A stretch of DNA of 64,000 nucleotides, from NCBI GenBank assembly GCA_021464245.1, contig JADCRB010000106.1, positions 1,024,138-1,088,137 of the forward strand. Reading direction: 5' to 3'. Both the position numbers and the translations under genes were made by a program. Of the stretch, positions 1 to 64,000 are shown piece after piece (positions within the stretch are counted from its first letter, which is position 1; the number at the start of each line of letters is the position of its first letter). The notes under the pieces are model-generated. The model was not told where the DNA came from. It worked only from the letters and a program-made list of their open reading frames with translations, and searched no databases. The stretch comes from Carallia brachiata. Taxonomy: Eukaryota > Streptophyta > Magnoliopsida > Malpighiales > Rhizophoraceae.

Positions 1-3000
1 CTTGCCTATAAGAGCACAAAAAACAAAAGGTAAACAACAAAAGTATACTCCCTGCCTGCACGAGTATGAATTGCGAGACTGCAACAACTACAAAAATAAA
101 CTCCTTACATGAACGAGGATAAAAATCAAGACAGCAACAACAACAAAAGCAGACTCCTTGCCTGCAAGAATATGAAAGGCAAAAAGTACAACAACAAAAG
201 TGTATTCTTTGCTCAAACAAGTATAAAAGGCAAGAAGGCAACAATAGCAACGCTGACTCCTAGCCCGCATGAAAATAAAATGTGGGATAACAACGACAAC
301 AAAATCAGACTCCTTGCTCGAAAGATTATAAAAAGCAAAAAGTACAACGATAAAAGCATATACCTTGCCGACACGAGTATAAAAGGCAAGACGGTAAGAA
401 CAGTAAAGAAGATTCCTTGCATGCATGAGTATAAAAGGCGAGATGACAACAACATCAAAGCAGACTCCTAGTCCACATGAGTATAAAAGGCGAGATGGCA
501 ACAACAACGAAACCAGACTCCTTGCTCGCACGAGTATAAAACCCAAGACAGTAACAATAGCAAACGTAGACTCCTTACCTGCAAGAATACAAATGGCAAA
601 AAGTACAACCGCACGAGTATAAAAGGCAAGATGGTAATAACAGCAGAGCAGACTCCTAGCTCGCACGAGTATAAAACACGAGACGGTAACAACAAAAAAA
701 TCGGACTCCTTACTCGCAAGAGTGTAAAAGGCGAGACAGTAACATTAACAAAAGCAGAGTAGTTGCCCACAAAAGTATAAAAGGCGACGATCACAACAGC
801 AAAAGTATACTCCTCACCTGCAGAGTATAAAAAGCGAGAAGGCAACAACAAAGAATATTCCTTCCTCGTACGTGTGTAAAAGGCAAGAAGATAACAAAAA
901 AGCATGGTCTTTGCCTGCACGAGTATAACAGAGTAGATGGCAGCAACAACAAAACCAGACCCCTTGCCGAAACGAGTATAAAAGGTGAGACGACTGCAAC
1001 AACAAAAGCATACTTCTTGCTCGTATGAGTATAAAAGGCAAGATGGCAACAACAAAGCATACCCCTTGCCCACACCAGTATAAAAGGCGAGATGAAAACT
1101 ATAATAAAAACAAACTCCTTGCCCGAACGAGTATAAAAGGCAAATTGCTAACAACAACAAAAGCATTCTCCTTGCTCGCACGAGCGTAAAAGTCGATAAA
1201 ATGACAACAACAAAGCTAGACTACTTGCCTGCACGAGGGTAAAAGGCAAGATGACATGACCAGTAAAAGCATACTTCTTGCCCGCACAAGCATAAAAGGC
1301 GAGCCAGCAACAACGAGAAAATCAGACTCCTTGCCCACACAACTATAAAGGGTGATAGGAAAACAACAACAAAACCAAACTCCTTACCCCCGCGAGTGTT
1401 AAAGGCGAGACGGTAACAACAACAAAAGTAGACTCCTTGCCCGAAAAAGTCTAAGAGGTGAAAAGTACAAAAAAATTATACTCCTTGCCCACACGAGTAT
1501 AAAAGGTAAGATGGTAACAACAGCAAAGCAGGCTCCTTGCCCGCACGAGTTAAAAGCTAGACTACAATAGCAATAAAAGTTGACTCCTTTCCTGTAAGAG
1601 TATAAAAGACGACAAATGCAACAATAAAACTATACTCCTTGTCCAACCAAGGATAAAAGGTTAGACGGCAACACCAACAAAAGCAAACTCCTTTTCTACA
1701 AGAGTATAAAAGACGATACGGCAACAACAAAGCACACTTTTACTCGTACAAGTATAAAAGGTGAGACAACAACAACAAAGCATGCTACTTGCCTGCACGA
1801 GTGCAAAAGGCAACACATCAACAACAACAAAACCAGACTCCTTACCCGTATGGGTGTTAAAGGTGAGACGACAACAACAACAAAACCCTACTCCCTATCT
1901 ACACGAGTATAAAAGGCGAGACGTCGACAGCAAAGCATACTCTTTGCCCGCATGACTATAAACGACAAGATGATAACAGCAACAAAACCAGACTCCTTGC
2001 CCGTATAAGTGCAAAAGGTAAGACAACAACAGCATCAAAAGTAGACTCGTTGTACGCAAGAGTGTAAAAGTCAAAAGTACAACAACAAAATTATACCCCT
2101 AGCCCGCACAAGTATAAAAGGGATCCTTGCCTGTATGAGTATAAAGGCAAGGCAACAACATCTACAAGTGCAGATTCCTTGTCCGTAAGAGTACAAAAGG
2201 CGAAAAGTATGGCAATAAAAATATACACCTTCCCCACATGAGTAGAAGAGGCAAGACGACAACAACAACAAAACCAAAATCCCTATCCACACGAGGATAA
2301 AAGTCGAGATAAAAAACAACAGCAAAAGCAAACTCTTTTCCAGCAAACGCAAAAAAGGCAACAAGTACAATAACAAAACCAGCCTACTGGCCCGCATGAG
2401 CATTAAAAGTGAGACGACAACAACAGTAAAAGTAGACTCTTTGCCCTCAAGAGTATAAAAGGTGAAAAGTACAACAACAAAAGCATACTCCTTGCCCGCA
2501 CAAATATAAAATGCAAGACAATAACAACAACAAAGCAGACTCCTAGCCTACACGGCATAAAAGGCTAGACGCCAACAACAACAAAGGCAAACTCCTTGCC
2601 CACACAAGTATAAAAGGCGAGATGGCGTCAACAAAGCATGCTACTTGCTCGAACGAGAATAAAAGGTGACACGGCAACAAGAACAAAACCAGACTCCTTG
2701 ACCATACGAGTGTAAAAGGTGAGATGATAGCAACAATAAAAGTACACTCCCTAGTAGCTTGAGTATAAAAGAGAGACAGCAACAGCAAATCATAATACTT
2801 CCCAGCACAAGTACAAGAGCCAAGACGACAACAACAACAAAACCAAACTCCCTGTCCACATGAGGATAAAAGGCGAGACGACAACAACAGCAAAAGTAGA
2901 CTCTTTTCCTAGAAGAGTAAAAAAACAGACAAGAACAACAGTAAAACCAGCACACTTGCCTACACGAGCATCAAAGGTGAGACGGCAATAACAGTAAAAG

Positions 3001-3250
3001 TAGACTCTTTGCCCTCAAGAGTATAAAAGCCGAAAAGTACAACAACAAAAGTATACTCCTTGCCAACATGAATATAAAAGGCGAGATGATAACAACAGCA
3101 AAGCAGACTCATAGCTTGCACAAGTTAAAAGGGTAGATGCCAGCAACAACAAAGGCAGACTCATTGCCCACACAAGTATAAAAGGTGAGATGGCATCAAC
3201 AAAGCATGCTGCTTGCCCGAACGAGAATAAAAGGTGACACGGCAACAAGA

Positions 3251-5411
3251 ACAAAACCAGACTCCTCAACCGTATGAGTATGAAAGGCTAGACGATAGCA
3301 ACAATAAAAGTACACTCCCTACTAGCACGAGTATAAAAGAGAAACAACAGTAAATCATAATACGTCCCCGCATGAGTATGAGAGGCAAGATGACAACAAC
3401 AGCAAAACCAAACTCCATATCAACACGAGGATAAAAGGCGAAACGACAACAATAACAAAAGTCGACTCTTTTCCCACAAGAGTAAAAAAAGTGACAAGAA
3501 CAATAGAAAAACCAGCCCACTTGCCCGCACGAGCATTAAAGCTGAGACGACAAAAATAGCAAAAGTAGAATCTTTGCCCTCAAGAGTATAAAAGGCAAAA
3601 AGTACAACAACAAAAGCATACTCTTTGCCAACACGAATATAAAAGGCGAGACGATTACAACAGCAAAGCAGACTCCTAGCCTGCACGAGTTAAAAGGCTA
3701 GATGCCATCAACAACAAAGGCAGACTCCTTGCCCACACGAGTATAATAGACGAGATGGCATCAACAAAGCATGCTGCTTGCTCGCACGAGAATAAAAGGT
3801 GAGACGACAACAAGAACAAAACCAGACTCCTCAATTGTATGAGTATCAAAGGCGAGACGATAGCAGCAATAAATGCACACTCCCTGCCAGCACGAGTATA
3901 AAAAGAGACAGCAGCAGCAAAGCATAATCCTTGTCCGCATGAGTATAAAAGATGAGACAGCAACAACAAGAAAACCAGACACCTTGCCCGCACAAGGATA
4001 AAAGTTGATACGGCAAGAACAACAAAAGTATACTCTTTACCCGCAAGAGTACAAATAGTAGAAAGTACAATAAAAAAAGAGTATACGCATTGCTTGCACA
4101 AGAATAAAAGGCGAGACAGTGACAACAGTAAAGCAGGCTCCTTGCATGCACAAGTTAAAAGGCTAAACAACAATAATAAGAAAGACAGATTCCTTGCTTA
4201 GAAGAGTATAAAAGGTAAGGCGACAAAAACAAAGCATACTGCTTGCCCACACGAGTGTAAAAGGCGGCAATGCAACAACAACAAAACCAGACTCCTTGTG
4301 CATACGAGTGTGAAAGGCGAGATGACAATAACAACAAAAGCATACTCCCTCCCTGCACGATTATAAAAGGGGAGACAACAACAGCAAAGCATACTCCTTG
4401 CCCGCATGAGTATAAAAGGCAAGACAGCAACAGCAGCAAAACTAGACTCCTTGCCCGCACAAGTATAAAAAGCAAGACACCAACAACAACAAAAGCAGAC
4501 TACTTGTTTGCAAGAGTTTAAAAGTGAAAAGTACAACAACAAATGTATACTCCTTGCCTGCACGAGTATAAAAGGCGAAACGACAACAATAACACATACT
4601 CCTTTCTCGCACGAGCATAAAAAGCGGGATAGTAACAATAGAGCATGGTCCTTGCCCCCAGGGGCATAAAATGCGAGCCAGCAGCAACAACAAAACCATA
4701 CTTCCTGCCCTCATGAGTTTAAAAGGTGAGACAACAACAACAACAAAACTAGACTCCCTGCCTGCATGAGTATAAAAGGTGAGCCGACAACAACAACAAA
4801 AGTAGACTACTTGGCCGCAAGAGTATAAAAGGTAAAAAGTGCCGCAACAAAAGTATACTCCATGCCCGCATAGTATAAAAGGCGAGGGGGTAACAACAGC
4901 AAAGCAAACTCCAAGCCCGCATAAGTTAAAAGGCTAGACAGTAACAATAACAAAAATAGACTCCTTTCCTACAAGAGCATAAAAGACGACAAGTACAATA
5001 ACAAAATATTCCTTGCCTGACCGAGTATAAAAGGTTAGACAGCTACAACAACAAAAGTAGACTCCTTTTCCAGTAGAGTATAAAAGGCGATATGGCAAAA
5101 ACGAAGCATATTCCTTGCCTAAACGGGTAAAAAAGGCGAGATGGCAACAACAAAGCATGTTGGCTGCCCACACGAGTATAAAAGGCAACACGACAACAAC
5201 AAAAATGCCAGACTCCTTACCGTACGGGTGTAAAAAGTGAAGCGACAACATCAACAACAAAAGCATACCCCTTGCCCGTGCGAGTATAAAAGGTGTGATG
5301 TCAACAACAAAGCATACACTTTTCCTGCATGAGTATAAAAGGTGAGACAGAAACAAGAATAAAACCAGGCTGTTTGCCTGCACAAGTGTAGAAGGCAAGA
5401 CAGCAACAACA
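3251..5411 (+). repeat. 2.16-kb duplicated block, copy 1
   Basis: This stretch of array A is repeated immediately downstream at 5412-7571 with roughly ten differences in about 2,160 bp. It begins at a unit reading AACCGTATGAGTATGAAAGG and ends after CAAGACAGCAACAACAAC. The block comprises about 42 minisatellite units, so it is a duplication of a large tract, not a basic repeat unit. No N lies at the junction. It could be a recent unequal-crossover duplication or an assembly expansion. Confidence 0.85.
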
Positions 5412-7571
5412 ACAAAACCAGACTCCTCAACCGTATGAGTATGAAAGGCTAGACGATAGCAACAATAAAAGTACACTCCCTACTAGCACGAGTATAAAAG
5501 AGAAACAACAGTAAATCATAATACGTCCCCGCATGAGTATGAGAGGCAAGATGACAACAACAGCAAAACCAAACTCCATATCAACACGAGGATAAAAGGC
5601 GAAACGACAACAATAACAAAAGTCGACTCTTTTCCCACAAGAGTAAAAAAAGTGACAAGAACAATAGAAAAACCAGCCCACTTGCCCGCACGAGCATTAA
5701 AGCTGAGACGACAAAAATAGCAAAAGTAGAATCTTTGCCCTCAAGAGTATAAAAGGCAAAAAGTACAACAACAAAAGCATACTCTTTGCCAACACGAATA
5801 TAAAAGGCGAGACGATTACAACAGCAAAGCAGACTCCTAGCCTGCACGAGTTAAAAGGCTAGATGCTATCAACAACAAAGGCAGACTCCTTGCCCACACG
5901 AGTATAATAGACGAGATGGCATCAACAAAGCATGCTGCTTGCTCGCACGAGAATAAAAGGTGAGACGACAACAAGAACAAAACCAGACTCCTCAATTGTA
6001 TGAGTATCAAAGGCGAGACGATAGCAGCAATAAATGCACACTCCCTGCCAGCACGAGTATAAAAAGAGACAGCAGCAGCAAAGCATAATCCTTGTCCGCA
6101 TGAGTATAAAAGATGAGGCAGCAACAACAAGAAAACCAGACACCTTGCCCGCACAAGGATAAAAGTTGATACGGCAAGAACAACAAAAGTATACTCTTTA
6201 CCCGCAAGAGTACAAATAGTAGAAAGTACAATAAAAAAAGTATACGCATTGCTTGCACAAGAATAAAAGGCGAGACAGTGACAACAGTAAAGCAGGCTCC
6301 TTGCATGCACAAGTTAAAAGGCTAAACAACAATAATAAGAAAGACAGATTCCTTGCTTAGAAGAGTATAAAAGGTAAGGCGACAAAAACAAAGCATACTG
6401 CTTGCCCACACGAGTGTAAAAGGCGGCAAGGCAACAACAACAAAACCAGACTCCTTGTGTATAAGAGTGTGAAAGGCGAGATGACAATAACAACAAAAGC
6501 ATACTCCCTCCCTGCACGATTATAAAAGGGGAGACAACAACAGCAAAGCATACTCCTTGCCCGCATGAGTATAAAAGGCAAGACAGCAACAGCAGCAAAA
6601 CTAGACTCCTTGCCCGCACAAGTATAAAAAGCAAGACACCAACAACAACAAAAGCAGACTACTTGTTTGCAAGAGTTTAAAAGTGAAAAGTACAACAACA
6701 AATGTATACTCCTTGCCTGCACGAGTATAAAAGGCGAAACGACAACAATAACACATACTCCTTTCTCGCACGAGCATAAAAAGCGGGATAGTAACAATAG
6801 AGCATGGTCCTTGCCCCCAGGGGCATAAAATGCGAGCCAGCAGCAACAACAAAACCATACTTCCTGCCCTCATGAGTTTAAAAGGTGAGACAACAACAAC
6901 AACAAAACTAGACTCCCTGCCTGCATGAGTATAAAAGGTGAGCCGACAACAACAACAAAAGTAGACTACTTGGCCGCAAGAGTATAAAAGGTAAAAAGTG
7001 CCGCAACAAAAGTATACTCCATGCCCGCATAGTATAAAAGGCGAGGGGGTAACAACAGCAAAGCAAACTCCAAGCCCGCATAAGTTAAAAGGCTAGACAG
7101 TAACAATAACAAAAATAGACTCCTTTCCTACAAGAGCATAAAAGACGACAAGTACAATAACAAAATATTCCTTGCCTGACCGAGTATAAAAGGTTAGACA
7201 GCTACAACAACAAAAGTAGACTCCTTTTCCAGTAGAGTATAAAAGGCGATATGGCAAAAACGAAGCATATTCCTTGCCTAAACGGGTAAAAAAGGCGAGA
7301 TGGCAACAACAAAGCATGTTGGCTGCCCACACGAGCATAAAAGGCAACACGACAACAACAAAAATGCCAGACTCCTTACCGTACGGGTGTAAAAAGTGAA
7401 GCGACAACATCAACAACAAAAGCATACCCCTTGCCCGTGCGAGTATAAAAGGTGTGATGTCAACAACAAAGCATACACTTTTCCTGCATGAGTATAAAAG
7501 GTGAGACAGAAACAAGAATAAAACCAGGCTGTTTGCCTGCATAAGTGTAGAAGGCAAGACAGCAACAACAA
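5412..7571 (+). repeat. 2.16-kb duplicated block, copy 2
   Basis: Direct tandem copy of 3251-5411, with an offset of about 2,160 bp. Differences include single-base changes (for example near 5865, 6117 and 7336) and a one-base indel near 6237. The last ~1.5 kb is present again, more diverged, at 8886-10361, and a ~1-kb part at 7894-8884. Confidence 0.85.
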
Positions 7572-7892
7572 CAAAGCTAGACTCCTTGCCCGTACAGGTG
7601 TGAAATGAGAGACAACAACAACAGCAAAAGTAGACTCCTTGCCCACAATAATATAAAAGGCGAAAAGAACAAAAATAAAAGCATACTCCTTACCTGTACA
7701 AGTATAAATGGCGAGACGGTAACAATAACAAAGCAGACGCCTAGCCCTCACGAGTGTAAAAGACAAGACAACAATAATAGCAAAAGCATACTCCTTATCC
7801 ACAGGAGTATAAAAGGTGAGGCGATGGCAACAAAGCACACTCCTTGCTCGCGTGAGTATAAAGGACGAGATAGTAACAATAAAGCATGCTGC

Positions 7893-7893
7893 N
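7893..7893. other. Single-N join inside array A
   Basis: One undetermined base. The sequence left of it (from about 6082) matches the start of the sequence right of the next single N (8886-10671). The piece between the two Ns (7894-8884) matches about 6613-7600 and 9410-10400. A lone N at a copy boundary looks like a contig join placeholder, not a base-call ambiguity. Confidence 0.7.
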
Positions 7894-8884
7894 TGCCCGC
7901 ACCAGAATAAAAAGTAAGACACCAACAACAACAAAAGCAAACTACTTGTTCGCAAGAGTTTTAAAGTGAAAAGTACAACAACAAATGTATACTCCTTGCC
8001 TGCACGAGTATAAAAGGCGAAACGACAACAATAACGCATACTCCTTTCTCGCACGAGCATAAAAAGCGGGATAGTAACAATAGAGCATGCTCCTTGCCCC
8101 TAGGGGCATAAAATGCGAGCCAGCAGAAAGAACGAAACCATACTTCCTGCCCACACGAGTTTAAAAGGTGAGACAACAACAACAACAAAACTAGACTCCC
8201 TGCCTGCATGAGTATAAAAGGCGAGCCGACAACAATAACAAAAGTAGACTACTTGGCCAAAAGAGTATAAAAGGTAAAAAGTGCCGCAACAAAAGTATAC
8301 TCCATGCTCGCACGGTATAAAAGGCGAGGGGGTAACAACAACAAAGCAAACTCTGAGCCGGCATAAGTTAAAAGGCTAGACAGCAACAATAACAAAAATA
8401 GACTCCTTTCCTGCAAGAGCATAAAAGACGACAAGTACAATAACAAAATAGTCCTTGCCTGACCAAGTATAAAAGGTTAGACAGCTACAACAACAAAAGT
8501 AGACTCCTTTTCCAGAAGAGTATAAAAGGCAATATGGCAACAACGAAGCATATTCCTTGTCTACACGGGTAAAAAAGGTGAGACGGCAACAACAAAACAT
8601 GTTGGCTGCCCGCACAAGTATAAAAGGCAACACGGCAACAACAAAAATACCAGACTCCTTACCGTACGGGTGTAAAAAGTGAAGCGACAACATCAACAAC
8701 AAAAGCATACCCCTTGCCCGTGCGAGTATAAAAGGTGTGACGTCAACAACAAAGCATACACTTTGCCTGCATGAGTATAAAAGGTGAGATAGAAACAAGA
8801 ATAAAACCAGGTTGTTTGCTTGTACCAGTGTAGAAGGCAAGACAACAACAACAACAAAAGTAGACTCCTTGTCTGCAAGAGTGT
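7894..8884 (+). repeat. ~1-kb redundant copy of an array A segment
   Basis: Corresponds unit by unit to about 4460-5430, 6613-7600 and 9410-10400, with a few percent divergence. It is bounded on both sides by single Ns (7893 and 8885). It may be a short alternative contig of the same region or of the other haplotype. Confidence 0.7.
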
Positions 8885-8885
8885 N
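8885..8885. other. Single-N join inside array A
   Basis: One undetermined base. The following sequence restarts in the middle of a unit (AGCATAATCCTTGTCCGC) that also occurs at about 3922 and 6082. The first ~150 bp after the N is rich in small deletions compared with those copies, as expected of a poorly polished contig end. Confidence 0.7.
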
Positions 8886-10671
8886 AGCATAATCCTTGTC
8901 CGCATGAGTAAAAAGATGAGACAGCAACAAAAAGAACCACACACCTTGCCCGCCAAGGATAAAGGTGATACGGCAAGAACAACAAAAGTACTCTTTACCC
9001 GCAAGAGTACAAATAGTAGAAAGTACAATAACAAAAGTATACGCATTGCTTGCACAAGAATAAAAGGCGAGACAGTGACAACAGCAAAGCAGGCTCCTAG
9101 CATGCACGAGTTAAAAGGCTAAACAACAACAATAAGAAAGACAGATTCTTTGCTTAGAAGAGTATAAAAGGTAAGGCGACAAAAACAAAGAATACTGCTT
9201 GCCCGCACGAGTGTAAAAGGCGGCAAGGCAACAACAACAAAACCAGACTCCTTGCGCATACAAGTGTGAAAGGCGAGATGACAATAACAACAAAAGCATA
9301 CTCCCTCCCTGCACGATTATAAAAGGCGAGACAACAACAGCAAAGCATACTCCTTGCCCGCATGAGTATAAAAGGTAAGACAGCAACAGCAGCAAAACTA
9401 GACTCCTTGCCTGCACAAGTATAAAAAGCAAGACACCAACAACAACAAAAGCAGACTACTTGTTCGCAAGAGTTTAAAAGTGAAAAGTACAACAACAAAT
9501 GTATACTCCTTGCCTGCACGAGTATAAAAGGCGAAACGACAACAATAACACATACTCCTTTCTCGCACGAGCATAAAAAGCGGGATAGTAACAATAGAGC
9601 ATGGTCCTTGCCCCCAGGGGCATAAAATGCGAGCCAGCAGTAACAACAAAACCATACTTCCTGCCCTCACGAGTTGAAAAGGTGAGACAACAACAACAAC
9701 AAAACTAGACTCCCTGCCTGCATGAGTATAAAAGGTGTGCCGACAACAACAACAAAAGTAGACTACTTGGCCGCAAGAGTATAAAAGGTAAAAAGTGCCG
9801 CAACAAAAGTATACTCCATGCCCGCACAGTATAAAAGACGAGGGGCTAACAACAGCAAAGCAAACTCCGAGCCCGCATAAGTTAAAAGGCTAGATGGTAA
9901 CAATAACAAAAATAGACTCCTTTCCTGCAAGAGCATAAAAGACGACAAGTACAATAACAAAATATTCCTTGCCTGACCGAGTATAAAAGGTTAGACAGCT
10001 ACAACAACAAAAGTAGACTCCTTTTCCAGAAGAGTAATAAAGGCGATATGGCAACAACGAAGCATATTCCTTGCCTAAACGGGTAAAAAAGGCGAGATGG
10101 AAACAACAAAGCATGTTGGCTGCCCGCACGAGTATAAAAGGCAACACGGCAACAACAAAAACACCAGACTCCTTACCATACGGGTGTAAAAAGTGAAGCG
10201 ACAACATCAACAACAAAAGCATACCCCTTGCCCGTGCGAGTATAAAAGGTGTGATGTCAACAACAAAGTATATACACTTTTCCTGCATGAGTAAAAAGGT
10301 GAGATAGAAACAAGAAAAAACCAGGCTGTTTGCCTGCATAAGTGTAGAAGGCAAGACAACACAACAACAACAAAGGTAGACTCCTTGCCCGTACAGGTGT
10401 GAAATGAGAGACAACAACAACAGCAAAAGTAGACTCCTTGCCCACAATAATATAAAAGGTGAAAAGAACAAAAATAAAAGCATACTCCTTACCTGTACAA
10501 CTATAAATGGCGAGACGGTAACAATAACAAAGCAGACGCCTAGCCCTCACGAGTGTAAAAGACAAGACGACAATAATAGCAAAAGTAGACTCCTTATCCA
10601 CAAGAGTATAAAAGGTGAGGCGACGACAAGAAGAGTATAAAGGACGAGACAGTAACAATAAAACATGCTGC
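8886..10671 (+). repeat. ~1.8-kb copy of 6082-7892
   Basis: Aligns collinearly with 6082-7892 (offset 2,804 falling to about 2,780 through indels), including the distinctive block 7572-7892 repeated at 10362-10671. This makes the right contig start a copy of the left contig end. Divergence of a few percent leaves open haplotypes or true duplication. Confidence 0.7.
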
Positions 10672-12298
10672 TTGCCCGCGCGAGTATAAAAGGCGAGATG
10701 ACAACAAAAACAAAACCAGACTCCTTGCCTCTACGAGTATAAAAGATGAGACGACAACAACAGTAAAAGTATACTCTTTGCTTACAAGGATATAAAAGGC
10801 AAAAAGTGCAAAAATAAAAGTATAATCCTTGCTCAGACTAAAAAGCAAGATGGTGACACAGCAAAGCAGGCTACTAGCCTGCAGGAGTATAAATTTATAT
10901 TGTAACAACAACAAAAGTAGACTCCTTGCCTGTAAGAAATAGAATGGGAGATGGTAACAATATGTATACTCCTTGCCTGCATGTCTATAGAATGGGAGAT
11001 GGTAACAATAGCTACGCAAACGCCTATCGCTCACAAGCATAAAAGCCAAAATAACAACAACAACAAAGGTAGACTTTTGGCTCGCAAGAGTATAAAAGGC
11101 GAGCCAACAACAACAAAGCATACTCCTTACCACTTGAGTATAAACGGCAAAACGACAATAACAAAGCAAACTCCCTGGTTGCACAAGTGTAAAATGCAAG
11201 ACGGCAACAACAAAACATGCTCTTAGCGAGCACAAATATAAAAGGCGAGTCAGCAACAACAACAAAACCAGTCCCCTTGCCCACATAAGTATAAAAGGTG
11301 AGACGACAACAACAATGCATACTCCTTGCTCGCACAAGTATAAAAGGTGAGACGACAACAATAAAGCATGCTCCTTACCCGTACGACTATAAAAGGCGAG
11401 ATGACAACTGCAACAAAAGTAGACCCCTTAGCAGTGCGAGTGTAAAAGGCGAGACGACAACTACAACAAATGTGTACTCCTTGCATGCACAAGTATAAAA
11501 GGCGAGACGGCAACAGCAAAGCTTACTCCTTGCCCGCAAGAGCATAAAAGGCGAGGCAGCAACAAAAAAGCATGCTTCTTACTTGCACGAGTATAAAAGG
11601 TGAGACGGCATTAGCAAAGCTTAGTCTTTGCCGCATGAGTATAAAAGGCTAGTCGGTAACAACAACAAAACTAGTATCCTTGCCAGCACGAGTATAAAAA
11701 GTGATATAGCAACAATAACTAAAGCAAACTCGTTCGCCGCAATAGTATAGAAGGTAAAAGTCCAACAACAAAAGCATACTTAATGCCCATATAAGTATAA
11801 AAGATGAGACGGGAACAATAGCATAAACTGCACAAGTGTAAAAGGCGAGACAGCAACAACAATAAAATCAGACTCTTTGCTCGCAAGAGTAAAAAAGGCG
11901 ATAGGTACAACAACAAAACCAGACTCTTTGTCTGCACGAGCATAAAAATTGAGACGGCAGCAGTAGTAAAATTAGACTCCTTGCCTGCAAAAGCATAAAA
12001 GGTGAATGGTAAAACAACTAAAGTATACTCCTTGCCTGCATGATTAGAAAAGGAGAGTCAATAACCACAGCAAAACAGAATCTTAGCCTGCACAAGTGAA
12101 AGGGCTAAACGACACTAGCAACAAAAGTAGAATCTTTGCCCACATGAGTATAAAAGATGAGATAGCAGCAACAAAGCATACTCTTTGCCCGCGCCAGCAT
12201 AAACAGCATGATGGCAACAACAAAGCATGCTGCTTGCCCACACAAGAATGAAAAGCAGCACATTAACAACAACAAAACCAAGCTCCCTGCCTGTACGA

Positions 12299-12510
12299 TT
12301 ATAAAAGGCGAGACTACAACAACAATAAAAGCATACTTGCTGCCAACATGAGTATAAAAGGCGACACGACAACAGTAAAGCATACTCCTTACCCGCAGGA
12401 GTATAAAAGGCGAGACTGCAACAACAATAAAAGCATACTTGCTGCCAACATGAGTATAAAAGGCGACACGACAATAGTAAAGCATACTCCTTACCCGCAT
12501 GAGTATAAAC
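12299..12510 (+). repeat. Local two-unit duplication (~107 bp, twice)
   Basis: Two consecutive units, one with CATACTTGCTGCCAACATG and one with GGCGACACGACAA, are repeated once almost unchanged (about 12299-12405 and 12406-12510). This is a small recent amplification within array A and shows that multi-unit blocks are copied, not only single units. Confidence 0.8.
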
Positions 12511-14227
12511 GTGAGACAGCAACAACAATGAAAGTAGACTCCCTGCCTGCAAGACGTATAACAACAAAAGTACACTCTTTGCCTACACAAGTATATAAGG
12601 CAAGATGATAACAACAACAAATCTAAACTTCCTGCCTGCAAGGGCATAAAAGGCAAGATAGCAATAACAACAAAAGTAGACTTTTTGCCTATAAGAGTAT
12701 AAAAGGCAAAAAGTACAACAATAAAAGTATGCTCTTTGCCTGTACGAGTATAAAAGGTGAGACAACAACAACAGCAAAGCAAACACCAAGCCTGTAAGAG
12801 TATAAAAGGCAAGATGGCAACAACAACAAAAGCACACTCCTTCCCTGCAAAAGTATAAAAGATGATAAGTACAACAACAAAAGTATACTCCTCACCTGAC
12901 TGAGTATAAAAGGCGAGAGGACAACTACAACAGAAGCAAATTCCTTGCCCATGCGAGTATAAAAGGCGAGATGGCAACAACAACAAAATCATACTCCTTG
13001 CACACATGAGTATAAAAGGGGAGACGACAACAGTGAAGCATACTCCTTGGCCGCAAGAGAATAAAAGGCAAGACAACAACAAAGCATGCACCTTAGCCGC
13101 ACAAGTATAAAAGGCGAGACAGCAACAACAACAAAACCATACTCCTCGCCCGCGCGAGTATAAAAGACAAGATGGTAGAAGAATAAAAGGTGAGACGATA
13201 CCAACAACGAAAGCATACTCCTTACCAGCACGAGTGTAAAAACCGAGTCGGTAACAACAACAAAACTAGTATCCTTGCCCGCACGAGTATAAAAGGCAAG
13301 ACAGCAACAACAACAAAAGCAGACTCCTTACCCACAAGAGTATAAAAAGTAATAAGTCCAACAACAAAAGCATACTCAATGCCTGCATGAGTACAAAAGG
13401 TGAGACGAAAACAAAAGCAAAGCAGACTCTTAACCCGCACAAGAATAAAAGATGAGATGGCAACAATAGTAAAAAGAGACTCTTTCCCTGCAAGAGTAAA
13501 GAAGGCAACAAGTACAACAATAAAATCAGAATCCTTACTCGAACGAACATGAAAGTCGAGACAGCAACACCAGCAAAAGTAGACTCCTTGCCCACAAGAG
13601 TATAAAAGGCAAAAAGTACAACAACAAAGGTATACTACTTGTTTGCACAAGTATAAAAGGAGAGACCGTGACTACAATAAAATAGACTCCTAGCCTGCTC
13701 GAGTTAATAGCCTAGACAGCAACAACAACAAACGTAGTCTCCTTACAGACAATAGTATGAAAGGTGAGACGACAGCAACAAAGCATGCTGCTTGCTCGCA
13801 GGAGAATAAATGGCAACATGGCAACAACAACAAAACCAGACTCCTTGCTAGTACGAGTATAAAAGGCGAGATGAAAACGACAACAAAATCAAACTCCTTG
13901 CTTGTAAGGGTATAAAAGGTGAAAAGTACAACAACAAAAGTATGCTCTTTGCTTGCATGAGTATAAAAAGCGAGACGGAAAAAACATCAAAGCAGACACC
14001 TAGCCCGCACGATCATAAAAGGCAAGACAGCAACAACAACAAAAGCATACTCCTTGCCTGCAAGAATATAAAAGACAACAAGTACAACAACAAAAGTGTA
14101 CTCCTTGCCAGACCGAGTATAAAAGGCGAGACGACAACAACAACAAAAGTAGACTTCTTGCCTGCAAGAGGATAAAAGGCGAAAAGTTGAACAAAAAAAG
14201 TATACTCCTTGCTCGCGAGAATATAAA

Positions 14228-14687
14228 CTTACTCCCCAAATTTGGAAGGAGATCAATAGCAAGTCAGTGCATCGTGGGCTGGTTCCAAAGTATGACGGTC
14301 CCTTCACAGTGGAGAAGAAAGTTGGCAATGTTGCATACATGTTGCAATTTCCAAAAAGATTGAAGGTATATCCAACCTTCCATATGAGCTTCTTGAAGCC
14401 CTTCTACGAGGAAGCGGGCAATGAGCCTTCAAGGAAACAAGCTCAGCATGCACCGCCTACAACTAGAATTGAGTTCCAGCGTGAAGTGGAGAGAATCCTG
14501 GACCACTGAACGCATGGGCAAAGTAAGAAGAATAGGCGGTTTGAGTACTTGGTGAAGTGGAAGAATGCCCCAGACAGCGAGGTAAGCTAGGAAGAAGATG
14601 TGACTCTATGGCAGTTTGAAAAGTAGGTGGAAGACTACCTTTCAACCCTACCAATGAGGATGTTGGCTTCAACAAGTGGGGGTGGTT
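14228..14687 (+). pseudogene. Chromovirus integrase C-terminus and chromodomain (decayed)
   Basis: Seen: one frame gives the integrase C-terminal signature (WKEINSKSVHRGLVPKYDGP, then HPTFHVSFLKP-type residues) followed by a chromodomain (EYLVKWKN ... TLWQF). The frame is open from 14228 apart from three stops at about 14507, 14593 and 14626. Comparison with the intact copy at 32307-32725 (minus) shows these replace Arg, Trp and Gln codons, all explicable as C-to-T or G-to-A changes. Known: the chromodomain marks chromoviruses; the YLVKWKN...EASWE style resembles the Galadriel lineage (monkey in banana). Inferred: this is the 3' end of a dead element whose integrase core is missing, because the minisatellite array abuts directly upstream. 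A purine-rich tract (AGTGGGGGTGG) lies just before the LTR. Confidence 0.88.
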
Positions 14688-15084
14688 TGTTAGTCCCTTG
14701 AACACTTAGCATGCTGGAGTTAGTGGCACCTTGCACCAATTCTTAGCATTGGATTTTGGAGTGGCTGGGCACTCCTTGAGGCAAGATGAAAGCTGAGAGG
14801 GTTAGCGTAGGCAAGAGCCTACATGTGGGTCCCAGTGTGGACCAAGGTTGGGGCTGGACAAAATATGCTAGGCTACATGTTCGTGGCCTCCATCAGATGG
14901 GCTATGGGCTTGGGCTAAGAAGCCCAAAACATGAGACTGGGTCTTGGCCAAGTCTACATGAAATTGCATGGCACTGCATGGCACCGACTCTCCTACGATG
15001 TGTACAACATGGAGACATGTGAGTGTGGCTTATTCCAGTAGGCCAAGCACTGGGATAATGCTCATCCAATCGCGCATCGCTACG

Positions 15085-15230
15085 GATCGTGGGTAGATAA
15101 GGCTTATCGAGATCAAGTGATGGATGATCGTGGGAGACAAGGCTTATCAAGATCAAGTCATGGATAAGATCATGGGAAGATGAGGATGATCAACCATGAT
15201 AGAGATCGTGGGGGGATAATGTTTATCTCC
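15085..15230 (+). repeat. ~40-bp subrepeats in LTR U3
   Basis: GATCGTGGG(T/A)AGA..GGCTTATC..GATCAAGT recurs at about 15085, 15125, 15168 (degenerate) and 15204, spacing 36-43 bp, ahead of the TATA box. The same series occurs in the other LTRs (about 28999-29135, and antisense 31795-31925). Short repeated U3 blocks are commonly enhancer modules in plant LTRs; that role is inferred. Confidence 0.65.
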
Positions 15231-15257
15231 AAGCCCTTGATAGCTAGGGGTGTCAGC

Positions 15258-15267
15258 TATATATAGA
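15258..15267 (+). promoter_or_regulatory. LTR TATA box (CTATATATAG)
   Basis: CTATATATAG followed by ACCCTATGGG, placed two thirds into the LTR and conserved in all full LTR copies. This fits the U3 promoter; transcription would start a few tens of bases downstream. Confidence 0.65.
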
Positions 15268-15555
15268 CCCTATGGGTTTGTCATTTGTACTCAGTAAGAG
15301 AGAAATCATTGAGCGAGAAAGAGTGAAACACTATCGAGAGTTCAGTGGCTGTTCCTTTGTATTACTTTAAGTTAAAGTAATAAAGGTTGGGAAAGGTTCC
15401 CGTATATGCTCTTGTGTCTCTTTTGAGTGTGTGAGTTGTGTGCCTACTTACAATGTTCCACTGTGAAATCCTTGTGTGTGCAGTTGGTTGAGACTATGTG
15501 TGACTTAATGCCATCATAAGGCAAACTTTTGAGTGAGAAAATTAGCCTTGTGACA

Positions 15556-16117
15556 CCTACCATAGTGGTGACAAGTAATGGGAATTAGGGTTCAATTTCA
15601 GAGAAGGAGTCTGAGAAATGGCTACCACATCCAAGGAAGGCAGTAGGCATGCAAATTATCCAATCCTGACACGGGGAGGTAGTGACAATAAATAACAATA
15701 CTGAGCTCTTACCAGTCTAGTAATTGGAAGGAGTATAATCTAAATCCCTTAATGAGGATCCATTGGAGGGCAAGTCTAGTGCCAACAGTCGCGGTAATTC
15801 CAACTTCAATAGCATATATTTAAGTTGTTGTAGTTAAAAAGCTCGTAGTTGGACCTTGGGATGGGTCGATTGGTCTGTCTTTTGGTGTGCACCTTTCACC
15901 TCGTCCCTTCTATCGGCGATCTGCTTCTGGCCTTAATTGGCTTAGTTGTGCCTCCGGTGCTGTTACTTTGAAGAAATTAGAGTGCTCAAAGTAAGCTTAT
16001 GCTCTGGATACATTAGCATGGGATAACATCATAGGATTTTGATCCTATTATTTTGGTCTTCAGGATCAGAGTAATGATTCACAGGGACAGTCGGGGGCAT
16101 TCGTATTTCATAGTCAG

Positions 16118-16192
<75 letters not shown>

Positions 16193-16410
16193 TGAAAGTT
16201 GGGGGGTCAAAGATGATCAAATACCATTATAGTCTCAACCATAAACGATGCCGACTAGGGATTGGTAGAAGTTGCTTTTAGGACTCCACCGGTGCCTTAT
16301 GAGAAATCAAAGTCATTGGGTTCCGAGGGGGTAAGGTCGCAAGGCTGTAACTTAGAGGAATTGATGGAAGGGCACCATCAGGAGTGGAGCCTGCGGCTTA
16401 ATTTGACTCG

Positions 16411-16455
<45 letters not shown>

Positions 16456-16868
16456 TTGAGAGCTCTTTCTTGATTCTATGGGTGGTGGGGCATGGCCGTT
16501 CTTAGTTGGTGGAGCGATTTGTCTAGTTAATTTCGTTAACGAACAAGACATCAGCCTGCTAACTATCTATGCAGAGGTGATCCTCTGTGGCCAGCTTTTT
16601 AAAGGGACTATGGCTTTCTAGGCCGAGGAAGTTTGAGGCAATAAAAGGTCAATGATGCTCTTAGATTTTCTAAGCCGCCTAAGTGCTACACTGATGTATT
16701 CAATTGGTCCATAGCCTTGGCCGACAGGCCTGGGTAATCTTTGAAATTTCGTCATGATGGGGATAGATTATTACAATTGTTGCTCCTCATTAAAGAATTC
16801 CTAGTAAGTGTGAGATATAAGATCGTGTTGACTACAACCCTGCCCTTTGTACACCCTACCCGTCGCCC
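15556..16868 (+). rRNA. 18S rRNA gene fragment, degenerate (~bases 342-1650)
   Basis: Recognisable universal 18S blocks appear in order: CCTACCA.GGTGGTGAC, GTAATTCCAACTTCAATAGC, AAAAAGCTCGTAGTTGGA, GGTGAAATTCTTGGATTTAT, and the GTACACCCTACCCGTCGCCC stretch near the 3' end. There are numerous C-to-T and G-to-A changes plus small indels (for example CCAACAGTCGCGG for GCCAGCAGCCGCGG), so it is a pseudogene. The 5' edge is the LTR insertion site. The 3' edge breaks off before the 18S end and joins antisense chromovirus RNase H sequence at about 16868. Confidence 0.93.
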
Positions 16869-17330
16869 ATCCTTACCCACGTGAAATCATACTCAAACAA
16901 GAACTCCTACCACTGAGGTTATCGTGCAGAAAGCTTTTTCTGAGTGTGAAAGAATGTGTTTGCCACATTGTCGGCTTGAACCACAAACCTAGTACCCAGC
17001 AAGTACACTCTCCAAGTGCAAAGACAATGCACCACTACAAGCATTTCCTTCTTCTGAGACAAGTACTACTGCTCTGCTTTATTGAGTTTCTAGCTCTCAT
17101 AGGCAATAGGGTGGTCTTCTTGCACCAACACCCCTCCAATGGCTTTTTCTGGGATGTCAATCAGTACAAAAAAAGGCAACTCGAAGTTCAGGCAGCCTCA
17201 GGACCAACTCCGTGGACACTGCTACCTTCAACTTGTCAAAGGCTTCCTAACAATCTGTGGTCCACCTCTATGGTCTACTCTTTTTAGCAAGTCTATTGAT
17301 GGGGCCACCTTTTTGGAGTAACCCTGCACG
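16869..17330 (-). pseudogene. Chromovirus RNase H fragment (antisense)
   Basis: The minus strand encodes KKEMLVVVHCL.TWRVYLLG, RFVVQADNVANTF and EFLFEYDFTW-like residues, the RNase H core that follows RT in Ty3/gypsy pol. A frame change lies after ...HTQKKLS. The same segment occurs on the plus strand at 32726-33046. The end at 16869 is a rearrangement breakpoint with 18S sequence, so the integrase that should follow is absent. Confidence 0.8.
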
Positions 17331-18110
17331 AACTTCCTGTAGTAGTTAGACAAGCCAAGAAAAGACCTTAACTCCGACACTTTTGTAGGGGGTTACCACT
17401 CCACTATTGCCTGGACTTTTCTCTGATCCATTTTTACGTGCCCTTGACTAGCCCTATACCCCAAGAACATAATCTGTCACTGAGCAAACTCACACTTTTT
17501 TTCTTTACATATAATTGGTGACCTAGACAACACCAACCTCAGGTGGGACAGGTGATCCTCTAGGGACTCACTATATACAATAATATCATCAAGACAAATG
17601 ACCACAAAATGATCGATAAAGTCATGAAATACATGATTCATCAAATTACAGAAAGTAGCAGGGGCATTAGCCAACCGAATGACATCACTAGCAATTTGTA
17701 AGACCTATAACAAGTGATGCATGTCATTTTCCATTCATCACCTTCAGTAATTCTAACCTGCTAATATCCAAACCACATATCCAGCTTGGTGAAATATGAG
17801 GCTCTGGCTAGTCTATCGAACAAGTCAACAGTCAATGGAATAGAATACTTGTTCTTCATTGTTACTTTGTTTAATGCCTTGTAATCTACACACATTTGTA
17901 GGGAGCTATCGTGTTTCTTCTAAAACAATACTAGGGCACCATATGGCTCTTTGGAGGGCTGAATTAGGCGTACATCCAGTAACTCCATCAGCTGCTTCCT
18001 TAGTTCTGCTAACTCTAGCAGACTCATGCGGTATGGAGCTTGTGCTGGTGGTTTGGAACCAGGCACCGAATTGATCTTGTGGTTAGTGGCACACCTCAGG
18101 AAAAGACACT
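17331..18110 (-). pseudogene. Chromovirus reverse transcriptase (antisense, broken)
   Basis: Contains the RT entry region (PGSKPPAQAPYRMSLLELAE, then PYGALVLF) at 17920-18110 and the catalytic block NAPATFCNLMN...VVICLDDIIVYSE at 17477-17674. The metal-binding motif reads CLDD where this lineage normally has YLDD, though both Asp are kept. Between these blocks the frame is interrupted by substitutions and stops. It is homologous to the sense RT fragment at 31065-31586 but extends further 3'. Confidence 0.85.
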
Positions 18111-18309
18111 TGGGGAGTTCGAGAGGCATCACATCATTGAACTCACCGAACAGATCTGCAACACTATTAGGCATCTCCGCAACAACGCCTTCTTTGATCT
18201 CCATCAAGGCTACAAGGTACGTGACTGCTCCCTTCTTCAGACCACACTCCACCTTCATAGCTAATAGCATACTACCTGACTTCCCACCAATACTTGAAGA
18301 GGGAGTGAA

Positions 18310-18720
18310 TATTTCAGAAACATAACATGGATGATCCTCATGCATGCTCATGAGACCACCCGAGTGAGCCAACAGAGCAACTTTTGCACTCACAAAGAAA
18401 TCAACTCCAGTATTATATCAAAATCATCTAAAGGCACCACAGTGAAGTTAAGTTTACCAAACCAAGTACCAATAGTTACCTCCACACCTAATGCCATGCC
18501 AAGCACCTCCTGATCTGCTAAGTTGATTGCCTTCATTCAACTTCTAGTTTTGGTGACTTTTAGACCCAATGACTCCACCATCCTCTTAGCAACGAAGTTG
18601 TGGGTAGCGCCCGTGTCATCCATCGGCATCAACTCCTTATTACTGAGCCCAATCTTCACATCCATCAGGCCGAATTATGGGGCATGTCTACCTTGCACAG
18701 CAATCACCAACTAAAGTGAA
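18310..18720 (-). pseudogene. Chromovirus aspartic protease (antisense)
   Basis: The minus strand encodes DDTGATHNFVAKRMVESLGL around 18560-18630; DTGATHN is the retropepsin active-site loop. Downstream sequence matches the sense protease at 30600-30900 (LDDFDIILGVDFF-type flap and core). In Galadriel-type elements this DTGATHNFV protease precedes RT in the same polyprotein. Several substitutions and at least one frame change make it non-coding. Confidence 0.8.
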
Positions 18721-19793
18721 TTGACCCGAGAGGTGCCAACATCATCTGAGATGCTGCTTCTGCCACTCTCCTCAGCAACTATGGCATTTAACTTCTCCCT
18801 CTCTGGACACTCTTTCGCCATCTGTGGTCCATTATAGATGAAACAACCAAAGTTAGACTTGCCTTTATCTTGTTCTTGGTTGACGACTGTGCCTTTATCC
18901 TTGCCGCCACCATTGTACTTACCCTTCTTGTCCTCCTTCTTTTTGGCCTTATCCTTGGGTGCTTCCTAGCATCTAAATCAGAGGACTTGTTGATCTAAAA
19001 ATCAACTAAACCATTAGCCGCAACCGTTGTAGAATGTAGGTTCTTCACACCTTGCCTTCTAAGCTCGAGTTGAGCCTAGGGTTGTAGACTGGAAAGGAAG
19101 TTGAAAAGCTTGTCCTCATCCGACATATTCTAGATGTCAAGCATCAAGGAACTAAATTCCTTCACATAGTCATGTACTGTGCCATTTTGCTTCAACTTCT
19201 TCAAGGACTCCCTCGCAACCCATGACTTATTACAAGGCAAAAACTAGTCCTTCAACTCCTTTTTTAGGCTCTCCCACATCTCGATCTTAGACTTGCCTGC
19301 ACTTCCATTGTCATCCAACTGAGTCGGCCAACTCAGCTTGGTGTCCTTGGCTAGATACACGTTGGTCAGATTGGCCTTCTTGTCTTTTAGCACTCGGACA
19401 ACCTTGAAATATTGTTCCATGTCTCATAGGAAATCTCTCAATCTTCATGGCATCCCTTGCTTCCTTGAAGGCTTTAAGCTCCAGCACCTTCATCTTGGTT
19501 GAGCCAACCATAACATCTCTGCCTGGTTGAGAGGCTATAGCCTTCTTGAGGATGGCTATTTCTACTACCATCTCATCAAGCGAAAAAACTGTGTTTGAAG
19601 AGGCCACCACCTTATCTTGTCGTTGCAAATCGATTATATACTTCTCACGGAGCGCCAAAGTTTAGAACATGGTGAAATTTGGATCCTTGAAAGATTGCCA
19701 AGTACTCAAAAAGCTTGGCTATGTAGACACGAACTGCATCAAGACAAGACCAAAAACCACCTGCCATTAGTCAAACCTTTATCCTCTGATAGC
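18721..19793 (-). pseudogene. Chromovirus gag with degenerate zinc knuckle (antisense)
   Basis: An open stretch at 19311-19658 encodes YIIDLQRQDKVVASSNTVF and AILKKAIASQPG, matching the sense gag at 29580-29740. The nucleic-acid-binding knuckle near 18810-18850 reads CFIYNGPQMAKEC: the second Cys and the His of the CCHC motif are replaced by Tyr and Gln. Frameshifts break the rest. The PBS remnant (GCTATCAGAGGAT) lies at 19781-19793, next to the LTR. Confidence 0.8.
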
Positions 19794-20117
19794 TATCACA
19801 GTGCTAAATTTCTCATTCGAATTTTTGCCTTGTGATGACACTAAGTCGCACTTAGTCTCAGCCAATCGGACATACAAGGATTGTACAATGGAACTTTATA
19901 ACAAGCACACAACTCGCACACTCAAAAGAAACACAAGAGCATACAAGAACCTTCCCAACCTTTATTACTTTTAACCCACACATAGCCCCGTGCCTACGCT
20001 GAACCCTCTCAGCTTTTACCTTGCCTCAAGAAGTGCCCAGCCACCCCAAAGTCCAATGCTGAGAATTTGCAAAATGTGCCACCAACTCTAGCATGCTGAG
20101 TGTTCAAGGGACTAGCA
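19794..20117 (-). mobile_element. Internally deleted chromovirus LTR (antisense)
   Basis: Both LTR ends are present, TG side at 20117 and the PBS side at 19794, but only 324 bp remain of ~850. A deletion of about 500 bp lies near 19980 and has removed the TATA box and U3 subrepeats. The 20117 end meets 18S CCTACC precisely. Confidence 0.82.
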
Positions 20118-21293
20118 CCTACCGTGGTGGCAACGGGTAACGGAGAATTAGTGTTCGATTCTAGAGAGGGTGCCTAAAAAACGGCTACGACATCCAAGGA
20201 AGGCAGCAGGTGCACAAATTACCCCATCCTGACACAAGGAGGCGGTGACAATAAATAACAATACCGAGCTTTTGCGAGTATGGTAATTGGAATGAATACA
20301 ATCTAAATCCTTTAACAAAGATGGGTTAGAGGTCAGGCCTGGTGCCAGCCGCCATTATAATTCCAGTTCCAATAGCGTTTATTTAAGTTGTTGCAATTAA
20401 AAAGCTCGTAGTTGGACCTTGGGATGAGTTCATCAGTCTGCCTTTGGTGTGCACCTTTCGCCTCATCCCTTCTACTAGCGGTGCACTCTTGGCTTTAATT
20501 GGTTGGGTCATGCCTCCAGTGCTGTTACTTTGAAGAAAATAAAGTGCTCAAAGCAAGCCTATCCTTTGGATACATTAGTATGGGATAACATCATAGGATT
20601 TTGATCCTATTATGTTGGCCTTTGGGATCGGAGTACTGATTAAAAGGTACAGTTGTGGGCATTCGTATTTCAAAGTTAGAGGTGAAATTCATGGATTTAT
20701 AAAAGACAATCAACTGCAAACGCGTTTGCCAAGGATGTTTTTATTAATCAAGAACGAAGTTTGAGGGCTCAAAAACGATCAATACCGTCTTAGTGTCAAC
20801 CATAAGCGATGCTGAGCAAGGATCAGTAGAAATTACTTTTAGGACTCTACCGGCACCTTATGAGAAATCAAAGTCTTTGGGTTTCTGGGGGAGTATGGTC
20901 GCAAGGCTAAAACTTAAAGGAATTGACAGAAGGCCACTACTACGAGTGGAGTCTAGGGCTTAATTTGACTCAACAGGGGGAAACTTACCTGGTCCAGACA
21001 TAGTAAGGATTGACAGATTAAGTGCTTTTTTTTTATTCTATGGGTGGTGGTGAATGGCCGTTCTTAGTTGGTGGAGCGATTTGCCTGGTTAATTTAATTA
21101 ACGAATGAGACCTCAGCCTGCTAACTAGATAGGTAAAGGTGATCCTCCGTGGCTTGCTTCATAGAGGGACTATGGCCTTCTAGGCCAAAGAAGTTTGAGG
21201 CAATAGCAGGTCTGTGATGCCCTTAGATGTTTTGGACCACAAGCGTGATACATCGATATATTCAACGAGTCTATAGCCTTGGCCGATAGGCCT

Positions 21294-21325
<32 letters not shown>

Positions 21326-21593
21326 AGGATCATTGCAATTGTTGGTCTTTAATGAGGAATTCCTAGCAAGTGCGAGTCATCAGCTCGTGTTGACTATGTC
21401 CCTATCCTTTGTACACTCCGCCTATCGCTCTTATCGATTGAATGGTCTAGTTAAGTGTTCAGATCACGGTGACATGGGCGGTTCGCCACTTTCGCCGCTG
21501 ACTACGTCGCAAGAAGTCCACTGAACCTTATTATTTAGAGGAAGGAGAAGTGGTAACAAGGTTTTTATAGGTGAACCTACGGAAGGATCATTG
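20118..21593 (+). rRNA. 18S rRNA gene fragment, degenerate (~base 342 to 3' end)
   Basis: Starts CCTACCGTGGTGGCAACGGG, runs through the central and 3' domains and ends with GTGAACCTACGGAAGGATCATTG, the standard 18S 3' end. Substitutions such as GGGCATTCGTATTTCAAAGT, GTATGGTCGCAAGGCTAAA and many C-to-T changes in universally conserved helices mark it as a pseudogene. It is independent of the fragment at 15556-16868, which covers the same region with different changes. Its missing 5' third has been displaced by the antisense chromovirus. Confidence 0.94.
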
Positions 21594-21844
21594 TCGAAAC
21601 CTCTACCCAGCAGAATGACCCACGAATAAGTTAACATCAGATAACGCAGGGCGTGCGTTGGTCCATGGGCACCCGCACGCTGCAGTGTTTGTCGTGAGGT
21701 TGATAGCTCGTCGGTCACCCTCGCAGAACGAACAACAAAACCTCAGCGTAGGTCGTGACATGGAAATCAAAAATGGAAAAGCAATGCCTCGTCACCCCAG
21801 GAACGGAGTGTAGGCGGGGCATTGCACCTCTATAATGAGAATCA
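21594..21844 (+). other. ITS1
   Basis: Spacer of about 250 bp between the 18S end and the 5.8S start. The length is typical of angiosperms; gymnosperm ITS1 is usually much longer. It contains GGGCGTGCGTTGG and a CGTAGGTCGTGAC stretch. Boundaries rest on the flanking genes. Confidence 0.85.
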
Positions 21845-22005
21845 AAATGACGCCTGGTAATGGATGTCTCAGCTCCAGCATCAATGAAGAACGTAACAAA
21901 ATGTGGTACTTGGTGTGAATTGTAGAATCCTGTGAATCATCAAGTCTTTGAATGCAAGTTGTGCTCGAAGCCTTCTGGCCAAGTGCACGTCTATCCAGGT
22001 GTCAC
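21845..22005 (+). rRNA. 5.8S rRNA gene, degenerate
   Basis: Recognised by ATCAATGAAGAACGTAACAA, TACTTGGTGTGAATTG and TCTTTGAATGCAAGTTG. The plant-invariant GAATTGCAGAATCC reads GAATTGTAGAATCC, and ATCGAGTCTTTGAACGC reads ATCAAGTCTTTGAATGC. These are C-to-T or G-to-A changes at former CG or CNG positions. The length (~161 bp) is normal, but loss of invariant bases indicates a silenced or pseudogene copy. Confidence 0.93.
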
Positions 22006-22208
22006 ACAACATTGCCCACCCGACCCCCAAGTAGATGGGGTTGCGCTTGGTGGCGAAGATGCCACCTGTGTGCTCGACATCTCAATTGGCCCAAAAACCA
22101 TGTCCCTGACAATGTTCGCCTCGAAAATAGTGGTTGAGAGACCCTCGCACAGTTTCATGCGGTCGTGTCGTTGCTTAAAACTTTGATGAACTTGACCATT
22201 TCTCGCAT
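22006..22208 (+). other. ITS2
   Basis: About 200 bp between 5.8S and 26S, containing GATGGGGTTGCGCTTGG and GTCGTGTCGTTGC. Boundaries are set by the flanking rRNA genes. Confidence 0.82.
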
Positions 22209-23494
22209 CGTGACCCCAGTTAGGTGGGATCAACGCTGAGTTTAAGCATATCAATAAGCAGAGGAAAAGAAACTTATGAGGATTCCCTTAGTAATGATGA
22301 GCAAACCCGGAATAGCCCAGCTTGAGAATTAGACACCCCCGACATTTGAATTGTAGTCTGGAGAAGCGTTCTTAGCAAAGGATTGGGCCCAAGTTCCCTG
22401 GAAGGGGGCGCTAGAGAGGGTAAGAGCCCTGTTGTGTCCAGACCCTGTCGTACCACGAGGCACTGTCTATGAATATGGTTGTTTGGGAATGTAGCCCCAA
22501 TCGGGCGGTAAACTCCGTCCAAGGCCAAATATGGGCGAGAGACTAATAGCGAACAAGTATTGCGAGGGAAAGATGAAAAGGGCTTTGAAAAGAGAGTCAA
22601 AGAGTGCTCAAAATTGTCGTGAGGGAAGCAGATGGGGGCTATACGCCTTATTCGGCTACAAACGGGAAGAGCCGGTTCGCCGATGGGCTCGAGGCATGGA
22701 CCAACTCGGATTGCTCGGGTGTCCCAAGCCCAAGCCCTTGAAACACCCAAGGAGACGTCGCCCTCGCGATCGTGGACACATTGCTCACCCTCACATGGTA
22801 AAAGACCAGGAAGCCCGTCCGACAGCACTTCCGAGTTCGAGCTTTGAAAGGGAATCAAGTTAAAATTCTCGCATTGGGATGTGGCAGCTTACGACAACAT
22901 TAGGGAGTCTGATGACATCGGTGAGGGCCTCAGGAAGAGTTTTCTTTTTTGTTTAACAGCCTGCCCACCCTGGAAACGACTTAGTCGGAGGAAGGGTCCA
23001 GCAGCTAAAAAGGCATTGCATGTCTCGCGATGTCCGGTGATCCTCAACGGCCCTTGAAAATCCAGGGACCGAGTGCCTACCGCGCCTGGTCATACTCATA
23101 ACTACATTAGGTCTCCAAGGTGAACAGCCTCTGGTCAACGGAATGTAGGTAAGGGAAGTCGCAAAATAGATCTGTTACCTTGAGAAAAGGATTGGCTCTC
23201 AGGACTGAGGGTACCAACCCTGAGCCCATCCATTGTCGGTAGATTGCTCGAGCTGCTCCTGCGACGAGAACTAGTCTTCGTGTGATAGCCGGGTGAGGGT
23301 CTGGGAACGGCCACTTTGGGGGCCTTCCCTGGGCGTCGAACAGTCGACTCAAAGCTAGTGCTGCTAAGGGGAATCCAACTGTTTAATTAAAACAAAGCAT
23401 TGCGATGGTCCCTCAGAATGCTAACGCAATGTGATTTTTGCCTAGTGCTCTGAATGTCAAAGTGAAGAAATTCAACCAAGCGCGGGTAAATGGT

Positions 23495-23534
<40 letters not shown>

Positions 23535-24004
23535 CGAGAGTAACTATAATGAGATTCCCACTGTCCCTGTCTACTATCCAGCAAAACCACAGCCAAGGGA
23601 GTGGGCTTTGTGGAATTAGTGGGGAAAGAAGACCCTGTTGAGCTTGACTTTAGTCTGAATTTGTGAAACGACTTGAGAGGTGTAGGATAATGGGAGCCGG
23701 TCCCTTGGCGAAAGTGAACAAGGACTACTTTTAACGTTATTTTACTTATTCTGTGAATCAGAGGCGAGGCATTGCCCTTCCTTTTGGAGCGAAGGCTGTT
23801 CGGCGGCTGATCCAAGTGGTAGACATTGTCAAGTGGAGAGTTTGGCTAGGACAACACTTCCTTTAAAAGATAACGCAAGTGTCCTAAGATTAGCTCAATA
23901 AGAACAAAAATCTCGTGTGGAACAGAAGAGTAAAAGCTCGTTTGATTCTGATTTCCAATGCGAATACAAATCGTGAAAGCGTGGCCTATTGATCCTTCAG
24001 ACCT

Positions 24005-24088
24005 TCAAAATTTGAAGCTAGAGGTTCAGAAAAGTTACCACAGGGAAAGACTAAAAGCAAATTTGAAGCTAGAGGTGTCAGAAAAGTG
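24005..24088 (+). repeat. Short direct repeat at the 26S rearrangement point
   Basis: ATTTGAAGCTAGAGGT(G)TCAGAAAAG occurs at about 24008-24035 and again at 24060-24088, separated by ~25 bp. The second copy leads straight into the earlier 26S segment. It marks the junction where the 26S order jumps back, and may be a repair scar or a mis-join. Confidence 0.75.
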
Positions 24089-25239
24089 GGGCGAAGCCAG
24101 AGGAAACTCTGGTGGAGGCCCGCAGCGATACTGTCGTGCAAATCGTTCGTCTGGCTTGGGTATAGGGGCGAAAGACTAATCGAACCGTCTAGTAGCGGTT
24201 CCCTCTGAAGTTTCTCCCAGGATAGCTGGAGCTCGGTGCGAGTTCTATCGGTAAAGCCAATGATTAGAGGCATCGGGGGAGCAACTCCCCTGATCTATTC
24301 TCAAACTTTAAATAGGTAGGACGGTGCGACTGCTCCATTGAGTCGTGCCACAGAATCGAGAGCTCCAAGGGGCCATTTTTTGTAAGCAGAACTGGCGATG
24401 CAGGATAAACCAGAAGCCTGGTTACGGTGCCCAACTACGCGCTAACCCAGATCCCACAAAAGGTGTTGGTCGATTAACACAGCAGGACGGTGGTCATGAA
24501 ATCAAAATTTGCTAAGGAGCGTGTAACAACTCACTGTCGAATCAACTAGCCCCAAAAATGAATGGCGCTAAGCGAGCGACCCACACCCGACTGTCGGGGC
24601 AAGGGCCAGGCCCTGATGAGTAGGAGGGCGCGGCGGTCGCTGCAAAACTCTGGCACGAGCCCTGCGGAGCGGCCGTCGGTGCAGATCTTGGTGGTAGTAG
24701 CAAATATTCAAATGAGAACTTTGAAGGCCGAAAAGGGGAAAGGTTCCATGTGAACGACACTTGCACATTAGTAGATCCTAAGAGACGGGGAAACCCCATC
24801 CGACAGCACGCCCGCGCGCGAGCTTCGAAAAGGAATCGGGTTAAAATTCCTGAACTTGGACGCGACAGCTGACACAACGTTAGGGAGTCTGGAGACGTCG
24901 GCGGGGGCCTCGGGAAGAGTTATCTTTTCTATTTAATAGCCTGCCCACCCTGGAAACAACTCAGTCGGAGGTAGGGCCCAGGGCTGGAAGAGCACCGCAT
25001 GTCGAGCGGTGTCTGGTGCATCCCCGGTGGCCCTTGAAAATCTGGAGGACCGAGTGCCTGCCGCGCCCAGTCGTACTCATAACCGCATCAAGTCTCCAAG
25101 GTGAACAGCCTCTAGTCAATGGAACAATGTAGGCAAGGGAAGTCGGCAAAATGGATCCATAACCTCGAGAAAAGGATTGGCTCTAGGGCTGTGCTCGGGG
25201 GTCTCAGACCCGAACACGTCAGCTATCGACGGATGGCTC

Positions 25240-26068
25240 NNNNNNNNNNNNNNNNNNNNNNNNNNNNNNNNNNNNNNNNNNNNNNNNNNNNNNNNNNNNN
25301 NNNNNNNNNNNNNNNNNNNNNNNNNNNNNNNNNNNNNNNNNNNNNNNNNNNNNNNNNNNNNNNNNNNNNNNNNNNNNNNNNNNNNNNNNNNNNNNNNNNN
25401 NNNNNNNNNNNNNNNNNNNNNNNNNNNNNNNNNNNNNNNNNNNNNNNNNNNNNNNNNNNNNNNNNNNNNNNNNNNNNNNNNNNNNNNNNNNNNNNNNNNN
25501 NNNNNNNNNNNNNNNNNNNNNNNNNNNNNNNNNNNNNNNNNNNNNNNNNNNNNNNNNNNNNNNNNNNNNNNNNNNNNNNNNNNNNNNNNNNNNNNNNNNN
25601 NNNNNNNNNNNNNNNNNNNNNNNNNNNNNNNNNNNNNNNNNNNNNNNNNNNNNNNNNNNNNNNNNNNNNNNNNNNNNNNNNNNNNNNNNNNNNNNNNNNN
25701 NNNNNNNNNNNNNNNNNNNNNNNNNNNNNNNNNNNNNNNNNNNNNNNNNNNNNNNNNNNNNNNNNNNNNNNNNNNNNNNNNNNNNNNNNNNNNNNNNNNN
25801 NNNNNNNNNNNNNNNNNNNNNNNNNNNNNNNNNNNNNNNNNNNNNNNNNNNNNNNNNNNNNNNNNNNNNNNNNNNNNNNNNNNNNNNNNNNNNNNNNNNN
25901 NNNNNNNNNNNNNNNNNNNNNNNNNNNNNNNNNNNNNNNNNNNNNNNNNNNNNNNNNNNNNNNNNNNNNNNNNNNNNNNNNNNNNNNNNNNNNNNNNNNN
26001 NNNNNNNNNNNNNNNNNNNNNNNNNNNNNNNNNNNNNNNNNNNNNNNNNNNNNNNNNNNNNNNNNNNN
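25240..26068. other. Assembly gap of 829 N
   Basis: Unsequenced gap inside the 26S region. Any reading frame drawn across it is meaningless. Confidence 1.
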
Positions 26069-26170
26069 TAGAATCCTTGCAGACGACTTAAATATGGGAC
26101 GGGGTGTTGTAAGTGGCCTTGCTGCCACGATCCACTGAGATTCAGCCCTTTGTCGCTTCGATTAGTCCCA

Positions 26171-28272
26171 CCCTCTCCCCTCAAATCACTTTTCCAACTT
26201 TTCTTGAGTCGGCTGGGGAGGCTAACGTGCAGGCTTGGAAATCCCTAAGCTGAGCCCCTCACAAGAAACTGGATAGTTGCGTAGTGTGTTCAGGGAGGCC
26301 TACAATGAGGAACCCTCGGCAGCACGCTTGCACTGGGCACCGGGGAGGTTAGGTGTTGGACCCTCGAGTAAAGAGCCCAATAGAGTTGTTGGCACATTGC
26401 ATGGACTTGTAGAACGGGCATGGACGTGGAGATGGACTGGGCATAAGAGCAAGATGATTGGAAAATCGGCTAAGGCATTGGTCACCAAAGAAGGCTTTCA
26501 AAGGCGAATGAATGGATTGTTGGAAACTTGGACCAACTCATTGAATGGGCATGTGCTGGCCATGTCAACAAAGCCAGGTGATGGGAAAATCGGCCGGCAT
26601 GAAACCGACGAAGGAATGGATTGTTGGCACCTCGGACCGGCTCTCATTGAATGGATGTGGACATGGGCTGGGCATGTCCACGAGCAAGGTGATGGGAAAA
26701 TCGGCTAAGGCATTGGCCACCGAAGAAGGCTTGAAAACAGCCAAGGAATGGATTGTTCGCAACTTGCACCAACTTGCTGAATGGGCATGTGCTGGGCATG
26801 TCAGCAAGCAAGGTGACGGGAAAATCGGCCATAGTATGAAAATGGCCAAGCAATGGATTGTTGGCAACTTGCACCAACTCGTTGAATGGGCATGTTCTGG
26901 GCTTGTCAGCAACCAAGATGATGGGAAAATCGGCCAACGCATGAAAACAGTCAAGTAATGGATTGTTGGCACCCTGCACCAACTCATCGAATGGGCGTGG
27001 ACATGGGCTTGGCATGTCAACAAGCAAGGTGTTGCTAACTTCGGCCAAGGCACTGGCCACCAAAGGGGGATTCGAAATGACAAAGGAATGGACTCGGAGC
27101 TCGCTTGGCTCCACACACGCTGCTGCCAGCATGAGAGGTTAGCACGGGTTGCCAGTGAGGGAGGCTAGCGAGGGAGGCTAGCAAGGGATGTTAGCCGGGT
27201 AAGCACCCTAACCGTTGCACCGCACAACATGCTCAACAGTTGCATGAGGTGGCAGCGAGGAGGTTAGGCCCTAGTCCCTCGTCCAAAGAGCACGATAGAG
27301 TTGATGGCACCTTGCACTAACTCCCTTGCACCGACCCGTTGAATCAGCAAGCGAGGCTACGGGAAGATCGGCCAAGGCATTAGCCACCTAATCGGGCTCA
27401 AAACGGCCAAGAAATAGACTCAGAGCATGCTCAGCCCCACACAAGTTGCTGCCCGCAAGCATGCTCCGCACACGTTGCTGCCCGCGAGGGTGGTTAACAA
27501 AAAGCTAGGAAGGCACCCGAACAAGGGAGGGAGGTTAGCTGCGCAATGAGCTGCGACCAGCGTGCCGCTCGTTGGTCCAGCAGTTTGCCCAGCGCGTAGC
27601 ATGTGGGTGGGAGTAGACCACACGTGCACTGTGCCGCTCGTGTAGCCAGGAGCGCGCACGGCGGCCTGGGGGAGCAGCGCGCGTTGCGGGCTAGGGGAGC
27701 AGCAGGCGTGCGCGCAGGGGGCTGCTCGTCTGGCCAGCAGGGTGCGCAGCGGGCTGGGGGAGTAGCGGGCTTCTCGTCTGGCCAGCAACACGTGCGGCGG
27801 GCTTGGAGGAGCAGCGCGCTGAGGGGGGCTAGCGCGCGCACCGCATTCTGTACGTCAAGCCTGCCACGCACGAGCAGTCCTCCCAGTGCGCGTTGTGCTT
27901 CAGTCTTGCCGCGCGGGCGCAGTCTTTCAGAGCGTGCGCACAGCGACCCATGTGTCGGGCCTGCTGCGCGCACGCAATCCTCCCAGCACGCATGCCCAGC
28001 AAGTTGCGCGTAGGGCCAGCCGAGCGCGCGCAATCATCCCAGCGCGCGCGCATAGTCCTCCAGCGCGTTTTGCCTGCCCAAATGATTCGACAACCGTGCT
28101 CTCGAATTCAGAACATTACTCGGGAAACGGAACTGTCGTTCTACTCCACGTTGTTTGAACAGAGCCTTTGTCCCTCTATAGCACGACTGCCATGCCCGTT
28201 TCGTCATCGGCCCCCCTGCCATTTGGTTGGGTTAGTGTCGTGCGTGCGGTCACGGGCATGGTGAAGGAATGC
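26171..28272 (+). other. rDNA intergenic spacer and 5' external transcribed spacer
   Basis: Lies between the 26S 3' end and the 18S 5' end. Three zones are visible: 26171-27400 with subrepeats and unique sequence, 27590-28080 very GC-rich with many GCGCGC and CAGC motifs, and 28081-28272, presumably 5' ETS, directly before the 18S start. I find no clear plant Pol I start motif of the TATATA(A/G)GGG type, which may mean the promoter is degenerate. No coding gene is supported; open frames here follow from the GC content. Confidence 0.85.
26405..27095 (+). repeat. IGS subrepeats, 104 and 132 bp
   Basis: GGATTGTTGGCAACTTGCACC starts recur near 26514, 26618, 26750, 26855 and 26959, giving spacings of about 104, 132, 105 and 104 bp. 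Each unit carries GAATGGGCATGTGCTGGGC and GATGGGAAAATCGGCC. The longer unit has an extra AAGGCATTGGCCACC segment. Plant IGS subrepeats of this kind typically act as spacer promoter or enhancer blocks; that role is inferred. Confidence 0.85.
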
Positions 28273-28618
28273 TACCTGGTTGATCCTGCTAGTAGTCATA
28301 TGCTTGTCTCAAAGATTAAGCCATGCATGTGTAAGTATGAACTAATTCAGACTGTGAAACTGCGAATGGCTCATTCAATCAGTTATAGTTTGTTTGATGG
28401 CACCTGTTACTGGGATAGCCGTAGTAATTCTAGAGCTAATACGTGAAACAAACACCTACTTCTGGAAGGGATGCATTTATTAGATAAAAGGTTGACGCGG
28501 GCTCTGCCCGTTGCTCTGATGATTCATGATAACTCGACGGATCGTATGGCCAACATGCCAGCGACGCATCATTCAAATTTCTGCCCTATCAACTTTCGAT
28601 GGTAGGATAGAGGCCTAT
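28273..28618 (+). rRNA. 18S rRNA gene 5' part, interrupted by an LTR
   Basis: Begins TACCTGGTTGATCCTGC, the universal 18S 5' end, and continues collinearly for 346 bases to GGATAGAGGCCTAT, where the chromovirus LTR starts. It is closer to the plant consensus than the 3' fragments but has changes such as CTAGTAGTC for CCAGTAGTC and GGCACCTGTTACTGGGATAG. The last five bases, CCTAT, pair with CCTAC at 15556 and 20118 as the presumed target-site duplication. Confidence 0.95.
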
Positions 28619-29464
28619 TGTTAGCCCATTGAACACTTGGCATGCAGGAGTTGGCGGCATCTTGCGCCTATTCCTAGGATGGGACTTTGGAGTGGCTGGG
28701 CACTCCTTGAAGCAAGGTGAAAGCTGAGAGGATCAGCGTAGGCACGGCCTACAAGCGGGTCTCAGTGTGGACCAAGACTTGGGTTGGACAAAGGATGCTG
28801 GGCTGCATGTTCATGGGCTCCATCAAATGGGCCATGGGTTGGGCCAAGAGGCCCAAAACACAAGACTAGGTCTTGACCAAGTCTGTATGGCACTGCGTGG
28901 CACCTAGTCTCCTACGACATGTGGAACGTGGGGACGTGCAGGTGTGGCTCTATCCGGTGGCCGAGCATCGGGATAATGCTTCAGATCGTGCATGGCAAAC
29001 GATCGTGGGTAGATAAGACTTATCGAGATCAAGTGATGGATGATCGTGGGAGATAAGGCTTATCAGGATCGAGTCATGGATGAGAACGTGGGAAGATGAG
29101 GGTTAACCACGATAGAGATTGTGGGGAGATAATGTTTTCTCCAAGCCCTAGATAGCTAGGGGTGTCAGCTATATATAGACCCTATGGGTTGTCATTTTAC
29201 TTAGTGAAAGAGAGAAATCACTCAGAGAGAAAGAGTGAAACACTGTTGAGAGTTCAAGCGATTGTTCCTCTGTATTACATGAGTTAAATAAAAAGGTTGG
29301 GAAAGGTTCCCGTATATGCTCTTGTGCCTCTTTTGAGTGTGTAGTTGTGTGCCCACTTACAATGTTCTATTGTGCAAATTGTTGTGTGTGCGGTTGGCTG
29401 AGACTAAGTGTGACTTAGTGCCATCACAAGGCGAAATTTTGGGTGAGAAATTAGCCTTGTGACA
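28619..29464 (+). mobile_element. 5' LTR of sense Galadriel-like chromovirus
   Basis: Starts TGTTAGCCCATTG immediately after 18S GGCCTAT and ends TTGTGACA directly before the primer-binding site; 846 bp. It is collinear with the LTR at 14688-15555 but with many substitutions and small indels. It has a TATA box at 29169-29178 (CTATATATAG) and GTTAAATAAAAAGG downstream as a possible polyadenylation region. The PBS next to it proves it is a 5' LTR. Confidence 0.92.
29169..29178 (+). promoter_or_regulatory. LTR TATA box (CTATATATAG)
   Basis: Same motif and context (TGTCAG before, ACCCTATGGG after) as in the LTR at 15258. Confidence 0.65.
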
Positions 29465-29466
29465 GC

Positions 29467-29478
29467 TAGTATCAGAGC
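29467..29478 (+). promoter_or_regulatory. Primer-binding site, initiator tRNA-Met type
   Basis: TAGTATCAGAGC begins two bases after the LTR end. The usual plant Ty3/gypsy and Copia PBS is TGGTATCAGAGC, complementary to the 3' end of initiator tRNA-Met; here one G is A. Confidence 0.85.
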
Positions 29479-29493
29479 AAAAAGGTTCGACCA

Positions 29494-30459
29494 ATGGCAG
29501 GTGGTTCGGGTCTTGATGTTGCACGTGAGCGCATAGCCAAGCTCTTTGAGGTAGTCGGTGAACTTCCGGAGGGTGCAAATTTCACCGTGTTCCCAACGTT
29601 GGCACTCCATGAGCAATACATAATCGATCTGCAACGGCAACAAGAGGTGGTGGCCTCTTCAAACATAGCTTTTCGGCTTGAGGAGTTGGCAGCAGAGATA
29701 GCCATCCTCAATAAGGCTGTAGCCTCTCAACCAAGCGGAGGTGCTGTGGAGGGCGCAACCAAGATGAAGGTGCCAGAGCCAAAATCCTTTGAGGGAGCGA
29801 GGGATGCCAAAGAGATCGAGAACTTTCTGTGGGATATGGAGCAGTACTTCAAAGCTGCCCGAGTGCCAGACAACGAGAAGGTCAATCTGACCAGCATGTA
29901 TCTAGCCAAGGACTAAGCTGTGGTGGCGGACTTAGTTGGATGACGATCCAAGTGCGAGCAGGCCTAAGATCGATACGTGGGAGAGCCTAAAGAAGGAGTT
30001 GAAGGACTAGTTCTTGCCCTACAACACGTCATGGGTGCGAGGGAATCCTTGAAGAAGTTGAAGCAGAGTGGTACGACGCGTGACTACGTGAAGGAATTCA
30101 GTTCTTTGATGCTTGACATCCGCAACATGTCAGATGAGGACAAGCTTTTCAACTTCCTTTTTGGTCTACAACCCTGGGCTCAACTCGAGCTTAGAAGGCA
30201 AGGTATGAAGGACCTTCCTTCAGCAATGGCTGGGGCTGATGGTTTAGTTGATTTTCGGATCAACAAGTCTCTTGATTCTGATGTTGGGAAGCAGCCCAAA
30301 GACAATGGCAAGAAGAATAAGGAAGGCAAGAAGGATAAGCACAACGGTGGCGGCAAGGATAAAGGCAAAGTCATCTACCAAGAACAAGGTAAAGGCAAAA
30401 CTAACTCGGGTTGTTTCATATGTAATGGACCACACAGGGCCAAGGAGTGCCCCAAGTGA
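29494..30459 (+). pseudogene. Chromovirus gag (near-complete, two frame breaks)
   Basis: Starts at the ATG of MAGGSGLDVARERIAKLFEV, 16 bp after the PBS. The N-terminal part (to 29916) has YIIDLQRQQEVVASSN and the capsid WDMEQYFKAARVPD segment. At 29915 the frame hits TAA; the capsid continues in another frame (DDDPSASRPKIDTWESLKKE, ~29935-30030, with stops) and returns to the first frame (ESLKKLKQSGTTRDYVKEFS...) to 30459. A Lys-rich tail (KDNGKKNKEGKKDKHN) precedes the zinc knuckle CFICNGPHRAKEC, CX2CX3HX4C, one residue shorter than the standard CX2CX4HX4C. Gag packages element RNA in cytoplasmic particles. The disrupted frame makes this copy non-autonomous. It is the best-preserved gag in the window. 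Confidence 0.87.
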
Positions 30460-30559
30460 GAGAAGTTAAGTGCCATAGTTGCTGAGGAGAGCGGCCCCTC
30501 GGATGATGTTGGCCCCTCTCATGTCAATCCTCTGTAGCTAGTGAGTGCTGTGTAAGGTA

Positions 30560-31064
30560 GACGTGCCCCACAATCTGGCTTGATTATGTAAAGATCGGGC
30601 TCAGTAGTAAGGAGTTGATGGCGATGGCTGATACGGGTGCTACCCACAACTTCGTGGCTGAGAGGATGGTAGAGTCACTGGGTCTAAAAGTCACCAAGAC
30701 CGGGAGTCGAATACAGGCAGTCAACTCAGCAGCCCGGGAGGTGCTTGGCACAACACTGGGAGTGGAGGTAACTATGGGCAATTGGTCTGGTAAGCTTAAC
30801 TTCACTGTGGTTCTGTTAGATGATTTTGATATCATACTGGGGGTTGATTTCTTTGTGAGCACAAAAGTTGCTCTGTTGCCTCACTTGGGTGGTCTCGTGA
30901 TCATGCATAAGGATCATCCATGTTTCATTCCTGGAACGTTCACTCCCTCTTCCAGTATTGGTGGGAAGTCGGGTGGTATGCTATCAGCTCTGCAGGTGAA
31001 GCATGGGCTGAAGAAGGGAGAAGTCACCTACCTTGCGGCTTTGATGGAGATAAAGAAGGTATAG
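30560..31064 (+). pseudogene. Chromovirus aspartic protease
   Basis: Open from 30615 to 31064, with active-site loop MADTGATHNFVAERM and core LLDDFDIILGVDFF. It then continues into a linker (HKDHPCFIPGTFTPSSSIGG). Known: DTGATHNFV-type protease with this linker is characteristic of Galadriel-like chromoviruses. The gag-protease junction is out of frame with in-frame stops between 30460 and 30600. The frame shifts at ~31060 (KKV then TAG), where RT sequence carries on in the next frame. Confidence 0.85.
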
Positions 31065-31586
31065 TTGCGAAGGTGCCTGACAGTGTAGCGGATCTGTTGG
31101 GAAAGTTCACTGACGTGATGCCTCTTGAACTCCCCAAGTGTCTTCCCCTGAGGCATGCCACTGATCACAAGATCAATTTGGTGCCCGGTTCCAAACCACC
31201 AGCACAAGCCCCATATCGCATGAGTCCGCTAGAGTTGGTAGAATTGAGGAAGCAGTTGACGGAGTTGCTGGATGCAGGCATAATTCAGCGCTCCAAAGTG
31301 CCATATGGTGCCCCAGTGTTGTTTTAGAGGAAACACGATGGCTCTCTGTGGGTGTGTGTTGATTTCAGGGCTTTGAAAAAGGTGACGGTAAAGAGCAAGT
31401 ACCCTATTCCATTGATAGCAGACTTCTTTGACAGGTTAGCGAGAGCCTCATACTTCAAGCTGGATCTGCGGTCTGGATATTGGCAAGTCAGGACTGCAGA
31501 AAGAGATGAGGGGAAAACCATGTGCATCACTCGCTATGGCTCCTACGAATTCTTGGTGATGCCATTCGGTTTGACTAATGCCCCTT
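31065..31586 (+). pseudogene. Chromovirus reverse transcriptase, N-terminal part only
   Basis: Encodes LELPKCLPLRHATDHKINLV, PPAQAPYRMSPLELVELRKQ, AGIIQRSKVPYGAPVLF, a TAG (probably former CAG), then [51 protein letters not shown] and [14 protein letters not shown]. One residue (Thr) is missing from the usual [11 protein letters not shown]. The sequence stops at LTNAP, before the catalytic DD motif, where it joins an antisense LTR at 31586/31587, so it has no polymerase function. Confidence 0.87.
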
Positions 31587-32306
31587 AAAAGAGACACAAG
31601 AGCATATACGTGAACCTTTCCCAACCTTGTTTTACTTAACTCAAGTAATACAAAGGAACAATCACCTGAACTCTCAACAGTGTTTCACTCTTTCTCTCTG
31701 AGTGATTTCTCTTTCACTGAGTACAAATGACAACCCGTAGGGTCTATATATAGTTGACACCCCCAGCTATCTAGGTCTTGGAGATAAACATTATCTCCCC
31801 ACGATCTCTATCGTGGCTGATAACCCTCATCTTCCCACGATCTCATCTATGACTTGATCCTGATAAGCCTTATCTCCCACGATCATCCATCACTTGATCT
31901 CGATAAGCCTTATCTACCCACGATCCTTTGCCATGCAAGATCTGATGAGCATTATCCTGATGCTCGGCCAGCCGGATAGAGCCACACCCGAACATCCCCA
32001 CGTTCCACACATCGTAGGAGACTCGGTGCCACGCAGTGCCATGCAGACTTGGCCCAGTCCTGTGTTTTGGGCCTCTTGGCCCAAGCCCATGGCCCATCTG
32101 ATGGATCCCACCAACATGTAGCCCAGCATCCTTTGTGCAACTCAAGTCTTGGTCCGCACTGGGACCCGCATGTAGGCCCATGCCTACGCTAACCCTCTCA
32201 GCTTTCACGTTGCTTCAAAGAGTGCCCAGCCACTCCAAAGTCCCAAGCTAGGAATTGGCGTAAGGTGCCGCCAACTCCTGCATGCCAAGTGTTCATGGGG
32301 CTAACA
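31587..32306 (-). mobile_element. Chromovirus LTR, antisense, truncated
   Basis: Reverse complement of the LTR: the TG end is at 32306 (GGGGCTAACA on the plus strand) and the other end breaks at AAAAGAGACAC (31587), losing ~125 bp of U5. The TATA box is at 31744-31753. It lies next to an antisense chromodomain, so it is a 3' LTR. The join with sense RT at 31587 is head-to-head, without a target-site duplication. Confidence 0.88.
31744..31753 (-). promoter_or_regulatory. LTR TATA box (antisense)
   Basis: CTATATATAG, palindromic, in the same LTR context as at 15258 and 29169 but inverted. Confidence 0.6.
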
Positions 32307-32725
32307 AACCACCCCCACCTGCTGAAACTAATGTCCTCGTTGGTAAGGTTGATACGTAGTCTTCCACCTGCTTCTTGAACTGCCATAAAGTCACATCTCT
32401 TTCCCAGCTCGCCTCATTATCTGAGGCATTCTTCCACTTTACCAAGTACTCAACCCGACTGTTCTTCTTGGTTTGTCCCTGTGTTCGATGGTCTAGAATT
32501 CTCTCCACTTCACGCTGGAACTCAGTTCTGATTATAGGGGGAGCACGTCGTGCTTGTTTCCTTGGAGGCTCATTGTCCGCTTCCTTGTGGAAGGGCTTCA
32601 AGAAACTCACATGGAAGGTTGGATGCACCTTCAACCTTTTTGGGAGCTGCAACCTGTATGCAACATTGCCAACTTTCTTCACCACTGTTAAGGGACCGTC
32701 ATACTTTGGAACCAGCCCACGATGA
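32307..32725 (-). pseudogene. Chromovirus integrase C-terminus and chromodomain (open)
   Basis: The minus strand is open over the whole fragment: VKKVGNVAYRLQLPKRLKV, HPTFHVSFLKPFHKEAD, EFQREVERILDHRTQGQ, then the chromodomain EYLVKWKNASDNEASWERDV and TLWQFKKQVEDY, ending in a Gly-rich tail before the polypurine tract. It shows what the stops in 14228-14687 replaced. Known: the chromodomain lies at the integrase C-terminus and guides insertion towards particular chromatin. The fragment ends at ~32725 (HRGLVP) where sense RNase H begins, with GATG shared at the join. The catalytic integrase core is absent. Confidence 0.88.
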
Positions 32726-33046
32726 TGCAGAACAGCGGTACTCAGCCCATGAGAAAGAGATGCTGGTAGTTGTGCATTGCCTTCGCACCTAGAGGGTGTA
32801 TTTGTTGGGTACCCGATTCGTGGTTCAAACCGACAATGTGGCTAACACATTCATTCAGACTCAAAAGAAGCTTTTCGCATGGCAGGCGCAGTGGTAGGAG
32901 TTTTTGGCTGAGTACGATTTTACTTGGGAACACAAGCCAGACAGGCAAAATCAGGTGGCGGATGCCCTAAGTCGTCGACAAGTGCAAGAGACGTTGCTAC
33001 CCTCACTCAAGTGCATAGTGACTTGCTAGACAAAATCAGGGAACAG
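32726..33046 (+). pseudogene. Chromovirus RNase H C-terminal fragment (sense)
   Basis: Encodes DDAEQRYSAHEKEMLVVVHC, WRVYLLGTRFVVQTDNVANT and, after a frame change, EFLAEYDFTWEHKPDRQNQV then ADALSRRQVQETLLPSL. This is the RNase H end and the linker to integrase (DLLDKIREQA). At 33047 the sequence turns directly into minisatellite units. The expected integrase HHCC and DDE domains are missing. Confidence 0.85.
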
Positions 33047-33128
33047 GCCCACACGAGTATAAAAGGTGAGATCGCAACAACAAAGCATATTCCTTCCCCA
33101 CGATAGCATAAAAGGCGAGATGGCAAAA

Positions 33129-35209
33129 ACAAAGCATACTCTTTACACGCATGAGTATAAAAGGCAGGATGGCAACAACAAAGCATGCTCCTTACCCGCA
33201 CGAGCAAAAAAAGCGAGAAGGGAACAACAACAAAACCAGACTCCTTGCCCGCACGAGTATAAAAGGCAAGATGACAACAACAACAAAAGCATGCTCCTTG
33301 CTTGCAGGAGTATAAAAGGCGAAACGGCAACAACAAAGCATATTTCATTCTCGCACAGGTATAAAAGGCGAGTAGGTAACAACAACAAAACTAGACTCCT
33401 TGCCTACACAAGTAAGAAGGCGAGATAGCAATAGCAAAGCATACTCCTTACCTGCGCGAGAATAAAAGGCGAGACGACAACAAGAACAAAGCTAGACTCC
33501 TTGCCTGCACGGGTATAAAACGCGAGACAGCAACAACAACAAAAGCAGATACCTTGCCCGCAAGATATAAAAGGCAAATGTACAGCAAGAAAAGTATCGT
33601 CCTTGCCCATACGAGTATAAAAGGCGAGACAACAACAACAAAGCATGCTCCTCACCTGCACGAATATAAAGGGTGAGACAGCAAAAACTATAAATGCAAA
33701 CTCCTCGCTGTATGAGTATAAAAGGGGAGATGGTAACAACAGCAAAATCATACTTTTTACTCGCACTAGTAAAAAAGGCGAGATGGCAACACAAAGCATG
33801 CCTGCACGAGTATAAAAGGCGAGACAGCAACAGCAAAGCATACTCCTTGCCTGCACAAGAATAAAAGGCGAGACAGCAACAACAACAAAATCAGACTCCT
33901 TGCCTGCACGGGTATAAAAGACGAGACAGTAACAATAACAAAAGTAAATTCTTTGCCGACAAGAGTATAAAAGGTGAAAAGTACAACAACAAAAGTTTAC
34001 TCGTTGCCCGTACGTGTATAAAAGACGAGATTGTAACAATAGCAAAGCAGACTCGTAGTCCATGCGAGTTTGAAAGGCTAGACAACAAAAACAACAAATG
34101 CAGACTCCTTGCCCACAAGAGTATGAAAGTAGACAATCACAACAACAAAAGTATACTCCTAGCTCGCTAGAGTATAAAAGGCAGGACGACAACAACAACA
34201 AAACTAGAGTCCTTGCCCGCATGAAGATGAAAGGTGAGACGGCAACAACAGCAAAAGTAGACTCCTTGCTCACAATGGTATAAAAGGCGAAAAGTACAAC
34301 AACAAACATATACTCCTGGCTCGTACGAATAAAAAGGGGAGACAGTAGCAACAACAAAGCATACTCCAAGCCCGTGCGAGCATAAAAGTGAGACAACAAC
34401 AACAACAACTGTAGACTCTGTGCCCACGAGAGCATAAAAGGCAAGACGACAACAACAACAAAGGCACACTCCTTGGCCATGCAAGTATAAAAAGTAAGAT
34501 GGCAACAACAAAGCTTACTCCTTGCCTTTACCAGTATAAAAGGCCCGTCGGCAGCAGCAACAAAACTAGACTCCTTTCCCTCACGGGTAAAAGACGAGAC
34601 AGCAACAGCAAAGCATACTCCTTAACCACACAAGAATAAATGGCAAGACGACAACAGCAGCAAAACCAGGCTCCTTGCATACACGGGTATAAAAGGTAAG
34701 ACAGTGACAACAATAAGAGCAGACACCTTGCCATAAGAGTATAAAAGGCGAAGTGTACAACAACAAAAGTATACTCCTTGCCCGCATGAGTATAAAAAGC
34801 GAGACAGTAACAACAAAGCATGCTCCTCACCCGTACGAGTATAAAAGGGAAGACAGTAAAAATAATATATGTAGACTTCTTGCCCGTACAAATGTAAAAG
34901 GCGAGATGGTAAGAACAACAAAAGCATACTCTTTACTCGCTCGAGTAAAAAAGGCAAGACGACAATAGCAAAGCCTACTCCTTGCCCGCACAAGTATAAA
35001 AGGTGAGACAGCAATAGCAAAGCATACTCCTTATCTGCATAAGAATAAAAGGCAAGACGACAACACAACAAAATCAGACTCCTTGCTCGCATGGGTATAA
35101 GAACGAGACAGTAACAACAACAAAAGTAGACTCTTTGTAGACATCAGTATAAAAGGTGAAAGGCACAATAACAAAAGTTTACTCCTTACCCGCATAAGTA
35201 TAAATGGCG
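33129..35209 (+). repeat. 2.08-kb block, copy 1 (left contig end)
   Basis: Near-identical to 35211-37297. It ends exactly at the single N (35210). Differences are few and mostly one-base indels, for example near 33566, 33579, 33708 and 33788. Confidence 0.92.
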
Positions 35210-35210
35210 N
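35210..35210. other. Single-N join between overlapping contig ends
   Basis: Left of the N the sequence equals that ending at 37297 (TATAAATGGCG). Right of it the sequence restarts at the equivalent of 33129 (ACAAAGCATACTC). The last ~2.08 kb before the N and the first ~2.09 kb after it are the same sequence, the pattern of an unmerged dovetail overlap. Confidence 0.88.
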
Positions 35211-37297
35211 ACAAAGCATACTCTTTACACGCATGAGTATAAAAGGCAGGATGGCAACAACAAAGCATGCTCCTTACCCGCACGAGCAAAAAAAGCGAGA
35301 AGGGAACAACAACAAAACCAGACTCCTTGCCCGCACGAGTATAAAAGGCAAGATGACAACAACAACAAAAGCATGCTCCTTGCTTGCAGGAGTATAAAAG
35401 GCGAAACGGCAACAACAAAGCATATTTCATTCTCGCACAGGTATAAAAGGCGAGTAGGTAACAACAACAAAACTAGACTCCTTGCCTACACAAGTAAGAA
35501 GGCGAGATAGCAATAGCAAAGCATACTCCTTACCTGCGCGAGAATAAAAGGCGAGACGACAACAAGAACAAAGCTAGACTCCTTGCCTGCACGGGTATAA
35601 AACGCGAGACAGCAACAACAACAAAAGCAGATACCTTGCCCGCAAGATTATAAAAGGCAAAATGTACAGCAAGAAAAGTATCGTCCTTGCCCATACGAGT
35701 ATAAAAGGCGAGACAACAACAACAAAGCATGCTCCTCACCTGCACGAATATAAAGGGTGAGACAGCAAAAACTATAAATGCAAACTCCTCGCCTGTATGA
35801 GTATAAAAGGGGAGATGGTAACAACAGCAAAATCATACTTTTTACTCGCACTAGTAAAAAAGGCGAGATGGCAACAGCAAAGCATGCCTGCACGAGTATA
35901 AAAGGCGAGACAGCAACAGCAAAGCATACTCCTTGCCTGCACAAGAATAAAAGGCGAGACAGCAACAACAACAAAATCAGACTCCTTGCCTGCACGGGTA
36001 TAAAAGACGAGACAGTAACAATAACAAAAGTAAATTCTTTGCCGACAAGAGTATAAAAGGTGAAAAGTACAACAACAAAAGTTTACTCGTTGCCCGTACG
36101 TGTATAAAAGACGAGATTGTAACAATAGCAAAGCAGACTCGTAGTCCATGCGAGTTTGAAAGGCTAGACAACAAAAACAACAAATGCAGACTCCTTGCCC
36201 ACAAGAGTATGAAAGTAGACAATCACAACAACAAAAGTATACTCCTAGCTCGCTAGAGTATAAAAGGCAGGACGACAACAACAACAAAACTAGAGTCCTT
36301 GCCCGCATGGAGATGAAAGGTGAGACGGCAACAACAGCAAAAGTAGACTCCTTGCTCACAATGGTATAAAAGGCGAAAAGTACAACAACAAACATATACT
36401 CCTGGCTCGTACGAATAAAAAAGGGGAGACAGTAGCAACAACAAAGCATACTCCAAGCCCGTGCGAGCATAAAAGTGAGACAACAACAACAACAACTGTA
36501 GACTCTGTGCCCACGAGAGCATAAAAGGCAAGACGACAACAACAACAAAGGCACACTCCTTGGCCATGCAAGTATAAAAAGTAAGATGGCAACAACAAAG
36601 CTTACTCCTTGCCTTTACCAGTATAAAAGGCCCGTCGGCAGCAGCAACAAAACTAGACTCCTTTCCCTCACGGGTAAAAGACGAGACAGCAACAGCAAAG
36701 CATACTCCTTAACCACACAAGAATAAATGGCAAGACGACAACAGCAGCAAAACCAGGCTCCTTGCATACACGGGTATAAAAGGTAAGACAGTGACAACAA
36801 TAAGAGCAGACACCTTGCCATAAGAGTATAAAAGGCGAAGTGTACAACAACAAAAGTATACTCCTTGCCCGCATGAGTATAAAAAGCGAGACAGTAACAA
36901 CAAAGCATGCTCCTCACCCGTACGAGTATAAAAGGGAAGACAGTAAAAATAATATATGTAGACTTCTTGCCCGTACAAATGTAAAAGGCGAGATGGTAAG
37001 AACAACAAAAGCATACTCTTTACTCGCTCGAGTAAAAAAGGCAAGACGACAATAGCAAAGCCTACTCCTTGCCCGCACAAGTATAAAAGGTGAGACAGCA
37101 ATAGCAAAGCATACTCCTTATCTGCATAAGAATAAAAGGCAAGACGATAACAACAACAAAATCAGACTCCTTGCTCGCATGGGTATAAGAACGAGACAGT
37201 AACAACAACAAAAGTAGACTCTTTGTAGACATCAGTATAAAAGGTGAAAGGCACAATAACAAAAGTTTACTCCTTACCCGCATAAGTATAAATGGCG
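35211..37297 (+). repeat. 2.09-kb block, copy 2 (right contig start)
   Basis: Repeat of 33129-35209, offset 2,082 rising to 2,088 through single-base insertions. Sequence beyond 37297 (AGATGGTAACAAC) has no counterpart in copy 1 because copy 1 stops at the N. Probably the same genomic segment as copy 1. Confidence 0.92.
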
Positions 37298-40200
37298 AGA
37301 TGGTAACAACAACAAAACAGTGTCGTAGCCCATGCGAGTTTAAAGGCTAGACAACAAAAACAACAAATGCAGACTACTTGCCTGCAAGAGTATGAAAGGC
37401 AACAATCACAACAACAAAAGTATAGTCCTAGCCCGCTGGAGTGTAAAGGTCAAGACAGCAAGAACAACAAAACCAGAGTCCTTGCCTATGCGAAGATAAA
37501 AGGCGAGACGGCAACAACAGCAAAAGTAGACTCCTTGCCTGCTAGAGTATAAAAGGTAAAAGGTACAACAACAAAAGTATACTCTTTTCCCACACGAGTA
37601 TAAAAGGGAAAACAATAGCAACAACATAGCATACTCCTAGCCTACGTGAGCATAAAAACGAGACAGCAACCACAACAAATGCAGACTCTATGCCCGCGAG
37701 AGTATAAAAGGGAAGATGGCAACAACAACAAAAGCACACTCCTAGCCCATGCAAGTATAAAAAGCGAGACGACAATAGTAAAGCTTGCTTCTTGCCTACA
37801 AGAGTATAAAATGCGAGTTGGCAGCAGAAACAAAACTAGACTCTTTGCCCACACAACTAAAGGACGAGACGGCAACAACAAAGCATACTCTTTACCCACG
37901 CAAGAATAAATGGCGAGACGACGACAAAAACAAAACTAGGCTTCTTGCCTACACGGGTATAAAAGGCAAAATGTACAACAACAAAAGTATACTCCTTGCT
38001 CGTATGAGCATAAAAGGCGACGCAGCAACAACAAAGCATGTTCCTCACCCGTACGAGTATAAAGGCAAGACAGAAAAAATAATAAATGTAGATTCCTTGC
38101 CTATACGAGTGTAAATGTGAGATGGCAAGAATAACAAATGCATGCTCTTTACTCGCACGGGTAAAAAAGGCGAGACGGCAACAGTAAAGTATACTTCTTA
38201 TTGGCATGAGTTTAAAAGGCGAGACAGCAACAACAAAGCATACTCCTTACCTGCACCAGAATAAAAGGTGAGATGGCAGCAACAACAAAATCAAACTCCT
38301 TGCCCGCACGGGTATAAAAGGCGAGACAGTAACAACAACAAAAGCAGACTCTTTGCCCATAAGAGTATGAAAGGCGAAAAGTACAACAACAAAAGTATAC
38401 TCCTTGCCTGTATAGTAAAAAAGGCGAGATAGTAACAATAGCAAATCAAACTCCTAGCCCGCACGATTTTAAAAGGCAAGATAACAAAAACAACAAATGC
38501 ATAGCCCTTGCCGGCAAGAGTATGAAAGGCGATGAGCACAACAATAGAAGTATACTCCTAGCCCGCCTGAGTATAAATGTGGGACGACAACAGCAACAAA
38601 ATGAAAGTCCTTGCTCGCACGAAGATAAAAGGCAAGATGAAAAAAAAACAGCTAAAGTAGACTCTTTACTAGCAAGAGTATAAAAGGCAAAAAGTACAAC
38701 AACAAAAGTATACTCCATGCCCGTACGAGTATAAAAGTGGAGACAGTAGCAATAACAAAGCATACTCCTAGCTCGCATGAGTATAAAGATGAGACGACAA
38801 CAACAACAAAAGCAGCCCACACGAGTATAAAAGGCAAGACAACAGCAGCAAAACATTCTCCTCGCCCGCTTGAGTATAAAAGGAGAGACTACAACAACAA
38901 CAAAACCAGACTCCTTGCCCGTACGAGCATAAAAGGAGAGATAACAACAACAATAAAAGTATACTCTTTGCTTGCACGGGCATAAAAGGCAAGATGGCAA
39001 TAGCAAAGCATACTCCTTGCCTGAACGATTGTAAAAGGCGTGGCGGCAATAGCAACAAAACTAGACTCTTTGCTAGCACAGGTACAAAATGTGAGATAGT
39101 AACAACAACAAAAGTAGACTTATTGCTCGCAAGAGCTTAAAAGGCAAAACGTACAACAAGAAAAGTATACTCCTTCTTGCGCATGTATAAGAGGCAACAT
39201 GGCAACAATAGCAAGGCAGACTCCTAGCCCGCACGAGTGCAAGAGGTGAAAAGGCAAAAACAAAAAAAGTAGACTCCTTGCCTGCAAGAGTATAAAAGGC
39301 AAAAGGCACAATAACAAAAGTATACTACCTACAAACACGAGTATAAAAGGCGAGACAGCAACAACAACAAAGCCAGACTGCTTACCCACACGAGCATAAA
39401 AGGCAAGATGGCGACAACAATAAAAGTAGACTCCTTGCCCACAAGAGTACAAAAGCATATACCTTACCCACACAAGTATAAAAGGCAATATGGGAACAAC
39501 AAAGCATGCTGCTTGCTCCCACGAGTACAAAAGGCCCGACGGCAACAACAACATACCAGAATTCTTGCCCGTACGAGTATAAAAGGCGACATGGCAACGG
39601 CAAAAAAAGCATACTCCCTGCCCGCACGAGTATAATAGGCAAGGTGTCAACAACAACAAAAGCAAACTCCCAGCCCGGACAACTATACAAGGCCAGACAA
39701 AAACAATAACAAAAGTAGGCTCCATGCCTAGAAGAATATAAAGGGCAAAAAGTACAAAATCAAAAGTATCCTCCTTGCCTGTATGAGCATAAAAGGTGAG
39801 ACGGTATCAATTACAAAGCAAAAGCATAGCTCTCACGAGTATAAACAACTAGACGACAATAATAACAAAACCAGACTCCTTGTACGTAAGAGTATAAAAG
39901 GCGAGAAGTATGACAACAAAAGTATGCTCCGCGCCGGCACAAGTGCAAAAGGCAAGACGACAACAATGAAGCCGATTGCTTGCTGGCACTAGTATAAAAG
40001 GCGAGATGGCAACAACCACAAACCTAGACTCCTTGCCTCTACGAGTATAAAAGGAAAGGCAACAAAAACAACAAAAGTAGACTTCCAGCCTGCATGAGTA
40101 TAAAAGGCGAGATGAAAATAACAAAAAAAGTGGACTCCTTACCCACAAGAGTATAAAAGTCGAAAGGTACAGCAACGAAAGTATACTCCTTGGCTGCACG

Positions 40201-43200
40201 AGTATAAAAGGCGAAGACCGCAACAAAAACAATGCCAGACTCATTGCTTACACGTGTATAAAATGTGATGCAGCAAGAACAACAAAAGTAGACTCCGTGC
40301 CTGCAATAGTTTAAAAGGCAAAAAACACAACAACAAAAGCTTATTCCTTGCCTGCACGAGTTTAAAAGGCGATACAACAACAACAATAGAAGTAGACTAT
40401 TTTCGTGGAAGAGTATCAAAGGTGACAAGTACAAAAACAAAAGTATACTCCTCATTCGTTCGACTATAAAAGACGAGACGGTAACAACAAAACATACTCC
40501 TTGCCCGCACGACTATAAAAGGTCAAACGGCAACAACAAAGCATGCTGCTTGCCAGCATGAGTAGAAAAGGAGAGACAACAACAACAACAAAACCAGACT
40601 GCTTACCCGTACAAGTATAAAAGGCGAGACGACAAACAACAACAAAACCATACTTCTTGGCTGTAGGTGTATAAACGGCGAGGGGGCAAAGCAACGCATG
40701 CTTCTTACCCGCACGAGCATAAAAGGCGAGAAGGCAACATTAAAGCTTACTCGTTGCCCGCACGAGTATAAAAGGCAAGACGACAACAGCAAAACATACA
40801 CCTTGTCCACAAGAGTATAAAAGGCGAGATAGCAACAATAGGAAAGCAGACTCCTAGCCCATACATGTATAGAATATGAGACGACAACAGCAAAAAAAGC
40901 AGCCTCATTGGCTGCAAGAGTATAATAGGTGACAAGTGCAACAGCAAAAGTATACTCCTTGACCCCCTGAGTATAAAAGGTGAGACGACATCAACAACAA
41001 AACTAGACTCTTTGCCCACACAATTGTAAGGATGAGATGGCAACAACAGCAAAACTAGACTCTTTGCCCACACAGTTGTAAGGATGAGATGGCAACAACA
41101 ACAAAAGTAGACTTCTTGCCCAAAAAGAATATAAAGAGCGAAAAGTACAACAACAAAAGTATACTCCTTGCCCACACGAGTATAATAGGCAAGACGACAA
41201 CAATAGTAAAACTAGACTCCTTTCCTAAAAGTGTATAAAAAGCGTAAAGTACAACAACAACAGAATACTCCGTGCTCGCACGAGTACAAAAGGTGAGACA
41301 ACAACAACAACAAAACCAGACTCTTTACTAGCATGACCATAACAGGCGGGACAACAACAACAACAAAATCAGACTCCTTGCCCGCAAGAGTGTAAAGGGC
41401 TAAAAGCACAACAACTAAAGCATACACCTCACCTACACAACTATAAAAGGTGAGATGGTAGCAACAACAAAGTAGACTTCCAGCCCACTAGAGTGTAAAA
41501 GGTAAGACCGCAATAACAACAAAAGTAGACTCCTTGCCTGCAATAATACAAAAAAAAGAGACGGTAACAGCAAAGCATCCTTCTTGCCTGCATGAGTATA
41601 AAAGGCAAGATGGCAACAGCAAATCATATTGTTTGCCCATATGAGTATAAAAGGGCAAGACGACAACAACAACAAAACTGGACTCCTTGCCTATATAGGT
41701 ATAAATGGTGAGACGGCAACAGCAAAGCAAGCTCCTAGACCTCACTAGCGAGACGACAACAATAACAACAAAAGCATACTCCCTGCCCGCATGAGTATAA
41801 AAGGCGAGATGGCAACAACAAAGCAGACTCCTTGCTGGCATGAGTATAAAAGGCAAAACGGCAATAACAAGAAAAACAAACTTCTTGCCCGCGAGGGTAT
41901 AAAATGCGACAAGTGCAATAGCAAAAGTATACTCCTCGCCCACCCAAGTATAAAAGGCAAGATAACAACAACAACAAAACTAGATACCTTGCTCACACAA
42001 GTATAAAAGGTGAGATGTCAACAATAGCCAAAGTAGACTCTTTGCCTGCAAGAACATAAAAGGCAAAAAGTACAAAAAAACTAAACTCTTTGCTTGCACG
42101 AGTATAAAAGGTGAGACGGTAACAACAGCAAAGTAGATGCCTAGCGCTTACAAGAATAAAATGCGAGACTACAATGACAACAAAAACAAACCCCTTGTGC
42201 CTGCAAGAGTATAAAAGGCGAGATAGCCTGCGCAACTAGAAATGGCTAGATGGGTACGACAAAGCATGCTGCTTGCCTGCACGAGTATAAAAGGCGAAAC
42301 GGCAACAACAAAGCATATTCTTTGCCCACAAGAGTATAAAACGCAAGCCGACAACAACAAAGCATGCTCCTTACCTGCACAAGTATAAAAGGCAAAACGG
42401 CAACAACAAAGCATATTCTTTGCCTGTATGAGTATAAAAGGCGAGCCGACAACATCAAACCATGCTCCTCGCCCGCATGAGTATAAAAGGCGAGATGACA
42501 ACAACAACAAAAGCATTACTCTTTTCCCACACAAGTGTAAAAGCTAAGACGAAAACAACATCAAACACATGCTCTTTGCCCACAGGAGCACAAAAGGCGA
42601 GACTGCAACCATAAAGCATGCTCTTTGCCCATAGGAGCACAAAAGGCGAGATGGCAACCGTAAAGCATACTCTTTGCCAGAACGAGTATAAAAGACAAGA
42701 CAGCAACAACAAGAAAACCAGACTCCTTGCCTGTACGAATACAAACTGTGAGACGACAACACCAACAAAAGCTGATTCCTTGCCCGTAATAGTATAAAAG
42801 GCGTGACGACAACAACAAAGCACGCTCTTTTCTGACGCAAGTATAAAAGGCGTGACGACAACAAGAACAAAGCTAGACTCTTTGCTTGTGCAAGTATAAA
42901 AGGCAAGACGACAATAACAGCAGCAACATACTCTTAGCTCACACGAGTACAAAAGGCGAGAGGGCAACATCAAAGTTTAATCCTTGCCCGCAAGAGTATA
43001 AAAGCCAAGCTAGCAACAGCAAAGCATACTCCTTACCTGCAAGAGTTTTAAAGGTGAGATGGCAACAATGCATACTCCTTGCCCGCAAGATCACAAAAGG
43101 CGAGATGGCAGGAACAATAAAGTAGACTCTTAGCCCGCACGAGGATAAAAGACGAGACTGCAACCACAAAAAAAGCAGACTCCTTGCTTGCACGATACAA

Positions 43201-43848
43201 GGGATGAGACAATAACAACAACAAAACTCGACTCCTTACCCACGCGAGTGTCAAAGGCGAGATGGAAACAACAGCAAAAGTAACCTCATTCGCTTCAAGA
43301 CTATATAACATGAAAAGTACGACAACAAAAGTTTACGCCTAGCCCGCACTAATATAAAATGCGAGATGACAACAACAACAAAACCAGACTCTTTGCCTGC
43401 ATGAGAATAAAAGGCGAGACGGCAACAACAACAAAAGCAGATTCCTTGCCCGTAAGAGTACAAAAGGTGAGACAGCGACAACTAAGCATATTGCTTGCCC
43501 GCACGAGTATGAAAGGCAAGACAGTAACAACAACAAAAGCATACTCCTAGCCCGCACAAGCATGAAAGACGAGTCGACAACAGTAGAACATACTCTTTAA
43601 CTGCATGAGTATAAAATGCGAGACAGCAGCAACAAAAAATGTACACTCCTAGCCCGCAAGAGCTAAAAAGGTAAGACGGTGACAACAAAGCATACTCGTT
43701 GCCCGTACGAGTACAAAATGCATGACAACAACAACAAAGCATGTTGGTTTCCTTGCATGAGTATAAAAGGAGAGACAACAGCAACAACAAAACCAAACTG
43801 CAAGCCCGCACAAGTGGAAAAGGCGAGATGGTAACAACAGTAAAAGTA

Positions 43849-44282
43849 NNNNNNNNNNNNNNNNNNNNNNNNNNNNNNNNNNNNNNNNNNNNNNNNNNNN
43901 NNNNNNNNNNNNNNNNNNNNNNNNNNNNNNNNNNNNNNNNNNNNNNNNNNNNNNNNNNNNNNNNNNNNNNNNNNNNNNNNNNNNNNNNNNNNNNNNNNNN
44001 NNNNNNNNNNNNNNNNNNNNNNNNNNNNNNNNNNNNNNNNNNNNNNNNNNNNNNNNNNNNNNNNNNNNNNNNNNNNNNNNNNNNNNNNNNNNNNNNNNNN
44101 NNNNNNNNNNNNNNNNNNNNNNNNNNNNNNNNNNNNNNNNNNNNNNNNNNNNNNNNNNNNNNNNNNNNNNNNNNNNNNNNNNNNNNNNNNNNNNNNNNNN
44201 NNNNNNNNNNNNNNNNNNNNNNNNNNNNNNNNNNNNNNNNNNNNNNNNNNNNNNNNNNNNNNNNNNNNNNNNNNNNNNNNNN
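43849..44282. other. Assembly gap of 434 N in array B
   Basis: Unsequenced gap; minisatellite on both sides. Reading frames crossing it are not real. Confidence 1.
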
Positions 44283-47200
44283 CAAAAGCATACTCCTTGC
44301 ACGTACGAGTATAAAAGGTGAGATAGCAATAGGAAAGCATACTCCTTCCCCGAAAGAGTGTAAAAGGCGAGACGGTAATAACAAAGCATGCTCCTTACTC
44401 GCACGAGTATAAAAGGCAAAACGGTAAGAACAAAGCATGCTCCTTACTCGCATGAGTATAAAAGGCAAGACGACAATAACAAAGCATGCTCCTTACTTGC
44501 AAGAGTATAAAATTTGAGACGGCAACAAGAACAAAGCCAGACTCTAAGTCCGCATGGGTGTAAAAGCCAAGACAACAAAAACAACAAAAGCATACTCATT
44601 TCCCGCACGAGTATAAAAGGCAAGGCGACAACAACAAAAAAAGCATACTCCTTGCCTGCATGAGTATAAAAGGCAATATGGCAACAACAAACCTTACTCT
44701 TTGCCTGCACAAGTATAAAAGGTGAGTCAGTAACAACAACAAAACTAGTCTCTTTGCTTCCATGAGTATTAAGAACAACCAAAGCAGACTCCTTGCCCGC
44801 AAGGGTATAAAAGGAAAAAAGTATAACAACAAAAGTAGACTCCTAGCTCGCACGAGTTAAAAGGCTTAACAGCAACAACAACAAAAGAAGATTGCTTGCC
44901 CACATGAGTATAAAAGGCGGGATGACAATAACAAAGCATACTCTTTACCTACACGAGTATAAAAGGCGATAAGGCAATAGTGAAGCATACTCTTTACCTG
45001 CACGAGTATAAAAGACGAGTTGGCAACAACAACAAAAGTAGACTCCTCCCCCGCATGAGTATAAAAGGTGAGACAACAACAACAACAAAAGCAGACTCCT
45101 AGCTTGCATGAGTTAAAAGGCTTGACGGCAACAACAACAAAAGTAGACTCCTTGCCTACACGAATATAAAAGGCAGGACAACAACAACAAAGCATACTCC
45201 TGGCCCACACGAATACAAAAGGCGAGAAGACAACAACAAAGCATGATGTTTGCCCACACGAGCATAAAAGGCAAAATCATAGTAACAACAAAACTAGACT
45301 CCTTGCCCGTACGAGTATAAAGGTGAGACGACAACACAACAAAAGCATACTCCTTGCTTGCATGAGCATAAAAGGCGAGACGACAACAGCAAAGCATACT
45401 CCTTGCCCGCATAAGTATAAAAGGTGAGATGGCAACAACAACAAAACCAGACTCTTCGCCTGTACGAGCATAAAAGGTGAGACGACAACAATAATAAAAG
45501 TAGACTCCTTTCCCTCAAGAGCATAAACAGCGAAAAGTGCAAAAACAAAAGTACACTCTTTGCCTGCACTAGTATAAAATGCAAGATGATAACAATAACA
45601 AAACCAGACTCCCTGCCCACACGAGCATAAAAAGTGAGACAGCAACAACAACAAAAGCTGATGCCTTGCGAGCAAAAGTATGAAAGGCAAAAAGTACAAC
45701 GACAAAAGTATGCTCCTTGCCCGCCTGAGTATAAAAGAGAAGATAGCAACAATAGCAAAGCAGACTACAAAAGGAAGGACAAGCACAATATCAAAAGCAT
45801 ACTCCTTGCTCAACTTGGTGTAAATGACGAGTCGGCAACAACAATTAGACTAGACTCTTTGCTTGCACGAGTATAAAAGGTTAGACGGCAGCAACAACAA
45901 AAGCAGACTTCTTTGCCTGCAAGAGTACAAAAGCCAAGATAGCAACAACAAAGCATACTCCTTGCTCGTATGAGTATAAAAGGTGAAACGACAATAACAA
46001 AGCATGTTATTTGCTCGCACAAGTGTAAAAGGCGAGATGGCAACAACAAAGTATACTGCTTGCCCACAAGAGAGTAAAAGGTGAGGCGGCAACAGCAAAG
46101 CATACCCCTTGTTGGCATGAGTGTAAAAGGCAAGACGACAACAACAAAGCATATTCCTTGTTTGCACGAGTGTAAAAGGGGAGAATGCATCAAAAAAGCA
46201 TGCTCTTTGCGCACGGGTATAAAAGGCGAGACAACAATAACAACAATACCAGACTCCTTGCTCGAACGAGTATAAATGGTACGACGGTAATGATAATAAA
46301 GGCATACTCCTCGCCTGCACGAGTAAAAAAGGTGAGACAGTAAAAGCAAAGAATGCTCCTTGCCCCTGTGAGCATAAAAAGCAAGATGACAACTACAACA
46401 AAATCATACTCCTTGCCTGTATGAGTATAAAAGGTGAGATGGTAGAAACAACAAATGCATACTCTTTGTCCGCATGAGCACAAAAGGTAGGACAATAGCA
46501 GCAAAGCATATTCTTTCCCCGCAAGAATATAAAAGGCGAGATAGCAACAACAAATCATACTTCTTGCTCTCACAAATGTAAATGATGAGAAAGCAACAAC
46601 AAAGCATGTTCTTTACCCGCACAGGTATAAAAGGTGAGGTGGCAACAACAACAAAGCCAGACTCCTTGCCCGAACGAGTGTAAAAGGCGAGATCGTAATA
46701 ACAAAGCATGTTCCTCATTCGCACGCGTATAAAAGGCGAGCTCACAACAACAACAAAATCGGATTCCTTGCCCGCACGAGTATAAAAGGCATGACAACAA
46801 CAACAACAAAGGCATACTCCTTGCTCTCACAAGTGTAAAAGGCGACGTAACAGCAAGCCATACTGCTTGCTTGCTCGAGTATAAAAGGCGAGTCGGTAAC
46901 AACAGCAAAACTAGAATCCTTGCCAGCAGGAGCATAAAAGGCGAGACAATAACAACAACAAAAGCAGGCTCCTTGCCCGCAAGAATATAAATGGCATAAA
47001 GTAAAACAACAAAGGTATATTTCTTGTCGGCACGAGTGTGAAAGGCGAGACGACAAAAACAACAAAGAAAACTCCTAACCCGCACGAGTATAAAAGGCAC
47101 GATGACAACAATAGCAAAAGTAGAATCTTTGCCCATAAGAGTAAAAAAGGTAACATATACAATGATAAAACCAGAACCCTTGCCTGCACGAGCTTAAAAG

Positions 47201-50200
47201 GTGAGACGACAACAACAGTAAAAGCAAATTCTTTGCCCGTAAGTGTATGAAAGGCAAAAAGTACATTAACAAAAGTATGCTCCTTGCCTGCACGAATATA
47301 AAAGGCGAGATAGTAACAACAACAAATTAGAGTCCTAGCCCATACAAGTTAAAAGGCTAGTGTCAACAATAACAAAGGCACACTCCTTGCTTGCATGAGC
47401 ATAAAAGGCGAGACGGCAACAGTAAGGCATGCTGCTTGCCCGCACAAGAATAAAAGGCGACATTTCAACAAGAAGAAAACTAGACTCCTTGCTTGTACGA
47501 ATATAAAATGCGAGACAGCAACAACAACAAAAGCATACTCCCTGTCAGGATAAGTACAATAAGAGAGACAGCAATAGCATACTCCTTGCCTGTATGAGTA
47601 TAAAAGATGAGATGGTAACAACAAGAAAACCGGAGACCATGCCCGCACGAGCATAAGAGGTAAGACAACAACAATAGCGAAAGTATACTCCTTGCACGCA
47701 AGAGTATAAACTACAATAAGTACAATAACAAAAGTATATAACTTGCCCACAGGAGAATAAAAGGCAAGACGGTAACAACAGCAAAGCAAGCTCCTAACCT
47801 GCATGAGTTAAAAGGCTGGACAGCAATAATAACAAAAGCAGATTCCTAGCCTGCAAGAGTATAAAAGGCGAGATGGTAGCAACAAAGCATGTTGGTTGCC
47901 TGAACGAGTGTAAAAGGTGATGCGGCAACAACAACAAAACCAGACACCTTGCCCATACGAGTATAAAAGGCAAGAGAGCTACAACAACAAAACCATACTC
48001 TTTGCCCGCACGAGTATAAGAGGCAAGAGGGCAATAGCAAAGCATACTGATCGCTCGCATGAGTATAAAAGGCATGGCGACAACAATAACAAAACCAAAC
48101 TCCTTGCCTGAACGAGTATGAGTGACGAGACAGCAACAATAACAAAAGTAGACTGCTTATCCACAAGAGTTTAAACGCGAAAAGTGCAGCAAAAAAAGTA
48201 TGCTCCTTGCCTTCACGAGTATAAAAGGCGAGATGGCAACAACAACGCATACTCCTTTCTCGCGCAAGCATAAAAGTGAGACGGCAATAACAACATATGC
48301 TCCTTGCCTGCACAAGTATAAAAGGCGAGCTGACAACAACACAAAACCATACTCCTTACTCGTGTATAAAGTAAGACAAAAACATACTCCTTGCCTGCAC
48401 AAATATATAAGGTAAGACGGCAACAGAAAAGCACACTCCTTACCCACACGAGTATAAAAGGCAAGTTGGTAACAATAGCAAAACTAGAATCCTTGCCCAC
48501 ATGAGTGTAAAAGATGAGACTGCAACAACAACTAAGGAAAATTCCTTGCTCGCAAAAGTATAAATGGCGAAAAGTAAAGCACAAAAACTATACACCTTGC
48601 CAGCGTGAGTATAAAAGGTGAGACTGCAACAACAATAAAGCAAACTCCTAACTCGCACGAGTGTAAAAGGCAACACGACAACAACAGCAATAGCAGACTC
48701 TTTGCCTGCAAGAGTAAAAAAGACGACAAGTACAACAGTAAAACTAGACCCCTTGACTGCACAAGCATAGAAGGCAGAACGACAAGAACAGCAAAAGTAG
48801 ACTCTTTGACCGCAAGAGTATGAAAGCCAAAACGTACAATAACAATAGTATACTGCTTGCCGACACAGTATAAAGGGTAAGATGGCAACAATAGTAAAGC
48901 AAACTCCTAGCCTGCACGAGTTAAAAGGCTACATGCTAGCAACAACAAAAGAAGACTCCTTATGACAACAACAAAGCATGTTGCTTGCCCGAACGAGAAT
49001 AAAAGGTGGCACGACATCAACAACAAAACTAGGCTCCCTCCCAGAACAAGTATAAAAGGAGAGACAGCAACAACAAAGATACTCCTTGCCTGCATGAGCA
49101 TAAAAGGTGAGACAACAACAATAGCAAAAGTAGACTCTTTGCCCCTAAGAGTATCAACGACAAAAAGTTCAATAACAAAAGTATGCACCTTGCCTGAACG
49201 AGAATAAAAAGCAAGACGGTAACAACAGTAGAGGAGACTCCTAACCCGCACGAGTTAAAAGTATAGACGATAACAACAAAGACAGATTCCTGGCTTGCGA
49301 GGGTATAAATGGCGAGAAGTACAACAACAAAAGTGTACACCTTGGCCGCACGAGAATAAAAAGCAAAACGGTAACAACAGTAGAGGAGACACCGAGCTCG
49401 TACGAGTTAAAAGGGTGGACGACAACAATAACAAAAGCAGATTCCTTGCCCACTAGAGTATAAAAGGCGAGACGACAGTAACAAAGCATACTACTTGCCC
49501 GCACGAGTGTAAAAGGTGACACGACAGCAACAACAAAACCAGACTCCTTATATGTACAAGTATGAAAGGCAAGATGGTAATAACCACAACACTATACTTC
49601 CTGCTCGAACGAGTTTAAAAGGCGAGATTGGCAACAACAAAGCATACTCCTTGCCCGCTTGAGCATAAAAGGTGAGACAAGAACAAAAACAAAACCAGAC
49701 TCCTTGCCCGCACAAGTATAAAAGTGAGATAGCAAAACAATAAATGCAGACTTTTTGCTCGCAAGAGTATAAAAGCGAAAAGTACTACAACAAAAGTGTA
49801 CTCGTTGCTCGCACAAGTGTAAAGGTGAGTCAGTAGCAATAGTAAAATTAGAATACTTGTCCGCACGAGTATAAAAGGCAAGACAACAATAGTAACAAAC
49901 GCAAACTCTTCGCTCACAAAAGTATAAATTGCAAAAAGTAAAAGAACAAAAGTATACTTATTGCCAACACAAGTATAAAATGTGAGACGACAACAACAGC
50001 AAAGCTCACTCTTAACTTGCATGAGTATAAAAGGTGATACGACAATAACAACAAAAGCAGACTCTTTGCCTACAAGAGTTTAAAAAACGACAAGTGCAAT
50101 TGTAGAACCAGACCCCTTGCACGCACGAGCATGAAAGGCGAGACGGCTACAACAGCAAAGTAGACTCCTAGCCCGTATGAGTAAAAAGACTAGAAGCTAG

Positions 50201-51933
50201 TAACAACAAAAGCAGACTCCTTGCTCGCACGAGTATAAATGGCGAGACGACAGCCAAAAAGCATGCTGCTTGCCCGCACAGGTGTAGAAGGCAACACAAC
50301 AACAACAACAACAAAACCATAATCCTTGCCCGTACGAGTATGAAAGTCGAGACAGTAATAACAATAAAAGCATGCTCCTCGTCCGCACGAGTATAAAAGT
50401 TGAGACAAGAACAGTGAAGCATGCTCGTTGCCCGCATGAGTACAAAAGGCAAGACAACAACAACAACCAAACGAGAGTCTTTTTTTTTCCCGAGTATAAA
50501 AGGTGAGACAACAACAACCGCAAAAGTAGACTGCTTGTCTAAAATAGTTTAAAGGCAAAAAGTACAACAATAAAAGTATACTCCTTGCCAGTAGGAGGAT
50601 AAAAGGTGAGACGATAACAACAACAAAACCAGACTTCTTTCCTGCACTATTATAAACGGTGAGACAGCAACAATAACAATTGCTGGCTTCTTGCCCGCAA
50701 GAATATAAAAAGCAAAAAGTACAACAACAACAGTGTACTTCTTGCCCACACGAGTATAAGAGGTAAGTTGACAACAACAACAAAGCTAGACTCTTTGCAC
50801 GCACGAGAATAATAGACGAAACGGTAAAAACAATAAAAGCAGACACCTTGCCTGCAAGAGTATAAAAGGCAAAAAGTACAATATGAAAAGTATTCATTTT
50901 GCCTGCACGACTATAACAGGCTAGATGACAATAATAGTGAAACAGACACCTAGCCCGCACGAGTATAAAAGGTGAGACAGCAATAACATCAAAGGCAGAC
51001 TCCTTGCCCACAAGAGTGTAAAAGGTGAGAAGTCAACAACAAAGCATACTCCATACTCGCATGAGTATAAAAGGCGAGATAGTAACAACAAGGAATGCTG
51101 CTTCGCTGGGTGGACATAAAAGGCAAGACAACAACACAACACAATCAAACTACTTGCCTGTACGAGTATAAATGGCGAAACGACAGTAATAACAAAAGCA
51201 CACTCCGTGCCACACGGGAATAAAAGGTGAGATGGCAACAATAAAGCATCCACTTTACCTGCACAAGTATAAAAGGCAAGACGACATCAACAAAGGATAC
51301 TCTTTACCCACAGAAGTATAAAAGGCAAGATGGCAAGAAGGCATACTCCTTCCCACAGGAGCATAAAAGGTGAGACACAACAACAAAGCACACTCTTTGC
51401 TCCCACAAGTGTAAAAGGCGAGATGAAAACAACAAAGGTGCTCCTAGCCCACATGAATATAAAAGCCGAGACGCCAACAACAACAAAACCAACTCCTTGC
51501 CCGCACGAGTATAAAATGCGAGTTGGCAACAATTACACATGAATACTGCTTGCATGCACGAGTATAAATGGCAAGACAGCAACAACAAAGCAAACTCCTT
51601 CCCTGGAAGAGTATAAAAGTTGAGACGGCAAAAGCAAAGAATGCTCCTTACTCACACGAGTATAAAAGGTAAGACGGCAATAGTAGAAGCATACTCCTTG
51701 CCCACACAAATTTAAAAGGTGAGACAGCAAAAGCAAAGTATACTGCTTGCCCGAACGAGTATAAAAAGCAGTTTGTAACAATAAAAAACTAGACTCCTTG
51801 CCTGCATGAGTGTAAAATGCAAGACAACAACAACAACAAAAGTAGACTCCTTGCCCTCAACAGCATAAAATGCATAAAGTACAACAACAAAAGCAGACTC
51901 CTAGCCCACACGAGTTAAAAGGCTAGACGACAA

Positions 51934-52724
51934 TATTTTGGTGTGTTTGGGTGGTGAGAAATAGTGTTCTTCCGCGAGTTTTTGGATCTACATACCCAGA
52001 TAGGGTAGTTAATATAGGCAATGGAGCAATCACCGTCTTACTGGTAGAGGCGGTCATGCTTTTCTTTGCTGCCATGAGTGCACTGAAGTCCTTTTTTTTT
52101 AGGAACCTTTTTTGTTGACTTTTTTTTTATTGTTTTTTTTTTTGCTTCTTTCTTTTTTTATGAAGGAGCAAAAGATGGGGGGCAAGGATGTCCTACTAAG
52201 CGTGCCAGAAATTTGATGCGATTGTAAATTTTGAACCTTAAAACATATAGACTTGAAAATACAATTACAAATTACAAATATAAGTTTTAAATTTTTGTGG
52301 GGCCGATCTCTGTTCAGATCCTCCGATTAATGCTCCTTTGTGCTTTCGTTAAGGGCCACGTGAGCTTCATCTTCAAAGAAAGAAATAAATTCCACAACTT
52401 GACCTTGAACGAAAAAATGAATTCCACTAGGCTGAGGCTTGATCTCAGGCGGATGCTTTAACTCTAGTGAGAGCCGTAGAGGTTTGATCTCGATCGGACT
52501 GGCATGACACTTTTGAGGGCCGTATGAGCTTGATTTTAGATGGACTGGTTTGACTTCACTAAGGGCTGTAGGAGCTTGATCTCAAACGGACTGGCTTGAC
52601 TTTACTGAGAGCCTTATGGGCTTGATCTTAGATGGACTAGTTTGACTCCACTGAGCGCCGCAAGAGGCTTAATCTTAGACAGATATTTAATATTTTAATA
52701 TCTTAGATTTTTGATTTAGTAGAT
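51934..52724 (-). mobile_element. Tat-type LTR or 5' leader-like block, non-coding
   Basis: Homologous in the same orientation to 61048-61660: both share a GGTGAGAAAT start, GTAGGGTAGTT, a T-rich tract, AGATGGG(G/A)GGCAA(G/A)GAT, and GGGGxCGATCTCTGT then GCTCCTTTGTG. Strand is inferred from the gag-like start that follows the homologous block on the minus strand at 60982. Long T runs lie at 52091-52160 and a 46-bp tandem repeat at 52473-52695. I see no protein-coding signal. The LTR ends could not be fixed, so LTR identity is an inference. Confidence 0.55.
52473..52695 (+). repeat. 46-bp tandem repeat, ~4.5 copies
   Basis: Units start at 52473, 52519, 52565, 52611 and 52657 with an exact 46-bp spacing. 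The core is GCCGTATGAGCTTGAT, then GATGGACTGGTTTGACT. The homologous block near 61605-61640 has only about one unit, so this is a local expansion. Confidence 0.85.
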
Positions 52725-52898
52725 CCAACTCAATGGCAACGAGAGAGCATACACCTAAAATACTAAAATTATAATTTTTAAGAAGAGGATGGAGGGAACA
52801 AAAAAATATAAAAAGAGGTTTTTGAAGGCCTCTTTCCCTCCTCTTAAAAATTATAATTTAGTATTTTGGCGTATACTCTCTGGTAACCACTGAGTTGG
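52725..52898. repeat. Long imperfect palindrome (arms ~65-74 bp)
   Basis: The left arm from CCAACTCAATGGCAACGAGA (52725-52798) is inverted at 52834-52898 (ending ACCACTGAGTTGG), with a loop of ~35 bp that includes AAAAATATAAAAAG. The left arm is homologous to 61676-61735. It may be a foldback element, or an inversion junction of the LTR-like block. Confidence 0.8.
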
Positions 52899-52919
52899 AC
52901 TTGCTAGATTTAAAACCTT

Positions 52920-54140
52920 TAGGCCTAGTATAGGCATTTCCTTGTAACTTCATGCAAATACATCTTGTATTGACTTAATACTTGGACATATTCTTGTTCC
53001 TCTTTTGGTGTGAGTAAGGGCCATTGACGGATGTAGGTCAAGCATCTTTAAGGGAACCAAATTGACTTCCTTGAGTTCATCATTGGTAGCTTGGCCGCCG
53101 TCTTCCAGTTTTGGAGGAGCCTCTTTTATTTCATTGTCTGATGAGTTAGACTTAGCCTCCTCACTAATTGTGACGTGAAATGTAGAGGATTTAACTTCCT
53201 CTTCTCCACCTAACTGAATTGACTTCAAGTCAGGCCTCTCCTGCTTGTTGATAATGGTGATGGCGCGTGCATCAACTAATCAGTTTTGCATTTTCAATGT
53301 AATCCTCATAGGAAACTTCTTCTGATAGCGATGGTCAGGTCAGGACTTTAAAGATTGAGCAATGGCACCATAGGTGCATTTAATTTGTAGTGTACCCATT
53401 GTGTTTAGGTTTGAGAAGTCATAACCTGCCTTAGCAAATAGTCTATATGCATTAGGATCAAATCCTTCGTCTGTTCTTTTCTCTATAAATGAGTCATGTT
53501 CAATTGCCCCCTTGAGTGGCCTAAAAAAACCTTTTAGAGGTTTTAAAGGAAAACCGTCTCAATCTTTGTTATTGGTAGGGTGTTAGTCTCCTTCAAACTG
53601 TGAAGCTCTTTTATCTTCAATTCATTGTTTCTTTCCTTTTGTTTGAGATCAGCGCAATAAGAGAAAGGAGGTTGGCTTTCTTGACGCTGCGACTTTGGCA
53701 CATAGCATAGGATTACAGTAGAACCCAAAGATGCGGTCACATGTGAACGAAGTTCAGTAGGCTGTCATGGCTTTTCGTCTATTGGAGTCTATGAGCGAGC
53801 ATTGATAGAGTCTTCAGTAGCTTCAACCTTTTTCAAGTTGCCTCCTATTGAGAAAATTTTTGAAGGAATAATTTTGGGATTGTCTGAGTCAGTGTAAAAG
53901 ATTATGCCTGCTAAATGTGATTCAGCATCATCAAACGGCTTTAAGTTGTCATTAACGTTTTGACCACTCATGGTGGTGATTAAATGTGGCTCACTTCCAG
54001 AGAAAAGAACAGATGAAGAATTTGGTCGTAATGCATATAGGCTCTTTGCTAAGGTGGGCAATGACTTCTGAAACCCTAAAATAATGGGTACGCTGCCAAC
54101 TAAATGCATGCATGGCACCACTGATCAATCTTCAAAGTCT
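52920..54140 (-). pseudogene. Tat-type Ty3/gypsy pol segment upstream of RT (antisense)
   Basis: Minus-strand pieces, broken by stops and frameshifts: 53789-54121 (SVPIILGFQKSLPTLAKSLY, then PSKIFSIGGNLKKV), 53543-53740, a segment near 53440 with GFDPNAYRLFAKAGYDFSN, and 52950-53228 (ISEEAKSNSSDNEIKEAPP ... LTHTKRG) leading to IQDVFA.SYKEMP at the RT entry. Known: the AY.L..KAGYDFSNP block and the QDVFAWSYKEMPGL entry are typical of the Tat/Retand group. The piece is cut at ~52920 next to the palindrome. The 52950-53290 part is duplicated in inverse orientation at 54195-54450. Confidence 0.75.
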
Positions 54141-54453
54141 CGACCAAGCCTAAGCTATCAGAAGAAGTTGCCTGTATAGAGCAAATTGAAAAGCCAAAAC
54201 CGGTTAGTTGATGCACGTGCCATCACCATCTCCTACAAGTAGGAGAGGCCCAACTTGAAGTCAATCCTGTCAAGTGGAGAAGAATAAGTCAAATCTATAC
54301 ATTTCACGTCACAATTAGTGAGGAGGCTGAGTCTGACTCATTAATAGCGAAATAAAATAGGCTCCGCCAAAACACGAAGATGGCGACCAAGCCATCGTTG
54401 ATCAACTCAAGGAAATCAATCTTGGTTCCCCAGAAGATCCTTGACCTACATTC

Positions 54454-55101
54454 ATGAGTGCCTTACTCACACTAGAAGAGGAACAAGAATATTTCCATGT
54501 ATTAAGACAATACAAGGATGTATTTGCATGGAGTTACAAGAAAATGCCTGGACTTGAGCTGAAGATCACGAAGCACCGTCTAGTAGTAAGGAAGGGTACC
54601 CATCCCATCAAGCAACTACAACAGCGGTTCTACTCGGAGGTAATTCCACAAATTGAGAAAGAAGTCAACAAGTTAATCAATGTTAGCTTCATCTGAGAAG
54701 TCACTTATCCAACATAGATAGAAAATATAGTCTTAGTGAAAAAGAAATATGGGCAGCTAAGGGTTTGTGTCAACTTTAGAGACCTCAATCGGGTTTGCCC
54801 AAAAGATGACTTTCTGCTACCCATCACAGAAATCATGGTCGATGTAACTACTAGCCATGAGATATTATCCTTCATGGATGATTCTTCAGGCTATAACCAA
54901 ATCAAGATGGCACTAGAAGATGAGGAGTTCATAGCATTCTGCACGCCAAAAGGAATATACTTCTACAAAGTCATGCCATCTGGGCAAAAGAATGCTAGTG
55001 CCACTTATCAACGTGCCATGCAAAATATTTTCGACGACGTGCTTCACAAAATTGTAGAATGTTATGTTGATGACCTGATGGTAAAGCGTAAGGAGCACTG
55101 A
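54454..55101 (+). pseudogene. Tat-type reverse transcriptase
   Basis: Entry segment QYKDVFAWSYKKMPGLELKI (54454-54696), stop, then from 54736 VKKKYGQLRVCVNFRDLNRV, CPKDDFLLPITEIMVD, FMDDSSGYNQIKMA, FCTPKGIYFYKVMPSGQKNA and the catalytic YVDD at 55062-55073. Both catalytic Asp of YVDD are present. The first catalytic block reads FMDDSSGYNQ where FMDGFSGYNQ is usual. A TGA follows EH at 55099. Synthesises element cDNA in intact relatives; broken here by at least two stops. Confidence 0.88.
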
Positions 55102-55730
55102 GATCATCTGGAGGACCTCAAGGTGGTGTTTGAAAGACTTGGCAAGCATTAGCTCAAAATGAACGCTGTCAAGTGCGCATTTGGTGTCACATCAAGAAAG
55201 TTCCTTAGATTTTTGGTACGTCATCATGGCATTGAAGTTGATCAATCAAAGGTTAAGGCAATTCAAAAGATGCCTAAACTTAAAAATCTTCACAAGTTGT
55301 GAAGTCTATAAGGAAAATTGGCCTACATTCGTCGTTTCATCTCCAACTTAGCTGGGAGGTGTCAACCTTTCCATCGATTGATGAAAAAGATGTCAACTTC
55401 AAGTGGGATGAAGCTTGTAGCAAAGCCTTCAAAAGAATAAAGAAGTACCTTTCCAATCCACCAATCTTAGGTGCTCTAATTCAAGGGAAGCCATTAATTC
55501 TCTACATTGTTGTACAGGAAAGATCTTTAGGAGTTCTGCTTGCAGGACAATGAGCAAGGAAAGGAAGTTGCCTTATACTACTTGAGCAGAACATTAAACA
55601 GTTTAGAGTTGAATTACTCACCCATTCAAAAGACATGTCTAGCACTCTTCTTCGCCTTTGATAAGCTAAAGCACTACATGGAAGCTCACACAATTCACCT
55701 CGCTGCTAGAGCTAATCCTATCAAGTAAAT
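55102..55730 (+). pseudogene. Tat-type RT thumb and first RNase H
   Basis: After the stop the frame continues DHLEDLKVVFERLGKH, stop, LKMNAVKCAFGVTSRKFL, then frame changes; FKWDEACSKAFKRIKKYLSN leads into RNase H with ERSLGVLLAGQ, stop, and EVALYYLSRTLNSLELNYSP then KTCLALFFAFDKLKHYMEAH. These are standard Ty3/gypsy RNase H elements. Stops near 55150, 55300 and 55551 disable it. Confidence 0.82.
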
Positions 55731-56130
55731 CTTGTCTAGACCAGTCTCATCAGGATGACTTGCTAAGTGGGCAGTCATAGGGCAAGTTTTAGCAGATTTC
55801 CATGCAGATCATCCTGCCCTGTCTGATTGGAACTCTACAAATGATCTCCCAGATGAAGAAGTCTTTTACATCGAGACATTGCCACCATGGACAATGTTCT
55901 TCGATGATGCAGCAAGGCATGATGGTGCTAGTGCGGATGTAGTATTTGTCACTCCTCAAAGACAAATACTATCATATGCTATCATCCTTTGTGAGTTATG
56001 CTCAAATAATGTCGTCGAGTACCAAACATTAATCATTGGTCTCCAAATGGTGGTTGATATGAAGATTCCAACAATAGAAGTCCATAGAGATTCTCAGCTC
56101 ATCATCAGTCAACTTACTGGGTTGTGATGT
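55731..56130 (+). pseudogene. Tat-type second (archaeal-type) RNase H
   Basis: From LPDEEVFYIETLPPWTMFFD at ~55850, open 55879-56127: FDDAARHDGASADVVFVTP (usual FDGAARxNGAGAGVVF), NVVEYQTLIIGLQMVVDM and EVHRDSQLIISQLTG. Known: this extra RNase H is acquired only in the Tat group among plant Ty3/gypsy elements. The Gly of the FDG active site is changed to Asp. TGA at 56125 ends the frame. Confidence 0.83.
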
Positions 56131-57625
56131 CAAGAAAGAAAACCTTTCCCCTTATTATTGGTGCACTCGGTAGCGGATGGATGAATTGGAAAGCATCACC
56201 TTGGAACACATTCCTCATCCAGAAAACTCTCAGGCAGACAAGTTGGCTAATCTAGCCACGTCTCTTGCAAAGTTAAAAATCCAAACTATAGTGGTTGCTG
56301 TATGTCATTGTGCCACAAAATGATGATAAAGAAAGTGAAACAACTAGCGTTGTCTCCGTACGTCTTACTGAGGCCGATCATTGGCATCAACCAATCATTG
56401 ACTACCTATAGCATGGAAAACTACCTAAAGACTGTCACTAGAAGCTAGAAATCCAACGTCGAACTTCTTGCTTCTTATGTCTCAAAGACACTTTGTATGA
56501 AAGGTCTTTTGATGGAGTACTACTCCATTGTCTAGGCGGTGAAGAGGCAAAACAAGCTCTTGAAGAAGCACATTCCACGTCTGTGGCGGACATCAATTAG
56601 GACCCATGTTGCACTTCAAACTTAGAAGGATGGGGTACTACTGGCCGACTATGGTACGTGATGCATTGCAATTTGCCAAAACTTGTCAAGCTTGTTAGTT
56701 TCATGCAAATTACATACATCATCTGCCAGAGCCACTACATTCGACCATTTTGTCCTGGTCTTTTGAAGCTTGGAGACTTGATTTAGTGGGGCCTTTGCCA
56801 AAGTCATCCGTGGGCTACCTTTACATTCTTGCAGCAACAGATTGCTTTCCAAAATGGGCTAAAGCTATTCCACTTAGAGAAGTGAAGAAAGAACATGTTG
56901 TCAATTTCATCTAGACTCATTTATTCTATCGCTATGGAGTTCCTCGACTCATCATCATTGACAACAACAAGCAGTTCTACAATAGTTTCATTGATAAGCT
57001 CTGCAAAAAGTTCAAGTTCAAGCAGTACAAGTCATCAATGTATAATACCCCCACTAATGGCTTAGCTGAAGCATTTAATAAAACCTTGTACAACTCATTA
57101 CGAAAGGCAATCTCCAAATCCAAAAGGGATTGGCATAATAGAATTCCTGAGGCGTTATGGGCATATCGCACAACTTATTAGGCTCCAACACAGGTGACAA
57201 CGTATGCCCTTATCTATGGTATCGAAGTAATACTACCATTGGAAATATAGATCTCGTCTCTCCGCATGGTTGTTCAAGAACGCCTCACATAGGAGGAAAA
57301 TGCTCGACTGCGTTTGGATGAGTTAAAACCCCTTGATGAGAAAAGGCTCCAAGCACAACAACAACATGAGTGCTACCAAGCCTGACTTGCAAATGCATTC
57401 AACCATAGAGTTCGTCCTCAATCATTCCAAGTTGGGCACCTTGTTCTTGCTGTACGACAACCCATCAACTTAAAATACTGACTCGGTGACAAGCTCACTT
57501 CCAAATGGGATGGGCCATACCTAGTTCAAGAAGCTTACACAAATAATGCTTACATGCTGTTAAAATAAGAAGACATCCGAATTGACCCAATTAACAGTAA
57601 ATTTCTAAAGCGTTATTATGTATAA
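56131..57625 (+). pseudogene. Tat-type integrase
   Basis: 56131-56570 is a degraded linker. From ~56600 come the HHCC-end remnant (MGYYWPTMVRDALQFAKTC), core DDE blocks with SFEAWRLDLVGPLPKSS, then LIIIDNNKQFYNSFIDKLCK and PTNGLAEAFNKTLYNSLRKA, and C-terminal LGDKLTSKWDGPYLVQEAYT and FLKRYYV ending at ~57624. The Asp (RLDLVG), Asp (IIDNN) and Glu (GLAEAF) of the catalytic triad are all readable. Stops at about 56698, 56914, 57178 and 57248 show it is dead. It matches the antisense copy at 63360-64000. Confidence 0.87.
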
Positions 57626-58020
57626 AAAAAAAAAGAAAGACATTCAAAGAAAAGAAAAAAATTAAAAATTAAAAAAATAAAAAAATAAAAAAATAAAAAA
57701 AATTTGAAGAACATGCATAGGCCTAAAAACCCAAAGCCCAAAGCCCAAAATCCAAGTCTAAAATCCAAAGCCAAAGCCAAAGCCAAAGCCCAAAACCCAA
57801 GTCCAAAAACCAACTCCAAAGTCCAAATCCAAACCTAAGTCCAGAAGCCCAAATCTAAAGTCCAAATCCAAACTTGAACTTAAAGCCCTAAATCCAAACT
57901 TGAACCCAAAGCACAAATCTAAACTGGAACCCAAGAGTATAAACTGTGAACGGCCCAAAAACCAAAAATAAAAACCCAGTCCAAAACTCATATCCGCATG
58001 AGTATAAACTGTGAATGACC
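57626..58020 (+). repeat. E1 3' untranslated region: CCAAA-rich repeats and two minisatellite-like units
   Basis: An A-rich stretch (57626-57715) is followed by a degenerate hexamer-like series of CCAAAG, CCAAAT and CCCAAA (57720-57935). Then come two divergent units, CAAGAGTATAAACTGTGAACGG (57933-57954, shown in part) and GCATGAGTATAAACTGTGAA (57996-58015), whose GAGTATAAA core matches the big arrays. No protein is supported. In the antisense copy E2 the same position holds five ordinary minisatellite units. Confidence 0.8.
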
Positions 58021-58141
58021 AAAAAAAATAAAAACGATTAAGTCTGAATCATTGTTCCAGTCTCAACCTTTTACTTGTCTTCACCACATATCAAGCTTTT
58101 GCTCATTTGCAATAAGAAAGATAAAACCTCAAAACTAGGGA

Positions 58142-58433
58142 GAGGATAGGGTACCACGCACTAGATGGCAACCAAATTCGGTGCAACTGCGAATCTTGGA
58201 AGAGTATTTTCGCAACAATGGAAGCGCTTGTCCTAATTCATCGCAGCTCTCCCAACTTGCTTCACAACTGCGACTGTACAGAGGAGTCGAAACAAAAGGT
58301 GTGTATTTTTAGTTTCAATACCGGAGAAGTAAGGAGAGAACAACACAGAGGGCTGTCGTTTCTACAGCACAGCCCGTTTTTACCATTACAACTGTTCCTA
58401 CGATAGATCTCACCAGTATTGCTTCACCCTCAA
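58142..58433 (+). pseudogene. WOX-type homeodomain relic, sense copy
   Basis: One frame from 58157 gives a near-complete homeodomain of about 61 residues: RTRWQPNSVQLRILEEYF (helix 1), CPNSSQLSQLASQLRLY (helix 2), then GVYF, a stop, FQYRRSKERT (helix 3). Known: RW.P...QL.ILE and the final [V/I]Y.WFQNRR.K are WUSCHEL-related homeobox hallmarks. Seen: the invariant Trp of WFQNRR is TAG (58310-58312) and the invariant Asn is Tyr, so it cannot bind DNA normally. It lies directly downstream of Tat E1 repeats, and its sister lies in the same place in E2, so it appears captured by the element. Subfamily not assigned; symbol left empty. Downstream similarity between the copies continues to ~58433. 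Confidence 0.75.
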
Positions 58434-58620
58434 ATGAAATTACCAGTTTGAGCTCCCTATTTCGTGCAAAGCTATAGTCTATTGCAATACAAATAATGGT
58501 TATGGAGGTTTTACTCCCTATCATATGGAGCCTCAAGCTCCAGCGAAGGGTTCATCCTTTATAGATACTTCAATCTGGGAAGAAACCTCGCACAAGAAGG
58601 GAGCCACTCTGGTAAGACTT
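58434..58620. other. Unassigned stretch between WOX relic and chromovirus LTR
   Basis: No clear gene or repeat. A possible continuation of the WOX relic (Ser-rich GASSSSEGFILYR, then HSGKT before GGTAAG at 58607-58612, which would suit a 5' splice site) can be read but is weak. Confidence 0.35.
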
Positions 58621-58930
58621 TGTGATGTAGGACGAATAGGAAGAACAACCTAAGTTAGGAATCCACTCTACAATTAATCACTCAGGAATCCACTTGAAAA
58701 GAAACGAGAATCCACTCGAGAGAAAGTTATCAATAATTAATATTCAATTGCATAAATAGTCTGAAAAATAACAAAGGTTCAAGCTCTATTTATAAAGCAC
58801 AACAGATAAACAAATCCTAAACAGAAATGAATAACTGCTAATAGATAAATATGGAAATAATTGAAAAATAAACACGTAATTAATACGTCCTAAACATGAT
58901 AAAATCTAATAACTGAATAACAAATCCTAT
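58621..58930 (-). mobile_element. Probable LTR of an antisense chromovirus (second family)
   Basis: A ~300-bp AT-rich block next to the 3' end of the antisense pol fragment below. On the minus strand it has TTTATAAATA (58787-58796) in the position expected for an LTR TATA box. Exact TG/CA ends were not resolved; a candidate edge is TGTGATGTAGG at 58620. It is unrelated in sequence to the Galadriel-like LTRs. Confidence 0.5.
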
Positions 58931-60660
58931 CTTACGTGGCTGAAACTTTCAGAACTTCTTCTGGGAGAAGAAAATCCTTTTCAGCAACTACAACTATATC
59001 GTTCCCCTCTAGTTGAAAAGAACTTGGCTCCGTCGAGGAAGACGCCAAGTAAGCATCAAGCAACTCAGGATCCATCAATCGAAGATCATCCTCAGGAACC
59101 CAAGTAGCATCCTACGTAGGGCGACCTTTCCACTGAACAAGAAAGCGTCAAAATCCTCCATGAGAAGAAGCAATGTACTCATCATCCAGGATAGCCTCGA
59201 TATCCTCAACACGAATAGTAAAAGTAGGCGTATTTGGCACAACAGTACCGGTACAGAGACTAGAAGGCAAAGATGGAGGCTCGAAAGTGCCTTGGTGAGG
59301 TGTCAAATCCTCCACATTGAAAATTGGACTAATATTCAAGTCAGCTGGTAAATCAAATAAATATGCATTAGGTCCAAGTTTTTCAATAATGGAGTATGGG
59401 CCAATGGCTCAGGCTTGTAACTTTTTGGGCTTATTTTTAGGGAATCGCTCAGGACGAATGCGAACCATAACAAAATCACCCATATTAAAATGCTTATCTC
59501 GATGATGCAGATTAGCAGCAAGCTTATAATCAACATTAGTTAAAGCAATCTTGGGCCTAATCTCAGCATGCAGGTTATGAATGTGTGTGGTAAAATTTTC
59601 AGCAGGTTCAGAAGATCAAAGATCAGGAGGAAGAGGAACAAGGTCAACAGGGTGTGTGAGGGGTATAAACATGAACAATTTCAAAAGGACTTTTACCAGT
59701 AGACCGATTAACATAATTATTGTAGGTAAACTCAGCTGTTGCTAAAATCAAATCCCAATTACCTTGTCTTTTACCCACTAGGCACCTAAGTAAGTCTCCC
59801 AAACTTCGGTTAACTACCTCAGTTTGACCATCTGTTTGAGGATGAAATGCATATGAAAGTGTTTTTCAAAAATAACTTACAAACTTAACATCTCTGTCAG
59901 ACAGAATGGAAACAGGCAAACTGTGCAATTTAACAACTTATTTGAAAAACAACTTTGCAATATAAGATGCATTAGTGGACTTATTACATGGAATAAAATA
60001 AGCCATTTTTTTAAAATTTATCCACTACCACAAGAAAGCAATCATTACCACGAACTGTCCTAGGCAAACCAAGCACAAAATCCATACTAACATCATGCCA
60101 AGGTGCATGTGGAACAGGAAGTGGTATGTACAAACTAGTGTTATGCTTTTTAGCTTTAGCAACTTGACAAGTGCGACACTGTGACACAATTCTAGACACA
60201 TCTCTTTTTAAGTAAGGCCAATAAAACCTATCCTCAAAAAGTGTAATGGTGTTATCCCTTCCTAAACGACAAACTAATCCACTAGTATCATTTCCCAAAC
60301 TAAAAAGTCACGAAGTGATGTACGTGGAATGCACAACTTGTTTGCTCTGAACAAAAATCCATCATGCACAACAAAGTCAACATAGTCCCTACGATTTCCA
60401 TCACAAATAGACTGAAATATAAGACCAAAATCAAGACAAGTAGGGTACTCATCATGCAATTTCTCAAAACCTACAACATGAGCATGCAACTCCTGAAGAA
60501 CACACACAACTCAACTCAGAGCATCAATAGCTTTGTTTTCTATACCAGAACAATATTTAAGCACAAAAGAATACTCATTAAGAAATTCAACCCATTTAGC
60601 ATGCTTAGCATTCAATTTCTTTTCAGAATTCAAATAACGCAAAGCTTGATGTTTTTTGAT
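58931..60660 (-). pseudogene. Second chromovirus: RNase H end, integrase, chromodomain (antisense)
   Basis: Minus-strand order: RNase H end (ALRYLNSEKKLNAKHAKWVE, EFLNEYSFVLKYCSG, KAIDALS), linker (VVGFEKLHDEYPTCLDFGLI), integrase (ITLFEDRFYWPYLKRDVSR, CRTCQVAKAKKHNTSLYIPL, DVSMDFVLGLPRT, FLVVVDKF to ~60011), then stops and shifts through the core (59530-60010). The integrase C-terminus has HFNMGDFVMVRIRPERFPKN and GPNAYLFDLPADLNISPIFN; the chromodomain has RVEDIEAILDDEYIASS, FLVQWKGRP, DATWVPEDDLR. The CRTC cysteines of the HHCC motif remain, but its histidines are gone. It differs clearly from the Galadriel-like family; lineage not assigned. Its 5' part is cut at ~60660 within a 66-bp direct repeat. 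Confidence 0.8.
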
Positions 60661-60694
60661 CTTAGCATCATTAGCATTCAATTTCTTTTCAATT
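60606..60694 (+). repeat. Short direct repeat at a breakpoint (66-bp spacing)
   Basis: TTAGCATTCAATTTCTTTTC starts at 60606 and again at 60672. It lies where antisense chromovirus RNase H meets antisense Tat gag, so it may mark the rearrangement. Confidence 0.65.
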
Positions 60695-60982
60695 TCTCAT
60701 TAAGCTTGATGCTTAGGTTTGTTGATCTTTTTCCTTCAAAGCTTTGATCAATTAGAAAATTATGTTTTCCAATTCTGTGATCCTTTCTTCTGTACTGGTC
60801 GAGTTTGCCATCATAACTGCGACGATGTCAGCATTGGAAAATGATATTCTACAGAAGACCGGAGTAAATGGCTCTTCTGATTCCTCTGTGCTTGTTTTTG
60901 TAGAATAGGTTGGCTTTTGATGTTGTGCGGGCTTTGTCGCTTTGCCCCCACTTAGATCGGGGTGGATGATCGATTTCTTCAT
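60661..60982 (-). pseudogene. Tat-type gag N-terminus (antisense)
   Basis: The minus-strand frame 60752-60982 encodes FTPVFCRISFSNADIVAVMM then ANSTSTEERITELENIIF, and after a stop LIKALKEKDQQT. Known: a Met-Met-Ala/Thr start followed by TEER.TELE...LIKALEEKD, a predicted coiled coil, is common near the gag start of angiosperm Tat-type elements. It follows the LTR-like block to its right in the correct order for a 5' end. The remainder of gag is missing, cut at ~60660. Confidence 0.6.
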
Positions 60983-61889
60983 TCAATGAGAGAGTATTGG
61001 GAGAGATCCTGTTGCTGTATGAGCTGCAAATTTTCCATTTCGATATTTTATTGTCTTTGGACGGTGAGAAATCGTGTCAGATAGCAAGTTTCTGGACTGT
61101 GTACATTAGTAGGGTAGTTGAAACATGCAATGGTGTAATCGCCTTTTTGCTGGTGACGGTAGTCGTGCTCTTTTTTGGTGCCATTGGTGTGCTGGATTCC
61201 TACTTTTCTTTTCATAATTTTTTTTTTCTTCGGGCCCTTTTTTTTGCGTTTTTCATTTTTTTTTGTCTTTTTTGACCTTTTTTTGACTTTTTTGTTTTAA
61301 AGAGAAAAAGATGGGAGGCAAAGATTTCCCATTGGGCGTGCTAGAAATTGATGAAGTTATAAATTTCGAACCTTAAAACAGTTAGGCTTCAAAAGTAAAA
61401 ATACAAATTACAAATAAAAATTTAAAATTTATGTGGGGTCGATCTCTGTACGAATCTTCCCATCAATGCTCCTTTGTGATTTCGTCAAGGGCCACGTGAG
61501 TTTGATCTTGAACAAAAGAAATAGATTCTACAACTTGATCTTGAATGGAAGAAATAAATTTTGCTAAGGGCTGAGGCTTGATCTTCGAGACGGATGCCTT
61601 AATTCCAGTAAAGCCATAGGGGTTTGATCTTATATAGATATTTATATTTTAATATTTTAATTTTTTGATATGGCAGATCCAACTCAGTGACAACCGGAGA
61701 GCATGCACCCAAAATATTAAGATTATAAGTTTAGAAATGAGTACGTTTAATATTTTGAACTTTTGATCTAGAAGATTCACGTTAGTGGTGTCTCGAGAGT
61801 ATATGCCCAAAATACGAAAAAAAGACGAGGAGGAATATTGCAAAGGAATTGCAATGTTTTTTAATTCTCCCTGGATATGTCCTCAAGTT
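60983..61889 (-). mobile_element. Tat-type LTR or leader-like block, second copy, non-coding
   Basis: Homologous to 51934-52724 (see GTAGGGTAGTTGAA, the T-rich tract at 61205-61290, GGGGTCGATCTCTGTACGAA, GGGCCACGTGAGTTTGATCT). Lacks the 46-bp expansion. In minus orientation it sits between the WOX relic (62046) and gag start (60982), the place of an LTR shared by an upstream 3' end and a downstream 5' end. LTR termini and a PBS were not identified. Confidence 0.5.
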
Positions 61890-61926
61890 GGCCATTTCAT
61901 GGCCTATAAAAGGCCATGAAATGGCC
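61890..61926. promoter_or_regulatory. Perfect 15-bp palindrome with a TATAAAA loop
   Basis: GGCCATTTCATGGCC, TATAAAA, GGCCATGAAATGGCC: perfect inverted arms around a TATA-like heptamer. It could form a hairpin or act as a promoter element of the adjoining LTR-like block. The role is inferred. Confidence 0.7.
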
Positions 61927-61947
61927 TTTATTCTACCAACCACCAAA

Positions 61948-61970
61948 TTATTATTATTATTATTATTATT
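61948..61970 (+). repeat. (TTA)n microsatellite
   Basis: About seven and a half uninterrupted TTA repeats. Confidence 0.95.
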
Positions 61971-62045
61971 TTCTTTTTTCTCGGTTGACTGTTGGACTTT
62001 CGACTTTTTATTTTTTTTCTTCTTCTTTATTGGTTGGCTATTAGG

Positions 62046-62340
62046 GACGAAGTAATATTGGTAAAATCTACCATGGGAACAGCAGCGGTGGTAGTAACAA
62101 ACTATGCTGCAAAAACAGCAACTCTCTTTGTTGCGCTCTCCTTACTTCTTCGGTTCTAAAACTAAAGATAAACATTTTACATTTCGACTGCTCTGTACAG
62201 CCATAGTCAGGAAGTAAGTTGGTTGAGCTGTGATGAATTAGGACAAGTACCTCCATTGTTGTGGAAGTGCTCTTCTAAGATTTGTAGTTGCGACTGACTT
62301 GGTTGCCATCTAGTGCGTGGTGACCTATCCTTTCCCTGGC
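62046..62340 (-). pseudogene. WOX-type homeodomain relic, antisense copy
   Basis: On the minus strand one continuous frame starting at 62317 gives RTRWQPSQSQLQILEEHF, CPNSSQLNQLTS, a stop, LWLYRAVEM, a stop, NVYL, stop, F, stop, NRRSKESATKR. The four stops fall without gaps on a WOX homeodomain; the last three fit former Gln, Trp and Gln codons (C-to-T or G-to-A). The diagnostic Asn-Arg-Arg of helix 3 is kept. It is the inverted sister of 58142-58433 and likewise sits just downstream of minisatellite units in a Tat 3' region. Similarity to the sister ends at ~62046. Confidence 0.75.
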
Positions 62341-62479
62341 CCTGAGATTCTGTAACTAGTTCCACCTTTCTTACTGAAAGAGTGTAAAAGCTTGATATAC
62401 AGTAAGGATGAGTAAGGTTGAGGCTGGAATAATGATTTAGACTCAAATTCTCAATCCTTTTTATATTTTTGGGCCGTTG

Positions 62480-62830
62480 ATAGTTTATACCCATATGGCC
62501 GAAGAATTTTGTACTAGATTGATTTTCAGTTTTTTGGGCCGTTCACACTTTATATTCATGCGAGCCAAGAGTTTTGTTTTACTGTTGTCGTCTTGCCTTT
62601 TATACTCTTGCAGGTTAGGAGTCTACTTTTGTTATTACTGTCGTCTCGTCTTTTATACTCATGTGGGTTAGGAGTATGTTTTGTTGTTGCTATCTCGCCT
62701 TTTATACTTGTGTGGGTAATAAGCATGCTTTGCTTTTGCTGTTTTACCTTTAATACTCGTGCGGGCAATGAGTATACTTTTGTTATTATACATTTTGCCT
62801 TTTATACTTGTGTAAGGCAAGAGCCTGGGA
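62480..62830 (-). repeat. Seed minisatellite: five ordinary plus two divergent units in Tat E2
   Basis: On the minus strand, five units identical in type to arrays A and B (ends GTAT, GCAT, ACAT, GTAG, then one ending AAACAAA) lie between the element's TTTGGA-rich region and two divergent units (AATATAAAGTGTGAACGGCC and GGGTATAAACTATCAACGG). The two divergent units match those at 57933-58015 in E1. Unit strand agrees with element sense in both copies, as in the large arrays if they derive from this element. Confidence 0.88.
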
Positions 62831-63360
62831 TCAGAATTTTTTTTGTGGTGTTTTTTTTTTGGACTTGCACTTTTGAATTTGGGTTTTGGGTTTAGCTTTG
62901 AATTTAGGTTTTAAGTCCAGGTTTGAGTTTTGCCCCGAATTTGGATATAGGATTTGGGCTATAATTTGGATTTGGATTTGAATTTTGGGATTTGGATTTG
63001 GATTTAAGCTTTGGATTTGGATTTGGACTTTGCATTTGAGTTTGGGGTTTGGATTTGGATTTTGGCTTTAGATTTGGCCTTGGATTTGGATTTGTTTTTT
63101 GAATTTAGATTACACATTGGATTTGGATTTAGACTTTGGGCTTTGGATTTGAGCCTCTATGTGAGCTTTAGAAATTATTTTTACTTTTTTTTTCATTTTT
63201 TGATTGTTTTTTTTATTTTTTCGATTTTTTTTTGATTTTTTGGTTTTTCTCTTTTTTTGAAATTTTTTTCTTTTTTTTTTATTTTAAGATTTTTTCCTAT
63301 TTTGATTTTTTTTCTTTTCTGAATTTTTTTTTTTTTTTTTTCTTTATCTACACATAATAA
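62831..63360 (-). repeat. Tat E2 3' untranslated region: TTTGGA repeats and T-rich tract
   Basis: TTTGGATTTGGA-like degenerate hexamers (62860-63160), reverse complement of the CCAAAT series in E1, followed by long T runs (63180-63350). Low complexity; frames across it are not genes. Confidence 0.85.
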
Positions 63361-64000
63361 TGCTTTGGAGATTTGATTGAGTGAATTTGGATGCTTTTTT
63401 GGTCTGACAGCATGTAAGCGTTATTTGTGTAAGCTTCTTGTACCAGGTATGCGCCATCCCACTTAGAAGTGAGCTTGTCATCGAGTCAGTGCTCCTATCC
63501 CTCTGTTGGTCTAGTTGGAGGGGAACCGTGCCCCTAACTTGAAACGATCGAGGACGAATTTTGCAGTTGAATGTATTAATGAGTTAGGTTTTGAAGCACT
63601 CAAGTTCCTATTGTTCTTGGAGCCTTTTCTCATAAAGGGCTTTCAACTCATCCAAATGCAGTCGGGCATTTTCCTCCTATGTGAGGCCTTCATGGACAGC
63701 CATGCTGAGAGATGGGATATGTGTTTTTAATGGCAGTATTCTTCGACACCATATACAAGGGCATATGGTATTACCTACGTTGAAGTCCGATAAGTTGTGT
63801 GATATGCTAATAACGCCTAAGAATTCTATCATACCAATCTCTTTTGTATTTAGAGACTACCTTTCGCAGCAAGTTGCACAAGGTCTTGTTAAATGCTTCA
63901 GCTAAGCCATTAGCCGGGGCATTATACATTGACGATTTATACTGTTTGAACTTGAACTTTTTGTAGATCTTCTCCATAAAACTGTTGTAGAACTGCTTAC
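63361..64000 (-). pseudogene. Tat-type integrase C-terminal part, antisense copy E2 (partial)
   Basis: Minus strand from the window edge: KQFYNSFMEKIYKKFKFKQY, SSMYNAPANGLAEAFNKTLC, RKVVSKYKRDWYDRI, then frameshifts and stops, ending with KLTSKWDGAYLVQEAYTNNA (after one frame change) near 63400. The catalytic Glu of GLAEAF is present. A ~35-bp insertion containing CTCTGTTGGTCTAGTTGG (plus strand, ~63495-63535) lies in the C-terminal part relative to E1. It belongs with 62046-63360 as the 3' end of one element; the rest is beyond the window. Confidence 0.83.

Follow-up and report, generated by a model that had tools for sequence, protein, structure and literature searches.

Chromovirus LTRs abut one 18S rDNA position in both orientations within decayed rDNA units of Carallia brachiata

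The window, the whole 64,000 nucleotide stretch of Carallia brachiata DNA analyzed here, carries three plant rDNA remnants in head to tail order, pieces of LTR elements labeled A to D, and two assembly gaps (829 N and 434 N). The 18S positions refer to a plant 18S reference of 1808 nt, whose numbering agrees with the copies in the window and with the published position 781 of the tomato element TRRT. The features are as follows.

14228..14687, plus strand: internal 3' part of element A, with integrase C-terminus, chromodomain, purine-rich tract and in-frame stops (85.2% to the antisense copy at 32307-32724; three-frame reading)
14688..15555, plus strand: 3' LTR of element A, 868 bp, TGTTAG...TGTGACA (84.4% to LTR C, full length)
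15556..16866, plus strand: 18S pseudogene nt 342-1652 of unit 1, starting exactly with CCTACC after LTR A (BLASTN, 87.7% to the reference; RF01960)
16867..16875, no strand: short filler separating the unit 1 18S from element B (gap between matches)
16876..19793, minus strand: internal region of element B, running from gag into RNase H, where it is truncated (81% to C across 2.1 kb and 78% across the RNase H portion; frames)
19794..20117, minus strand: 5' LTR of element B, first base 20117, about 540 bp lost inside with a breakpoint near 19972 (LTR matches 20117-19974 and 19971-19796)
20118..21593, plus strand: 18S pseudogene nt 342-1808, starting exactly with CCTACC beside the start of LTR B (BLASTN, 85.2% to the reference; alignment)
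21849..22004, plus strand: 5.8S rRNA pseudogene of unit 2 (RF00002, 102.5 bits)
22211..24090, plus strand: 25S rRNA of unit 2 with deletions, 3' limit approximate (RF02543 model 1-2986; the match reaches the end of the stretch searched)
24050..26190, plus strand: 25S rRNA of unit 3, split by the 829-bp assembly gap at 25240-26068, start approximate and end set by eye (RF02543, 843 bits)
28273..28618, plus strand: 18S pseudogene nt 1-346 of unit 3, ending GGCCTAT at LTR C (BLASTN, 93.3% over nt 1-345; RF01960 from model position 1)
28619..29464, plus strand: 5' LTR of element C, 846 bp (BLASTN)
29465..31585, plus strand: gag, protease and the beginning of reverse transcriptase of element C, in several frames (Pfam PF03732, PF13650/PF13975, PF00078)
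31584..32306, minus strand: LTR D fragment inside element C, last part missing (90.0% to LTR C positions 1-719)
32307..32724, minus strand: integrase C-terminus plus chromodomain, joined to LTR D (minus-strand Pfam matches PF24626 and PF00385 in 32296-32841)
32727..33046, plus strand: element C resumed, with RNase H and what looks by eye like the start of integrase, followed by satellite (32727-32928 matches B; frames)

The RF02543 match to the 25S of unit 3 runs from model position 793 and reaches the start of the stretch searched, and the 25S stretches 22799-23207 and 24779-25191 were 80.3% alike when the window was compared with itself. The filler at 16867..16875 is probably the breakpoint of a multi-kb deletion, which is itself deduced. 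The satellite begins at 33047, and its word TATAAAAGG occurs 210 times on the plus strand and three times on the minus strand, with no occurrence between 14300 and 33000, a range in which part of the spacer region falls in a gap. Derivation of the satellite from the IGS, as in tomato, was considered and rejected, since no link between satellite and rDNA spacer was found in the window.

Pfam identified gag, protease, reverse transcriptase, integrase C-terminus and chromodomain, with matches in four of the seven pieces of elements C and D, while RNase H and the start of integrase were assigned by reading frames only. No integrase core was found in the element pieces of the window by Pfam or by reading frames. 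On these domains, and on LTRs of the form TG...CA, the elements are classified as a plant chromovirus, a Ty3/gypsy element with a chromodomain, and the Pfam matches support the chromodomain LTR element proposed in a first-pass annotation. Two bases past LTR C, at 29467, lies TAGTATCAGAGC, which we take to be a tRNA-Met-type primer binding site. Directly before LTRs A and D stands AAGTGGGGGTGG or AGGTGGGGGTGG, which is purine-rich though it contains T. The chromodomain lies upstream of this polypurine tract, which excludes CRM; PMC3605345 uses that order as a clade criterion, and Tekay and Reina share it. LTR length has no clade-defining value, the 846-868 bp found here comparing with 631 bp in Beon1, 293-503 bp in Reina, 1049-3000 bp in Tekay and 422-1339 bp in CRM among the beet figures of the same paper. 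A search with gag returned 82 homologues, most of them nameless and the rest assigned to several eudicots and to ginger, with no clade among the names shown; the top three matched at 54-57% over 86-99% of the query, and Vitis at 48% over 91%. We infer that the element is of Galadriel type.

Using LTRs A and C and a plant 18S as BLASTN probes against the whole window, we found three LTR-18S junctions, exact to the base and with no base extra or missing at any of them, so that the coincidence of junctions reported in the first-pass annotation was confirmed. The LTR probes matched four places and the 18S probe three, and each of the three 18S pieces is cut at nt 342-346 (GGCCTAC/CATGG). In the first junction LTR A (14688-15555, sense) abuts 18S nt 342 at 15556; in the second the antisense LTR B has its first base at 20117 and 18S nt 342 is base 20118; in the third 18S nt 1-345 occupy 28273-28617 and LTR C starts with TG at 28619. 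Base 28618 is T against C346 in 18S, and copy C thus reads CCTAT. With two elements in sense (A and C) and one in antisense (B), these junctions support the claim that one 18S nucleotide was reused in both orientations. Rfam model RF01960, whose matches extend into the LTRs, supports the 18S identity without placing the junctions; in the stretch begun at 15556 the first bases correspond to CCUACCAUGG, from model position 340 onward, and the 5' 18S part begins at 28273.

CCTAC or GTAGG occupies five of the 1804 five-base windows of the reference 18S and GCCTAC two, the latter at 341 and 781. The word at 781 is mutated and uninterrupted in 18S pieces A and B. In the window alone GGCCTAC occurs at chance level, with five found against 4.6 expected. 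The 5-bp duplication described earlier as CCTAT/CCTAC stands as a CCTAC duplication deduced across copies, but it is seen on both sides of no single copy, each of the three having one rDNA flank only. The assignment of the two sense junctions, at 28618 and 15555, to one insertion did not hold: the piece with the 3' part of 18S is 13 kb upstream of the piece with the 5' part, and A and C have LTRs of different subfamilies. The LTR grouping comes from 193 four-way columns, in which 10 sites paired A with B and C with D, while the pairings AC/BD and AD/BC had none. This split implies that the sense copies A and C belong to different LTR subfamilies and are not a recent duplicate pair; alternatively, it could arise from duplicates diverging in place.

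Beet and tomato already provide cases of chromoviruses that occupy a single 18S site in either orientation. In Weber et al. 2013 (PMC3605345), Beon1 of Beta is a Galadriel-clade, Ty3/gypsy chromovirus in 18S with the target site duplication GTAGG, the reverse complement of CCTAC. It keeps to one conserved site, occurs in both orientations in wild beets and is placed at the NOR by FISH. It differs in its reported 18S position, 736 against nt 342 here, and in its identical 631-bp LTRs, where the present copies are decayed. Position 736 is probably the TRRT site in another numbering; the reference 18S lacks CCTAC at that point, its closest copy being at 782. The beet study suggested one integration in an ancestor, and none of the 21 other rows of its chromovirus table has CCTAC or GTAGG as its duplication (PMC3605345). 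TRRT, placed in Galadriel by Weber et al. (PMC3605345), is described in PMC2679016 at 18S position 781 with a 4-bp CTAC duplication, six copies in sense and one antisense, such that all seven 18S copies of one BAC, in diverged rDNA units, are cut at one site; the rDNA is linked to a satellite of 52-53 bp monomers, and TRRT also occurs outside rDNA. Its authors favor duplication and oppose site specificity, and their primer pairs for TRRT and pIGS had no exact match in this window (PMC2679016). As in Beon1 and TRRT, one 18S base is used here in both orientations and in three of three 18S pieces, with the duplication deduced across copies, and the site is 342 rather than 781. Monkey, a Galadriel-clade element of banana, gives a NOR signal by FISH, as cited in PMC3605345 and PMC2956553. 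Strict rDNA targeting is nevertheless not a rule of the clade, to judge from the published comparisons, because TRRT occurs outside rDNA, Galadriel signals in spinach are scattered and monkey is infrequent in the rRNA genes of banana.

What is new is the position, since the family here uses the GCCTAC copy (341) that TRRT does not. The literature searched, in which short sequences often stand in figures only and whose scope excluded most subscription papers, held no description of a chromovirus at 18S nt 342, and the plant 18S word had no match in viral contigs. The junction word was found in 61 stretches of genome contigs, all with bacterial or archaeal titles, which we take as chance. Fixed sites in multicopy rRNA genes are used by the non-LTR elements R1 and R2 in 28S and by the DNA transposon Pokey, which differ in mechanism and gene from the present case of LTRs, integrase and a short target duplication. 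The contrast drawn earlier between a targeted LTR element and the non-LTR R elements overlooks Beon1 and TRRT, each reported at one 18S site in both orientations (PMC3605345, PMC2679016).

Our preferred reading, to which we give a probability of about 0.7, is that a Galadriel-type chromovirus inserted repeatedly in 18S at GCCTAC nt 341-346, with a CCTAC duplication and in either orientation. It is unlikely that a single 18S insertion instead gave rise to all copies through unequal crossing over or segmental duplication, and that a rearrangement turned one of them around. Such duplication is the model proposed for TRRT, on the grounds that LTR pairs of single elements do not cluster and that seven of seven share CTAC (PMC2679016), and here too three of three 18S pieces are cut at one site. 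However, independent insertion predicts a same-site duplication just as much, and the tomato argument therefore cannot tell the two apart. Homologous exchange keeps the 18S 5' part joined to an LTR start and an LTR end joined to the 18S 3' part, whereas B joins an LTR start to the 18S 3' part, and its junction therefore formed without homologous recombination. The first-pass annotation was correct that inversion between direct LTRs cannot swap LTR ends. Inversion via the 8-bp hairpin arms that flank the site, ATGGTAGG and CCTACCAT, was likewise rejected, since about 12 additional bases would then precede CCTACC, and none stand there in B; the separate insertion proposed for the antisense copy is thus supported.

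Divergence among the copies bears on duplication from both sides. The LTRs differ by 12.8% (A-C), 16.4% (A-B), 20.1% (B-C) and 7.9% (C-D), a range similar in size to the 18.4% between the 18S flanks of A and B in the window self-comparison, as duplication would have it. Over 1170 sites of these flanks, with V4 (nt 640-765) and nt after 1640 left out, 39 were co-changed against 26.4 expected if changes were independent within site classes. The bulk of this excess lies at AT sites, with 12 co-changed (11 identical) against 2.3, which favors duplication, but the 570 GC sites, where most decay falls, were near expectation, with 27 (23 identical, 4 different) against 24.1. Nearly all of the AT-site excess is read as differences between host and reference, the latter being an Arabidopsis-like 18S and not the host's own. 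A second reference that drops 22 such sites put the co-changed sites at 25, with 23.8 expected (P = 0.42 for at least that many), although some of its edits fall at sites shared by A and B and it is not independent. The flank of C, a different part of 18S, stands closer to the reference (93.1% identity) than do the flanks of A (87.3%) and B (85.7%), which suggests that the insertions are of different age; gene conversion could also have kept flanks canonical. The best reading of these data is that there were two, probably three, separate insertions.

Less probable still is unspecific insertion into rDNA, in which the coincidence comes from an accessible or fragile spot, such as the hairpin GGTAGG...CCTACC, or from survival bias, and not from recognition of a word. 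The site is indeed the 3' arm of an 18S hairpin in the RF01960 structure lines, but TRRT site 781 bears the same GCCTAC with no hairpin marked there (a weak point, as that part of the model carries no pairs), and the same duplication word is met by chance in five of 1804 windows. An assembly artefact at the antisense junction is very improbable. The two N gaps (829 and 434) and the repetitive setting speak for one, but the sequence to either side of 20117/20118 has decayed, the 18S flank differing by 14.3% from the reference and LTR B by 16.4% from LTR A. Collapse is unlikely among LTRs as different as A, B and C (12.8-20.1%), and antisense copies are already known from beet and tomato.

Under repeated insertion, a symmetric integrase complex could use the 5-bp core in both directions. 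Tethering to silent rDNA repeats, possibly by the chromodomain, would bring the element to the array, and a preference for GCCTAC would then fix the exact base. Interrupted units may escape homogenisation, decay mainly by C-to-T change, lose pieces by deletion and end up beside satellite arrays. It is tempting to speculate, though we hold it only tentatively, that the integrase of eudicot Galadriel-type chromoviruses reads GCCTAC and that lineages settled on either of its two 18S copies, 781 in tomato and probably beet, 341 here.

A targeted or duplicated origin of 18S chromoviruses is contested, the tomato authors having argued for duplication and the beet authors having suggested that integration took place once in an ancestor. 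Use of the same target word at another 18S position, in both orientations and by two LTR subfamilies, favors repeated integration, and the question of origin reduces to counting junctions in long reads. If the integrase does read GCCTAC, this would be an LTR retrotransposon family with base-level, orientation-blind specificity for a Pol I-transcribed gene, instead of chromatin-only targeting.

In this plant DNA, satellite arrays (monomers of ~49-53 bp, at 1-14.2 kb and 33-52 kb of the window) lie on both sides of a block of 19 kb that consists of decayed 35S rDNA and pieces of retrotransposons. Rfam, self-comparison and LTR and 18S searches of the window identified three rDNA remnants, arranged head-to-tail on the plus strand.

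rDNA remnants in the window
15556-16866, +, unit 1, 18S nt 342-1652
20118-21593, +, unit 2, 18S nt 342-1808
21849-22004, +, unit 2, 5.8S
from 22211, +, unit 2, 25S
to about 26190, +, unit 3, 25S, containing an 829-bp gap
28273-28618, +, unit 3, 18S nt 1-346, separated from the 25S by spacer

Two 25S remnants are distinguished because one 25S stretch is repeated (22799-23207 and 24779-25191, 80.3% alike in the self-comparison), and the border between them lies somewhere near or before 24100. They apparently differ in age and were joined somewhere before 24779. The unit 3 spacer 5' of the 18S (26378-27131) holds degenerate ~105 bp repeats that do not resemble the satellite.

Three broken copies of one chromodomain Ty3/gypsy LTR element, A and C in sense and B in antisense orientation, interrupt these units, and an antisense LTR fragment, D, lies inside C. 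Gag, protease, reverse transcriptase (RT), the integrase C-terminus and the chromodomain were found by Pfam matches on four of seven pieces of C and D, and RNase H is present as a reading frame. The primer binding site is presumably of the tRNA-Met type, a purine-rich tract directly precedes the LTR, and the LTRs measure 868 bp in A and 846 bp in C. Stops, frame changes and deletions mark the copies: A retains the 3' end, and B runs from the 5' LTR to RNase H, its LTR keeping both ends but lacking ~540 internal bases (19971-19974). C extends from the 5' LTR to part of RT, where ~0.6 kb (judged against B) is replaced at 31584-32724 by an inverted 1.14-kb piece of an element's own 3' end, comprising the chromodomain and the LTR without its last part; sense RNase H resumes at 32727. 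Each satellite array stops within integrase-coding sequence, of A on the left (14228) and of C on the right (about 33047), with monomers in one orientation at both ends; at 62586-62813 this satellite recurs briefly in opposite orientation. Reading frames at 54445-57181 and 59148-60510, on both strands, resemble remnants of other Ty3/gypsy elements, with a Pfam RT match at 54718-55098.

The first-pass annotation claimed that one 18S base was used by a chromovirus in both orientations, and its three coinciding LTR-18S junctions were borne out by the LTR and 18S searches, which matched four and three places, respectively, in the 64 kb. The LTR end of A (15555) adjoins 18S nt 342 at 15556, the antisense LTR start of B (20117) adjoins nt 342 at 20118, and nt 346 at 28618, changed from C to T, adjoins the LTR start of element C at 28619. 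Each of the three 18S pieces is bounded by this site. The count covers three junctions, all within the window. The accompanying interpretation was only partly supported, since the order of parts places A and C in different units and rules out their junctions as two ends of a single insertion.

All 10 informative sites among the 193 columns common to the four LTRs favour AB versus CD, and sense A thus groups with antisense B rather than with sense C. In the 18S flanks, 98 of 570 GC sites were changed in A and 111 in B, with 27 co-changed (23 identically) versus 24.1 expected by site class. At the 600 AT sites 12 were co-changed (11 identically) versus 2.3 expected, giving 39 versus 26.4 overall. 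Most of the AT excess was tentatively attributed to differences between host and reference; an edited reference gave 25 versus 23.8, an agreeing though partly circular check. On that reading, decay proceeded independently in the A and B flanks, consistent with separate insertions into normal genes or with a very early split. Inversion via the 18S hairpin arms adjoining the site would leave about a dozen bases before CCTACC, where none are present, and homologous exchange is excluded by the junction type of B. The separate insertion proposed for B was supported.

The 18S numbering comes from an Arabidopsis-like 1808-nt plant reference, cross-checked against the window copies, the Rfam alignments and the published position 781 of the tomato element TRRT, which lands on the same word. 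In this reference GCCTAC has just two occurrences, at 341 and 781, and CCTAC or GTAGG fills 5 of 1804 five-base windows. TRRT occupies position 781 in each of the seven diverged units on a single BAC, six times in sense and once in antisense, with a duplication of CTAC (PMC2679016), and one primer of that study reads 18S ...AAGCCTAC then TGTCACGG. We take TGTCACGG as the LTR start, so TRRT would cut after the second GCCTAC (781-786), whereas the window family cuts after the first (341). The authors of the tomato study took the identical flanks as a sign of inversion after insertion, an argument that is indecisive because another insertion at that target would leave identical flanks as well. 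Beon1 of beet (Galadriel clade) lies inside 18S with the target site duplication GTAGG, and wild beets carry it in both orientations (PMC3605345). For its position 736 we assume a numbering offset from 782, the nearest occurrence, since 736 carries neither CCTAC nor GTAGG in the reference 18S. Against strict targeting, TRRT also has copies outside rDNA (PMC2679016), spinach Galadriel signals are dispersed and banana monkey is apparently seldom inside rRNA genes.

Location, orientation, element type, subfamilies and decay are read directly from the window. The chromodomain or another part may direct the integration complex to rDNA chromatin, with a GCCTAC preference fixing the exact base and two-fold symmetry of the integrase complex allowing both orientations; the interrupted units would afterwards have been silenced, decayed and rearranged. 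Reading of H3K9 methylation by this chromodomain is uncertain, because by our own comparison with the group II description (PMC3605345) its first and third cage aromatics are missing. Chromoviruses inserting into 18S are a known kind, and what is new here is the use of another 18S position that carries the same target word.
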